DNA of 64,000 nucleotides. It comes from Zygnema cylindricum (lineage: Eukaryota; Streptophyta; Zygnematophyceae; Zygnematales; Zygnemataceae). Below the pieces are notes generated by a model that saw only the letters and a list, made by a program, of their open reading frames with translations, was not told the DNA's origin and did no database searches. Location: positions 1 through 64,000 of the forward strand of contig JBBHKE010000807.1 of the NCBI GenBank assembly GCA_037447655.1, written 5' to 3'. Positions 1 through 64,000 of the stretch are shown one piece after another (position 1 is the stretch's first letter; every line of letters starts with the position of its first letter). The position numbers and the translations under genes were made by a program.

Positions 1-87
1 TCTCTCTTTCTCCCCCCTCTCTCTCCCCTCACTTTCTCCCCTCTCACTCTCCTCTCTCACTCTCTCCTCTCTCTCTCTCCCCCTCTC

Positions 88-118
<31 letters not shown>
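1..118. repeat. (CT)n pyrimidine microsatellite
   Basis: Almost pure CT/CCCT tract with no purine run. It is probably the pyrimidine-rich 3' part of an intron, because a plausible exon starts at 146 after TCCAG. Confidence 0.8.
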
Positions 119-121
<3 letters not shown>

Positions 122-145
122 TTATTATTATTCCTATCCCTCCAG

Positions 146-3100
146 GCCTCAGTCATCTGGAGACACACCGGGCCCCCCCGGCCGCCCCCGAGGCTCCTCT
201 CCCTGCTTTCTCTACCTCCTCTACCTCCATCCCTCTCAGGTGAGGGGGGGTTGGGAGAGAGAGGGAGAGAGAGAGAGGGAGGGAGGGAGGGAGAGAAAGA
301 TGGGGGGAGGGAGAGGGGGAGAGAGGGGGGGCGGAGGGAGAAAGAATGCACACATTGTAGTATGTTTAAACTCACTGAAAAGTGTGTTAACGCACCTAAG
401 TTTGTTTGATCGCAGTTAAAACAGTAAAGTTTTTTGTTTTCTTAGTGTGTTTTAAAGGACGTTAGTTTTTAAATCTCGTACGTTTTAAAATCTCGTAAGT
501 TTAGAAATCTCGAGGTTTTTAAAATCGCGCACTTTCAAAACTTTTAGTTTCAACTATTTTTTGGCTTTTAAAAGACTTGAAAAAAACTTTAATACGGAAA
601 GACTTAATAATTGAGGAGAAAAAAATACACACATGCACACATACACGATAAAAAAAAAACCCGAGAAAATTAAAGAATCATGTAAAGAACCTGAAGAAAA
701 TGGGTAAAAATGGAGTAAAAATGGTGTAAAAATGGGGTAAAAATGAGGTGGAAAATGTGTTACAAATGGGGTGAAAATGGGGTAAAAATCGGGTAAAAAT
801 GAGGTGGAAAATGGGGTACAAATGGGGTAAAATTGGGTTAAAATGGGTTGAAAATGGGGTAAAATTGGGTTAAAATGGGTTGAAAACGGGGTTAAATGGG
901 GTAAAAATGCAGTTAATATGCAGTAAAAATGCTGTGGAAATGCGGTGCAAGCGGGGTAAAAATGGGGTACAAATGGGGTTTTTAGGTGGAATTCTCCGGA
1001 ATCGAATGGAGCTCCGATTCTCGGATATCGACTCCAAATGATGACGGTGGGATACGGATGTCACAGAATGAACGAGGGAGAGAATTTTCTCACTTCGGGG
1101 GTAGAGAGAGAGAAAGGAGAGAGAGGCGACAGATGGGACAAAGCAGAGAGAGGAGAGAGGGGAGAGAGAGAGGCCGTGAGAATGCAAGACAGTGTAGAAA
1201 GTGGGGGAGATAGTAGTCCTTTTTACCACCAAAGTTTCTCCACAAGTAATAGTGCTGCTCGATCTCTGGATTCAAATTTTCTTCGATCTCCTGTTAGGAA
1301 TCAACAAAGTGGGTATCCTCCCTCTCCCTCTCCCTCTTCATCCTCCTACCTTCCCCCTCACTCTCCCTTCTCCTCCTCCCATTGGGACTTCCGGAGGAGG
1401 AATAATTCGCGAGAAAGTTTTATTTCGGCTCACGGAAAACGGAACGGAGAAAAAAACAGAGAACGGTACGGATCCGATTTTTCGGGGAATAACAGCGAGG
1501 GAGAGGGAGAGGGAGTGAACGAGGGAGAGAGAGATGGAGAGATCGAGCGAGAGGGAGACGGAGAGGGAGATTTGGAGGAAAATTTGAGGCCTGACAGCTG
1601 GCAAGATATCAATAGTGACACGAGTAGTCAGTTTTCGGCCAATCAGAGGGAGAGAGAGAGAGATACTTTCGAAGATATTTATCGGGGTCCGGCTTTGGCT
1701 CATACGGTCACAAGACTTCAACCCTATACAACGTATGGGTTTAGGGTTCAGGTACAGTATCCCTCTCTCTCTCTCTCCCTCTCTCTTTTGTTTTGTTTTG
1801 TTTTTTTTTGTTTTTTTTTTTTTTGAGCTTTGGTGTTTTCGAAGAATTAGGGTTTTCTAGGGTTCTGGGGTTTTTAAATAATGGACTTTTTAAAATAATG
1901 GCGTTTTTAAAAAATGGGGTTTTTAAATAACAGAGTTTTTAAATAATGGGGTTTTTAAATGATGAGTGTTTCGGGGGTTTAACAGGCCTTAAACAAATTG
2001 GGGCACGGTCCCATGAGTCCTCTCACGATGATAACTACAGCTCCCTCCCCTCCCTTCCCTCCGGGCCCCCCAGTCCTCACCCTCAATGCTCCAAATCAAG
2101 TCACCGTACAATGGGAGGTAAGCTTTTGTCTTTTTCTGCTACTCCTTTCTGGTTCTGGGCTTCAAAATCGGGGAAATGGGGAAGGTTTTGAGAATTCTTG
2201 GGTCTTTTTTGAGAGTATTTTTTCGGGGAAAGTTTACCATTAAGTGGAGAATTGCTGTGAACTTCATATTGTCATGAGTTTTAAATATTATTCTCGCTTT
2301 CTTTCTCTCTCTCCCTCTCTCACTCTCTCCCTCTCTCCCTCTCTCCCTCTCTCCCTCTCTCCCTCTCCCCCTTCCTTTCTCTTCCTCTTTCTCTCCCTCT
2401 CGCTCTCTGTTGTACCTTTCCTCTTCCCTGTTTGTTCTCTTATCTCCTTTTCCCCTTCCTCATCTTTTTCTCTCCCCTTCTTTGTCCATAACTTTTGCAC
2501 TTGCCTCATTCTCCCTCTCTTTTGTTTCCTTCTCTCCCTCTCTTTTATTCCATTTTCCTTCTCTCGCTCTCTTTTACTCACTTTCCCTCTTACTCGCTTT
2601 TCCCTCGTCCTCTCTTTTACTCGCTTTTTGTTTTTCCTTATTTTAATTCATTTTCCCTCTCCCTTTCCTTTACTCTCTTTTTCCTATCCCTTTTCGTTTC
2701 TTTCCTCTCTCACCGCATCTCGCTCTACCTCTTCCTCTCCCTCTCCCTCTCCCTCTCCCCTCAGACCCCTGAGAGAGACAACGGCTCTCCCATCCTCTCC
2801 TTCCACCTCCAAATGCTCCGTGGAACCGGAAACTCCGATACCCAAATTTTAGGAAAAGGGGTAAATGGGGTTTTCCAAAATGGAGTTTTTCAAAATGGGG
2901 TTTTTCAAAATGGGGTTTTGGGAATTTCCGGAAGGACCCAAAGTTTAACTTTCAATCGTCACAAGTTTCAAAACCCTATGATGGGAAAAACCCTAAAAGA
3001 GAGTAGTAGTAGTGGTAGTATTTCGACTTTAAGTGGGAGTGTAAGTCCGGCCGGGCCCCTTTACGAGGAGGTAGAAGTAGAGGGAGGAGGAGGAGGGATG

Positions 3101-6100
3101 GGAGGGGGAGGGATGGGAGGGGGAGAGAAGGGAGGTAGGAGGAGGAAGGGATCGTCGAGGAGTGTGAGTATGGTGGATTTGGCGATGGCTGGAGCGGGAG
3201 GAGGGGGAGGAGGAGGAGGGGGAGGGAGTGGAGGAGGGAGGATTTTGAGTACGGAGAAGTGGGAGGAGGTTTATTGCGGACAGGCTTGCGAGTATGTTCT
3301 CTCTCTCTCTCTCTCTCTCTTCTCTTTCTCTGTTTTTGTCCCTTTGTCTCTCTTTCAGTCTGAATTTCTGCTTTTCTTTCTCGCCGTCTCTCCCCCTTTT
3401 CTCTCCCTCTTTATCTCACTAGACACTTGTTTTTTCCTGACTTGAATACTGTCAATCAAATTCTACCCTCCCTTTCCCTCATATTTTCCCCGTTGTTTCC
3501 CTGTTGTTTCCCCGTTTTTCCCCGTGATTCCTCGTTGTCCCTTCCTTTTTTTGCAAATTCTCTCACCTAAAACCTCCCTTCTCCCTTCCCCTTCTCTCTC
3601 CCTCTTTATCTCTCCAGACATGTGGTTTCCAGGCTCGAAAGTGGACAAAGGTACTCATTTCGAGTTGTCGCGAAAAACTCCATCGGCTTCTCTGCTTGTG
3701 GGTCAATCAGAGTCATCGGAATTTCGGCCGCCCCCCCTTTCCCCCCTCGTGCCCCCCAACATTCAAATGCGGGACCCACCTCGGTTCGAATTAAATGGTC
3801 TCCTCCAATAGGAGACAATGGAGCTCCGGTCAGCAGGTAATATTTTTTTTTTGCTATTAGTTGTTTTTTTTTTTTTTTTTTAATAGAGAAAATGGGTAAG
3901 GGACGGCTGTTGTTGGTCGAAAAACGGGTAAAAACGGTTAAGGCATGCAACGTAGAATAAACAGAGAAGAAACAGAGAAAACGGAGAAAACAGAGGAAAA
4001 TGGAGAAAAAACGGCTGATAATTGTGTAAAACAATTGAGAACGATAGAAAAATAAAGCGGGAGAAATAAGGGGGAAAATGGTGGAGAAAGAGTAAAAAAC
4101 TGTAAAAATGGCTTAAAAATGTTTAGGGGGAGTCTGTTTCTTTTAGTTAAATGGATTCCAGGAAAAAATGGGGTAAAAATCGAATAAAAAAGGTTTTAAG
4201 GAATGGATAAGGCTGAAAATTGTCAAAAAATTGAGCTCTCCGGAATTTTTTTTGGAGCTGCCAGAGAATTTTTCTTAGGGCCCCGAGTGGTTTTTTTTTT
4301 TTTTTTTTTTTTCAGGTAGAAAGTTTTTTAGACATTTGTTTTCGTGTTTCGTTTGTCGTTTTTTTTTGTGTGTTATTCTTTTTCGATTGTTTATTTGGTT
4401 GGTTGTTTTTTTTTTCTGACTGAGCATTCGGTTGTGTCATAATTTCACTTTTTTTTGTCTTTTTTTTATATTTTTTAGTTTTTTGTTCTATTTATTTTTT
4501 ACTTTTTTTTTTTTTTTTTTTTTATTTTTTTTAGCTATCGCTTATCGATGGATGACGGAAAAACCGAAGATTTTCGGAAGGTTTGTAAAAGCTCAAACCT
4601 TTTCCTTCCCTTCTTTTTGTTTTTTTCTTTTACTTTTTTCTCTTCTTTCTCTCTCCTCCTCTCCTCTTCTCTCCCTTCTCTCCCCTTCTCTCCTCTCTCC
4701 TCCTCACTCCTCTCCCTTCTTTCTCTCCTCTCCTTTCTTCGTCTCTCCTCTCCTCTCCTTTCCTCCACTTCCCCCCCCCTTCCCCTCCCCTCCCCTCCCC
4801 TCTCCTCTCCTTTTTTTACTTTTATTGTCCCCTTTCATCCTTTTTCCAGAATAAATGGTTACATAAAGCCCCTTTCCTTTCTCCCCCAAAATTGTGTTTT
4901 TATATGTTTTTTTTAACCGGGTTCCCCTCCCTTCCCCTCCCCTCCCCTCCCCTCCCCTCCCCTCCCCTCCCCTCCCCTCCCCTCCCCTTCTCCCCTCCCC
5001 TCCCCTCCCCTCCCCTCCCCTCCCCTCCCCTCCCCTCCCCCTCCCCTCCCCTCCCCTCCCCTCCCCTCTCCTCTCCTCTCCTCTCCTCCTCCTCCCCTCC
5101 CCTCCCCTCTCCTCTCTTATTCTCTCCTCTTTTTACCTTTTTTTGTCCCCCTTCATCCTTTTTCCAGAATAAATGGTTACATAAAGCCCCTTTCTTTTCT
5201 CAACCCAAAATTGTGTTTTTATATGTTTTTTTTAACTGGGTTTTTGTTTTTTCTTCCTCCTCTCCCCCCCCCCCCCCCCCCTTATTGTCTTTTTCTTTTG
5301 GTTTCTGTTTCTCTATTTCTTTCCCTTTTGTCTTTTGTTTATTTATTTATTTACTTGCTTGTTTATTTATTCATTTATTTGCTTGCTTATTTATTCATTT
5401 ATCTGTTTGTTTATTTATTTATACATGTTATTGTTTTTTTTTTAGATTTACGAAGGAGGAGCGACCACATTTAAAGTGACTCGATTGGTTCCCCGCCCGA
5501 ACGTACCGATTTCGAGTACAGGTAAAATAAATATTATTTAATAATAATATTAATATAATAAATGTTTTTTTTTATTTATTTATTTATCTGCTTGTTTATT
5601 TATTTATTTATTTGCTTGTTTGTTTATTCATTTATTTGCGTGTTTATTTATTCATTTATATACTTATTTATTCATTTATTTGCTTTTTTATTTATTTATA
5701 TATGTTATTATTGTTTTTTTTATTTTTTAGATTTACGAAGGAGGAGCGACCACATTTAAAGTGACTCGATTGGTTCCAGCCCGAACGTACCGATTTCGAG
5801 TACAGGTAAAATAAATATTATTAAATAATAATATTATTAATAACGTTTATATAGTAAATGTAATATTATTAATAAAATAATAACAATAATGAGGTTTATA
5901 ATAACCTAGGTTATTAATATAAAAAGCAAAAAATCAAAAGTACACTGCATAAATCCAAAATAAAAATGGTTTTTTTTTCTCCTGTATTCTTCCCTCTTTT
6001 ATTTTTTGTTGCTTTTTTTGACTCCAGATGGAATCAATTTCAAACAGAACTGACAGTTGAACCTTTCCTTCTCTTTCCCTCTTCTTCCTCTCCTTCCCGA

Positions 6101-7650
6101 TTTTTTCTCTCTTCCCACTCCTCCTCCTCCCTCTCCACTTTCCCTCGTCTCCCTCTCCCTCTCTCCTTTTTCTTCCTTTCTTTCCCTTTTCTCTTCCTTC
6201 CCTTCCTTTGTTCTCCCTCAGCCTTTCTCTCTCCTCTCCAGGCCATCAACTCAGCTCTCCTCCTCCACCTGCATCACTCTCCCCCAAGCTCCTCCCATTA
6301 CCCCCTTTGCACCCGAAATTATCTCTACCTCCGAAAATTCAATCATTTTAAATTGGAAGAACAAGGGAATGGAAAATCGAACGGATTCCGTTCCGCAGAA
6401 TGGAAGAACGGTTTTCGTTCAAAAACTGTTTTTCGAGGAGGGAGAGTCGGAGGAAGCTTCCTCCTCCCACAGTAGTAGTTCGGATGTGGAAATGAGGGGG
6501 GGAGAGGGAGAGGGATGTGCTCCCACGGTTTCTTACAGATTGGAAATGGAGGAGAGAGGAGAGAGTGGAGGGAGGGAGGGGAGAGAGGGACAATTTGCAG
6601 CGGTGTATGAGGGGCCGGCAACGAGGTGAGTGGGGGGGGGAGGGAATGAGGAGAGGGAGGGATTGGGGGAGGGAAGGAGGGGAGGGATGGGAGGGAGGCG
6701 GAGAGAGGGCAAAAAGGGAGAGGAGGGGAAACTAAATCTAAAACTAAAATTAAAACTAATTTTCAACTAAACCTAAAACTTTACCTTAAACTAAACCTTG
6801 AACTAAAACTAAACCTAAAACTAAAATTAAACTCCAACTAAAAATAAAACCATAAGTAAATATAAAACCAAAACCAAAACTAAAACTAAAACAAAAACCA
6901 AAACCAAAACCAAAACCGGAACTAAAACTAAAACAGAAACCGAAACCAAAACTGAATCTTAAATTAAAACCGTCCTTTTTTTGGTCCTGTTTAAAAAAAA
7001 ACAGTTGGGAAGTGAAGGGATTGCTTCCCGGAAGAAGTTACCGTTTTCGAGTTCGCGGAAACGGTCCAATGGGAGTCGGTCACAGCCCCTGGAGTCCTGT
7101 ATGTCTCGCTAATACTTTGCCAGCTGGCAAAACCCCCATGTCACCCACTGAAAGACAAGAAAAGCAAGCCGCCACGTCACCCACTAAAAGACAAGAAAAG
7201 CAAGTCGCCACGTCACCCTCTAAAAGACAAGAAAAACATGCCGCAACGTCACCTACTAAAGGACAAGAAAAACAGGAAAGGCAAGAGAAACTGGAGAGAG
7301 AGGAGAGGCAGGAGAGACGAGAAAGCAAAGATAGACAGGAGAGGCAACAAGAAAACAAAGAGAAACGGGAGAGACGGGAGAGACAGGAGAGACAGCAAAT
7401 GACAGCTGGCAGGGAATACAGACGAGAATTTGTCGTCTTTTTTAACGGAATCATCTTGTTGGTTAGGCGACAATTTGTCGCAGCCTCGACTTTGACACGA
7501 AAGAAGTTTGGGGAAGGAGGGGGCGGAGGAGGAGGAGGAGGAGGAAGAGGAGGAGGAGGAGAGGGAGGAGAGGTGGTGAGAATAAGACGAATGTTAGTTA
7601 TTTTGGGAATGATTATGACTCTAGTTGCCGCATATTTTACGCAAGTATAA
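146..7650 (+). CDS. Multi-FN3-domain, C-terminally membrane-anchored protein, FNDC3-like (3' part of a spliced gene)
   Basis: I place exons at 146-239, 986-1751, 1986-2117, 2765-3291, 3618-3836, 4535-4580, 5731-5805, 6255-6625 and 7005-7650. All junctions are GT/AG and phases agree throughout. The 5' end lies outside the window. The product shows four FN3 repeats, each with a proline-rich A strand, a Trp (LRW, VQWE, IKW, LNW), a vY.G segment and the L.P...Y.FRV core, e.g. YTTYGFRVQ and GRSYRFRVRGNG. Loops are swollen by Arg/Glu-, Ser- and Gly-rich tracts. The last exon adds four 13-residue repeats, a long Glu/Arg/Gln helix-like region, a poly-Gly run and a hydrophobic tail (LVILGMIMTLVAAYF) that would act as a tail anchor. 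Multiple FN3 plus a C-terminal membrane segment is the layout of animal FNDC3. The role here is unknown, probably cytosol-facing on an internal membrane. Splice sites are my own reading. Confidence 0.72.
240..985 (+). repeat. Intron with GGGGTAAAAAT-type minisatellite
   Basis: Intron between the first two visible exons (GTGAGG donor, TTTTTAG acceptor). From about 700 to 980 it is built of imperfect 10-12 bp units around GGGGTAAAAAT/GGGGTGGAAAAT. The early part is purine-rich (GAGGGAGAGAG). I see no coding content. Confidence 0.7.
2288..2764 (+). repeat. Pyrimidine-only intron tract
   Basis: About 475 bp of CTCT/CCTTTT before the acceptor at 2764. Long open frames on both strands here are artefacts of the low complexity (Leu/Ser/Pro or Arg/Glu/Lys strings). 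Confidence 0.8.
4841..5240 (+). repeat. Tandem intron duplication containing a (CCCCT)n array
   Basis: An ~80 bp block beginning TTTTTCCAGAATAAATGG occurs at 4841 and again at 5159 (period 318 bp) with few differences. Between them lies a long CCCCT/CCCTC pentanucleotide array (about 4921-5090). The complementary strand is (AGGGG)n and could form G-quadruplexes. Confidence 0.8.
5446..5521 (+). pseudogene. Duplicated FN3 exon copy carrying a one-base insertion
   Basis: Near-perfect copy of the exon at 5731-5805, with the same TTTTAG acceptor, the same start (ATTTACGAAGGAGG) and the same CAG/GTAAAA donor. It is 76 nt instead of 75 because GTTCCCCGCCC replaces GTTCCAGCCC. Including it would break the frame before the Y.FRV core. 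It is either a dead duplicate exon, an assembly indel, or an exon whose inclusion causes premature termination. Confidence 0.75.
5731..5805 (+). other. Functional copy of the duplicated FN3 exon
   Basis: 75 nt (25 codons) giving IYEGGATTFKVTRLVP followed by ARTYRFRVQ, the E-F-G strands of the third FN3 repeat. It joins in phase to exon 4535-4580 upstream. Downstream the frame holds only if the acceptor at 6254/6255 is used. Confidence 0.7.
6626..7004 (+). repeat. Intron with AAAACT/AAAACC hexamer array
   Basis: From about 6730 to 6970 the intron is an irregular array of AACTAA, AAAACT and AAAACC units. It is a simple repeat. It resembles telomere-like TTTTAG/TTTTGG units on the other strand, but there is no regular telomere motif. 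Confidence 0.7.
7137..7265 (+). repeat. Four in-frame 39-bp coding repeats
   Basis: Four tandem copies encode a 13-residue unit of the type TKRQEKQAATSP in the last exon of the FN3 gene. Copies differ by a few substitutions and keep the frame, so the array is likely translated as a flexible charged spacer before the coiled-coil-like segment. Confidence 0.8.
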
Positions 7651-8330
7651 AAATAATCTAAATTGTTTTATTTATTTTAAAGAATCTTTGTAAAGGAGAA
7701 AGGGCGAGGGATTAAAAGGGGAAAGGGGGAGAGGGAGAAGGAGAGAGGGAAAGGGGGGAGATGGAGGGGTTGTGAGGAGAAAGAGAAGGATTAACATCCA
7801 CTCATTCTCGAATTTGAAATGGACACTATTTAACTTATAAAAAATTGTTTTTTTAGGTAAAGTAGTTGTTTCTTTGTGCATTTGAAAGAATAAAAAAGGG
7901 CTAGGTCTACGTTCGCCGTATTTATGGCATTATTTGAAGAATTTGTCCTTTAGCGAAAAGACGCTTTTATTATTGATTTGTCAAATTCCATCTCTCCATT
8001 TGTCATTTTTTCACCTTTTATTTCGTCGTAAATATGAAACTCGATGCAGAAAATAAGTTAAATGGATCCTTTGTGTGTTTATTTTTCAATTATTCTTATA
8101 AAAGCGTTTTTGGGTAGATTCTACCTTTCTAATAATGGGGAACTCCTTTTGTCCGTTTCTCATTATTTTAAGGTTATTGTTAATCGTTTATGTCGTGGTT
8201 TTTGAAGGTGTCTTATGAGTTTCTACCTTTTAACAATGTGATTCTTTATTCCAATTTATTTATGTATCGTTTGTTTTCCTTCACAGCCTGTTAAACGTTC
8301 CTATCCATATACTTCCCAAATATACATGTA
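7651..8330. other. 3' flank of the FN3 gene, no further gene seen
   Basis: AT-rich DNA after the TAA at 7648-7650. A possible polyadenylation signal (AATAAA) lies at about 7889. Nothing else recognised. Confidence 0.5.
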
Positions 8331-8650
8331 TACATGCATAAATCTACATATGTGTAATATTATATACGTATATATGTATATATATATATAAATGTGTAAA
8401 TGCATAAATGTATGAATGTACTAATGTATAAATGTATATACGTATGTGTATATGTACATATGTTCACGTATTTGTGTAGTTGTATATATGCCTAAATGTG
8501 GTGTATATGCATTTGTATGTGTATGTGTATACATATATATGTAAATATGTGTGTGCATGAGTATATATGTATATATGAATATATTTACATTTGTGTATGT
8601 GTATGTATGTGTATGTGTATGTGTATATGTATTTGTATATATGTATATTT
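8330..8650. repeat. TATG/TATA microsatellite region
   Basis: Imperfect (TATGTG)n, (TATA)n and (ATGTATAA)n stretches. Open frames here read as Ile/Cys/Tyr/Met strings and are not genes. Confidence 0.8.
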
Positions 8651-8899
8651 GAAGCAGACTGAATTAAAAAGCGCGATGGTAAATCATCTGAGTCCAGGGA
8701 TACAATAAGGGTGGCATGGCCAAAACTGAAAACTACAAGCAGGGCAAAATAAAACAAATAAAAGCAACGTGAACACATAAAAATGGAGCGTAAAACAATA
8801 GCATTCAAACCAAAAAAGAGAAGCACAGCAACTCACTAAAACCAACACTACAACCCCAATTCCGGCTTATGATTTGGGATCCCTTTGTCAGCGATTGTA

Positions 8900-9740
8900 C
8901 ACCCATATCCCTATGGCCGTGCGGACATGAGTACAGGATGCCCTCCACCTCCCCTTGTCCCACATTTCCTCAAATCTAGCAGACATCGCTCTTTGGCACC
9001 TTCTTTTTATGTTCTCTCTTTGGATCGTAGACCTACGAGGTCGTGGAGAGGAGTTGGGGTGGTTGGGAGGCTGTGGTCCACGGGGTTCAAGCTTTGTTCA
9101 ATGTTCATCCGAATTGGTTGGTGCGTCAAGTCGACGTTTTTGATGCCTTCAATTGCTACGAATCATAATGTCATTTTTTTAGAGCTTACGACTATCCCTT
9201 CTCCGATTGTCCAATTATTCTCTTTTGTGAGAGCTTTTTATTTTTTGACCAACAACTTCTCTTTCTCGGTTGACTGTGGTTTCGTTCCTCTCCTGTGCAA
9301 ACAACACTCACCAAAGCGACCCTTTTGGAGGACCTTTATTTGCCATCGCCCATTACCGAGCCCTCTGTGCTTCTGCTGCTTTCACTTCTTGCCTTTTCCC
9401 TTCGGTTGCAGATGATACGTATCTTATTGGCCCTATGGAACCAAGTCGTGCAGGCATTTTATTTCTCAAGGATCGTTTGGCCGAACTCAACCTTTTTGTC
9501 CAGCTTTTGAAGTGTGTTAGTTGGTCCCCTCAGGATATTCCACTTTCCTTTACTTCCCCCCCTGGTTTCAAACTCCTCCTCACTCTGATGGCATTTGTGT
9601 GTTGGGTAGCCTCCTTGGTTCATATACTTTCGTGACCCAATTTCTTGATGCTGCCCTTCAAACAGATTTGCCCCACGTGGATCCGCTTCCCGATCCCCAA
9701 GTGACTTTTGCTCCTTCGACTAGGTTTTTCTCCCCACCGC
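8900..9740 (+). pseudogene. Decayed LINE (non-LTR) reverse transcriptase fragment
   Basis: Several frames together give the order of a non-LTR reverse transcriptase. There is a Gly-rich GWLGGCGPRG-like segment near 9050, and VDVFDAFNCY near 9130 (motif A, catalytic Asp). HQSDPFGGPLFAIAHYRAL follows near 9310 (motif B region), then SVADDTYLIGP near 9405 (motif C, Asp-Asp). The thumb-like stretch with KCVSWSP and a VLGSLLGSYTFV segment runs to about 9735. Frameshifts separate these blocks, so it is inactive. No endonuclease or poly(A) tail was recognised. Confidence 0.65.
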
Positions 9741-9861
9741 CCCTCTTACTTTACTCGTAACACGTGGGCGAGGAAGAGGAACCACGTGTGATAGATGGTG
9801 AAAATGGTAGTGGGACGGAAAAAGCATGAATTTGATGACGACAAAAAGAGGGGCGGGAGAA

Positions 9862-9863
<2 letters not shown>

Positions 9864-9892
<29 letters not shown>
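9864..9892 (+). repeat. Uninterrupted G29 run
   Basis: Twenty-nine consecutive G within purine-rich DNA. A G-quadruplex former, and a place where sequence length may be unreliable. Confidence 0.9.
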
Positions 9893-9894
<2 letters not shown>

Positions 9895-10177
9895 AGGAAA
9901 AGGGTTGAGGTATCGGTTTTTGGGTGTGTAAGGTGTGTGCATTGCTAAGGGGGGAAGAAAGGGGGAGGGGAGAGGGAAGGGTGGAGGGAAGGAAAGGGGA
10001 GGGAGGGAAAGAAGTGTGACCTATGGCGGTAGTTGTGTCTGATGTCTATAAATTCCTATTTGGGGGGAAGAGGATTCCGGCGATTCATGGGAGGGGAGGA
10101 AGAGTCTCTTAATAACTTAGGGGGGTCGCACCTATGATTTCACCAATGTGCATGCGGTTGGCAGCGGCCGCAAGGCC

Positions 10178-10430
10178 AGATCCGTAGGCACATGGCGACG
10201 GCAAGTAGGTGTTGTCGCGTAGTGAGGGAGAGAAAAATAGACTTCAGATCCCTAGGCGCATGGCGACGACAAGTAGGTGTTGTCGCGTAGTGAGGCAGAG
10301 AAATATATATATATATGTGTGTGTGTGTGTATGTGTATATGGGTATACGTATATGTGTATGTATATGCATATATGTTTTAATGTGTATACGTGGATGTAC
10401 ATAAGTGTATCAGTATATATGTATCATTAT
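10178..10430. repeat. 68-bp tandem duplication followed by a TA/TG microsatellite
   Basis: Two copies (10178 and 10246, period 68) of a unit containing TGGCGACG.CAAGTAGGTG and TTGTCGCGTAGTGAGG, then (TA)n(TG)n from about 10303 to 10430. No gene recognised. Confidence 0.75.
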
Positions 10431-10963
10431 TTTCATGTACTTGGGCGACGTCAAACCAGTTCGGCCAGGATGCCTAAGGGTGAACCTCCATCAGGCGAAA
10501 GTGAGGTTCATGATTGGGAAAAATGCATTTTTGTACAAGGTCGTTCTGCTTTTTTGTTTTTTTTTTTTTATAAAAGATAATTATTGGAGATTGGTCGAGA
10601 TTCTCCTAACTTTTGGGAGACAAGGTCGACCGACCGATTATGTGTTTCCAAATCAAGCGGTCATCTTATCCAATGACTAGCTAGTCTACTCCCTTGTCTC
10701 TCGATGAGGAGATTAACTACACATTGGACATGTAAAATTTTTACACGTGGAAAGGTCACGTACGAAGGTTGTAATCAAAGGCACAAAAACCACCATTTTT
10801 ATTTTGTTGAGGATTGTCCAGTGACGCCGCCTCCACCATCCATAGACCCGAGATTTGCCGCACCTATTTTTTTTAGCTTTTCAACAACAAAATACGAATA
10901 CTAAAACAACGATAGAAATGAAAAAAACGACCAAACACGAACGTACAAAGCGTACATTCACGT
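10431..10963. other. Unassigned intergenic stretch
   Basis: No domain, terminal repeat or RNA gene recognised. Short open frames lack recognisable similarity. Confidence 0.4.
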
Positions 10964-11966
10964 TGTTGAAAAGAGTATTTTCTAGCTTCTATTTGTATTT
11001 GTGTGCAGGTTTTCTCTTAAGTCCTCCATGCTTGTCGTAGTCACTGGAGACGTAAGACAACCATGGCTGCCTTCAGGTAGTCAAAACGACAGACTGAGGA
11101 AGGAGGTAGTTTTGCTACTGTCCAAAAAGTATGTCACTTGACCAAGGTTTGATATTGGTCCCTACAAAGTCACTGCCGGTCAAACAGCTGTTCGCCTTAT
11201 CCGCTAAGTCGTAGAAGAATAGATACATGTATGGCGTGAAATATTTAATAAAACATTAACGCGGCGGCAAAACCATTTAACTGAACCAACTCGCGAAGAC
11301 GCGCATGTAAACCGACAAAATACGGACGGGAATCGAACCATGTAAAATATATTGATCGGACGGTCGTCGTTGCAGCCGCCAACTCGAAGTGAACTTTTGG
11401 CGGTTTTTCGGAGACAGCGTCGGGCGACACCACGTGGCGCCACATTTGGACACCGGAGAAGATGGGATGAGGAACCATGGCTCTTGTTTTGGTAGGCGTC
11501 ATCCAGAAGGCCATCTCATACAATGGTCGTAGAAGAAGTACCTTCTTGTACTGCTACTATACCTTCTTGTACTGTATACTGTTCCTATTGGTCTAGGGTT
11601 TAGTAGTAGGTAGCTGTGAGTAGGTGAATGAGGACTTAGTCAAATTTAGGCACCTCTCTCTGAGAGAGCTTGTAACTATAAAGGTCATCTTTGACCAAGC
11701 ATAACTCACTGCTTAGGGGAGCAAATTCATAGATTTCTTTTGCATCTAACTCAAGGGAGTCGGGCTCACATAGGGGTGTGGTTGGTTAGAATACTTGTCC
11801 GACTGGGTGGCTTCTATTTAGCAAGAAATAAAAAGGGCAAATATTATTCTAGAGGCTTTACATAAGCTGCATATTCTGTGGGCCAATGGAGGCCACAGAG
11901 GGCCCACACTCTACGGTGCCCATTTTTAATAGAACGAGGTTCATATACTAGGAGATGAAATTCTAT
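10964..11966 (+). mobile_element. Degenerate plus-strand copia LTR with gag-start remnant
   Basis: Starts TGTTGAA like the LTR of copia C and keeps its landmarks in order: TATTTTCTAG, GTAGTCACTG, CCATGGCTGCCTT, CTCTCTGAGAGAGCTTG and a leader with a stretch like GGGGAGTCCAGG. It ends near 11903 with an ATGGAGGCCACAGAG match to the Gag start that sits at the LTR end in this family. About 60 bp of gag-like sequence (GGTGCCC, TTCATATACT) follow, then identity is lost. It is an old solo LTR or truncated element. Confidence 0.65.
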
Positions 11967-11984
11967 CAGTTCCACCCCCCCCCA

Positions 11985-12395
11985 CTGAATTTGGAGATTC
12001 AAAGATGCTTATCTAGATAGTGCCGACTCCAAGTTGATACCAACCCAAATGACTGACACCTTGACAGTCAGAACCCCAATATAACTTCACCCATGTGAAA
12101 TAAGACTTGTTGTGTGCTCAGTTCCCCCACATAATGGAAAGTTAGAATATGAGTATTTAGACACATTCCCCCACTTTGAATTTCTCTTAGAAATGCAGCC
12201 ACCCTGACAGGCAAAAACTTTGATCGACTACACCCCTGTGTAGCCTGGACTCCCTTGAGTCCGCAGCAAAAAAAAATCACTGAAAATAGTCTACTAAATG
12301 AGTTGTAAATAAATGGCAAAGTTTGCCTACTTATGTAGATGCCCTCTAGGAGAGAGGCGGCTACCTACCAAAATTATTCGAAGTCCTAAAACCCC
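11985..12395 (-). mobile_element. Minus-strand copia LTR/leader fragment
   Basis: Contains reversed leader landmarks of the copia family (CACCCTGACAGGCAAAAACT, ACTCCCTTGAGTC.GCAGCAAAA, CTAGGAGAGAGG). It abuts the truncated RT of copia A at about 12396, so it marks the break that removed A's 3' half. Boundaries are approximate. Confidence 0.5.
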
Positions 12396-15300
12396 TCTCT
12401 AAGCCCCCTACGACCAGGGCAAAGGTTTCCTCGTAGTCGATTCCTTCTTTCTGTGTAAATCCTTTTGCCACTAATCGGGCTTTATAACGCTCAATGGTGA
12501 TATCTGGGTTCAGTTTTAATTTGAAGCCCCACTTACAACCGATTAGTTTTCGGTTAGGTGGACAATCCACCAGCTCCGAAGTATCGGTTGCCATAATTGA
12601 GGCCATCTCCTCATTGATGGTTGTCTTCCACCGGTTCCTTTCTAGACAAGTCATCGCTTCTCAATAAGTCTGAGGTTCATCTTGATGAGATAGTTTTGTT
12701 ACCTTGTAATTAACCTATTTTTCTTGCAATCTTTTGCTACTTCTCCTTCCCCCTTCAAAATCTGTGGCTGGAATAGATGGTTCTCGTGGGTTCTTTCGAA
12801 CAATCTCGGCTTCACCCATGTTGCTTGATTCCGAATCAATTTCAACCACGTCTGCCGCTTCGGGTAGAGTTGTCACTGGAGTTTCCGCAGCCGAGTCCTC
12901 TTTGGTCTGATTTGTACCTGCAAGAATGTCATCTTCTCTAAAACTTGGATAGTTAAGAAGCTCAAAGTCATCGGAGTTTTCTGACTTAAATCTGATTTTA
13001 CTGACTTTGTATACTTGAAGGGATCCACAAACTTTCCTTCATCCATAACTACAAGATGCTTTACTAAAATTATATCTTCCCTTTTTAGATCATAAACTTT
13101 ATATCATTTAACATCCTCATCATATACAAAAAAGTATCCCGATTTTCCTTTAGGATCAAGCTTCCAATTAGACCGATCTGTATCAAGAATGAATACTTGA
13201 TTGCCGAAAACCTTTAAGTGAGATATGTCTGGTTTCCGGCCCGTCCATCTCGCATAAGGTGTTTGACCTTTTATAGCTGAAGTAAGAACTCCATTCTTGA
13301 GATAAGTTGCACAGTTCATAGCTTCGGCCCAAAACTTCTTTCCTATCTTCTTATCTGACAGCATACTAGTAGCACTATCATTCAGTGTTCTATTTAATCT
13401 TTCAGCTACACCATTTTGCTCAAGATTTTCAGGAACTGTCTTTTGGTGTTGCACTCCATCTTCTCTCAAAAAATCCTCAAACTGGTTAGAGGTATACTCT
13501 CCACCATTGTCACTCTTTACTCTCTTGATTGAGGTTTCATGGAGTTTTTCACTCAATGCTTTATAATGTTTAAAACATTCCTGAGCCTCTGACATATTTT
13601 TCAGAAAATACACCCTGGAATACCGAGATCAATCATCGGTGATAGTCATCATAAATCTCTTCCCCCCGGGTGATGACACTCTGGCTGGCCCCCAAATATC
13701 TGTGTGTACTAAATCTAGAATTTTTTCTCCCTTAAAGGTGGCAATTTTTGGGAAGGGTAACTTGTGTGCTTTACCTTGAGCACATCCACTATAATCACTT
13801 AGATTCTCACTCTCACCGAACTGAATTCCTTCCACTACTCCCATCTTTTTCATCTCTCTTAGCTTATCTAGATTCACGTGCCCAAGCCTTTTATGCCACA
13901 ACATTATATCATGAACACCAGAATAATAAAGTTTCTTCTTTTCATTGCTTAAAATTAGCCTAAACATCCCTTGGATACCTTTTTCAGCAGTAAAATAAAC
14001 TTCCTCCTCAAAACTAGCAGTAAAGACACCTTTCCTTGTGCTAGTATAAAAACCCTTATCATCTAATACAGACGTAGAGATGAGGTTTTTGTTTGGCTCC
14101 GGAATAAACAATAGATCGGAGAATGTAACTATAGATGTCTTTCCTTCTACTAACACTTTTAGATCTACCGATCCTAGAAGAGTAGTAGTGATTATCCTCC
14201 ATCCCCGTACTCTATCTCTACGGTGGGAATCTTTCTTATCTTAGTGAACAGGTGTTTATCTTTACAAATGTGCATGGATGCACCTGAGTCTACAATCGAG
14301 GGTGCTTCACCTTTCAATCCATCGAAAGCACATTTCTGCTTTCGTGGAATTTCAACCTCGTTTTTCGCTACTAACTCCTCATCCAATAGGAGTTCATCGT
14401 CCTCATCCTCGGATTCTGCCTCATGTACCTGTGTTACAAGGGCCTTTTTCTTTTCTCACGGGGTTCCACCGGTGTGCCCCTCCTTTAATGTTGCTCGGTT
14501 AACTTAGTGCATTAAGCCATATAGTGCCCGAGTTTTTTACAAAAATGGCACAAACCCTTGGGAGTCCTTGGTTCAAACTCCTCGGTCTGATTTTTCTGCC
14601 CCTCCCCTCGATAATTTCCATCCTGTTTCTTGGAATCATTGTTCCTCCAATCGGTCCTAGGTGCGAAAGCTTGCACATTCTTTCCTCCCCTTAAGATCTC
14701 AATCATATTCTCCCGAACGAGAATCATCCCTATCACTGAATTCCAAATCCACCTTGTGTCCTCCAAGTCCTACACACGGTTAACTATGTTGTCGAACTCA
14801 TCGGGTTACTTCATCAGTAAACAGTTAACCTTTTCCTTTTCGCTAAATACTTTTCCAGCACTCTCTAGTTCCATGAAAAGTGTAGCAAGCTCATTGCAAA
14901 AATCTAACATCTTCCCCCCTTTGTTTACATACTCTTTAATTTTTTGATCAGCCAACTGTTGTTGCTGAATCGTACCACTTTGGTACATCTCTATGAGAGC
15001 CACCCAAAGATCAGATGCCCTCTCTATGTGCAAATGGGGAGATGCAAGCCCTTGAGTAAGATGGCGGAGGATGAAGTGTTTAGCCGCCATATTGTTGTAG
15101 TCCCAGGTATCGATATCATTCTCCTCGTTCCTCGGAATAGGTGACATGAATGCCGAACCGGTTGCTATTGGTGTGATCGTTTCCTTCTCCTTTCCTTTGT
15201 CCACCACCCCCCCTTCCTTTGTCACCTCTGTTGAAGATGGATCTGCATTTCTAGTGAATCTGCCTCTAGTAAACCGTTGAGGTATCCCAAGACTTGATGG

Positions 15301-15447
15301 ACGTCTCACCCGTCCACTAACTATTCCCCAAAACCGTTTCTTACATAGAGATCCTGCCATCATACTTTCCTTGTATATGAAGCCAGCTCCATTGAATATG
15401 GGCACCCTAGATGGTGGGCCAATAACCTGCAACTTTGAGACCTCCAT
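12396..15447 (-). pseudogene. Copia A Gag-Pol remnant (truncated within RT)
   Basis: Reading leftwards from ATG at 15447: Gag (MEVSKLQV..., to about 14806), a CCHC knuckle beginning CHFCKKLGHYMA near 14520, and a protease core DSGASMH near 14290. The GAG-pre-integrase segment MLWHKRLGHVNL...CAQGKAH follows near 13850, then an integrase core with SDNGGEY near 13510 and NGVAERLN, then the start of RT (WELVDCPP-type). The similarity stops at FA.VV near 12400, so the palm, RNase H, PPT and 3' LTR are gone. Several stops and frameshifts make it inactive. It is the outermost element: its 5' LTR is split by the gypsy insertion. Confidence 0.85.
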
Positions 15448-15768
15448 AGGTCCTCAGAGTAGGCAGCTCACTCGAAGCCTCTAGGATAACCCTGACCCCT
15501 TTGTGTTTCGGCAAGAATAATTGCCACCCTGGCAAACAAAAACTCTGACCACCTTCACCCTTCTGAAGGCAAGACTCCCCTGAGTCGATAGCAAAAAGAA
15601 TCTCTAAATTTGCTCTCGTGAACAATTAGTTATGGAGAGTCAAAAAAGACCTTTTGTACAGAAGCTCCCTGGGAGAGAACCCCTTATCTACCAATTTTTT
15701 CTAAGTCCTATCTCTCTCCAAAACTATATCTACAGATGTACAGCACCAATCATATTACACTGCCGTAC
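15428..15768 (-). mobile_element. Copia A 5' LTR, inner part (U5 side)
   Basis: The LTR end TGCAAC... at 15428 contains the Gag ATG. The sequence runs to GTAC at 15765-15768, where the gypsy element begins. The other part of the same LTR continues at 54793. Together the parts give about 1,070 bp, the family length. The adjoining primer site is altered (TTATTGGCCC instead of TTATGGGCCC). Confidence 0.85.
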
Positions 15769-16046
15769 TGTCGAGCGTTCCGGAAAGATCAGAGGAGGGC
15801 CCACTGCCCGGGTGATTGGCATTGGAGTCTTGCAAACACCCTTCCCCAGAATGCGAATGCTCCCCACAACCATGCTTGCGCTCAATGCTGCCCGCCTTGT
15901 TCCTGTGAGCATGCATGCAAAGGTGGGGATGGGTGCTTGGGGAGGCCGCAAAGATATCCCCTCCCCCCTCTCCTTCCCCCTCTTGGCCTGGGGAAAGGAG
16001 GGAATTCTTAGAGGTGGAGCCAGGTTCTTGATTTGTGACTATCTGT
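15769..16046 (-). repeat. Repeat R1 at the gypsy outer edge
   Basis: Begins TGTCGAGCGTTCCGG (plus strand) and closely matches 17237-17505 over about 265 bp. In the minus direction it ends GCTCGACA next to the GTAC duplication. It follows the 1,188 bp repeat with ATAGTCACA at the joint. It may be the 3' end of the gypsy LTR (making that LTR about 1,466 bp) or a leftover of a tandem copy. Confidence 0.7.
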
Positions 16047-17234
16047 TGGAAGCCTAACATAAATCCTCTCAAAATCCACTATTCTGGTACAAAAGGTTCT
16101 GGTAATCGACCCCGGAAGAAACCCAACCAGAGCCCCAAAAAGGACTACCAAAGAGAGAACCTAGGTGCTTCCACTCAGAAAAATGAAAGGATAGAAATAT
16201 AAAAAATGTTGTCTCAGAATTAACAATATCACCTTGCCTTTAGAAAAATAGAGAAATAAAGTTAGAGTGTGGAATAATAGCAAGCGAGCTCAACCTACCC
16301 TCAAAACGTAACGTGGACAATCAAAAGGAGACGAAATCTCCCCTTGAAAACCCCGGAACAGGTAAGGCCTCCTTAACTCCTCGATTTCCGCGACCCGGAA
16401 CCGGCAAGACCCTTCTTGGTTTCCAACAAACACGAGTTCCCAAACCGCCCAAAACAGGAAAGACGGTGCCAACCACCCAACCGGACTACGATTTCCACAA
16501 AAGACGGATGCAAACCAAGATGGCAATAGGGTCACAATTACATGCAAAACAAAAGTTCTCCACAAGAAAGTTTGATGGAATTTCTAGGGTTTTTCTCAGG
16601 AGACAGTACTAAAACAGCAACCTGTCTCCCTCGGCCTCAAGTGCCTTATACAAGCAAAGTTTGTCCTACCGATAGTACCAAAGTCAAAGCAATACCAGGA
16701 GCCAATCACCGGCCAAGAATTTTTATCGTACGGACATAAGACAAAACATGTTGTACTACACTAGGGGCAAAAATTTAGGCGGCTATCTCCGGCTAGATTA
16801 GAAGCCACGTGGTTTTCTATGACACAATTCTGAGCAACAAAGTGCTAAATTGACGTGAAACGCCTAACTTTGACTCACATTAATAAATGCTCTATTCGGC
16901 TGGTGGACCTGAACTAACGTCCTACTGATAGCCAACAGAAAAATCTACAAGAATATCCCAAAAGTTACGTGGCGTTCCACAATGTAGCCCCCAATGGGAC
17001 AGTTGGCAACTGGTCACATGTAACAGGATGGTAATCTTTGGAATGGAGTAACTTTGTCGTCCGGCCTCCGGTAGGCGCCAAATAAAGTGCGTTCCGTTCA
17101 GTTAAGAAAATAGAAGAATTTGGTCCGGCTGAGTGCGCTCCTTTCCCAGTACTTTAATGACCGTACAAAGGAAAAAGGGCCCGGGAATCCTTGGTAAGAT
17201 AAAAGGGGTGCCTGTGAAGCACATGAGCTTGACA
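16047..17234 (-). repeat. 1,188-bp gypsy LTR copy (left)
   Basis: Minus-strand TGTCAAGC...GGCTTCCA with TG/CA ends. It has exactly the length of the copy at 53605-54792 and differs from it at only a few bases, which marks it as the 3' long terminal repeat (or most of it) of this element. Confidence 0.85.
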
Positions 17235-17236
17235 GC

Positions 17237-17834
17237 TGTCGAGCGTTCCGGAAACATCAGAGGAGGGCCCACTGCCTGGGTGATTCGCATTGGAGTCCTG
17301 CAAACACCCTTCCCCAGAATGTGAATGCTCCCCACAACCATGCTTGTGCTCAATGTTGCCCGCCTTGTTCCTGTGAGCATGCATGCAAAGGTGGGGATGA
17401 GTGCTTGGGGGGGCCGCAAAGATATCCCCTCCCCCCTGTCTTTCCCCCTCCTGGCCGGGGGAAAGGTGGGAATCCTTAGAGGTGGAGCCGGGTCCTTGAT
17501 TTCCCCCCTCTTAGTCAACTAGGGACTAAGACTTTTGAATAATTACCCCCCCTAATTCGCAGTTCTCGCAGAACCAAAGAGCACAGGGTTTAGGACGAGG
17601 GTCCCAAGAGGAGGGGAGACAAGATTGATGCCAACACTGGTCGCATCAATCACAGACCAGTACAGAATTCTGGGAGGGAGATGAGATGGCTCCATTGCTC
17701 TCTCTCTCTCTCCTTCAGTGACTACAACAAGTATGGGGGCGAGAGAGAGAGAAGAGATAGAGGCAGGCTGCCTACATTTTCTTTTCTAATAAATTTAGAC
17801 CTAGAAAATATACTAAAAACTACTTATCTCAACA
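17237..17834 (-). repeat. Second LTR-like unit, TGTTGAGA...GCTCGACA (598 bp)
   Basis: Begins in the minus direction with TGTTGAGATAAG directly after a polypurine tract and ends GCTCGACA two bases before the 1,188 bp repeat. Its last ~265 bp equal repeat R1. Its first ~150 bp resemble the start of the copia C LTR (TATTTTCTAGGT.TAAAT, CAGCCTGCCTC, GTAGTCACTGAAGGA). Position after the PPT suggests it is a 3' LTR, but the arrangement beside the 1,188 bp unit is not standard. Confidence 0.55.
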
Positions 17835-18963
17835 TTCCGCCCATCCTTCCCTTCCAGTGTGAAGACCCCCATATTGGAGACTTCCACTACCTTCAAAATC
17901 ACCCTCCCCGCTGAAATGTCCAGAGTGTCCTTTTTCTGTTGCATCCGATACACGAAATCCCTGGGTAGAAATCGCAGTTCCCGCGGGACAAAATTCCCGC
18001 TCCGGCGTTGCAAATACCAGAGTTGATCTCGGTGCTGAGCTGCTTGTAAATTCCCCATGGCCAGAGGCATTTTCCGGTGAAATACCTTGGCCCTGTCGGC
18101 AATCAATTTTTCGACCGTTCCCTTGTTGTCCATCTCCGGAAGAACCACTGCTTTGGCCGAGGCAGCGCCGGAAGGATGGGATGACGTCCGAACAAAATGA
18201 AATATGGACTGTAAGAGTGGAGGGATGCTTGCCGGTTGAATCGGTACCCCATGGCGATCCAAGGCACCCTTCTATCCCACTCTCCTAGATCCTCTTCCAC
18301 AACATATTTACGCAGTGACCGCTTCACTGTCTGCACGCACCTTTCGGCCAAACCGTCAGCTTTTGGGTGGTCTCGGCTGGTCAAGCAGTGGTCGATGGTG
18401 CACAATTCCAACAAGTTGGAGAATTCTCCGGCAAATTCGGAGCCCTGGTCGGTCAGAACTTCGGTTGGTGCCCCAAATTGGGAAAGCACCCTCAGCAAGA
18501 ATGCGTCTGCAATCGCCTTGGACTCCTTCCTAGGTAAGACCACCAATTCGATCCACTTGGAAAAATGCTCTATCATTACCAACACAAAGCGGTTCCCTCG
18601 TCTGCTAGTGGGGAGAGGACCCAGCAGATCTAGAGACCACCGATAAAACATCCCCTTGATGGGAAGGGAATGAAGCTGAGCACCTCTTTTTTTGTCAAAA
18701 GCTGCTTTGACTCGGTCGCAGGAGGAACACGTCTGCACAATCCGGTTGACTTGGGTCCGCAACCCGTGCCACCAGTACGATCGTGCGACCAAGAAGGTGG
18801 TCGATTTCTGCCCAAAATGGCCACACTGCTGGTGAAGGTTAAAAATATGAGTCTCCCTGTCGGCCGGGGGAGGATCCACTTTCCTCGTCCCATCTGCCCA
18901 CTTCCGGATTAAGATGCCCCTTTCCCACTCGTATGCCGCTATTCGTGTTTGCACCCGAGATAA
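17813..18963 (-). pseudogene. Gypsy integrase with C-terminal GPY/F-like region
   Basis: The zinc-binding part has a His pair (HQQCGH region) and CSSC. The catalytic core shows WSLDLLGPLP (first Asp), LTDQGSEFAGEF (second Asp) and a Glu in DGLAERCVQ, the D,D,E triad of retroviral-type integrases that join cDNA to target DNA. The C-terminal part (RDFVYRMQQ... to GKDGRN) looks like the GPY/F barrel and is reached by a frame change near 18260. No chromodomain was recognised. It lies directly downstream of RNase H, separated by an in-frame TAG at 18964-18966. Confidence 0.8.
17835..17855 (-). promoter_or_regulatory. Polypurine tract of the gypsy element
   Basis: Minus-strand GGAAGGGAAGGATGGGCGGA, 20 of 21 purines over the tract, immediately before TGTTGAG. 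This is the expected plus-strand priming site. The integrase frame reads through it. Confidence 0.7.
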
Positions 18964-19863
18964 CTACACTCTTGACAAATGCGAAAGAGGGAAACCTTGT
19001 TGGACAGATTGGAGTGCATCGGGATCGTTCTGAATATCTTTCCGTCCGGCCCCTATTGGCGCCTGCACCACCACGTCTGCAGAGAAAGTAGACATTTCCC
19101 CCCCATATTGAGGAAGCCAAATAAAGGTAGAGGAAGCTCGAATGAGTCCCAAACTGATTTCAGGATCCTCATCATGGCGGGCCCCGGTGGAATCTCTAGT
19201 GGAAGGGTCAAGATTTCTGCTAAGTCCGTCGGCATTCCCATGAATCTCTCCGGCCCGGTGGATTATGTCGAAGTCATATTCCTGCAGTATTAACACCCAC
19301 CTGGCGAGCTTGCCAGTGAGCTTGTTATTCTCCATAATCCACTTAACAGGCTGGTGATCCGTGATCAGAGTGAAATGGACTCCGTATAGGTATGGTCTGA
19401 AGTGTTGGATGGCCCATACCGCCGCGAGTAATTCCATGTGATAGCTGCTGTAACTCCCCTCCGCTCGGTTATTACTTATACTGGCGTAAACTACCACATA
19501 TTCGGCACCAGCATCATCCAGATGGGCTAAAACAACTCCCAATCCAAACCGGCTCCAATCAGTGTAAAGGAGGAAGGGTCTTTGGTGATCAGGCATTCGG
19601 AGCACTGGGTGTTGCTTCAGGGAATCCTTGAGGAACTGGAAGGCAATCTGTTGCTCCTCCGTCCACTGCCACTCCTGGTCTTTCCGCAGCAACTGGTTCA
19701 GAGGCTGAGCGTGGCTGCTAAATTCAGGGATGAATCTCCGATAATAGTTAGCCAGGCCTAAAAATGTGCGGAGTGCAGAGACATCCTGAGGAGGGGGTAG
19801 GGCATCAAGGCTGCAACTTTGACCATATGGGGACCCACTGTCCCGGGTGTAACTTCGTGTCAT
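18964..19863 (-). pseudogene. Gypsy RT thumb and RNase H
   Basis: Begins in the RT connection (DVSALRTFLGLANYYRRFI) and continues into a Ty3-type RNase H. The four acidic residues are in place: YTDWS (Asp near 19558), YHMELLAAVWA (Glu), LITDHQPVKW (Asp) and HGNADGLSR (Asp). It degrades the RNA of the RNA/DNA hybrid during reverse transcription. A frame change near 19863 separates it from the RT palm. In this family the two form one chain. Confidence 0.88.
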
Positions 19864-20654
19864 AGGTAAATAATTTTCTGCACCCCAAAAATTCCCTTAC
19901 CCGGGTGACATTTCCAGCCCGCTGCTTGGAGAGCTCGGAGTACAATCTGTATGTGCTCGAGGTGTTCCTCGAAGGTATTCGACAAGATAATAACATCGTC
20001 GATATAGCACCATGCACAATCAATCCCCGGGAGTGCCTCGTCCATGGCACGTTGGAATTTGGCAGGCGCATTTTTGAGCCCGAATGGCATGTAGAGCCAT
20101 TCATACAACTTGGACCCTGCCCAAAAAGCTGTCCTTTCCTGGTGCTTTCGCTCCATCGCGATCTGGTGGAACCCATTCTTCATGTCTAATGTGGAGTAAA
20201 TGGTGGCCCCGGCCAGCAAGTCAAAAATCTCTTCCGGGGTAGGCATTGGGTATCGATCAGGTACAGTTGCCGTGTTAAGCATTTGGTAATCTCCACACAT
20301 CCGAAAGTCTACCGTTTTCCCAGATGAGTCCTTCTTGGGTGGGAGAACAGTTGGAGACGCAAATCCATGGAGTCTGGTACTTTCTTGAACCAATCCTGCT
20401 TCTACCAGAGTTTGTACCTTTGCAGTGATGAACTCCTTTTCCTTAAAACTGAGAGGGTACTGCTTCTGCCAAACAGTAGACGTCTCGTCTATTAAATCGA
20501 TTCGAAAAGGGGTTCCTTTGTAGATGCCTACGTCGGTATCTGACCAAGAGAACACTTGTTTGTTCTTCTCCAACAGGTCGGAGAGCTGGGCCTTTTGCTG
20601 AGGGTCCAACTGCTCCCCTAAGGTCGAATCCATCTTTCCGGGTTCCACCGCTGC
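19860..20654 (-). pseudogene. Gypsy reverse transcriptase palm/fingers
   Basis: Typical Ty3 RT: PIDLI-like start region, VQESTRLHGFASPTVLPPKK, DFRMCGDYQMLN, YSTLDMKNGFHQIAM (motif A Asp), FGLKNAPAKFQRAM (motif B) and CYIDDVIIL (motif C, Tyr-Ile-Asp-Asp near 19994-20005). It synthesises cDNA from the element RNA. It is in the same frame as the methyltransferase C-terminus upstream, separated only by a TAG at 20655-20657, so both belong to one Pol polyprotein. Confidence 0.9.
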
Positions 20655-22249
20655 CTACGCCTCTGGGGGTCTACCCCAGCGAGAGATATCGAATTCCATC
20701 CCTACCTGCGGGTCTACCTCAGCTCCTCCCGTTAGAATGCTGCTGCTAACAACGTCCGCTAAGCTGTCTCTCTCCGAGCCTCCGCTCCCCCCCACTGAGG
20801 AATCCCTTAATTTCGGTAAAATGCTGGGACTGGAAAATTTTGATGATAAAAACTGTTTTCTCGCCTCCCTCCCCCCCTCAAGCTGCAAGTGGGCCTGCAC
20901 CGCTAACAACTTCGGAGCTTGAAGGTAACGATCCCTTGATTGCGGAGACTGTAGGCTAGAGAAGGCCAGAGAATGTGTTATCACCCATGTTATTACATTT
21001 AGATCCATGCTTTGTCCGAGTAGGCTGCACCTCTGGGGGTCTGATATACCTGGTGCCGCCGTACTGGCTGGTTGGAATCCCATGGCTTGTTCTCGTTCTT
21101 CCACCGTTGGCGTTGTCCAAACTCCACTTTTGCTGTCAAATATCATTCCTACCGCTCCCTTTCGATATGCATGGCTATTAGGGAAGGAAACCAATGTTGG
21201 CGTTGCTCGCCGTGGTGCTCCTGGTTGGTTGCACTGGAAGAATGGAGGACGATCAGCCTTAGTTACGGGAGTAGCCATCGGCCCTGTCCCTAAAATTTGT
21301 TGCAGGGTAATCTGGGGATCTGTTTTGTGGTTTTGTAAGAGCTTGTTCAGGACTAACAGAGGTATCAAATTGGTCCAGTACGCCCGAACTCTGTGAGCTC
21401 TGGATCCCAGTTGCGCCGCATCGAAAACAAGTGGAGTCCTAGAATCTGCTTGACTTTATTCCAGCTATTTGCGACTTGTTTTCTCTTATCATCTCCCGGG
21501 TGGACATTCTCCAAAACGTACCCCACTGGTTGGTCTTGGGATTGCTGCAGCCAGGAAAGTAATTTGATCATCTAGAAGAAGGTTCGACTTTTGCTATCCT
21601 GATGTCCCTCGCTTTTCTCGGCTAGAGAGTATCCTTGACATGGCCATCCTGCAATTACCAAATCTACTCGCTCCAGCATAGCGAGATGTGGCTTAAGGAT
21701 AATGTCTTTATTTTGCGGAACACTCCGGTGAGATCTGCCGATGGCGGATACCGGAAGTTGATGGGGATACAATTGGTGGAGTTGTTGGAGTCGGTATTCA
21801 CTGACGGCCCGAGCATCCGGTGAAATTTCCACAGCCACATATGACTCCACTTTATGCCCAGCTTTCAAGACAGTTTCGAGGTCCAAGCTAATTCCACAAA
21901 ATAAGGATAATATCCGGAGTCCAGAATCCGGGATAGATAATGACACCACTTGTCGATTGAATTTTTGATTTTTGGGCGGAACTTCCGAAGATTCCAACCG
22001 AGGTTTTTTTTCCTTTACAAAAACAACTGTCAAGGATTTGTCCACTTCCCGCCGAAGTTTTGTTATTTGTAATAATCTCTTCACGTATCCCTCTTCCCAC
22101 CGCTTGGAAATAGGGAATTGGTATATTATGTCTGCAATATCAGTAGCGCTAGCGAGCTGTTCCGTGGGTATGTTGGTGGCATAGACGGGATAACATCCTG
22201 CGACAGGAGCATTATCTTTCCCCCTATTCCATAGATTCAGGGGAACCAC
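20655..22249 (-). pseudogene. C5 cytosine-DNA methyltransferase domain inside gypsy Pol
   Basis: Motifs run in the usual, non-permuted order. Motif I is LRILSLFCGIS (near 21920), with an acidic motif II residue in VAVEIS. Motif IV is DLVIAGWPCQGYS, with the catalytic Cys codon at 21638-21640. Motif VI is YVLENV (Glu codon 21509-21511). Motif VIII is DAAQLGSRAHRVRAYWTN (about 21360-21415), and motifs IX-X are TPTVEEREQAMGF and LLGQSMDLN (about 20980-21110). Such enzymes transfer methyl from S-adenosylmethionine to cytosine C5. The copy has one in-frame TAG (21572-21574) and one frame change near 21410, so it is dead. About 110 residues before motif I and about 100 after motif X are unassigned. 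The non-permuted order excludes a DRM-type origin; the donor family is unresolved. Confidence 0.85.
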
Positions 22250-23628
22250 TGTTGTTTTTGGAAGATTCAGTTTCGCATATGCGTGCGTGTATTTGCTTGC
22301 TTACGTAATTACCGGAGTTAATGTGGAGGTTTGAACGGATTTGCGGATTGGGGGTTTTTGCACGAGTAAATTAATTAACTAATTGAGTGGAGCGAAATGC
22401 GCTGAACAATGGACGGCGGATCGCGAAGCGATCCGATTTGAAATATTCGAAGTGTTTGAAAAAGTACGGCCGCCATACGAAACATAATGCGACAGACCGC
22501 ATTTATTAAATGTGACGCCGCCAGTACGGAGCGTCGTATTTGACACGTGAGATGTACGGCAAAGTACGTAGTAACGGTACGGACTAATTTGGATAGCTTG
22601 ACGAGGTTTCGACAAGTGGATTTTTCTTATGACCACGCGGCGCGACACCAAGGGTGCCGATTAAGAGTGACGGACGGCGGATATAGTCCGCCGAGATTTT
22701 CTATGTAGTGGTGACACGAAATCGCGTCAATCACACGATATTTATTTTTGGACGTTCCGGATTGCTTGCCAAGTGATTCGTGGTACACGTGGAAGGCGGA
22801 TGGCGTCCGCCGATATTTCCAAGGGACCACATTGTTTTTTATGACGCATTATCTAGTGGACCGTACATATGCGATGTCGGTTCACTACGTGGACTTATCG
22901 ACAAATGACTAAGCAAGTTGTCGCTTATGACGCGTATTTTGCGGACGCGTCCGTGTAAATATTTGATACAACATTGTTTTGTCTTATGTGTATTATTAAT
23001 TAGTATTGATTATGACATTTGTTATTTAAGTGATCAATTAGGGTTTTCGACAGTTTAATTTGTGTGTCTTTATTTGTCGTTTATGCAGACAAGTGTACGC
23101 TTACGATTGCTAGGCTTTCAGGTGTACGCTTAAGATTAATTTATTCTTAGTGATGGTATATTATGGTTAAATAGGACTAAATGACAGTTATGTAATGTAT
23201 GTTAGTTATTTTGACACTTAGTGATTTGTTAACAGCTCACAAGTGTATATATAGGTTTGAGCTTCATTAGAACTTTAATCATCAATGCTGGTTAGTAAAG
23301 TGGGGACCGAAGATGTAGTATTTTAGGGTTGCCGATTAGGTCATGCACTTTGAATGATATAATGATTATACTTTGATTATACTCTTGTTTATGTGTGATG
23401 CATTTGTGTGTTATTATTTATTTATGTTTTTATATATGTTTGATATGCATTGTTTATGCATTTGTCCTAGGGTTTGTTTATGTCGATTATTCCATGAAAC
23501 CCTAAATGTTGTTGTATGTTAAATGGAGGATGCATTTCAAATGATTGTTCGTCGACCTATTTTTGGCTTAGCTTTTTGCATGATAGTTTGGGTCGCTTCT
23601 GCGGTCTATTTTAGACCAAAGAACAACA
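22250..23628. mobile_element. Solo-LTR-like insertion between protease and methyltransferase
   Basis: 1,379 bp with ends TGTTGTTTTTGG...CCAAAGAACAACA, flanked by ACCAC at 22245-22249 and 23629-23633. TG/CA ends, a short inverted terminal repeat and a 5-bp duplication fit a solo LTR; a small TIR transposon is the alternative. No coding region inside. Taking it out restores one frame from protease into the methyltransferase. Confidence 0.75.
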
Positions 23629-24340
23629 ACCACCACCTTGACTCTTTCTGGATCCTCAAGATCCCGAACAGTAAACTGCTCCTTCCACACACTTAATCCC
23701 ATATTCATCCTTGTCCAAGTGGCCATTCCCAATAATATCTCAAACTGCTTACCTTCCATCACCAAGAAAGGAAGCTGAATTTGAACCTTTTGACCTGCGT
23801 CGTCGGCGAACTCTATTAACATAGCTTTCATTATTCTGTGTGTTTGTTGGCTCCTACTGCTAACAGTACTTAGGCAGATGTCACTGGGAAGATTTCCGAT
23901 CGGAGTTCTTCAGGCATTTGCAGCAGAGCCGATGTGGTGATTAGATTTGGGAGTGCTCCTGTATTGACAACTGCGTCTTGATACCCGCCGTATCCGTTGA
24001 GTTTAAAATTCCCCGTCCGGTTGAGAATTAGCGCCACAGATAACGTTTTGTAGTCCATATCCATCATAGGGGTCTTTGGGTCTGCTGACCAAAAAACGGA
24101 TCTGGCCTGATCGGCCCGGTGTTTCTCCCCTCCTGAATGGATTTCCTCTCCGAGGGCCTGGATGAGAACTTCCTCCGGCAAGTTATGGGAAGAGGCCAGT
24201 GTTTTCACGTGAGTGATAGCGTAGGGCATTAGATGCCTTACTAACATCACTGCTGGTTTGGAGGAAGGAGGTTGAATTTTTGGCGACGAACTGAGGGAAT
24301 CTAGTGGTTTCGCCGATTGATTTTCCTTCTCCCCCCCCCC
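23629..24340 (-). pseudogene. Gypsy Gag end/aspartic protease, active-site Asp replaced by Asn
   Basis: Two frames together give a retropepsin-like segment. YQDAVVNTGALPNLIT near 23960 corresponds to the family's DTGA active site, but the catalytic Asp codon reads AAT (Asn). FEILLG near 23740 matches the C-terminal hydrophobic motif. The protease would release Gag and Pol parts. With Asn it should be inactive. It lies just upstream of the methyltransferase. Confidence 0.65.
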
Positions 24341-25396
24341 TGAAACTCTGAGACCTCCATAAGTCCTCAGAGTGGACAGCTTTCAAGAAGCCTCTAGGAT
24401 AATCCAGACCCCTTTGTGTTTCAGCAAGAATAACGGCCACCTTGGCAGACAAATACTCTGACCACCTGCACCCTTGTGAAGGCAAGACTCCCCTGAGTCG
24501 ATAGCAAAAAGAATCTCTGAATTTGCTCCCCTGAGCAGTAAGTTATGGAGAATCAAAGTTGACCTTTTGTACAGAAGCTCTCTAGGAGAGAGGGTCCTAT
24601 CTCCTAACTTTTCTAAGTCATATCTCTCTCACAGACTCTATTTACTGACGTACGGAACCAATCAGAATACAGTTCTGTATGCAAAAATAGAGCTGCCGGT
24701 GTACTTTATGTACGGACATTGTACGACATGGCCTAAATGTCGACACATGTCATATCCGGATTCGGTGCCATAATCTCCGGAGATTCCACGGTCCAATGTA
24801 ATTACGCCACGCGTCATCCGATGTGGCGATGGCCACAAACCGCCGAAATCTTCTTCCGCGATCTCGGCGCTAATTCCGGCCGTCCGATTAGAATCGAAAT
24901 TAATCGTAGCCATAATAAATACGTGCGCGGTATTCGTTTCACTTAAGAAATAAATGCGCGGTATTGATTTCTTGCTCGTACCGTATTCCGTACTTATACA
25001 TTACCGGATCTATGTATACCGTAAACAATTACAGTTAAATGATTTATCATACGTTTATATGTTTAAATAACTATCAAAATATATACTACGTAATGTTATT
25101 CCTAGAGTTAACCACTAAGGCTAGCGGCTACTTCCTGTCTGTCGACCGGTAGGTACAAGGATCAATACCTGTCGCCGGCACATTCATTTTAAATAAACAA
25201 ACCCTAACTAATATAAATTTCCCGTAAACCTCTGGATAGCCTAGGTAGCTATGGCTCTAGCTCCCTCTCCAAATTCTCAGTGACTGCAACAAGTTTAAGA
25301 GTTTGGAGAGAGAAGTTAGAGGTAGACTGCCTCGGCTTCTTTCTATATTTCTATTTAGATCTAGAAAATACTACAAATGTACCATTAATTTCTACA
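24341..25396 (-). repeat. Copia B 3' LTR
   Basis: Minus strand TGTAGAAATTAATGG... to ...CAGAGTTTCA. A purine tract (AAAATAAGGGGAG) lies directly before it. The U5 end carries a Gag-like ATG (ATGGAGGTCTCAGAG). Confidence 0.88.
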
Positions 25397-25409
25397 CTCC
25401 CCTTATTTT

Positions 25410-28400
25410 CTAGTCAATCTTTAATTTCAGACCGCACTTCTCCTTGCAGAAATTTAGCTTAGGGGAAAGCACAGGTTTGGTCATCATATCTGCTACCATC
25501 TCACTATCTAGTCTAGACTCTGAACTGATTATTTTGTTTTCTACTTTCTCTCTAACAAAGCTGAGTCTAATGTCCATGTGTTTAGCTTTAAAATGATGTT
25601 TAGGATTGGCAGAAATAGCGATTGCTGCTTGATTATCACAAAAAAAATTCAACACACCACTCTTAAGGTGACCAAGCTCACCAAGCAAAGACTTGACCCA
25701 CATCAATTCTTTTACAACAGAGCAAGAGGCCATATACTCAGCCTCCATGGTGGACTGAACAATAACCTTTTGCTGTTTGCTACTCCAAGAGCAAGCCCCA
25801 TCACCCACATATAATACATATCCAGAAGTGCATCTCCTCATCGGAGCATCACCATAACTGGCATCACTCCAAGTAGTGATGTCAGTATTCTCCCCACCCA
25901 AATGCAACCATAGATCCCTAGTTCCCATCAAATATCTAAGGACTCTCTTAGCTGCCTCCCAATCCCTCTTAGTGGGAGCATTTAGACTTCTACTCAGCAC
26001 TCCTTCAGCTGTAGCTAAATCCGACCGAGGAAAATTCATAAAATATATTAGACTTCCCACTACTTGCCTGTAAGGAATAGTCTGCATGAACTTCTGTACT
26101 TCAGGAGATAATTCGTTGTCTAAAACTATGACTCCTTCTTCCTCACTCCCCTCACTTCCCTTCTTCAACTCCATTGAAGTTGTAGAACTATTAGCTTTAT
26201 CCATTTGAAATTTTTCAAGCATGTTCCCTATTTCTTCCTTTTGAGTCAATCTTATAATTTTTCTTTTTCGGTCTCTCTCTACTTGAATTCCCAAAATATA
26301 TTTTGCTTCCCCCATATCCTTCATTTCAAATCTCCCCTTAAGATTGGTTTTCAGTTTATTAATTTTTTCCATTGATTTACTTAAAACAAGCAAATCATTA
26401 ACATAAATTGCAATAAATATAAAACCTTCCTCATCTTCGAAAACATAGATTGAGTGATCTGAGCTGATCCGGATATATCCCAGACCGGTAAGAAACTCAT
26501 CAAGCTTCTTATTCCACTGCCGAGGCGCCTGTTTCAAACCATAAAGAGATTTAATCAGCCGGCATACCTTACTCTCCTCTCCTTCCTCTACAAACCCTTC
26601 GGGTTGTCGCATGAAGATCTCCTCTTCCAATTATCCATGCAAAAAGGATGTCTTGATGTCCATCTGGTGCACTTCCATGTCTTCCGCTGGTGCCAGGCTG
26701 AGAAGTATGCGGACGGAGGGAAATCTGACCACTGGGGCAAAGGTTTCATCGTAGTCAATTCCCTCTTTTTGTGTAAATCCCTTTGCCACTAATCGGGCCT
26801 TGTAGCGCTCGATTGTGTTATCTGGGTTCAGTTTTAATTTGAAGACCCACTTATAACCGATTGGTTTTCGGTGAGGTGGACAATCCACCAGCTCCCAAGT
26901 ATCGGCTGCCATAATTGAGGCCATCTCCCCATTGATGGCTGTCTTCCACCGGTTTCTTTTTGGACAAGTCATCGCCTCTCCATAAGTTTGAGGTTCATCT
27001 TGATGAGATAGTTTAGTTACCTTGTTATTAACCTGTTTTTTTTGTAGTCTTTTGCTACTTCTCCTTCCCCGCTCAAAATCTGAGGCTGGGATAGATGGTT
27101 CTCGTGGATTCATTCGAACAAACTCGGCTTCTCCCCTATCCCTTGATTCCGAATCAATTTCCACCATGTATTCCGCTTCGGGTAGAGTTGTCACTCGAGT
27201 TTCCACAGCCGAGTCCTTTTCGGTCTGATTTGTATCTTCAAGAATGTCATCTTCTCTAAAACCTGGATAGTTAGGGAGCTCAAAGTTATCGGAATTTTCT
27301 GACTCAAATCTGATTTTTAGTGACTTTGTATATTTGAAGGGATCCATAGACTTTCCTTCATCCATAACTACTAGATGCTTTACTAAGATTATATCTTCCC
27401 TTTTTTATATCATAAACTCTATATCTTTTAACATCCTCATCATATCCTAATAAGTATCCCGGTTTTCCTTTATGATCTAGCTTCCAATTAGACCGATCTG
27501 TATCTAGACTGAATACTTGACTGCCAAAAACCTTTAAGTAAGATATGTCTTGTATTCGACTGGTCCATCTCTCTTAAGGTGTTTGATCTTTTATAGCTGA
27601 GGTAAGAACTCTATTTTTGAGGTAATTAGCGCAGTTCATTGCTTTTTCCCAGAACCTTTTTCCTATCTTCTTATCCGACAACATAATTCTAGCACTATCA
27701 CTTAGTGTCTTATATAATTGCTCAGCTACCCCATTCTGTTCCGGGTATTCTGCAACTGTCTTTTGGTGTTGGACCCCATCTTCCCTCAGAAAATCCTCAA
27801 ACTGGTTAGAAGTATACTCTCCACCATTGTCACTCTTTATTCTCTTGATTGGAGTTTCATGAAGTTTTTTGCTCCATGCTTTATATTGTCTAAAACAATC
27901 CTGAGCTTCCGACTTGTTTTTCAAAAAATACACTCGGGAATACCGAGACCAATCATCAGTGATAGTCATCATAAATCTCTTCCCCCCCGGTGAGGGCACT
28001 TTAGCTGGTCCCCAAATATCTGTGTGTACTAGATCTAGAATTTTTTTCCCTTATAGGTGGCTGATTTAGGAAAGAGTAATCTGTGTGCTTTACCTTGAGC
28101 ACATCCAATACTATCACTTATATCATCACTCTCACTGAACTGAATCCCTTCCACCACTCCCATCTTTTTCATCTCTCTTAACTTATCTAGATTCACATGC
28201 CCAAGCCTCTTATGCCACATCATAATATCATGAACACCAGCATAATAAAGTTATTTCGTTTCATCACTTAAGATGAGCCTAAACATCCCATGGATACCTT
28301 TCTCAACAATGAAATAGACATCCTCCTCAAAACTAGCAGTAAAGACTCCTTCCCTAGTGCTAGTGCAAAAACCCTTATCATCTAATACGGATGTAGAGAT

Positions 28401-29434
28401 AAGGTTTTTGTTCAGCTCCGGAATAAACAATACATCGAAGAATGTTAATATGGATGTCTTTCCTTCTACTAACACTTTCAGATCTATCGATCCTACAAGA
28501 GTAGTGGTGACTATCCTCCCATCCCCGTACTCTATCTCTACGGTAGGAATCTTTCTTATCTTAGTGAACAGGTGCCTATCCTTACACATGTGCATGGAGG
28601 CACCTGAATCTATAATCCAGCCTGCTTCACCTTTCAATCCAGTGTAAGCACATTTCTGCCTTCGTGGAATTTCAACCTCATTTTTTTCCTCCAACTCCTC
28701 ATCCAAAAAGAGTTGATCGTCTTCTTCCTCTGATTCTGCCTTAAGTACCTGTGTGACAAGGGCCTTTTTCTTTCCTCTCGGGGTACCACCGGTCTGCCCC
28801 TCTTTTAACCAAAGCTCGGTTAGCTTACTGCACTCAGCCATATAGTGCCCGGTTTCTTACAAAAATGACATAAACCTTTGGGAGCCCTTGGTTCGAACTC
28901 ATCAGCCTGTTTTTTTCTGCTCCCTACCCCCATAGTTTTCGACTGGTTTCCGGGAATCTTTGTTCCTCTAATAGGTCGTTGTTGCCAAGGCTTGGCCACT
29001 CTTTCCTCCCCTTCGGATCTCAATCGTATTCTCTCGAACGAGAATCATCCCTACCACTGAGTTCCATATCCACCTTGAGTCCGACAAGTCCTATACACGG
29101 TTGACTATGTTCTCGAACACATTAGGTAACTTCATAAGTAAACAATTAACCTTTTCATAATCACTAAAAACTTTTCCCTAACTCTCTAACTCCATGAAGA
29201 GTGTAGCAAGTTCATTGCAAAAATCCAACATATTTCCCCCTTTGTATACATACTCTTTAACTTTCTGATCAGCCAAATGTTGTTGCTGAATCGTACCACT
29301 TCGGTACATCTCTATGAGAGCCATCCAAAGATCGGATGCCCTTCTACCTGCAAATGAGGACATGCAAGTCCTTGAGTGAGATGGCGTCGGATGAAGTTCT
29401 TTGCCGCCATATTGTTGAAATCCCAGGTTTCAGT
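25410..29434 (-). pseudogene. Copia B Pol and Gag C-terminal part
   Basis: RT/RNase H (25410-26630) is nearly open: MRQPEGFVEEGEES, LYGLKQAPRQWNKK, AIYVNDLLVL (Tyr-Val-Asn-Asp instead of YVDD), WSDASYGDAPMRR, HMDIRLSFVREKV. A TAA interrupts at about 26628. Upstream come integrase (SDNGGEYTSNQFE, 27574-27999), the pre-integrase CAQGKAH block (28035-28223), protease DSGASMHMC (28251-28841), a CHFCKKPG knuckle (near 28860) and Gag pieces, all split by frameshifts. It ends at 29434, where copia C is inserted, and continues at 35872. Confidence 0.88.
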
Positions 29435-30481
29435 TGTTGAAATTTATAGATTTCTAGAGTATTTTCTAGGTTTAAATATGGTTTTATAAAAGGAAAAAGA
29501 AAAGGACGGACAGCCTGCCTCCACCTCCGCTCTCTAGCCCCCCTACTTGCTGTAGTCACTGAAGGAAAGAGAGAGAGGTTGATCCATGGCTGCCTTAGTT
29601 CAACAGACAGCTATTTTTAGTAGGTTACTAAAAATATACTTGACGGACCAGAGATTTGATCACGGTACCTGCGGTTCGTCAAATCGTCCGGTAGCGGTCA
29701 GCTTTATCCTAATAGACTAGGACCAATGCTAAGTGCTATGGTATGTGATAGATATATATTTAGTTCGAAAGGATAAAGTTCATTTAACTAAAACTGTTTA
29801 CGGCGTACATATATACAGTTTTATAAAGTACGTCGTACGACGCTAATTCAAAACGGATACCACGCATTTTATTTCTACATCGGAACAAATATCGCGCAAG
29901 TATTTATTCCGGCCAAGATTACGTTTCGCATATAATCCAACGGCGCACATCATCGCCGAAATCCCGGAGTGGTCACTTTGGCATTTAGTGACGTGGCATC
30001 ACCTGGCGCCACGTGGGGAGACATCATTCGGTCGCGGGAATTCCGAGGAACGTACGGATGAGTGGAAAGTATACACGCGTCCACTTATGGCCTTGTCGTA
30101 CAGAGGCCGTACAGAAGGTACATCGGCAGTAGTACTTTCTAGTACTATACAGTTTTGTGATTGGTTCGTACAGGCAGTAGATAGGAGCTGTGAGAGGGAA
30201 TTAGGAAAAACTAGGACTTAGCAAAATTTAGGTAGATAGTCCTCTCTCTCAGAGAGTTTGTATAAATTGGCATCTTTGCCATCCTATAACTTATCGCCTG
30301 GTTGGCCGTTTTCAGTGTTTCTTTTTTCTACGGACTCAGGGGAGTCCAGGCTACACAGGGGTGCAGTCAAATTGTCAGTTTGCCTTCTTGGGCAGCAGTG
30401 GTTGTGGCTTAAAGTGGGTTAGTTAAATACTATCTAGAGGCTTCCTGTATTCTGTGGTCCAATGGAGGACACAGAATTGCA
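29435..30481 (+). repeat. Copia C 5' LTR
   Basis: TGTTGAAATTT...GAATTGCA. A TATA box (TATAAA, 30261-30266) follows a CTCTCTCTCAGAGAG palindromic block, so transcription should start near 30290 and U3 is nearly the whole LTR. The Gag ATG at 30462 lies 20 bp before the LTR end. Confidence 0.92.
30261..30266 (+). promoter_or_regulatory. TATA box of copia C 5' LTR
   Basis: TATAAA in TTTGTATAAATTGG, repeated at 35651-35656 in the 3' LTR. It is the only strong TATA box late in the LTR and fits a short R region. Confidence 0.65.
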
Positions 30482-33400
30482 GGTTATGGGCCCACCCTCT
30501 AGGGTGCCCACCTTCAATGGATCTGGGTTCATCTATTGGGAAGCCATGATGATGGGAGCTTTGTGTGAAAAAAGATACTGGGGTATCGTCAGTGGACAAG
30601 TGAAACGTCCACCTTCAGGAACTCCACCAGGATTTGGGGGAGTAAGGTTTCCTGCAACAACGGCTGCCTCGGCGGAGGAGGCAGATGATGGGGACAGCAG
30701 TGTGTCCGAAAATGGGAAAGGGAAGGAGACACCCCTTACTCCTATTGCCACAGTATCAGGAGCGGCAATTGTGAAGACCGTGGAGAACGATACTCAAATG
30801 TGGGAGGATGTAAACATGGCTGCCAAGAACTTCATTTTGAGGCACCTCACTCAAGGTTTGGCCACTCCTCATCTTCACATTTACAAGGCAGAGGAATTGT
30901 GGGAGAGTTTGGTGGAGATTTATAGAGCTGGAACTATTCAGGAGCTCCAGTTGGCTGAGCAAAAGCTATTGAGTTACACTTACAAAGGAGGAAAGATGTT
31001 AGATTACTGTAATGATCTTTCTTGTTTGTATATGGAAATGGAAAGTGCCGGGTGGACAGGTACAATGAAAATGAAAGTTAACACCCTTATTATGAAATTA
31101 CCAGATGAGTTCGAAAACATAGTGTACCGAGTACAGGGAATGCCTGATAGTTCATGGAAATGGAACACAGTAGTCAGGATGATACTTGTGCAGGAAAACA
31201 CAATGGAGATTAGGAGAGGAGGAAAGAGCATTCAAGCTCTAGCAGCAGGAGGGGACCGATGGGGGAAGGATCCGAAGAAACCTTATAGAGGGGAAAGAGA
31301 TAATTCTGGGGGACAGAGGCCCCCAAAGGGTCTTTGTCATTATTGCAAAAAGCCGGGACACTTTATTGCAGATTGTGTCAAGTTGTCAGAGCTGAGGCTC
31401 CAAGAAAACCGTGGAGGGGGTTCTTCCGGAGGGAAGAAAAAGGCACTTGTGGTTACAAAAGTGTCAGGAGAAATCGAGGATGAGTCATCTGAGGAGGATG
31501 GGGAGCTTCTTCTTGACGAGAGTCTGGAGGAGAAGGAGATCCCTCGGAGGCAGAAGTGTGCCCTTGGAGCAATTCGGGAAGCTCCACAGGAAGGATGGAT
31601 CATCGACTCAGGTGCATCCATGCATATGTGCCGTGATAAAGAACTCTTCACTAAGCTACGAAAGATTCCTACTGTAGAGATAGAGTATGGGGATGGGAGA
31701 GTGGTTACTACAGATCTAGTGGGATCAGTAGATCTGAAAGTCTTAGTGGAGGGTAAGACCTCTATACTTACATTCTTAGATGTACTTTACATTCCTCAGT
31801 TGAGTAAAAATCTTGTCTCTACGTCTGTGTTAGATGACAAAGAGTTTGATACCTTCACCAGGAAGGGAGTCTTTACAGCTAAGTATGGGAATGAAGTTTA
31901 CTTCACAGCAGATAAGGGTAGCCAAGGAATGTTTAGGCTTAACTTGAGTAATGAAAAGAAGAATGCTTACTATGTTGGTGTTCCTAAGGTGATGATTTGG
32001 CATAAGCGTTTGGGGCATGTGCATTTAGATAGGTTAAGGGAAATGAAAAAGCTTGGGGTAGTAGATGGCATTCAGTTTGGGGATAATGAAATAATGGATG
32101 ATTGTAGTGGTTGTGCTCAAGGTAAGGCTCACAGACTTCCCTTTCCCAAAGCCGCCACATATAGAGGTGAGAAAGTGTTAGATTTGGTCCACACAGATAT
32201 TTGGGGACCTGCAAAAGTACCTTCGGTTGGAGGAAAGAGGTTTATGATGACAATAACCAATGACTGGTCTAGATACTCTAGAGTCTACTTTCTGAAAAAT
32301 AAGTCTGAAGCATCCACTTACTTCAAAGAATATAAAGCTTGGAGTGAGAAGTTGCATGAAACCCCTATTAAGAGGATAAGGAGTGATAATGGGGGGGAAT
32401 ATACCTCTAACCAGTTTGAGGAATATCTGAGAGATGAGGGAGTGCAACACCAGAAAACTGTACCATATAACCCGGAACAAAATGGGGTAGCTGAGAGGTT
32501 GAATCGAACACTAGGAGATAGTGCATGTAGTATGTTGGCAGACAAGAAAATAGGAAAGAGATTTTGGGCAGAGGCAATGAACTGTGCCAACTATATTAAA
32601 AATAGAGTCCTTACCTCAGCTGTAAAGGGAGTGACACCTTATGAGAGATGGGTTGGAAGGAAACCTGATATCTCACACCTTAAAGTATTTGGTAGCCAAG
32701 TTTACAGTCTTGACACGGATAGGAAAAACTGGAAACTAGATGCTAAGGGAAAACCTGGATACTTTGTGGGATATGATGAGGATGTTAAGGGATATAGAGT
32801 CTATGACTTAGCAAAGAAAGATATCATTCTGGTCAAACACTTAGTTGTCATGGATGAAGGGAAGTCATTTGACCCCTTCAAATATACAAAGAAGATAAGG
32901 ATCAGATTTGAGTCCGAAAGTGAGGAGAACTCAGTCGTTCCCGAAAAAGACATGAGTGAAACTGTGATTACAGATTCAGGGGAGATCGAAGATACAGGAG
33001 ACTCACCGGAAACCTCACATACTCCTATGGACTTCGAGGAGATGGAAGAAGCGGGACAAGATACGGTTTTTATGGACAGGGGAGCCGATGAGACAGTGAG
33101 AAGAAATCCAAGACTTCCATCCATTCCAGCTTCGAAGTTTGAGGGAGGAAGGAGGAGCAGCAAAAGGATACAGGAAAAACAAGCTGCCCATAAGGTAACT
33201 AAGCTATCTCACCCAGATGAGCCTCAGTCTTACTTAGAGGCAGTGAATAGTCCAGAGAAAGAAAGATGGATTAGAGCCATAAATGATGAGATGGCTTCTA
33301 TCATGGAAGCAAATACTTGGGAACTAGCAGATTGCCCTCCAGACAGAAAACCTATTGGATGTAAATGGGTATTTAAACTAAAACTGAACCCAGATAATAC

Positions 33401-34811
33401 AATTGAGAGGTATTAGGCTCGATTGGTAGCAAAGGGGTTCACCCAAAAAGAGGGGATTGACTATGAGGAGACCTTTGCTCCAGTTGTTCGGTTCCCATCG
33501 GTAAGGATTCTCCTCAGTCTGGCCGCAGCGGAAGACATGGAAATTCACCAGATGGATATTAAGACTGCTTTTCTTAATGGTGAGTTAGAGGAAGAAATTT
33601 TTATGAGGCAACCCGAGGGGTTTGTGGAAGAAGGAGAAGAGAGCAAAGTGTGCAGGCTCATAAAGTCTTTATATGGACTGAAACAGGCTCCCCGACAGTG
33701 GAACAAGAAACTAGATGAGTTTCTCACCGATCTGGGATACATCCGGATCAGCTCTGACCATTCTATCTATATGTTTGAAGATGAGAATGGTGTCATTTTT
33801 ATTGCAATTTATGTGGATGATCTGCTTGTGTTAAGTAAGTCTTTAGATAATATCAATAGGCTAAAGAAAGATCTTAGGGGCAGATTTGATATGAAGGATT
33901 TAGGGGAGGCAAAATATATTTTGGGGATCCAAATGGAGAGAGATAGAGGGAAGAAGATTATCAGACTTACTCAGAAAGAAGCAATAGGTAATATGCTTGA
34001 GAAATTCCAGATGGAAAATGCTAACAGTTGTACCACTCCCATGGACTTGAAAAAAGTAAGTGATGGGAGTGTAGAAGGAGGAGTGATGATCTTAGACGAT
34101 CAGATGAGTCTAGAGGAGAGAGAGTTCATGAAGTCTATTCCTTATAGACAGGTCGTAGGAAGCTTAATCTATTTTATGAACTGTACCAGGCCGGACATAG
34201 CGGCAGCAGTTGGAGTACTCAGTAGGAGTCTTAATGATCCTAGGAAGAGAGATTGGGAGGCAGCCAAGAGAGTCATGAGATATCTGGTGGGAACTAGAGA
34301 GTTATGGTTGCATTTGGGAGGGGAGCATACTGATATCACCACTTGGAGTGACGCCAGTTATGGGGATGCACCTATGAGAAGATGCACTTCTGGATATGTT
34401 TTGTATGTGGGGGAAGGTGCTTGCTGTTGGAGCAGTAAGCAACAAAAGGTGGTTGCTCAGTCTACTATGGAGGCTGAGTATATGGCGTCGTGTTTTGCTG
34501 TAAAAGAACTAATGTGGGTGAAATCATTGTTACAAGAACTGGGATTTATGAAGGAGGGAGTGCATGAAATCTTTTGCGATAACCAAGCTGCAATTGCAAT
34601 TGCAGCCAATCCAAAACACCATTTCAAAGCAAAACATATGGACATAAGATTAAGCTTTGTAAGAGAAAAAGTTGAAAATAAAATTCTAAATCTTGTGTAT
34701 AGACCTGATGAAGAAATGGTGGCTGACATGATGACCAAACCTGTGCCCTCTCCTAAACTAAAATATTGTCGGGAAAAATGCGGGTTGAAAGAAAAATTAA
34801 AATTAGACTAG
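30462..34811 (+). CDS. Copia C Gag-Pol polyprotein, one in-frame TAG
   Basis: 1,449 codons from ATG 30462 to TAG 34809-34811, with a TAG at 33414-33416 in RT (Glu-Arg-Tyr-stop, where sister copies have Lys). Order: Gag (1-290); CCHC knuckle CHYCKKPGHFIADC (about 292-305); protease DSGASMHMC (Asp about 381); pre-integrase WHKRLGHV...CSGCAQGKAH (511-555); integrase with HTDIWGP, SDNGGEY and NGVAERLN (Asp about 578, Asp 642, Glu 678, D-D35-E spacing); RT from about 930 with LYGLKQAPRQWNKK and YVDDLLVL; RNase H with WSDASYGD, EAEYMA and DNQAAIAI; end CGLKEKLKLD. Integrase precedes RT, the Ty1/copia order. The ATG is chosen because sister elements share MExxELQVMGPPSRVP. A single base change makes this copy non-autonomous unless the stop is read through. 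Confidence 0.93.
30482..30496 (+). promoter_or_regulatory. Primer-binding site complementary to the tRNA-iMet anticodon arm
   Basis: The 15 bases right after the LTR, GGTTATGGGCCCACC, are the reverse complement of GGTGGGCCCATAACC. As I recall it, that is the anticodon stem-loop of eukaryotic initiator tRNA-Met. The primer would be an internally cut half-tRNA, as known for Drosophila copia and yeast Ty5. The site lies within Gag codons 8-12. The same bases follow the LTRs of copia B, D and E. Confidence 0.8.
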
Positions 34812-34824
34812 AAAATAAGGGGAG

Positions 34825-35871
34825 TGTTGAAATTTATAGATTTCTAGAGTATTTTCTAGGTTTAAATATGGTTTTATAAAAGGAAAAAGAAAAGGACGGA
34901 CAGCCTGCCTCCACCTCCGCTCTCTAGCCCCCATACTTGCTGTAGTCACTGAAGGAAAGAGAGAGAGGTTGATCCATGGCTGCCTTAGTTCAACAGACAG
35001 CTATTTTTAGTAGGTTACTAAAAATATACTTGACGGACCAGAGATTTGATCACGGTACCTGCGGTTCGTCAAATCGTCCGGTAGCGGTCAGCTTTATCCT
35101 AATAGACTAGGACCAATGCTAAGTGCTATGGTATGTGATAGATATATATTTAGTTCGAAAGGATAAAGTTCATTTAACTAAAACTGTTTACGGCGTACAT
35201 ATATACAGTTTTATAAAGTACGTCGTACGACGCTAATTCAAAACGGATACCACGCATTTTATTTCTACATCGGAACAAATATCGCGCAAGTATTTATTCC
35301 GGCCAAGATTACGTTTCGCATATAATCCAACGGCGCACATCATCGCCGAAATCCCGGAGTGGTCACTTTGGCATTTAGTGACGTGGCATCACCTGGCGCC
35401 ACGTGGGGAGACATCATTCGGTCACGGGAATTCCGAGGAACGTACGGATGAGTGGAAAGTATACACGCGTCCACTTATGGCCTTGTCGTACAGAGGCCGT
35501 ACAGAAGGTACATCGGCAGTAGTACTTTCTAGTACTATACAGTTTTGTGATTGGTTCGTACAGGCAGTAGATAGGAGCTGTGAGAGGGAATTAGGAAAAA
35601 CTAGGACTTAGGAAAATTTAGGTAGATAGTCCTCTCTCTCAGAGAGTTTGTATAAATTGGCATCTTTGCCATCCTATAACTTATCGCCTGGTTGGCCGTT
35701 TTCAGTGTTTCTTTTTTCTACGGACTCAGGGGAGTCCAGGCTACACAGGGGTGCAGTCAAATTGTCAGTTTGCCTTCTTGGGCAGCAGTGGTTGTGGCTT
35801 AAAGTGGGTTAGTTAAATACTATCTAGTGGCTTCCTGTATTCTGTGGTCCAATGGAGGACACAGAATTGCA
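34825..35871 (+). repeat. Copia C 3' LTR
   Basis: Same length as the 5' LTR (1,047 bp), preceded by the purine tract AAAATAAGGGGAG (34812-34824). It ends with the Gag-start sequence ATGGAGGACACAGAATTGCA, after which copia B resumes with TCAGT. Confidence 0.93.
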
Positions 35872-36209
35872 TCAGTATCATTCTCCTCGTTCCTCGGAAT
35901 AGGTGACATGAATGCCGAACCAGTTGCTATTGGTGTGGTCGTCTCCTTCTCCTTTCCTTTGTCCACCACCTCTCCTTCTTTTGTTTCCTCCGTTGAAGGT
36001 GGATCCTCTTTCCTAATGAATCTGCTTCCTCGAAACCCTGGAGGAATTCCAAGACTTGATGGACGCCCCAACCGTCCACTCTCTATCCCCCAAAACCTTT
36101 TTTCGCATAGAGCTCCTATCATCATACTTTCCCAGTATATGAATCCTGTTCCATTAAAGATTGGTACCCTAGAGGGTGGGCCCATAACCTTAAACTCTGA
36201 GACCTCCAT
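35872..36209 (-). pseudogene. Copia B Gag N-terminal part
   Basis: From ATG 36209: MEVSEFKVMGPPSRVPIFNG, then GFIYWESMMIGALCEKRFWG and a Ser/Thr/Glu-rich linker up to PRNEEND, where copia C interrupts. This frame is intact to the break. Its beginning lies inside B's 5' LTR. Confidence 0.9.
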
Positions 36210-37248
36210 AAATCCTCAGAGTGGACAGCTTTCAAGAAGCCCCTAGGATAATCCTGACCCCTTCGTGTTTCAGCAAGAATAATTGCCACCTTGGCAGACA
36301 AACACTCTCACCACCTGCAACCCTGTGAAGGTAAGACTCCCCTGAGTCGATAGCAAAAAGAATCTCTGAATTTTCTCCCCTGAGCAGTAAGTTATGGAGG
36401 GTCAAAGTTGACCTTTTGTACAAAAGCTCTTTGGGAGAGAGGGTCCTATCTCCTAATTTTTCTAAGTCCTATCTCTCTCACAGACTCTATCTACTGATGT
36501 ACAGAACCAATCAGAATACAGTTCTGTACCCAAAAGTACAGCTGCCGGTGTACTTTATGTACGGACATTGTACGATATGGCCTAAATGTCGACACATGTC
36601 ATATCTGGATTCGGTGCCATAATCTCCGGAGATTCCACGGTCCAATGTAATTACGCCACGCGTCATCCGATGTGGCGATGGCCACAAACTGCTGAAATCT
36701 TCTTCCACGATCTCGGCGCTAATTCCGGCCGTCCGATTAGAATCAAATTTAATCGTTGCCGTAATAAATACATGCGCGGTATTCGTTTCACTTAAGAAAT
36801 AAATGCGCGGTATTGATTTGTTGCTTATACCGTATTCCGTACTTATACATTACCGGATCTATGTATACCGTAAACAATTACAGTTAAATGATTTATCCTA
36901 CGTTTATATGTTTAAATAAATATCAAACTATATACTACGTAACACTAGTCCTAGACTTAACGGCTAAGGCTACCGGCTATCTGCTGTCTGCCGACCGGTA
37001 GGTACAGGGATCAAATCTTGCGGCCGGCACATATATTTTAGATAAAATAAACCCTTTAACTTATATAAATTTCCCGTAAACCTCTGGATAGCCTAGGTAG
37101 CCATGGCTCTAGCTCCCTCTCCAATTTCTCAGTGACTGCGACAAGTTTGAGAGTTTGGAGAGAGAAGTTAGAGGTAGACTGCCTCGGCTTCTTTCTATAT
37201 TTCTATTTAGACCTAGAAAATACTAAAAATGTACCATTAATTTCTACA
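36190..37248 (-). repeat. Copia B 5' LTR
   Basis: Minus strand TGTAGAAATTAATGG... to ...GAGTTTAA, then GGTTATGGGCCC (primer site). The last two bases read AA instead of the CA found in its 3' LTR. Confidence 0.88.
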
Positions 37249-37829
37249 TGCTTCCTCACTTTCTTGGTCGGATTCTGGCGCTGGCAGCGTTTTTGGTGTG
37301 TTATCCTCCGGGCGTTCCGCCAAATATTTTTCGAACCAGTCTTGGTTGTCACGCGTCTCTTCCTCCTTTGCTTGTTCCTCCATCTTCCTTGTTTTAGTTG
37401 TCCTATAATTTTCGAATCCGGGAGGCAGTTTCTTTGCGGCTGGTGGAGGTGGGTTTGTAGATTTTATCCCGAGACCTTTGTTGTCGTTCAGGATGACGGC
37501 CTTGGGAGTGAAGGACAAAGGTCTAGTAGCGTTCCTATTGTGGTCTCGTGGAGCGAGCTTTTGCCTGTCCCTTCGCTGCGCCAAGGTTGATTTGCAGAGC
37601 TGCCTGCGATTGTCCCCCACCCCGACATTCCAGGCTCCAGAAAAGAAGGTATGTGCGTGATGGGCCTTAAGAGGTTCCATGTCCCATCCCATCACCTCGT
37701 CACTGTATTCGCCCGCTGCGGTTTCCTGTTCAAGCTCCGCCAGCTTCTGTAGTACTTCGTGTTTTCTCTTGTGGAGTTTCTGGGCGGCCGTCAGAGCGGG
37801 AGTCCTCGAGGGCGATCCTAATCGCAGCG
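37249..37829 (-). pseudogene. Island of gypsy Gag/Pol linker between two copia insertions
   Basis: An open minus frame (start near 37695) that is basic and low-complexity (RRDRQKLAPRDHNRN..., PPPPAAKKLPPGFENY, KYLAERPEDNTPK) with no catalytic motif. It lies between the zinc knuckles (50135-50484) and the protease (23629-24340) once copia B and E are removed, so it is the Gag tail or a linker. Confidence 0.65.
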
Positions 37830-38883
37830 TGTAAAAATTAATGGTCTTTTTAAGTATTTTCTAGGTCTGAATAGAAATAAGAAAGCAGCCGAGGCTGTCT
37901 ACCTCTAACTTCTCTCTCCAACTTCTCAAACTTGTCGCAGTCACTGAGAAATTGGAGAGGGAGCTAGAGTCAAGGCTACCTAGGCTATCCAGAGGTTTAC
38001 GAGAGAATATATTTTAGTTAGGGGTTTAATTTACTAAAAGATATGTGCCGGCGACAGGATTTGATCCTCGTACCTACCGGCCGGCAGACAGCCGGTAGCC
38101 GGTAGCCTTAGCCGTTAAGTCTAGCAGTAGTGTTAGGTACTATAAGGTTTGATAATTATTTAAATATTTATACGTAGAAAAGTTCATTTAACTGTAACTT
38201 TTAACGAGATACATAGATCGAGTAATGTAACAGTACGGATTACGGTATGTATAAGAAACCAATACCGCGCATTTATTACTTTAGGAAACGAATAACGCGC
38301 ATGTATTTATTACGGCTACGATTAAATGTGAATTTAATCGGACGGCCGAAATTAACGCGGAGATCGCGGAAGAGAATTTCGGCGGTTTGTGGTCATCGCC
38401 ACATCGGATGACACGTGGCGGAATGACATTGGATCGCGGCATCTGCGAGGATTAAGGGAGCGAATCCGGACATACCACGTGTCGACATTTAGGCAATGTC
38501 GTACAATGACCGTACATAAAGTACACCGGAAGCTGTACTTTTGTGTACGAAACTGAAATTTGATTGGCTCCGTACATCAGTAGATAGAGTCTGTGAGAGA
38601 GATAGGACTTAGAAAAATTAGAAGATAGGACCCTCTCTCCCAGAGAGCTTCTGTACAAAAGGTCAACTTTGACCCTCCATAACTTACTGCTCAGGGGAGC
38701 AAATTCAGAGATTCTTTTTGCTATCAACTCAAGGGATTCTTGTCTTCATAAGGGTAAGTTGGTCAAAGTTTTTGTCATCCAAGGTGGTAGTTATTTTTGC
38801 TGAAACACAAAGGGGTCAGGGTTATCCGAGAGGCTTCTTGGAAGCTGTCCAGTCTGAGGACTTATGGAGGTCTCAGAGTTTCA
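37830..38883 (+). repeat. Copia E 5' LTR
   Basis: TGTAAAAATTAATGG... to ...CAGAGTTTCA, followed by GGTTATGGGCCCACC (primer site). Gag ATG at 38864 is inside the LTR. Confidence 0.9.
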
Positions 38884-38960
38884 GGTTATGGGCCCACCCT
38901 CTGGAATACCAATAATTAATGGAACTGACTTCATATATTGGGAAAGTATGATGATAGGAG
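38864..38960 (+). pseudogene. Copia E Gag N-terminus
   Basis: Reads MEVSEFQVMGPPSGIPIING and on to ESMMIG, then is cut by copia D. Continues at 45123. Confidence 0.88.
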
Positions 38961-40009
38961 TGAAACTCTGAGACCTCCATAAGTCCTCAGAGTGGACAAC
39001 TTCCAAGAAGCCTATAGGATAATCCTGACCCCTTTGTGTTTCAGCAAAAACAACTGCCACCCTGGCAGACAAAAACTCTGACCACCTGCACTCTTGAGAA
39101 GGCAAGACTCCCCTGAGTCGATAGCAAAAAAAAATCTCTGAATTTGCTCCCCTGAGCAGTAAGTTATGGAGGGTCAAAGTTGACCTTTTGTACAAAAGCT
39201 CTCTGGGAGAGAGGATCCTATCTCCTAATTTTTCTAAGTCCTATCTCTCTCACAGACTCTATCTACTGATGTACGGAACCAATCATATTTCTCCTCCGTA
39301 CATAAAGTACAGTCGCCGGTGTACTTTATGTACGGAAATTGTACAACATGGTCTTAATGTCAACACATGTCATATCCGGATTCGGTGCCGTAATCTCCGT
39401 AGATACCACGATCCAATGTAATCTCGCCACGTGTCATCCGATGTGGCGATGCCCACAAACCGCCGAATTCTTCTTCTGAGATCTCGGCGCGAATTCCGGC
39501 CGTCCGATTAAATTCACATTTGATCGTAGCCGTAATAAATACATGCGCGGTATTTGTTTTGCTTACGAAATCAATGCGTGGTATTGATTTATTATCCGTA
39601 CCGCAATTTGTACTTTTACACTACCAGATCTATGTATCCCGTTAACAATTATAGTTAAATGATTTATCCTACGAATTAATGTTTAATTAATTATCGTACT
39701 ATATAATACGTAAGACTACATCTAGACTTAACGGCTAAGGCTACCGGCTATTTACTGTCTATCGGCCGGGAGGTACTAGGATCAAATCCTGTGGCCGGCA
39801 TATACCTTTTAGTAAATAATCCCCTAACTAATATAAGTTTCCCGTAAACCTCAGGATAGCCTAGGTAGCCATGGCTCTAGCTTCCTCTCCAATTTCTCAG
39901 TGACTGCGACAAGTTTGAGAGTTTGGAGAGAGAAGTTAGAGGTAGACTGCCTCGGCTTCTTTATTTCTATTCAGACCTAGAAAATACTTTAAAACCATTA
40001 ATTTCTACA
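38961..40009 (-). repeat. Copia D 3' LTR
   Basis: Minus strand TGTAGAAATTAATGG... to ...CAGAGTTTCA (1,049 bp), next to the purine tract ending AAGGGGAG. Confidence 0.88.
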
Positions 40010-43000
40010 CTCCCCTTATTTTCTAGTGAATCTTTAATTTCAGACCACACTTCTCCCTGCAGAAAATTAGCTTAAGGGAAGGCACAGGTTTGGTCATCAT
40101 ATCTGCTACCATCTCACTATGTGGTCGTTACTCTAAACTGATTATTTTATTTTCTACTTTCTCTCTAACAAAGCTGAGTCTAATGTCCATGTGTTTGGCT
40201 TTAAAATGATGTTTAGGATTGGCAAAAATAGCAATTGCTGCCTGATTATCACAAAATATTTTCTGCACACCACTCTTAAGATGACCAAGCTCACCAAGCA
40301 AAGACTTGACCCACATCAATTCTTTTACAGCAGAGCAAGAGGCCATATACTCAGCCTCCATGGTGGACTGAGCAATAACCTTTTGTTGTTTGCTACTCCA
40401 ACAGCAAGTCCCATCACCCACATATAATACATATCCAGAAGTGCATCTCCTCATCGGAGCATCACCATAACTGGCATCACTCCAAGTAGTGATGTAAGTA
40501 TTCTCCCCACCCAAATACAACCATCGATCCCTAGTTCCTATCAAATATCTAAGGACTCTCTTAGATGCCTCCCAATCCCTCTTAGTGGGAGCATTTAGAC
40601 TTCTACTCAGCACTCATACAGCTGCAACTAAATCCGGCCGGGTACAATTCATAAAATAGATTAGACTTCCCACTACTTGTCTGTAAGGAATAGTGTGCAT
40701 GAACTTCTGTTCTTCAGGAGATAATTCCTCGTCTAAGACTATGACTCCTTCTTCCTCACTCCCCTCACTTCCCTTCTTCAACTCCATTGAAGTTGTAGAA
40801 CTATTAGCTTTGTCCATTTGAAATTTTTCAAGCATGTTCCCTATTTCTTCCTTTTGAGTCAATCTTATAATTTTTCTTTTTTGGTCTCTCTCTACTTGAA
40901 TTCCCAAAATATATTTTGCTTCCCCCATATCCTTCATTTCAAATCTCCACTTAAGATCGGTTTTCAGTTTATTAATTTTTTCCATTGATTTACTTAAAAC
41001 AAGCAAATCGTCAACATAAATTGCAATAAATATAAAACCTTCCTCATCTTCAAACACATAGATTGAGTGATCTGAGCTGATCCAGATATATCCCAGACCG
41101 GTAAGAAACTCATCAAGCTTCTTATTCCACTGTCGAGGCGCTTGTTTCAAACAATAAAGAGATTTAATCAGCCGGCATACCTTACTCTCCTCTCCTTCCT
41201 CCACAAACCCTTCGGGTTGTCGCATGAAGATCTCCTCTTCCAATTCTCCATGCAAAAAGGTTGTTTTGATGTCCATCTGGTGCACTTCCATGTCTTTCGC
41301 CTCTCCATAAGTTTGAGGTTCATCTTGATGAGATAGTTTAGTTACCTTGTTATTAACCTGTTTTTCTTGCAGTCTTTTGCTACTTCTCATTCCCCCGTCA
41401 AAATCTGAGGTCAGAATAGATGGTTCTCGTGGATTCTTTCGAACAAACTCGGCTTCTCCCCTATCCCTTGATTCCGAATCAATTTCCACCACGTCTTCCG
41501 CTTCGGGTAGAGTTGTCACTGGAGTTTCCACAGCCGAGTCCTTTTCGGTCTGATTTGTACGTGCAAGAATGTCATCGTCTCTAAAACCTGGATAGTTAGG
41601 AAGCTCAAAGTCATCAGAATTTTCTGACTCAAATCTGATTTTTACTGACTTCGTATATTTGAAGGGATCCACAGACTTTCCTTCATCCATAAGTACTAGA
41701 TGCTTTACTAAGATTACATCTTCCCTTTTTAAATCATAAACTCTATATCCTTTAACATCTTTATCATATCCTAATAAGTATCCCGGTTTTCCTTTAGGAT
41801 CTAGCTTCCAATTAGACCGATCTGTATCTAGACTGAATACTCTACTGCCGAAAACCTTTAAGTGAGATATGTCTGGTTTCCAGCCTGTCCATCTCTCATA
41901 AGGTGTTTGATCTTTTATAGCTGAAGTAAGAACTCTATTTTTGAGGTAATTAGCACAGTTCATTGCTTCTGCCCAAAACCTTTTTCCTATCTTCTTATCC
42001 GACAACATACTTCTAGCACTATCACTTAGTGTTCTATTTAACCTTTCAGCTACCCCATTCTGTTGCGGATTTTCTCGAACTGTCTTTTGGTGTTGGACCC
42101 CATCTTCCCTCAGAAAATCCTCAAACAGGTTAGAAGAAAACTGTCCACCATTGTCACTCCTTACTCTCTTGATTGGAGTTTCATGGAGTTTTTGGCTCCA
42201 TGCTTTATATTGTCTAAAACAATCCTGAGCTTCTGACTTGTTTTTCAAAAAATACACCCGGGAATACCGAGACCAATCATCAGTTATAGTCATCATAAAT
42301 CTCTTCCCCCCCGGTGAGGGCACTCTAGCCGGTCCCCAAATATTTGTGTGTACTAGATCTAGAATTTTTTCTCCCTTGTAGGTGGCTGTTTTAGGAAAGG
42401 GTTATCTGTGTGCTTTACCTTGAGCACATCCACTACAATCATTTATATCATCACTCTCACTGAACTTAATCCCTTCCACCACTCCCATCTTTTTCATCTC
42501 TCTTATCTTATCTAGATTCACATGCCCAAGCCTCTTATGCCACATCATAATATCATGAACACCAGCATAATAAAGTTTCTTCGTTTCATTACTTTAAATT
42601 AGCCTAAATATCCCATGGCTACCTTTCTCAGCAATGAAATAGACATCCTTCTCAAAACTAGCAGTAAAGACTCCTTCCTTAGTGCTAGTGAAAAAACCCT
42701 TATCATCTAATATAGATGTAGAGATAAGGTTTTTGTTCAGCTCCAGAATAAACAATACATCGGAGAATGTTAATATGGATGTCTTTCCTTCTACTAACAC
42801 TTTCACATCTACCGATCCTATAAGAGTAGTGGTGACTATCCTCACATCCGCGTACTCTATCTCTACGGTCGGAATCTTTCTTATCTTAGTGAACAGGTGC
42901 CTATCCTTACACATGTGCATGGAGGCACCTGAATCTATAATCCAGCCTGCTTCACCTTTCAATCCACCGTAAGCACATTTCTGCCTTCGTGGAATTTCAA

Positions 43001-44094
43001 CCTCATTTTTCGCCTCCAACTCCTCATCCAAAAGGAGCTCATTGTTCTCGTCCTCGGATTCCGCCTCAAGTACCTATGTGACAAGGGCCTTTTTCTTTCC
43101 TCTCGGGGTACCACCGGTCTGCCCCTCATTTAATCAAAGCTCGGTTAGCTTAGTGCACTCTGCCATATAGTGCCCCGGTTTCTTACAAAAATGACATAAA
43201 CCTTTGGGAGACCTTGGTTCGAAATCGTCAACCTGATTTTTCTGCTCCCTACCCCCATAGTTTCCGACTAGTTTCCGCGTATCTTTGTTCCTCCAATCGG
43301 TCCCAGTTGCCAAGGCTTCGCCACTCTTTCCTCCCCTTCGGATCTCAATCGTATTCTCTCGAACGAGAATCATCCCTACCACTGAGTTCCATATCCACCT
43401 TGAGTCCGGCAAGTCCTGCACACGGTTGACTATGTTCTCGAACTCATGAGGTAACTTCATCAGTAAACAGTTAACCTTTTCTTTTTCACTAAAATATTTT
43501 CCCGCACTCTTTAGCTCCATGAAGAGTGTAGCAAGCTCATTGCAAAAATCCAACATATTTCCCCCTTTGTATACATACTCCTTAACTTTCTGATCAGCCA
43601 ACTGTTGTTGCTGAATCGTACCACTTCGGTACATCTCTATAAGAGCCATCCAAAGATTGGATGCCCTTTCTACCTGCAAATGAGGACATGCAAGTCCTTG
43701 AGTGAGATGGCGTAGGATGAAGTGCTTTGCCGCCATATTGTTGAAGTCCCAGGTTTCAGTATCATTCTCCTCGTTCCTCGGAATAGGTGACAAGAATGCC
43801 GAACTAGTTGCTATTGGTGTGGTTGTCTCCTTCTCCTTTCCTTTGTCCACCACCTCTCCTTCTTTTGTTTCCTCCGTTGAAGGTGGATCCTCTTTTCCTG
43901 GTGAATTTTCTTCCTCCAAACCCTGGAGGAATTCTAAGACTTGATGGGCGCCCCAACTGTCCACTCACTATCCCCCAAAACCTTTTTTCACATAGAGCTC
44001 CTATCATCATACTTTCCTAGTATATGAAGCCAGTTCCATTTAGTATTGGTACCCTAGAGGGTGGGCCCATAACCTTAAACTCTGAGACCTCCAT
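40010..44094 (-). pseudogene. Copia D Gag-Pol, with internal RT deletion
   Basis: From ATG 44094: Gag (frameshift near 43900), knuckle CHFCKKPGHYMAEC near 43170, protease DSGASMHMC near 42930, pre-integrase block near 42480, then an open stretch 42323-40614 with integrase (SDNGGQFSSN, NGVAERLN) and RT. Within RT about 90 residues are missing: the frame jumps from PQTYGEA to KDMEVHQMD near 41299, removing WELVDCPP...YEETFAPVV. YVDDLLVL and WSDASYGD remain, with a frame break at 40614. It is defective in reverse transcription. Confidence 0.88.
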
Positions 44095-45122
44095 AAGTCC
44101 TCAAAGTGGACAGCTTCCAAGAAGCCTCTAGGATAATCCTGACCCCTTTGTGTTTCAGCAAAAACAACTGCCACCTTGGCAGACAAAAACTCTGACCACG
44201 TGCACTCCTGTGAAGGCAAGACTCCCCTGAGTCGATAGCAAAAAGAATCTCTGAATTTGCTCCCTTGAGCAGTAAGTTATGGAGGGTCAAAGTTGACCTT
44301 TTGTATAGAAGCTCTCTAGGAGAGAGGATCCTCTCTCCTAATTTTTCTAAGTCCTATCTCTCTCACAGACTCTATCTACTGATGTGCAGAACCAATCAGA
44401 TTTCTCCTCCTTACATAAAAGTACAGTCGTCGCTGTACTTTATGTACCGAAATTGTACAACATGGCCTTAATGTCGACACATGTCATATCCGGATTCGGT
44501 GCCGTAATCTCCAAAGATACCACGATCCAATGTTATATCGCCACGTGTCATCCGATGTGGCGATGCCCACAAACCGCCGAATTCTTCTTCTGAGATCTCG
44601 GCGCGAATTCTGGCCGTCCGATTAAATTCACATTTGATCGTAGCTGTAAGAAATACATGCGCGGTATTTGTTTTGCTTACGAAATCAATGCGCGGTATTG
44701 ATTTCTTATCCGTACCGCAATTTGTACTTTTACACTACCAGATCTATGTATCCCGTTAACAATTATAGTTAAATGATTTATCCTACGAATTAATGTCTAA
44801 TTAATTATCGTATTATATAATACGTAAGACTACATCTAGACTTAACGGCTAAGGCTACCGGCTATTGACTGTCTGTCGGCCACAGGTACTAGGATCAAAT
44901 CCTGTGGCCGGCATATACCTTTTAGTAAATAATCCCCTAACTAATATAAGTTTCCCGTAAACCTCAGGATAGCCTAGGTAGCCATGGCTCTAGCTTCCTC
45001 TCCAATTTGTTAGTGACTGCGACAAGTTTGAGAGTTTGGAGAGAGAAGTTAGAGGTAGACTGCCTCGGCTTCTTTATTTCTATTCAGACCTAGAAAATAC
45101 TTTAAAACAATTAATTTCTACA
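44075..45122 (-). repeat. Copia D 5' LTR
   Basis: 1,048 bp. As in copia B, its inner end reads GAGTTTAA before GGTTATGGGCCC, while its 3' LTR ends in CA. Confidence 0.87.
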
Positions 45123-48100
45123 AGGATCTCTATGCGAAAAAAGGTTTTGGGGGATAGTGAGTGGACGGTTAAGGCGTCCATTAAGTCTTGGAATTCATCC
45201 AGGGTTTGAAGGAAGCAGATTCACCAGAAAAGAGGATCCACCTTCAACGGAGGAAACAAAAGAAGGAGAGGTGGTGGACAAAGGAAAGGAGAAGGAGGCG
45301 ACCACACCAATAACAACTGGCTCGGCATTCATGTCACCTATTCCGACGAACGAGTAGAATGATACTGAAACCTGGGACTTCAACAATATGGCGGCAAAGC
45401 ACTTCATCCTACGCCATCTCACTCAAGGACTTGCATGTCCTCATTTGCAGGTAGAAAGGGCATCCGAACTTTGGATGGCTCTCATAGAGATGTACCGAAG
45501 TGGTACGATTCAGCAACAACAGTTGGCTGATCAGAAAGTTAAGGAGTATGTATACAAAAGAAGAAAAAGGCCTTGTGACACAGGTACATGAGGCGGAATC
45601 CGAGGACGAGGAGGATGAGCTTCTTTTGGATGAGGAGTTGGAGGCGGAAAACGAGGTCGAAATACCACGAAGGCAGAAATGTGCTTACGGTGGATTGAAA
45701 GGTGAAGCAGGCTGGATTGTAGTTTCAGGTGCCTCCATGCACATGTGTAAGGATAGGCACGTGTTCACTAAGATAAGAAATATTCCTACCGTAGAGATAG
45801 AGTACAGGGATGAAATGATAGTCACCACTACTCTTGTAGGATCGGTAGATTTGAAAGTGTTAGTAGAAGGAAAGACATCCATAGTAACATTCTCCGATGT
45901 ATTGTTTAATCCGGAGCTGAAAAAAACCTCATCTCTACATCCGTATTAGATGATAAGGGTTTTTTTACTAGCACTAGGGAAGGAGTCTTTACTGCTAGTT
46001 TTGAGGAGGGTGTCTATTTCATTGCTGAGAAAGGTAGCCATGGCATGTTTAGGCTGGTTTTAAGTAATGAAAAGAAGAAACTTTATTATGCTGGTGTTCA
46101 TGATATTATGATGTGGCATAAGAGGCTTGGGCATGTGAATCTAGACAAGTTAAGAGAGATGAAAAAGATGGGAGTGGTGGAAGGGATTAAGTTTAGTGAG
46201 AATGATAATATAAGTCATAGTAGTGGATGTGCTCAAGGTAAAACACACAGATAACCCTTTCCTAAAACAGCCACCTATAAGGGAGAAAAAATTCTAGATC
46301 TATTACACACAGATATTTGGGGACCAGCTAAAGTGCCCTCACCGGGGGGGGAGAGGTTTATGATGACTATCACTGATTATTGGTCTCGCTATTCCCGAGT
46401 GTATTTTTTGAAAAACAAGTCTGAAGCTCAAGATTGTTTTAGACAATATAAAGCATGGAGCGAAAAACTTCATGAAACTCCAATCAAGAGAATAAGGAGA
46501 GAAAACCCGGAACAGAATGGGGTAGCGAAAAGGTTAAATAGAACACTAAGTGATAGTGCTAGAAGTATGTTGTCAGATAAAAAGATAGAAAAAAGGTTTT
46601 GGGCAGAAGCAATGAACTGTGCTAATTACCTCAAAAATAGAGTTCTTACTTCATCCATAAAAGATCAAACACCTTTTGAGAGATGGACAGGCAGGAAACC
46701 AGACATATCTCACTTAAAGGTTTTCGGCAGTCAAGTATTCAGTCTAGATACAGATCGGTCTAATTCGAAGCTAGATCCTAAAGGAAAACCGGGATACTTA
46801 TTACGATATGATGAGGATGTTAAAAGATATAGAGTTTATGATCTAAAAAGAGAAGATATAATCTTAGTGAAGCATCTAGTAGTTATGGATGAAGGAAAGT
46901 CTGTGGAAATCTTCAAAATACAAAGTCAGTAAAAATCAGATTTGAGTTAGAAAATTCCGATGACTTTGAGCTCCCTAACTATCCGGGTTTTAGAGAAGAT
47001 GACATTCTTGCAGATACAAATCAGACTGAAAAGGACTCGGCTGTGGAAACTCCAGTGACAACTCTACCCGAAGCGGAAGACGTGGTGGAAATTGATTCGG
47101 AATCAAGGGATAGGGGAGAAGCCGAGTTTGTTCGAAAGAATCCACGAGAACCATCTATTTTGGCCTCAGATTTTGAGGGGGGAAGGAGAAGTAGCAAAAG
47201 ACTACAAGAAAAACAAGTCAATAACAAGGTAACTAAACTATCTCATCAAGATGAACCTCAAACTTATGGAGAGGCGATGACTTGTCCAGAAAGAAACCGG
47301 TGGAAGACAGCCATCAATGAGGAGATGGCCTCAATTATGGCAGCCGATACTTGGGAGTTGGTGGATTGTCCACCTAACTGAAAACCAATCGGTTGTAAGT
47401 GGGTTTTCAAATTAAAACTGAACCCAAATAACACAATCGAGCGCTAGAAGGCCCGATTAGTGGCAAAGGGATTTACACAAAAAGAGGGAATTGACTACGA
47501 GGAAACCTTTGCCCCGGTGGTCAGATTTCCCTCCGTCCGCATACTTCTCAGCTCGGCAGCAGCGGAAGACGTGGAAATGCACCAAATGGACATCAAGACA
47601 GCCTTTTTGCATGGAGAATTAGAAGAGGAGATCTTCATGCGACAACCCGAAGGGTTTGTGGAGGAAGGAGAGGAGAGTAAGGTATGCCGGCTGATTAAAT
47701 CTCTTTATGGTTTGAAACAGGCGCCACCACAGTGGAATAAGAAGCTTAATGAGTTTCTTACCGGTCTGGGATATATCCGGATCAGCTCAGATCACTCAAT
47801 CTATGTTTTCGATGATGAGGAAGGTTTTATATTTATTGCAATTTATGTTGATGATTTGCTTGTATTAAGTAAATCAATGGAAAAAATTAATAAACTGAAA
47901 ACCGATCTTAAGGGGAGATTTGAAATGAAGGATATGGGGGAAGCAAAATATATTTTGGGAATTCAAGTAGAGAGAGACCGAAAAAGGAAAATTATAAGAT
48001 TGACTCAAAAGGAAGCAATAGGGAACATGCTTGAAAAATTTCAAATGGATAAAGCTAATAGTTGTACAACTCCAATGGAATTGAAGAAGGGAAGTGAGGG

Positions 48101-48839
48101 GAGTGAGGAAGAAGGAGTCATAGTCTTAGACGAGGAATTATCTCCTGATGAACAGAAGTTCATGCAGACTATTCCTTACAGGCAAGTAGTGGGAAGTCTA
48201 ATCTATTTTATGAATTGTACCCGGCCGGATTTAGCTGCAACTGTAGGAGTGCTGAGTAGAAGTCTAAATGCTCCCACTAAGAAGGATTGGGAGGCAGCTA
48301 AGAGAGTCCTTAGATACTTGGTAGGAACTAGAGATCTATGGTTGCATTTGGGTGGGGAGAATACTGACATCACTACTTGGAGTGATGCCAGTTATGGTGA
48401 TGCTCCGATGAGGAGATGCACTTCTGGATATGTATTATATGTGGGTGATAGGGCTTGCTGTTGGAGTAGCAAACAGCAAAAAGTTATTGCTCAGTCCACC
48501 ATGGAGGCTGAGTATATGGCCTCTTGCTCTGCTGTAAAAGAATTGATGTGGGTCAAGTCTTTGCTTGGTGAGCTTGGTCACCTTAAGAGTGATGTGCAGA
48601 AATTTTTTTGTGATAATCAGGCAGTAATCGCTATTTTTGCCAATCCTAAACATCATTTTAAAGCTAAACATATGGACATTAGACTCAGCTTTGTTAGAGA
48701 GAAAGTAGAAAACAAAATAATCAGCTTAGAGTATCGACTAGATAGTGAGATGGTAACAGATATGATGACCAAACCTGTGCCTTCCCCAAAGCTAATTTTC
48801 TGCAGGGAAAAGTGTGGTCTGAAATTAAAGATTGACTAG
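45123..48839 (+). pseudogene. Copia E Gag-Pol after the copia D insertion
   Basis: Gag resumes, then a deletion near 45560 joins EYVYK to the RKRP/KKALVTQV-like linker, removing the Gag C-terminus and zinc knuckle. The protease motif is VVSGASMHMC (Asp of DSGAS lost). In integrase a deletion near 46498 removes the SDNGGEY block, hence the second catalytic Asp. RT/RNase H (47460-48839) is fully open: YVDDLLVL, WSDASYGD, EAEYMASC, ending CGLKLKID. Stops include TGA near 47379 and TAG near 47446. The long open RT module contrasts with the broken 5' half. Confidence 0.9.
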
Positions 48840-48852
48840 AAAATAAGGGGAT

Positions 48853-49907
48853 TGTAGAAATTAATGGTCTTTTTAAGTATTTTCTAGGTCTGAATAGAAA
48901 TAAGAAAGAAGTCGAGGCAATCTACCTCTAACTTCTCTCTCCAACTTCTCAAACTTGTCGCAGTCACTGAGAAATTGGAGAGGGAGCTAGAGCCATGGCT
49001 ACCTAAGCTATCCAGAGGTTTACGGGAAACTATATTTTAGTTAGGGGTTTAATATACTAAAAGATATGTGCCGGCGACAAGATTTGATCCTGGTACCAAC
49101 CGGCCGGCAGACAGCTGGAAGCCTGTAGCCTTAGCCGTTACGTCTAGCAATAGTGTTACGTACTATAGGGTTTGATAATTATTTAAATATTTATACATGG
49201 AAAAGTTCATTTAACTGTAACTTTTTACGGGATACATAGATCGAGTAATGTAAGAGTACGGAATACGGTACGAGCAAGAAATCAATACCGCGCATTTATT
49301 TCTTAAGTGAAACGAATACCTCGCATGTATTTATTACGTCTACGTTTAAATGTGAATTTAATCGGACAGCCGGAATTAACGCCTAGATCGCGGAAGATGA
49401 TTTCGGCGGTTTGTGGTCATCGCCACATCGGATGACACGTGGCGGAATGACATTCGATCGCGGCATCTCCGAGGATTAAGGGAGCGAATCCGGACATACC
49501 ACGTGTCGATATTTAGGCCATGTCGTACAATAGCCGTACATAAAGTACACCGGAAGCTGTACTTTTGTGTACGAAACAGAAATCTGATTGGCTCCGTACA
49601 TCAGTAGATAGAGTCTGTGAGAGAGATACGACTTAGAAAAATTAGAAGATAGGACCCTCTCTCCCAGAGAGCTTCTGTACAAAGGTCAACTTTGACCCTC
49701 CATAACTTACTGCTCAGGGGAGCAAATTCAGAGATTCTTTTTGCTATCGACTCAGGGGAGTCTTTTCTTCACAGGGGTGAAGTTGGTCAGAGTTTTTGTC
49801 TGCCAAGGTGGCAGTTATTTTTGCTTAAACACAAAGGGGTCAGGGTTATCCTAGAGGCTTCTTAGAAGCTGTCCACTCTGAGGACTTATGGAGGTCACAG
49901 AGTTTCA
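48853..49907 (+). repeat. Copia E 3' LTR
   Basis: TGTAGAAATTAATGG... to ...CAGAGTTTCA (1,055 bp), followed by CAGCG, the target duplication. Confidence 0.9.
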
Positions 49908-49912
49908 CAGCG

Positions 49913-52900
49913 CTGCCAGTTCTGCAGCCATGGCTGCCATTTGCTCGCTCTGCTTAGGATGATAACCTCCAGGATTAATCGGGCTTGACTTGTGGGCTGT
50001 CGTTCTGGGTTTTCCAGTGTGCGGTGTCCCCAAGGGTAAAGAAGCTGCAGCGGGAGAGGATTCACGGCAGTTTCACCTTTTCCGATGAACAGTGCATATT
50101 GCATCATCTTTTTAGGAACTCCATTCTTTCGGAAACACTGCCTTTCCTTGTGACCCATGAAACCGCAAGCCTCGCACTTGGAGCCTTCGGTAGTTTATTC
50201 GCCCCTCAATTCATTGGAGATTTGCGCGTCATCAAATTTTGGAAGTTTTCTCTGTCGCAACTGGGCTTGCGACATCTTTGCAGTCTCACATCGTGGCGTC
50301 GGCCGGTAATTGTCTTTGTTCACCGGTGTTTTATCATCAAAGCCTCCTCTTGTTTTCTTTCTTGCTGCCTCTTTGTCCTTTCAGCTCTCTCCTTCTCCCA
50401 TTCCTTCTGCTTAAGAGCTAAATCCGGTTTGAGCTTCCGGGGGCATAGCTTCTATCCGTGACCTGTTTGTTGACAGTTTAAACAGTTATAGAGGAAGACA
50501 CGATCATCGGCCCCCATGGCAGGTTCGGATCTGATATCCGCCACATGTTTCCCCTAGAGCTTTCGCAAAGCTAATAGTTCGGCCGACTCTTCATTTTGAG
50601 GAGGCATTTCTCCGGCAAATCCTGCAAAGTTCCCTAGGGTTTTTTCGGTTACCGCCTTTTCCTAGGCCTCTTAGTGGACAAAGTGATCATAAAGCTTCAT
50701 AGCCGCCATAGAGATTTCTTTGGCGGCTGGATTGACGTCCTGAATGGCGTGTCCCACAATCCTATTATCGAGGCTGCCAGCCCCGTCGGTCCGAACGAAT
50801 TTTGGACGGCGATGAAATATTTAGTTGCCATGGCCAGAAGATCGATGGTTGAGAGTTTGGTCTTTTGACAGAGGTTGGACAATTCGTTAAAAAGAGTTTG
50901 GGGTGTTTCACTCTTTTGGCAACGGAATTCCGTGAATTCTTTGATAGCAGATTCATTCCTCTCGGTGTAAAGGAGTCTCCAGGCGTTCAAAAGAGTGGTA
51001 CAGGGTGTTACGTCTGCAACCATCCGAGTGGCCGCCCTGGCCTCCTGGATGGCTTGAAGTTGAGCGACATAGGCTCGTCCTTGTGCCTGCAGTTTCATGT
51101 CCTCTGTGAAGAGGGCGGTGACAGGAGCGGCTGCAGCGGCAGCCAAGTCTGCTTCCGCCTGCAAGACGGCCTCATCAAAGATACGATCTAAAAATTTTAT
51201 GCTGGGAGCCATCAGGAGAGGTTGTCGCTCCTTGTAGTCTGCCAAAGCTCCACCAGCAAGATAGTTCACCATCATGGGAAAAAGCGTGGTCTCAAAGTCA
51301 TCCGGAATGGCTCCGCCCCTGTATTTGTTGATTTCAGATTGGGTGAACGACTTCCACAGCAATTCGAAATCAGAGAAAGCGATTCCCGAGCTATCTCCTG
51401 TAAAGATCCTTGCATCCCCCATTTCTTTCTCCTCCTCTGCAAGGTTGGTGAACTGGGGAGATGATTGTCCGGTGGGACTAACAAACTGAACCGGTGAAAT
51501 GACGCCTAGATCCGCGTCGCGTGGCTCAGAGCCGCCTCCTTCTCCGGTAGACGGAGCTCCCTGACGAGGGAGGGCCCTCCCCCCCACTGAGGAAGTTCTG
51601 GTTACTGGTGGGATAATGAGAGGACCTGTATCTCCCTTGAGTTGGCCCTAGGGAAACGATGAGCTTATCACCTTGAGAAGAGCTGCCCGAAGTCCTGCTC
51701 CTCTATACCCAGGAGAGGCCCGTTCCTCCTGGCAAACTGTTTCCACCGAGGGAATGTGGAGAATAGGTTTGATCACCGGTGGTCCTTAAGGGATTGGTAG
51801 AGAAGGGAATGGAGATGATCGAGGACTACGAGGGAAAGGTGTCTGTCTCCGTGTACGCCTTCTGGAGGTTTTTGGTGGAGGAGTTCCTTCCCTAGAATCA
51901 AGAGAACGTCGGTGAGGAGGAGAGTAGGAAAGAACGTCGTACTTGTAGGGTAAGACAGGTGGTCCCGGTGACCCACGGACTGCAGCGGCCAGAGAAACAG
52001 AAGGCGAACGAGAGGATGCCTGAGGTGGAGATGGAGGAGGAGTGGAAAGCCCAAGGGAGATGTGTTGTCTCTGGTTGGGTTGTAATAATACCACGGCCTC
52101 CGCAGTTGAAGACCCAGCCACTAAGACAACAGTAGAACGTTCAGTGGAGGCGGTTGCAATGTTTTCCGGTAAATCTGCACCCATCCCCTGTTTGTTAGGT
52201 CCTGTTGTTTCCCCCCCTTCACGCTGAAGAGGAGACTTAGGTCTAAGTTCCGAACAAATCCCGGGAGCTGGCATCTCCATAGGGGTCGTCTACACTGTAG
52301 GTTGTCTCTCAGCAGAGGGACTTGTCTCTCTACGAGGAGCCACCTGTCCACTAGGGATCCCTCCTGATATTCGTCTAGCCTCCCTTATGAGGAGAAATTC
52401 TTGTTCGAGGACCCTTTTCCTTTCTTCTTCAAGAGCTTCCCAATCGATGGTGACGAGTCCAGCCCCCGCTGTAGCCTGACTTTGGGATCGCAGGATATCA
52501 ACCAGTTTTTGTGTACTGTTCACCACCCCTGAGAGATCCGCAATCCCCAAACCCGGTACCTCGGGATCGGTGGGTCTAGAAGGCCACAACCCCTCTGATG
52601 GTCAAACCGCCGGAGCAGAAGGAGACTTCGAGCTCGGAGAGGTGGAATCGGAAGGGAAGAACGGTTCCGCTTGAGGTCGGGGAGCGAACCTGCCCTTGCG
52701 GTCCCGATGATCGAACCTGTACCCCTTTTCTGGCTCTGGTAACCCTCCCTTGCTGGTCCCTTCCCCGGCCCGTGTCCGAGGGACTGCCCCGCCTTGTGTT
52801 GGCCTGCTAGTTGCGATGTCCTGGGATAGGGTGGGTTGCTGGTATGAAGTTGATGGTCCTCCCTGTTGCTCCGGTACGGAGGTTGGGGAGCCACTCTCGG

Positions 52901-53494
52901 ATGAACTGCTGAGTATCTCCACTACACCTCCCACTGGGCGTACCACCCTGGCTCGATCTGACTTGGCTACCCGCTGCACCAACTCCTTCTTAACCTTCAA
53001 CTCATGGAGATCATGAAGGGCTCAGGTTTGTTTGCGACCTGGCCGGTTAGGATCGGTCAAGATCTTAGGATCCATGTACAGTTCTGCTATCGGTGCCTTA
53101 GATCGGGTATAGCGACCGATCTCGGGAAGGTGACTAGGGACTGCTTCCTTGTGGGCCAACCCCTTTCAACGGCTTTTAGGGGATAAGGGCGGCCTCTCCG
53201 CCTTCTCCGAAGCCCTAGCTCTGACTGACTCGGACAACGTTGGGAAATTCTCGGGGAAAAGACAGGTGGAGGTGGAGGAGAGAGTCTCCCCTCTGGGTGC
53301 GTAGGAGGAGTGTTGACCGCAACCCCCTGGGGCATCTCTCCCTTAAGAAACCGCTCTATGTGTATAGGTGAGCCAAAGGGGGGTGCTCCCTCGGGCACCT
53401 GTGACTCTTCCTCCTGGGCCACTGCTTCCTGCCTCTTCTGCTTGTCCGATCTGACACCCGGAAGATCCTTATCCTGGACTTCTCCTCCCCCCAT
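49913..53494 (-). pseudogene. Gypsy Gag with two CCHC zinc knuckles
   Basis: From about 53494 a long Pro/Ser/Arg/Glu-rich, probably disordered N-terminal part, largely in one frame from 53000 to 50697 with a few stops. A capsid-like region follows (LLNAWRLLYTERNESAIKEF...QTLFNELSNLCQ, 51587-50697). Then two knuckles: CLNCQQTGHG-stop-KLC (50443-50484) and CEACGFMGHKERQC (50135-50176), both C-X2-C-X4-H-X4-C, the first with a TAG inside. Gag packages the element RNA. No start codon can be proven. Confidence 0.72.
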
Positions 53495-53604
53495 AGCTGA
53501 CTGGAGAAGAAGATCTAAATCCCCTTATAAAAGTCTCCGCCCTGAGCACCTATCCTCTTTAACCTAAAGAGACAGGTTGTTGTTTTAGTACTGTGACTAT
53601 CAAT

Positions 53605-54792
53605 TGGAAGCCTAACAAAAATCCTCTCAAAATCCACTATTCTGGTACAAAAGGTTCTGGTAATCGACCCCGGAAGAAACCCAATCAGAGCCCCAAAAAG
53701 GACTACCAAAGAGAGAACCCAGATGCTTCCACTCAGAAAAATGAAAGGATAGAAATAAAAAAAATGTTGTCTCAGAATTAACAATATCACCTTGCCCTTA
53801 GAAAAATAGAGAAATAAAGTTAGAGTGTGGAATAATAGCAAGCGAGCTCAACCTACCCTCAAAACGTAACGTGGACAATCAAAAGGAGACGAAATCTCCC
53901 CCTGAAAACCCCGGAACAGGTAAGGCCTCCTTAACTCCTCGGTTTCCGCGACCCGGAACCGGCAAGACCCTTCTTGGTTTCCAACAAACACCAGTTCCCA
54001 AACCGCCCAAAACAGGAAAGACGGTGCCAACCACCCAACCGGACTACGATTTCCACAAAAGACGGATGCAAACCAAGATGGCAATAGGGTCACAATCACA
54101 TGCAAAACAAAAGTTCTCCACAAGAAAGTTTGCTGGAATTTCTAGGGTTTTTCTCAGGAGACAGTACTAAAACAGCAACCTGTCTCCCTCGGCCCCAAGT
54201 GCCTTATACAAGCAAAGTTTGTCCTACCGATAGTACCAAAGTCAAAGCAATACCAGGAGCCAATCACCGGCCAAGAATTTTTATCGTACGGACATAAGAC
54301 AAAACATGTTGTACTACACTAGGGGCAAAAATTTAGGCGGCTATCTCCGGCTAGATTAGAAGCCACGTGGTTTTCTATGACACAATTCTGAGCAACAAAG
54401 TTCTAAATTGACGTGAAACGCCTAACTTTGACTCACATTAATAAATGCTCTATTCGGCTGGTGGACCTGAACTAACGTCCTACTGATAGCCAACAGAAAA
54501 ATCTATAAGAATATCCCAAAAGTTACGTGGCGTTCCACAATGTAGCCCCCAATGGGACAGTTGGCAACTGGTCACATGTAACAGGATGGTAATCTTTGGA
54601 ATGGAGTAACTTTGTCGTCCGGCCTCCGTTAGGCGCCAAATAAAGTGCGTTCCGTTCAGTTAGGAAAATAGAAGAATTTGGTCCGACTGAGTGCGCTCCT
54701 TTCCCATTACTTTAATGACCGTACAAAGGGAAAAGGGCCCGGGAATCCTTGATAAGATAAAAGGGGTGCCTGTGAAGCACATGAGCTTGACA
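53605..54792 (-). repeat. 1,188-bp gypsy LTR copy (right, 5' side)
   Basis: Minus strand TGTCAAGC...GGCTTCCA, nearly identical to 16047-17234. It is followed inward by ATTGATAGTCACAG. Homology with the left copy's flank lasts only about 12 bp (GATAGTCACA), so the R1 part is missing here. No convincing tRNA-complementary primer site was found. Confidence 0.85.
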
Positions 54793-55523
54793 GTACACAA
54801 AAGTACAGCTGCCAGTGTACTTTTTGTACGAATATTGTACAACATGGCCTAAATATCTACACATGTCATATCCGAATTCTGTCCCGTAATCCCTGAAGAT
54901 GCCGCGATCTAATCTAGTTGTGCCACGTGTTATCCGATGTGGTGATGACCAAAAACTGCCGAGATTCTCTTCTGCGATCTCACCATTCTTCTCGGCAGTC
55001 CGACTAAATGCATATTTCAATCGTAGCCGTCATAAATACTTGCGCGGTATTTGTTTCGTTTAAAGAAACAAATGCACGGTACTCGTTTCTTATCCAAACC
55101 GTAATCCGTACTTTTACATAATTGAATCTATGTATCCCGTAAACAGTTGACGTTAAATGAGTTATCCTATGTGGCAACATTTAAATAACTAACAAACCCT
55201 ATAGCATGTAACTCTAGTCCTACACTTAATGGATAAGTCTACCGGCTTTCGGCAGCTTTATTGGACGGCTGGTACCACGATCAAATCCTGGATTTGACAT
55301 CTTCCCTTTTAGTAAAGAAACCACCATTACGTAAATCAACTAATCTATTTCTCGTAAACCTCTGGATAGCCTAGGTAGCCATGGCTTTAGCTTCCTCTCC
55401 AACTATCAGTGACTGCAACAAGTGTGGGAGTTGAAAAGAGGAGTTAGAGGCATATTGCCTCGGTTTCTTTTCTACAGAATATTTTAGACCTAGAAAATAC
55501 TAAAAGAACCATCAATTTCTACA
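54793..55523 (-). mobile_element. Copia A 5' LTR, outer part (U3 side)
   Basis: Starts in the minus direction TGTAGAAATTGATGG at 55523 and runs to GTAC at 54793-54796, where the gypsy element enters. The interrupted LTR resumes at 15765. Confidence 0.85.
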
Positions 55524-55620
55524 ATTTAGTGTTAAACTATTTATCGTCTTACTTAATACCGTAATACCCTACATGCGTAAATAAGCTGAAACTGGGCTGG
55601 GCATGACCGAACAGGACTTA

Positions 55621-57252
55621 GAGTGCGTCTCCATGTACTTGAAACTTAGAGAATTTACTTTGTTTTTTAGCGTAGATCCGGCGAACCCGGATTTCGGGTG
55701 TCCCTATGTGTACCAAACGAAGTTGTCCCTTAAGGGGGTGACAATTATAGACATCGACAATGCCAGTGAAAAGCTGTCGACGCTATACAAAATGTGATGA
55801 CGCACGTTATTTATTGTAACTGCTTGTTGTTGTTCTAAGACAACTGCTAATACTGAAGATGAAGAAGAAGCTGCAGTAGTAGTCATTGTAGAACAAAACA
55901 AGAGAGGAAGCTTCCACAAATACCAATGACAAAACAGCAACTTTAACAGACAATAACTTTCAACACACGAACACAATAGTCCTACAAATCTACCACAGTC
56001 TAGATATCATACAAAAAAAAAACACACATAAAATTCCACTTAATTCTACTCACAAATCTGTGAGATATTCAGAGGTGAATTTGCATAAAACTGAGTGTAC
56101 AGTTTTTCATATCATTTGTTCTTAATGAATCAAAATTTACTAAGTCCTACTTCTATACACTGAAAATACACTAAGTTGTACGGAGGCATTCCAACCGTAT
56201 ATCTAACATTCTAACACAACAAATACTGTGAGTATACCTGTATACTGAAGGTATGTCATAAATCTCATTCTCAACACTAAGCAACTAATTCACTACAGAC
56301 CAAATTCTGTTCTACCAAATATTTACACCGAAGTTTCGACAACGTAAAGTGATAGTGATCTAGTCATGCCTCGTCAGTATTTGTTGGCGGCGGCTCTTAG
56401 CCGTCTGATTAGAGGATTTGGCACCATAAATGTGACTTCACGAAGTACCGTGGTCTCGTCGAATTTCCGTACGTCCACAGAGGACATATTCACGCATTTC
56501 TCTCAAGTGACGACGTGTGTCCCAAGTGTGAATGAACCGTGAACTCCCTACTTCACAGCCATACTAATTTTGGTAAATATTGAACCGAACTCAACCAAAA
56601 ATAACTTAAGTCTTGAACAGCTCTCTCTCCCTCACAGCTGAGGCATAGAGAGGACTAAAGCTTTCTAAAAACAACACTTGTAAAGTCGCACGACTTTTCG
56701 TGACATTGTAGACGTACCGCCATCCAGCCTTTGCTGTTTCACGGTTGAAGAAGCAATTTGCCTTTGCGTCTCTTATCCGCTCAACGTGAAATGGCATCAG
56801 ATCTTCAGACCCCTAGCGAAATAAAATCCTGCCAGGCGCAAACAAACAAATCCAAACAAATTTTTACTTTGATTTGTCGCACCTGAACGCAAAAGGACAA
56901 AACATAGCGGATAGTGCACTTTTCGTCGTCGGTTGATTTTTTTTTTAATTTCTTGAAGAAAAATTTACACGTGCGACTACGTGAATCTTTTTGTTTTTCA
57001 AAAATTCTTTGTTTTAAATCACATCTTCCCTGCGTTTTAAAGAAAAGTTTGAAGATGACATTTTTTGACGTGGCCGTGGGTCGAAGAACACAAAATGACA
57101 ACATGTAGTACATCTTAAATTCCATGATGACGCAAAATGTACTTTTTATTTTCTCTTATTTTTTGTACAGTTTAAACTTACGCGGTACGACTCTATTTTT
57201 TTCAGGAAAACGACGGAAAAAAACCCTTACTTAAGCACATGGAGACGCACCC
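55621..57252. mobile_element. PIF/Harbinger-like non-autonomous DNA transposon
   Basis: Ends GAGTGCGTCTCCATGTACTT...AAGCACATGGAGACGCACCC are inverted repeats of about 20 bp with few mismatches. TTA flanks both sides (55618-55620, 57253-57255). A 3-bp TTA duplication and GG/GA-starting TIRs are typical of PIF/Harbinger. I recognise no transposase inside; short open frames have no known motif. Confidence 0.65.
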
Positions 57253-57304
57253 TTAGCAGTCATTGAAATTGTTAGAACCGAACTTATTCCGTTCTAATCT
57301 GTTA

Positions 57305-57811
57305 CACCGCGAATCGTAATTAGAGTAATGAAAAAATTAGAGTACAAAAACAAAAAAAATAGAGTAATGAACGCTAATTTATGTGATAGAGTTGTTTCGA
57401 CTATGAATTTTACTCTAATTTATTGAAGTACTCTAATCTGGCACGCTAATATCCTCTACTGTAAATAAGGTATTCATACAGGTATTCATACAGAATTTGG
57501 CAAAACGTACAGTTTATCGTCACTATGACGTTTGCACTACGCGGTTTGTTAAAACGCAGTTACATGATAATGACATGTATTAAATCATTATTTGTACTTT
57601 CTTACTTAATAAAGTACAATTTTGCACGGTCGGAGGTCGTCCGTACGCCACACTATTTAAAACGAACCTATATTAGAATTAAAAACGCTAATTAAACTAT
57701 ACCTTAAATAAAATAATGAAAAATTAGAATCATCTACTCTATTTCATGTGATAGCGTCGAAATTTCGAGCCACAGAATTAGAGTAATTTACTCTAATTAC
57801 GATTCGCGGTG
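57305..57811. mobile_element. MITE 1 (CACCGCGAATCG family)
   Basis: 507 bp, TIR CACCGCGAATCGTAATTA (extends to about 24 bp), TA target duplication at 57303-57304 and 57812-57813. The interior is shared with MITE 2. TA duplication suggests a Tc1/mariner-type mobiliser. Confidence 0.8.
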
Positions 57812-57813
57812 TA

Positions 57814-58661
57814 GTGAATTTGCCAAATCATCCTACAAAAAAATTGGTGTTCGGTCCGAAACGATTTGGACCCAAACCGGGCCGAGTAATATTTACGGGT
57901 AGTTGGTTTGTGTAGACACTTGAAATTCCGGACAGCATCAAATTCGCTTAGTTCGCACCAAATCGAAGTTCAGTTCGCACTTTTTCCCGACCAATAAAGC
58001 GTCAATATGATTCATCAAAAGTATCACAGCTAAGAAATTTTCTCCGAAACTCTGCCAAATGGTTGACTATGAGATTTGGCAGAGTTTTCTGTCAGGTCTG
58101 GAGCAAAACGACAGAATACATCGGCGCAAGCAGTTACTGATGAGATTCGGCAATCTGGACTGAAACGACGGATGAGATTAATGTTCAATATTTGTCGGTG
58201 GGATGAAAAGTCACAAATCACAAACCGAATAAAATCACAACCAGCCGCTTGTCGTAACTTCGTCGGACCGGCAAAGATTCGGCAAAACATGACGACTTTC
58301 CCGATGTGTGCATGCTGGTACGGACCAGTTTTCCGCCAATCAGCGAATAGACAGCATTACAGTACTGCAGCAAACTGTAGTACGAACGCCCAATAGGAAG
58401 AAAACAAGGTTATCCAAAACCAATCAGAAACGTTTAGAATATTCTCTCACTTGTCCAAAGGTGATCTAAATTTAATAATTTATGTTCGACTGTTCTTTCA
58501 AATCCGTGCGAATCGTCCAAATCGACATTTTCATATTCGTTGGTCAGGTCTTCCTTTGACTTGAAAAGAAACTGCTCTCGAGGCGATTCAGGATAAAATT
58601 TGAAGATGAGTTGGCATGACGTGGCAGTGCGTCAAATAAAAGAAGACGCCAAACTGAAGTA
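57814..58661. other. Spacer with a 14-bp palindromic stem
   Basis: No gene recognised. At 58047-58060 and 58074-58087 lie perfect inverted copies of AAACTCTGCCAAAT separated by 13 bp. Confidence 0.5.
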
Positions 58662-59164
58662 CACCGCGCATCGTAATTAGAGTAATGAAAAAATTAGAGT
58701 AAAAAAAGAGAAAAAAATAATTAGAGTATTTTACTCTAGTTTATGTGATAGAACTGTTTCAAAAAGAAATTTACTCTAATTTATGCGGTGTACTCTAATT
58801 TGCCAAGTTAATATCCTCTACTGTAAATAAGGTATTCGTACAGAATCTGACAAAACGTACAGTTTATCGTCACTATGACGTTTGCACTACGTGGATTGTT
58901 AAAACGCAGTTACATGATAACGGCCTGTATTAAATCATTATTTTTACTTTGTTATTTATAAAAGTACAATTTTGCACGGACGGACGTCATCCGTACTCCA
59001 CACTATTTTTAAGCGAACATATATTAGAATAAAAAACGCTAATTAAACCTTACCTTAAATAGCATAATAAAAAAATTTAGAATCATTTACTCTATTTGAT
59101 GTGATAGAGTCGAAATTTCGAGCGACCGAATTAGAGTAATTTACTCTAATTACGATTAGCGGTG
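58662..59164. mobile_element. MITE 2 (same family as MITE 1)
   Basis: 503 bp, TIR CACCGCGCATCG.../...CGATTAGCGGTG, TA at 58660-58661 and 59165-59166. The interior closely matches MITE 1 (e.g. TATCCTCTACTGTAAATAAG). Confidence 0.8.
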
Positions 59165-59200
59165 TACATCCGACCGACTTTGCTTTTTGCTGATTTGGTA

Positions 59201-59707
59201 CACCGCCAATCGTTATTAGAGTAAATAACGCTAATTCGGTGCCCTTAAAAAAAAAAAAATACCTGAAATACAATCCACAATTCTATTTTTTCCTTTACGC
59301 CTATTAGGGTTCATTTTTTAATTGGCGTTAATAATGGAAGTACACCGCAATTTTTATAGTGTGATGTACGGACAGTTTTTTCGTACCAAAATGTACTTTT
59401 TTAAATACAAATGTACAAAAAGTCATTTAATGTAATTTCGCACGCATGTGAATGTGCACTGGAAAAAGAGACGCAAACTCGAAAATTCAGATTTTGGCGT
59501 ACGAATTGTCACATTCCATACGGATACATATATTGAAGTTGACATCGATACGGCGGGCATTTAATATTCGTAAAAATCTAAATTAGAGTTGATGACTAAT
59601 TAGTATATATGCTTTTTTTGGATTTTTTTTTTTCCCAATTAGCATTAATAACACTATTTTTTTTTTTACGCTATTTATTGCTTTACCATAATAGCGATTG
59701 GCGGTGT
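59201..59707. mobile_element. MITE 3 (related ends, different interior)
   Basis: 507 bp, TIR CACCGCCAATCGTTATTA.../...TAATAGCGATTGGCGGTG, TA at 59199-59200 and 59708-59709. It shares TIRs and length with MITE 1 and 2 but not most of the interior. It lies about 300 bp upstream of the RPA3 start codon. Confidence 0.75.
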
Positions 59708-59835
59708 ACTGTACCTTAATAATAATACGCATACTTTAATACTAATAATTTAGAGTGGTCCACACTATTCATGATAACATGAAAACGGACGGACAATGCT
59801 GTAAAGCATAACTGATATATCCATGTTTCTATACT

Positions 59836-59862
59836 ATTGGCTGGAAAGGAAAAGCGCGGGAA
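59836..59862 (+). promoter_or_regulatory. CCAAT box and E2F site of RPA3
   Basis: ATTGG (reverse CCAAT) at 59836-59840 and GCGCGGGAA (reverse of TTCCCGCGC, matching E2F TTSSCGSS) at 59854-59862, about 150 bp before the ATG. E2F control is usual for replication genes, which supports S-phase expression. Confidence 0.65.
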
Positions 59863-60008
59863 TGATCAAATTCTGGTCTACTCTTTTACCTTTTCTTCCC
59901 TATGTACTGTCGGTTCCCTCCTTACATACATTCTTGTTAAACGCTGCAGCCAACCTCATCTTTTTCTCTTTGTTAGTTGTTCTTTGAAGGCTTGTCCGTA
60001 CAGTAGCC

Positions 60009-61300
60009 ATGGTTCAAGATGCTTCATCAGCTGAAATTGCTCCCATGGTAAATGGTAGTCTTATGCATCGGTATATTGGAAAAAAAGTTCGTTGTGTGGT
60101 TAAAATAGGCGAAAGGAATCATTCTGGCGAAATTATGGCCCAGACTTCTGACGGCCAGATGATAAGAATAATCGGTGATCCGAGAAGTTATGCCAGCAAG
60201 TTTGTAGAAATAATTGGTGTGGTTGATATGGGCGGGGGGGCAATAAAAGAGCAGACAGCTGTCGATTTTGGAGACAATTTCGGTATGTTTTTCTATCTGA
60301 TTCCTTCTCTGAGTTTTTTTTGCAAAAGTGGCTGAACTGTTGCAAGTTTAAAAAAAGCAATCTGCTTGTGGTTTTGAAAGCATTATTAGGTTTTCATGAA
60401 TCTTGGTTAAAGGTTAATCTACAAGTTGGTAATAATTTTTGCCTTATTATATTTACAATATCATTAAAAATCCTGCTCTACTTATTATAACAGTGTTCTA
60501 TGATTTCTATGTTTAAATTTCTACTTTTATACTGTTACATTTTTTTCGGTCTGTTTAAATATGTTGTTTCAATTAAGGAAAACTTAGGGTTTTGTGTATA
60601 GGATTGTGTAGGCACCTGATGAATGGCTATCTCCCTCTCCCTCTCCCTCTCTGTCACTCTTTCTCGCTTCTCTCTCCCTCTGATTGTAGACAGTTAGGAC
60701 TTTACTGCAATACTGGCTTTCATGGATGTATGCAAGCAAGTTCAGGTTGATGTATTCCGTCAATACGTATAGCTAAATGGTCCACATCATACCTAATAAA
60801 GTATGTATTTTATGTAGTTTGATATTGTGCATTGAAGCTTTTAGCATTAAAAAGGGTATTCAGTTTTTTTTACGTGAGAAATTTTTCTAGGGGTTTTGAC
60901 CTTGACGAAGAACGGGGAGCCAGCCATCATATGGAGGCCTTACATTAGAACAGAAAACCTAGTTTGTTTTGTTTGGTTTTTTGTTTCTTGTGATTATAAT
61001 TTTTGGCCAATGAACAGTTGAAGCCAGTGTTACTGGGAGATCATGCAGACTGATAGACTGCTTACGTCGGTGGTGTATCAGAATACACTCTGTAGAATGG
61101 TTTGTCTATGCAGAAATGCAACTTATTGCAAATGAAACCACCATTACCTTGTTAACAGGTATTGGCTCCAGGTCGATGTCGTCGAGTCGAGTGTATGAAT
61201 AAAAATTTATGGGCTTCTGTGGTTTATTTTTGCAGATTTTGTAAGCTACGATAAGCTGTGTTTGTTGGCCAACAATGAGGCTCGATCTTTGTTCATGTGA
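60009..61300 (+). CDS. RPA3: Replication protein A 14 kDa subunit (RPA3/RPA14)
   Basis: Two exons, 60009-60282 and 61236-61300, joined across a 953 bp GT-AG intron (CG/GTATGT, TTTGCAG/AT), give 112 residues, the usual RPA14 length. It is a single OB fold: VNGSLMHRYIGKKVRCVVKI at the start, SGEIMAQTSDGQMIRI strands, FVEIIGVVD, and an end of the type NFGDNFD..SYDKLCLLANN resembling the plant RPA3 C-terminus. The protein is the small structural subunit of the RPA trimer, which binds single-stranded DNA in the nucleus during replication and repair. The start at 60009 is the first ATG after a pyrimidine-rich leader. The gene looks intact. Confidence 0.9.
60283..61235 (+). other. RPA3 intron
   Basis: Phase-1 intron with GTATGT donor and a T-rich tract before TGCAG. 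It contains a short (CTCCCT)n stretch near 60640. No other feature seen. Confidence 0.85.
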
Positions 61301-62057
61301 GCCATGTATTACTCCATGCGCTGGATGTAATCGTCGTCAGCAGACAGGTTTTGGAAACATTTGAGCAATGCACCTTCATCACTCTGAGACATTTCAAAAC
61401 GACAAAGGCGAGCAATATCTTGAAATCAAATCTCTATGTGTCTCACACCGCAAATCAAGAACGGATGATAGTAGTGGGTTAGTCATAGCAGAAGGTAATT
61501 CTTCCATTTTCTCGGCTTGTATAAGGTTTTTTGTAAGCGCAGTTTAGTGGCTGTACAGTCTATTTTCTTAGCAAAAGCTATAACATAAAATTGGCCAAAG
61601 AATAGTTCTCTTCCCTATCCAAGAAATCAAAATTGTAACGGCTCGCGTATCTGAATATGGACTATTCCTGTTTTCATTTTTTTGTGGGCAGATAGTATGC
61701 AGAATTTCTAATTGAATCGTGTAGTGCTGTTCCCGTCGCGATCAGAGTTAATAATTATAATTTGATTCTGTGTTTTTTTGAACAAAAATCATAAATTAGT
61801 GTTAATGACTAGGGTTTCATATCGAGGACTTTTTTCCAAAAATTAATAATTGGTAAGTCGTCAACAAAAACGATATACCACAACCTAGTGAGGGAAATGT
61901 ATGTATGTCTGAGTTCCTAACCATGAGATCATAGACGTCCTATTCGTACGGATTTGGACTTTTTTACGAAAACTACGTAGTATTCGCTTGTTTCGTAAAA
62001 TTCGTAAATTTCGTACGTCTCACACTACGGAAATTTGTACAGACACAAAAAAAATCG
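61301..62057. other. 3' flank of RPA3, nothing recognised
   Basis: AT-rich DNA. No AATAAA signal, gene or clear terminal repeat was found. Confidence 0.4.
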
Positions 62058-62460
62058 TTGCTTCATTTGCGCGCGCATATTTTTTATTTTACCTCCTCTC
62101 CGTCTTCAGAAGGAAGCCGCCGTTGGAGACGCCATAAATTCCGCCGCTCGCCGCTTGTTCGTTGCACTTTTTAGTTTTGCTTCATTTGCGCGCGCGTATT
62201 TTTATCTGAGTGGCGAGCGGCATAATTTATGGTGTCTCGCACGCGTATTGCCGCGGAATTTATGGTGTCTCGCACGTGTATTTTTATATGAGCGGCGAGC
62301 CGCGGAATTTATGGTGTCTCCAACGGCGGCTTCCTTGAGCCGTTTTGCTTCATTTGCGCACGCACATTTTCATCTGTCCTCCACTCCGTCTTCAAAAGGA
62401 AGCCGCCGTCGGAGATGCCGTAAATTCCGGCGCTCGCCGCTAGTTCTTTGCACTTATCAG
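62058..62460. repeat. Foldback repeat cluster
   Basis: A ~117 bp unit (TTGCTTCATTTGCGC...) occurs directly at 62058 and 62343. Between them are inverted copies: 62110-62143 pairs with 62302-62336 (about 35 bp, one mismatch). The motif AATTTATGGTGTCTC is repeated three times. The open frame across it is a by-product. Confidence 0.75.
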
Positions 62461-64000
62461 TTTTTTAGGGTATTGAATATTTATATTTTTGAAATTTGAA
62501 AGTTAATAAAAAGTACGAATTTTACGACGGATTTTATAAAGTTTGAAATTGTTTTATGCGCTTCGTTAGTTTACTCCGTGCGTTTTATGCGCATAGGACA
62601 TCTATGCATGAGATTTATTGTTAACGGGCCAAAATACATCTTAGTAAAGCCCCAAACTCTAAGCACCCGACGAATGGGAACATAAATATATGCACTGGCA
62701 TTTGTCATCGACCAAAGGCACTTCCGGTACTTTTTGTATTGTATTGTATTGTATATTTTGAAACATAGGATTATGAAATGACCGATAAATGATTATGCAC
62801 ATTGCGATGCTATGGAGTATGACTCTATTCCAATAACGCTGGAGGTATTTGGTTGTTCGGGAGTTGCTTTGGATAAGTTGAGAGAAGGGGCCCTTCAAGC
62901 GCCTGTCCTTTTTATCGTTAGCGTTTATCTGTTGCTTTACAGCAAGTGCAAGCTTCTATCCTTCTTCAATCTGCTATTGTTGTTATGGATCATCAGCTTG
63001 TTTTGAACGGCCTGCTTTGTCGGGCCTGGTGGACTTAAAAGGGTTCCTTTTTAGTAGTTCTTTAACTAGGTCGGGATTTGGTTAGGTAGGGTTGGTTTGG
63101 GTTCGCTATATTTTTCGTTGCTTTTGTACCTGTTGTCCATTTCAATGTTGCCTTTATTTGTGGGCTAGTTTCTTCCACGTTTTTCTTTTTTTTCAGTTTG
63201 TTTCCTTCCATGTTTGGTTTTCTGTTTCGTCTTAGACATTTTTTTTCTTCCCATGTTCTGAGATGGTTAACCAAGGTGCTTTTTAAATTGTCTTAAGAAT
63301 TCTAAATGAAAGATCTTAATCTTGCCGACTATTGACTCACAACTTCTTCGGTAAGAAATTCTAATAATAACATATTTACTTGACTCGCTTATAATCACCC
63401 ATGTGGCAATATATGATTTAGTGTGACTAACATTACATATCCCTTAATGTCAATTATTCACGAACTCTCATCACTATGTAAGGTCTGTTCTAAATGGCTG
63501 TTGTTTCTTTTGACCTGATGCTTTTAACACACTAATGTCTAGTCAACTCTGGATGCTAAAGGACTCATAGGTTCTTCATCAGAAGTGTATAGACCTGTCC
63601 TGAATTTGGGCTTACTGGCTACTAAAGTTTGTGAGGTACGGATAGCTTTTTTAATCCATTCACAAAAGTGTTTAACATCCAAATTTTTCATAAGAATCCT
63701 TGTGTGATTCTAGTCCACAACCTTGTAGCACTTTTTAGAGACCTTGTTACAGTATTGCTGTATATTTCATCATTATTGGGTAATATGTAAAGACTTTACA
63801 AAGAAAAGCAAGATGGTAAACATCTGGAAAAAAAAAATAATAATAAGGTAGGAAGGCTAATGGAATAATATTGCATACGCATTCTTTTCTATCAAGAGGT
63901 CGGTTGCTTAATGGCTTCCGAATTTGATAAACCGTTTTTTGAGTTCACCAATAGCACCAAATAACCCAAGTTGGGTTCACTCTAGTAGGTTGTCACAGCG
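62461..64000. other. Non-coding right end
   Basis: Contains a short TTGTA/TGTAT pentanucleotide run near 62735-62755. No gene, RNA or mobile element was recognised. Confidence 0.4.

Follow-up and report, generated by a model that had tools for sequence, protein, structure and literature searches.

Has a Ty3/gypsy retrotransposon taken a cytosine-5 DNA methyltransferase (MT) into its Pol polyprotein, and if so, what does the enzyme do there? The question is raised by a window of 64,000 nucleotides from the alga Zygnema cylindricum (positions 1 to 64,000 of contig JBBHKE010000807.1, assembly GCA_037447655.1), in which the original prediction had placed an MT between the protease (PR) and the reverse transcriptase (RT) of a gypsy element, all on one strand. 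This arrangement was borne out. A Pfam profile search matched PF00145 to the piece 21572-22300 on the minus strand (E-value 3.8e-5; score 23.7 bits, threshold 22), which contains LSLFCGI and WPCQGYS, taken by us to be motifs I and IV, respectively; the ENV motif is located past a TAG at 21572-21574. The remainder, 20655-21455 on the same strand, holds QLGSRAHRVRAYW and the IX-X region. By itself this piece has no Pfam match, but an independent polyprotein, P0001, aligns to it through its own MT part at 43% (E-value 2.7e-32), and the RT, RNase H and integrase of P0001 align to those of the window as well. The MT of the window is decayed, being broken by the TAG at 21572-21574 and by a frame change upstream of 21455; a further TAG (20655-20657) lies between MT and RT.

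The MT sits in one Ty3/gypsy element, which is split by nested copia elements (Table 1). The element itself was inserted into a copia LTR, the halves of which (15426-15767 and 54798-55523) match 24339-24679 and 24682-25396. Two copia blocks, 24341-37248 and 37829-49907, separate its parts; the latter (copia C) is flanked by the target site duplication (TSD) CAGCG at both ends, whereas the former showed no clear TSD. Altogether four nested Ty1/copia elements were observed (24341-37248, 29435-35871, 37829-49907 and 38963-45122), of which that at 29435-35871 is young, with LTRs 99.6% identical and an open frame of 992 codons. The 316-aa Gag piece contains no Pfam gag domain, and the Gag/linker segment has no Pfam match. 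Since relatives (e.g. L016 and L022) have similar pairs of zinc knuckles upstream of PR, we assign this Gag to the Pol of the window. PR stays below the Pfam cut-off in the window and in its relatives; VVDTGA is present in 5/9 open frames scanned from related loci. The insertion between PR and MT has terminal inverted repeats of about TGTTGTTnTTTGG and flanks GTGGTT, both read by eye, and is probably a non-autonomous DNA transposon. Past this insertion, the similarity to copy L020 starts again at 22249, which explains why the MT had been predicted to end there. The C-terminal PHD-like finger present in relatives is missing in the window copy. At 17607-17834, the PHD-encoding Pol end of relatives is replaced by sequence that is partly similar to copia LTRs (70-76%).

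Table 1. Features of the Ty3/gypsy element, in sense order, with positions in the window
Feature	Positions	Strand	Remarks
Whole Ty3/gypsy element, including nested insertions	15769-54792	-	Ends TG...CA; GTAC at 15765-15768 and 54793-54796
Repeat A1, 5' end of element	53569-54792	-	97.5% to A2 over 1225 columns (53569-54793 against 16017-17235); 1194/1219 aligned bases identical
Gag (decayed)	49908-53524	-	Zinc knuckles 50443-50484 and 50135-50176
Gag/linker segment, 193 open codons	37249-37828	-	Between two copia insertions
Aspartic protease (PR) region	23628-24339	-	NTG in window copy, DTG in relatives
Insertion, ~1.4 kb, absent from copy L020	22250-23627		Boundaries and repeats read by eye
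C5-cytosine MT domain and linkers	20655-22249	-	One internal TAG, one frame change, TAG before RT
Codon that is a stop (TAG/TAA) in 35/35 other rows	22121-22123	-	TAC in window; residue 60 of window MT piece
Reverse transcriptase (RT)	19860-20654	-	RVT_1 8e-25; Ty3-type, PDB 4ol8 6e-32
RNase H	18964-19896	-	RT_RNaseH 9e-33
Integrase, H2C2 and DDE core (rve)	17818-18963	-	Domains from RT to integrase core span 20654-18103
Polypurine tract (PPT)	17503-17515	-	Read from sequence
Repeat B1	17237-17502	-	93.6% to B2
GC dinucleotide between B1 (...CA) and A2 (TG...)	17235-17236	-	
Repeat A2	16017-17234	-	Repeat comparison with A1
Repeat B2, 3' end of element	15769-16034	-	Repeat comparison with B1

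To collect other copies, we searched the whole assembly (352.8 Mb) with the PF00145 profile. Out of 782 candidates 123 were scored and all 123 exceeded the cut-off, so that the number of matches, at least 123, is a lower bound. Stretches of 9.9 kb were fetched around each of the best 20 of these 123. In 15 of the best 20 loci, distributed over many contigs, RT comes after MT on the same strand, and PR directly precedes MT in 14 of the 20. In the domain table, loci L009, L011, L025 and L026 show PR-MT but no RT on the strand concerned, and L015 has no match. A chance insertion or a chimeric assembly might be suspected, given that the window copy taken alone is broken and nested. This explanation, to which we assign practically no weight, is refuted by the other copies, which carry the MT at the same place, and at least 63 polyproteins elsewhere have a related MT. 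The predicted capture of an MT by gypsy Pol, and its retention between PR and RT in many copies, are supported: neither outcome named in the original prediction as refuting it, a missing PF00145 match or a lack of other copies with the domain at this place, was observed. The order of domains in the copies is PR, stop codon, MT, RT, RNase H, integrase and PHD-like finger. A second subfamily consists of L012, L013, L023 and L024. L023 is a single open frame of 2395 codons. Its MT, RT, RNase H, integrase and PHD finger score above the Pfam cut-offs, whereas its zinc knuckles and a stretch resembling a protease do not reach them; L024 is almost identical. The PHD finger is clear in these two copies and degenerate in L014 and L027. 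L020 has a second MT (L020b; 59% identity) on the same strand, some 1.1 kb past its RNase H and with no RT of its own in the stretch, which we take to belong to another element. Taken together, Ty3/gypsy RT, RNase H and DDE integrase with a C5-MT constitute one multicopy family, of which the window holds a decayed copy.

The stop codon in this order is an in-frame one between PR and MT. In the first set of copies it is present in all 15 other rows spanning the codon (14 TAG and one TAA; six rows do not span the position). We then drew 20 further copies from the 123, with the profile match starting at 43-57 as in the first subfamily, and found a stop in 20/20 (19 TAG and one TAA), in each case followed by CAA. 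In total, 35/35 rows have a stop (33 UAG, two UAA), these rows being related, some nearly identical, and representing about three sublineages. CAA follows in 33/35 and the next codon is mostly UUC. The prevailing context, UAG-CAA-UUC, agrees with five of the six positions of CAR-YYA in the type I readthrough consensus UAG-CAR-YYA as given in PMC3542737, and is thus one base off. Tobamovirus type I readthrough is alike in UAG followed by CAA-UU; in most copies here, however, the sixth base is C instead of A, and the stop divides Gag-PR from MT-Pol. The second-subfamily copies L023 and L024 have no such stop. Our reading of the UAG between PR and MT is that of leaky termination with predicted readthrough, and the conserved stop probably limits the amount of MT made. 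Alternatively, the stop may be a hard one, with MT-Pol produced from its own start or from a spliced RNA, or UAG may be read as an amino acid. We consider this unlikely. No convincing RNA structure was detected downstream of the stop (6 of 100 shuffles were equally good), UAG also occurs inside decayed copies and several copies have a Met codon about 19 codons downstream, all of which would suit the alternative. Yet the reading frame of PR continues into MT through the stop, no Met occurs in the 10 residues shown after it, Pol ends with TAA in 3/3 copies examined (L014, L023 and L027) and 0/35 other rows have a sense codon at this position, an absence that a sense reading of UAG would leave unexplained.

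The catalytic domain of the MT is DNMT3-like, with an unrearranged order of motifs. Among solved structures, both its profile and its predicted fold are closest to DNMT3, the only DNMT3 in our MT tree being part of one DNMT3A. The phage profile phrog_116 also matches most of the domain (2.9e-22). Instead of WPCQ, motif IV reads WECQ, FECQ or FECA in L023, P0050, P0051 and P0063 (ECAD in P0063), with the catalytic Cys kept. For the MT of the host copies, dN/dS is 0.11-0.47 overall, pairs with saturated or near-zero dS being excluded: 0.14-0.47 for pairs with dS of 0.07-0.17, and 0.11-0.16 against L020b at dS of 1.6-2.3, which is near saturation. The corresponding values for RT(-RH), for pairs with usable dS and excluding L023/L024 (dS 0.004), are 0.05-0.22. 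When the window was compared with the nine type I copies having both domains (L010, L014, L016, L017, L018, L021, L022, L027 and L028), dN was 0.19-0.29 for MT and 0.05-0.08 for RT, dS being 1.4-2.9 or saturated in both. The MT is under purifying selection, but it evolves faster than RT, so that its constraint is the weaker of the two. This weaker constraint would be compatible with the MT being kept for some other role, such as nucleic-acid binding in the particle or methylation of RNA or tRNA. In the same direction points the earlier description of KnitGypsy-Dnmt3 of Klebsormidium nitens, the domain of which produced no methylation in yeast, a result its authors regarded as inconclusive, and of SymbioLINE-Dnmt, a retrotransposon of another class for which they raised RNA methylation (PMC5890265). 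Nevertheless, an alignment of 12 chosen MT domains shows no variation in the catalytic Cys, ENx and RxR, and DNMT2 is a far more distant profile match than DNMT3; we judge a role other than methylating the element's DNA to be improbable, if somewhat less so than a hard stop.

The predicted fold and the catalytic residues fit methylation of the element's own or of host DNA; the predicted and likely function is methylation of the element's own DNA. We favour, with some confidence, a family carrying a DNMT3-like MT in Pol, in which readthrough of the stop would set the dose of MT and the MT would methylate newly made DNA of the element. Most ribosomes would stop after Gag-PR and a minority would read through to give Gag-PR-MT-RT-RNaseH-integrase-PHD, by which the MT would enter particles together with RT at a low dose. 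In the particle or in the nucleus, it would methylate the new DNA of the element and possibly nearby host DNA, and the methylated copy could then escape the host's surveillance for foreign DNA that lacks methylation, or be accepted once inserted. The element might instead methylate host chromatin rather than its cDNA, thereby lowering its own copy number or gaining tolerance. The many copies are consistent with such a target, and the PHD finger could guide the integrase complex to nucleosomes that carry marks; for Pol of the window, L014, L023 and L027, observed/expected CpG (0.63-0.89) is only mildly low and does not separate the two ideas. To the chromatin target we attach little probability.

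Relatives were sought in metagenome and genome databases. The window MT retrieved one polyprotein, the MT region of which, used as a query in turn, retrieved at least 63 including itself (P0001-P0063); this second search scored the 7980 candidates with most shared words, at lengths of 0.55-1.75 times the query. Among the names given, one, Chlamydomonas eustigma (P0063), tells an alga. These polyproteins are like the Zygnema family in having MT, gypsy RT, RNase H and integrase (INT), but their MT lies after RNase H, between it and the integrase, rather than between PR and RT. The orders among the 63 listed are RT-RH-MT-INT-PHD (46), RT-RH-MT-INT (7), MT-INT-PHD (3), RH-MT-INT-PHD (3), RT-RH-MT (2), RH-MT-INT (1) and one with MT matched twice. 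MT before RT occurs in 0 of the 63; all 60/63 that have RT or RNase H differ in order from the Zygnema copies, the order relative to these domains not being assignable in the other three. PHD is matched in 53 of the 63 listed, and the MTs are 31-41% identical to that of L014 (9/63 aligned). One gypsy polyprotein with MT, P0050, is labelled as coming from a Minisyncoccia bacterium MAG, probably owing to eukaryotic contamination of the bin. A protein search with the N-terminal MT piece alone gave nothing at an E-value of 0.01 among 383 candidates, perhaps because its query length excludes polyproteins. None of three IMG/VR scans with pieces of the window yielded a relative, and a further such scan, with an alignment as query, gave 15 partial, distant loci (27-41%). 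Phage records matched in 184 cases, below 60%; in the 25 of 184 listed, all were under 30%.

Host and database rows are split from each other in both the RT tree (70 rows; 100/99) and the MT tree (82 rows; 98/92). The host side of the RT tree also takes in Ty3 and the plus-strand RT of L026, a host RT whose strand lacks an MT within the fetched stretch; this placement carries a long-branch warning, and the MT may have been captured once or twice. The row nearest to the window is L017 in the RT tree (99/77) and L020 in the MT tree (100/99), and the two trees differ on L019 too. Since L020 is nearest to the window by dS in all five domains compared, we put the placement of the window in the RT tree down to decay; module exchange may be another source of the conflict.

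The terminal repeats of the element are split. In the sense direction, the window copy has the plan A1-coding-PPT-B1-GC-A2-B2. The copy on C1344 has the same A1-coding-B1-A2-B2 plan (A1/A2 100% and B1/B2 99.6% identical) and the same GC spacer, and that on C1042 has PPT-B1-GC-A2-B2 (B1/B2 94.8%); two of the five copies checked, those on C1920 and C1374, show no repeats in the fetched ends. At L068 (C1042:281014-281653), a further stretch beyond B2 is 72% like the B1-A2 region of the C1042 copy. The exact junction GACAGCTGTC is found at the B1-A2 site in 6/27 stretches scanned, against 0.27 expected by chance, namely in the window, L010, L018, L022 and the almost identical pair L023/L024; one extra match lies inside a gene of the window. 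Target duplications are of 4 bp, GTAC in the window and TTGG in C1344. A DIRS, or tyrosine-recombinase, retrotransposon was ruled out by these TSDs and by the rve/H2C2 integrase. The B1-GC-A2 junction suggests that the integrase cuts an internal CA-GC-TG site of circular or concatenated cDNA. Transcripts running from A1 to A2 would be reverse transcribed into DNA with LTRs of the form B-GC-A, the joining of its ends would create an A-B joint, and a cut at CA-GC-TG would yield exactly the integrated form. Divergence of the repeats is uneven: A1 and A2 differ at 25/1219 positions (2.1%), B1 and B2 at 17/267 (6.4%), and the LTRs of the nested copias A and C at 75/1054 and 69/1053 (about 7%). The identity of A1 and A2 was accordingly rejected as a measure of the element's age, B1/B2 and the nested LTRs being more diverged. 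As nested elements cannot be older than their gypsy host, the A repeats have probably been homogenised; gene conversion would be our guess.

A gypsy element carrying a DNMT is an already known kind, and the precedents in a dinoflagellate and in Klebsormidium that the original prediction named do exist, DNMT-carrying retrotransposon lineages of both being described in PMC5890265. The closest named relative is KnitGypsy-Dnmt3, described there as having an intronless DNMT3-type MT inside gypsy Pol, several copies, purifying selection and, according to the legend of Fig. 4, the repeat structure of DIRS elements; the repeats of SymbioDIRS are given as A-coding-B-A-B. The Zygnema family shares with KnitGypsy-Dnmt3 the MT type and its inclusion in a gypsy Pol, the purifying selection and the DIRS-like repeats. 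Compared with that element as described, it has the MT after a conserved in-frame stop and between PR and RT, a PHD or PHD-like finger after the integrase, and at least 123 matches in 353 Mb. In dinoflagellates, SymbioDIRS-Dnmt3, which did methylate CG, and SymbioLINE-Dnmt have the MT in retrotransposon coding regions, inside Pol in SymbioDIRS (PMC5890265), but use DIRS (tyrosine recombinase) and LINE machinery in place of a DDE integrase with 4-bp TSDs. An orchid gypsy element has likewise captured a host-like modification enzyme, an AlkB m6A RNA demethylase, described as encoded in an additional ORF (PMC9289625), whereas here a DNA methyltransferase is part of Pol. New here are the conserved stop between PR and MT, the polyproteins with MT after RNase H, and split repeats combined with a DDE integrase and 4-bp TSDs.

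Cytosine methylation is a standard host weapon against retrotransposons, so that an element which retains this kind of enzyme by selection reverses the usual roles in the arms race. More tentatively, and with distinctly less confidence than in the reading favoured above, one may envisage an algal gypsy in which the DNMT3-type MT, as the first domain of a readthrough Pol, would therefore be supplied at a fixed small dose per particle, the cDNA would be methylated before integration, and the DDE integrase would use the CA-GC-TG circle junction and not LTR ends; as the MT occupies two places in Pol in two branches, the module would have moved or been captured twice. The stop codon between PR and MT would predict the dose of the enzyme, the genome offers many copies and open frames suited to assay, and the open copies, together with the 63 relatives with another domain order, make the question of why a retrotransposon should methylate DNA directly testable.

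Rfam at gathering scores gave 0 matches in the window. An open frame at 59988-60335, which may be a first exon, presumably resembles RPA3 (replication protein A, small subunit). Plus-strand exons at 960-7650, which by their motif look like those of a fibronectin type III protein, are rich in CT repeats.
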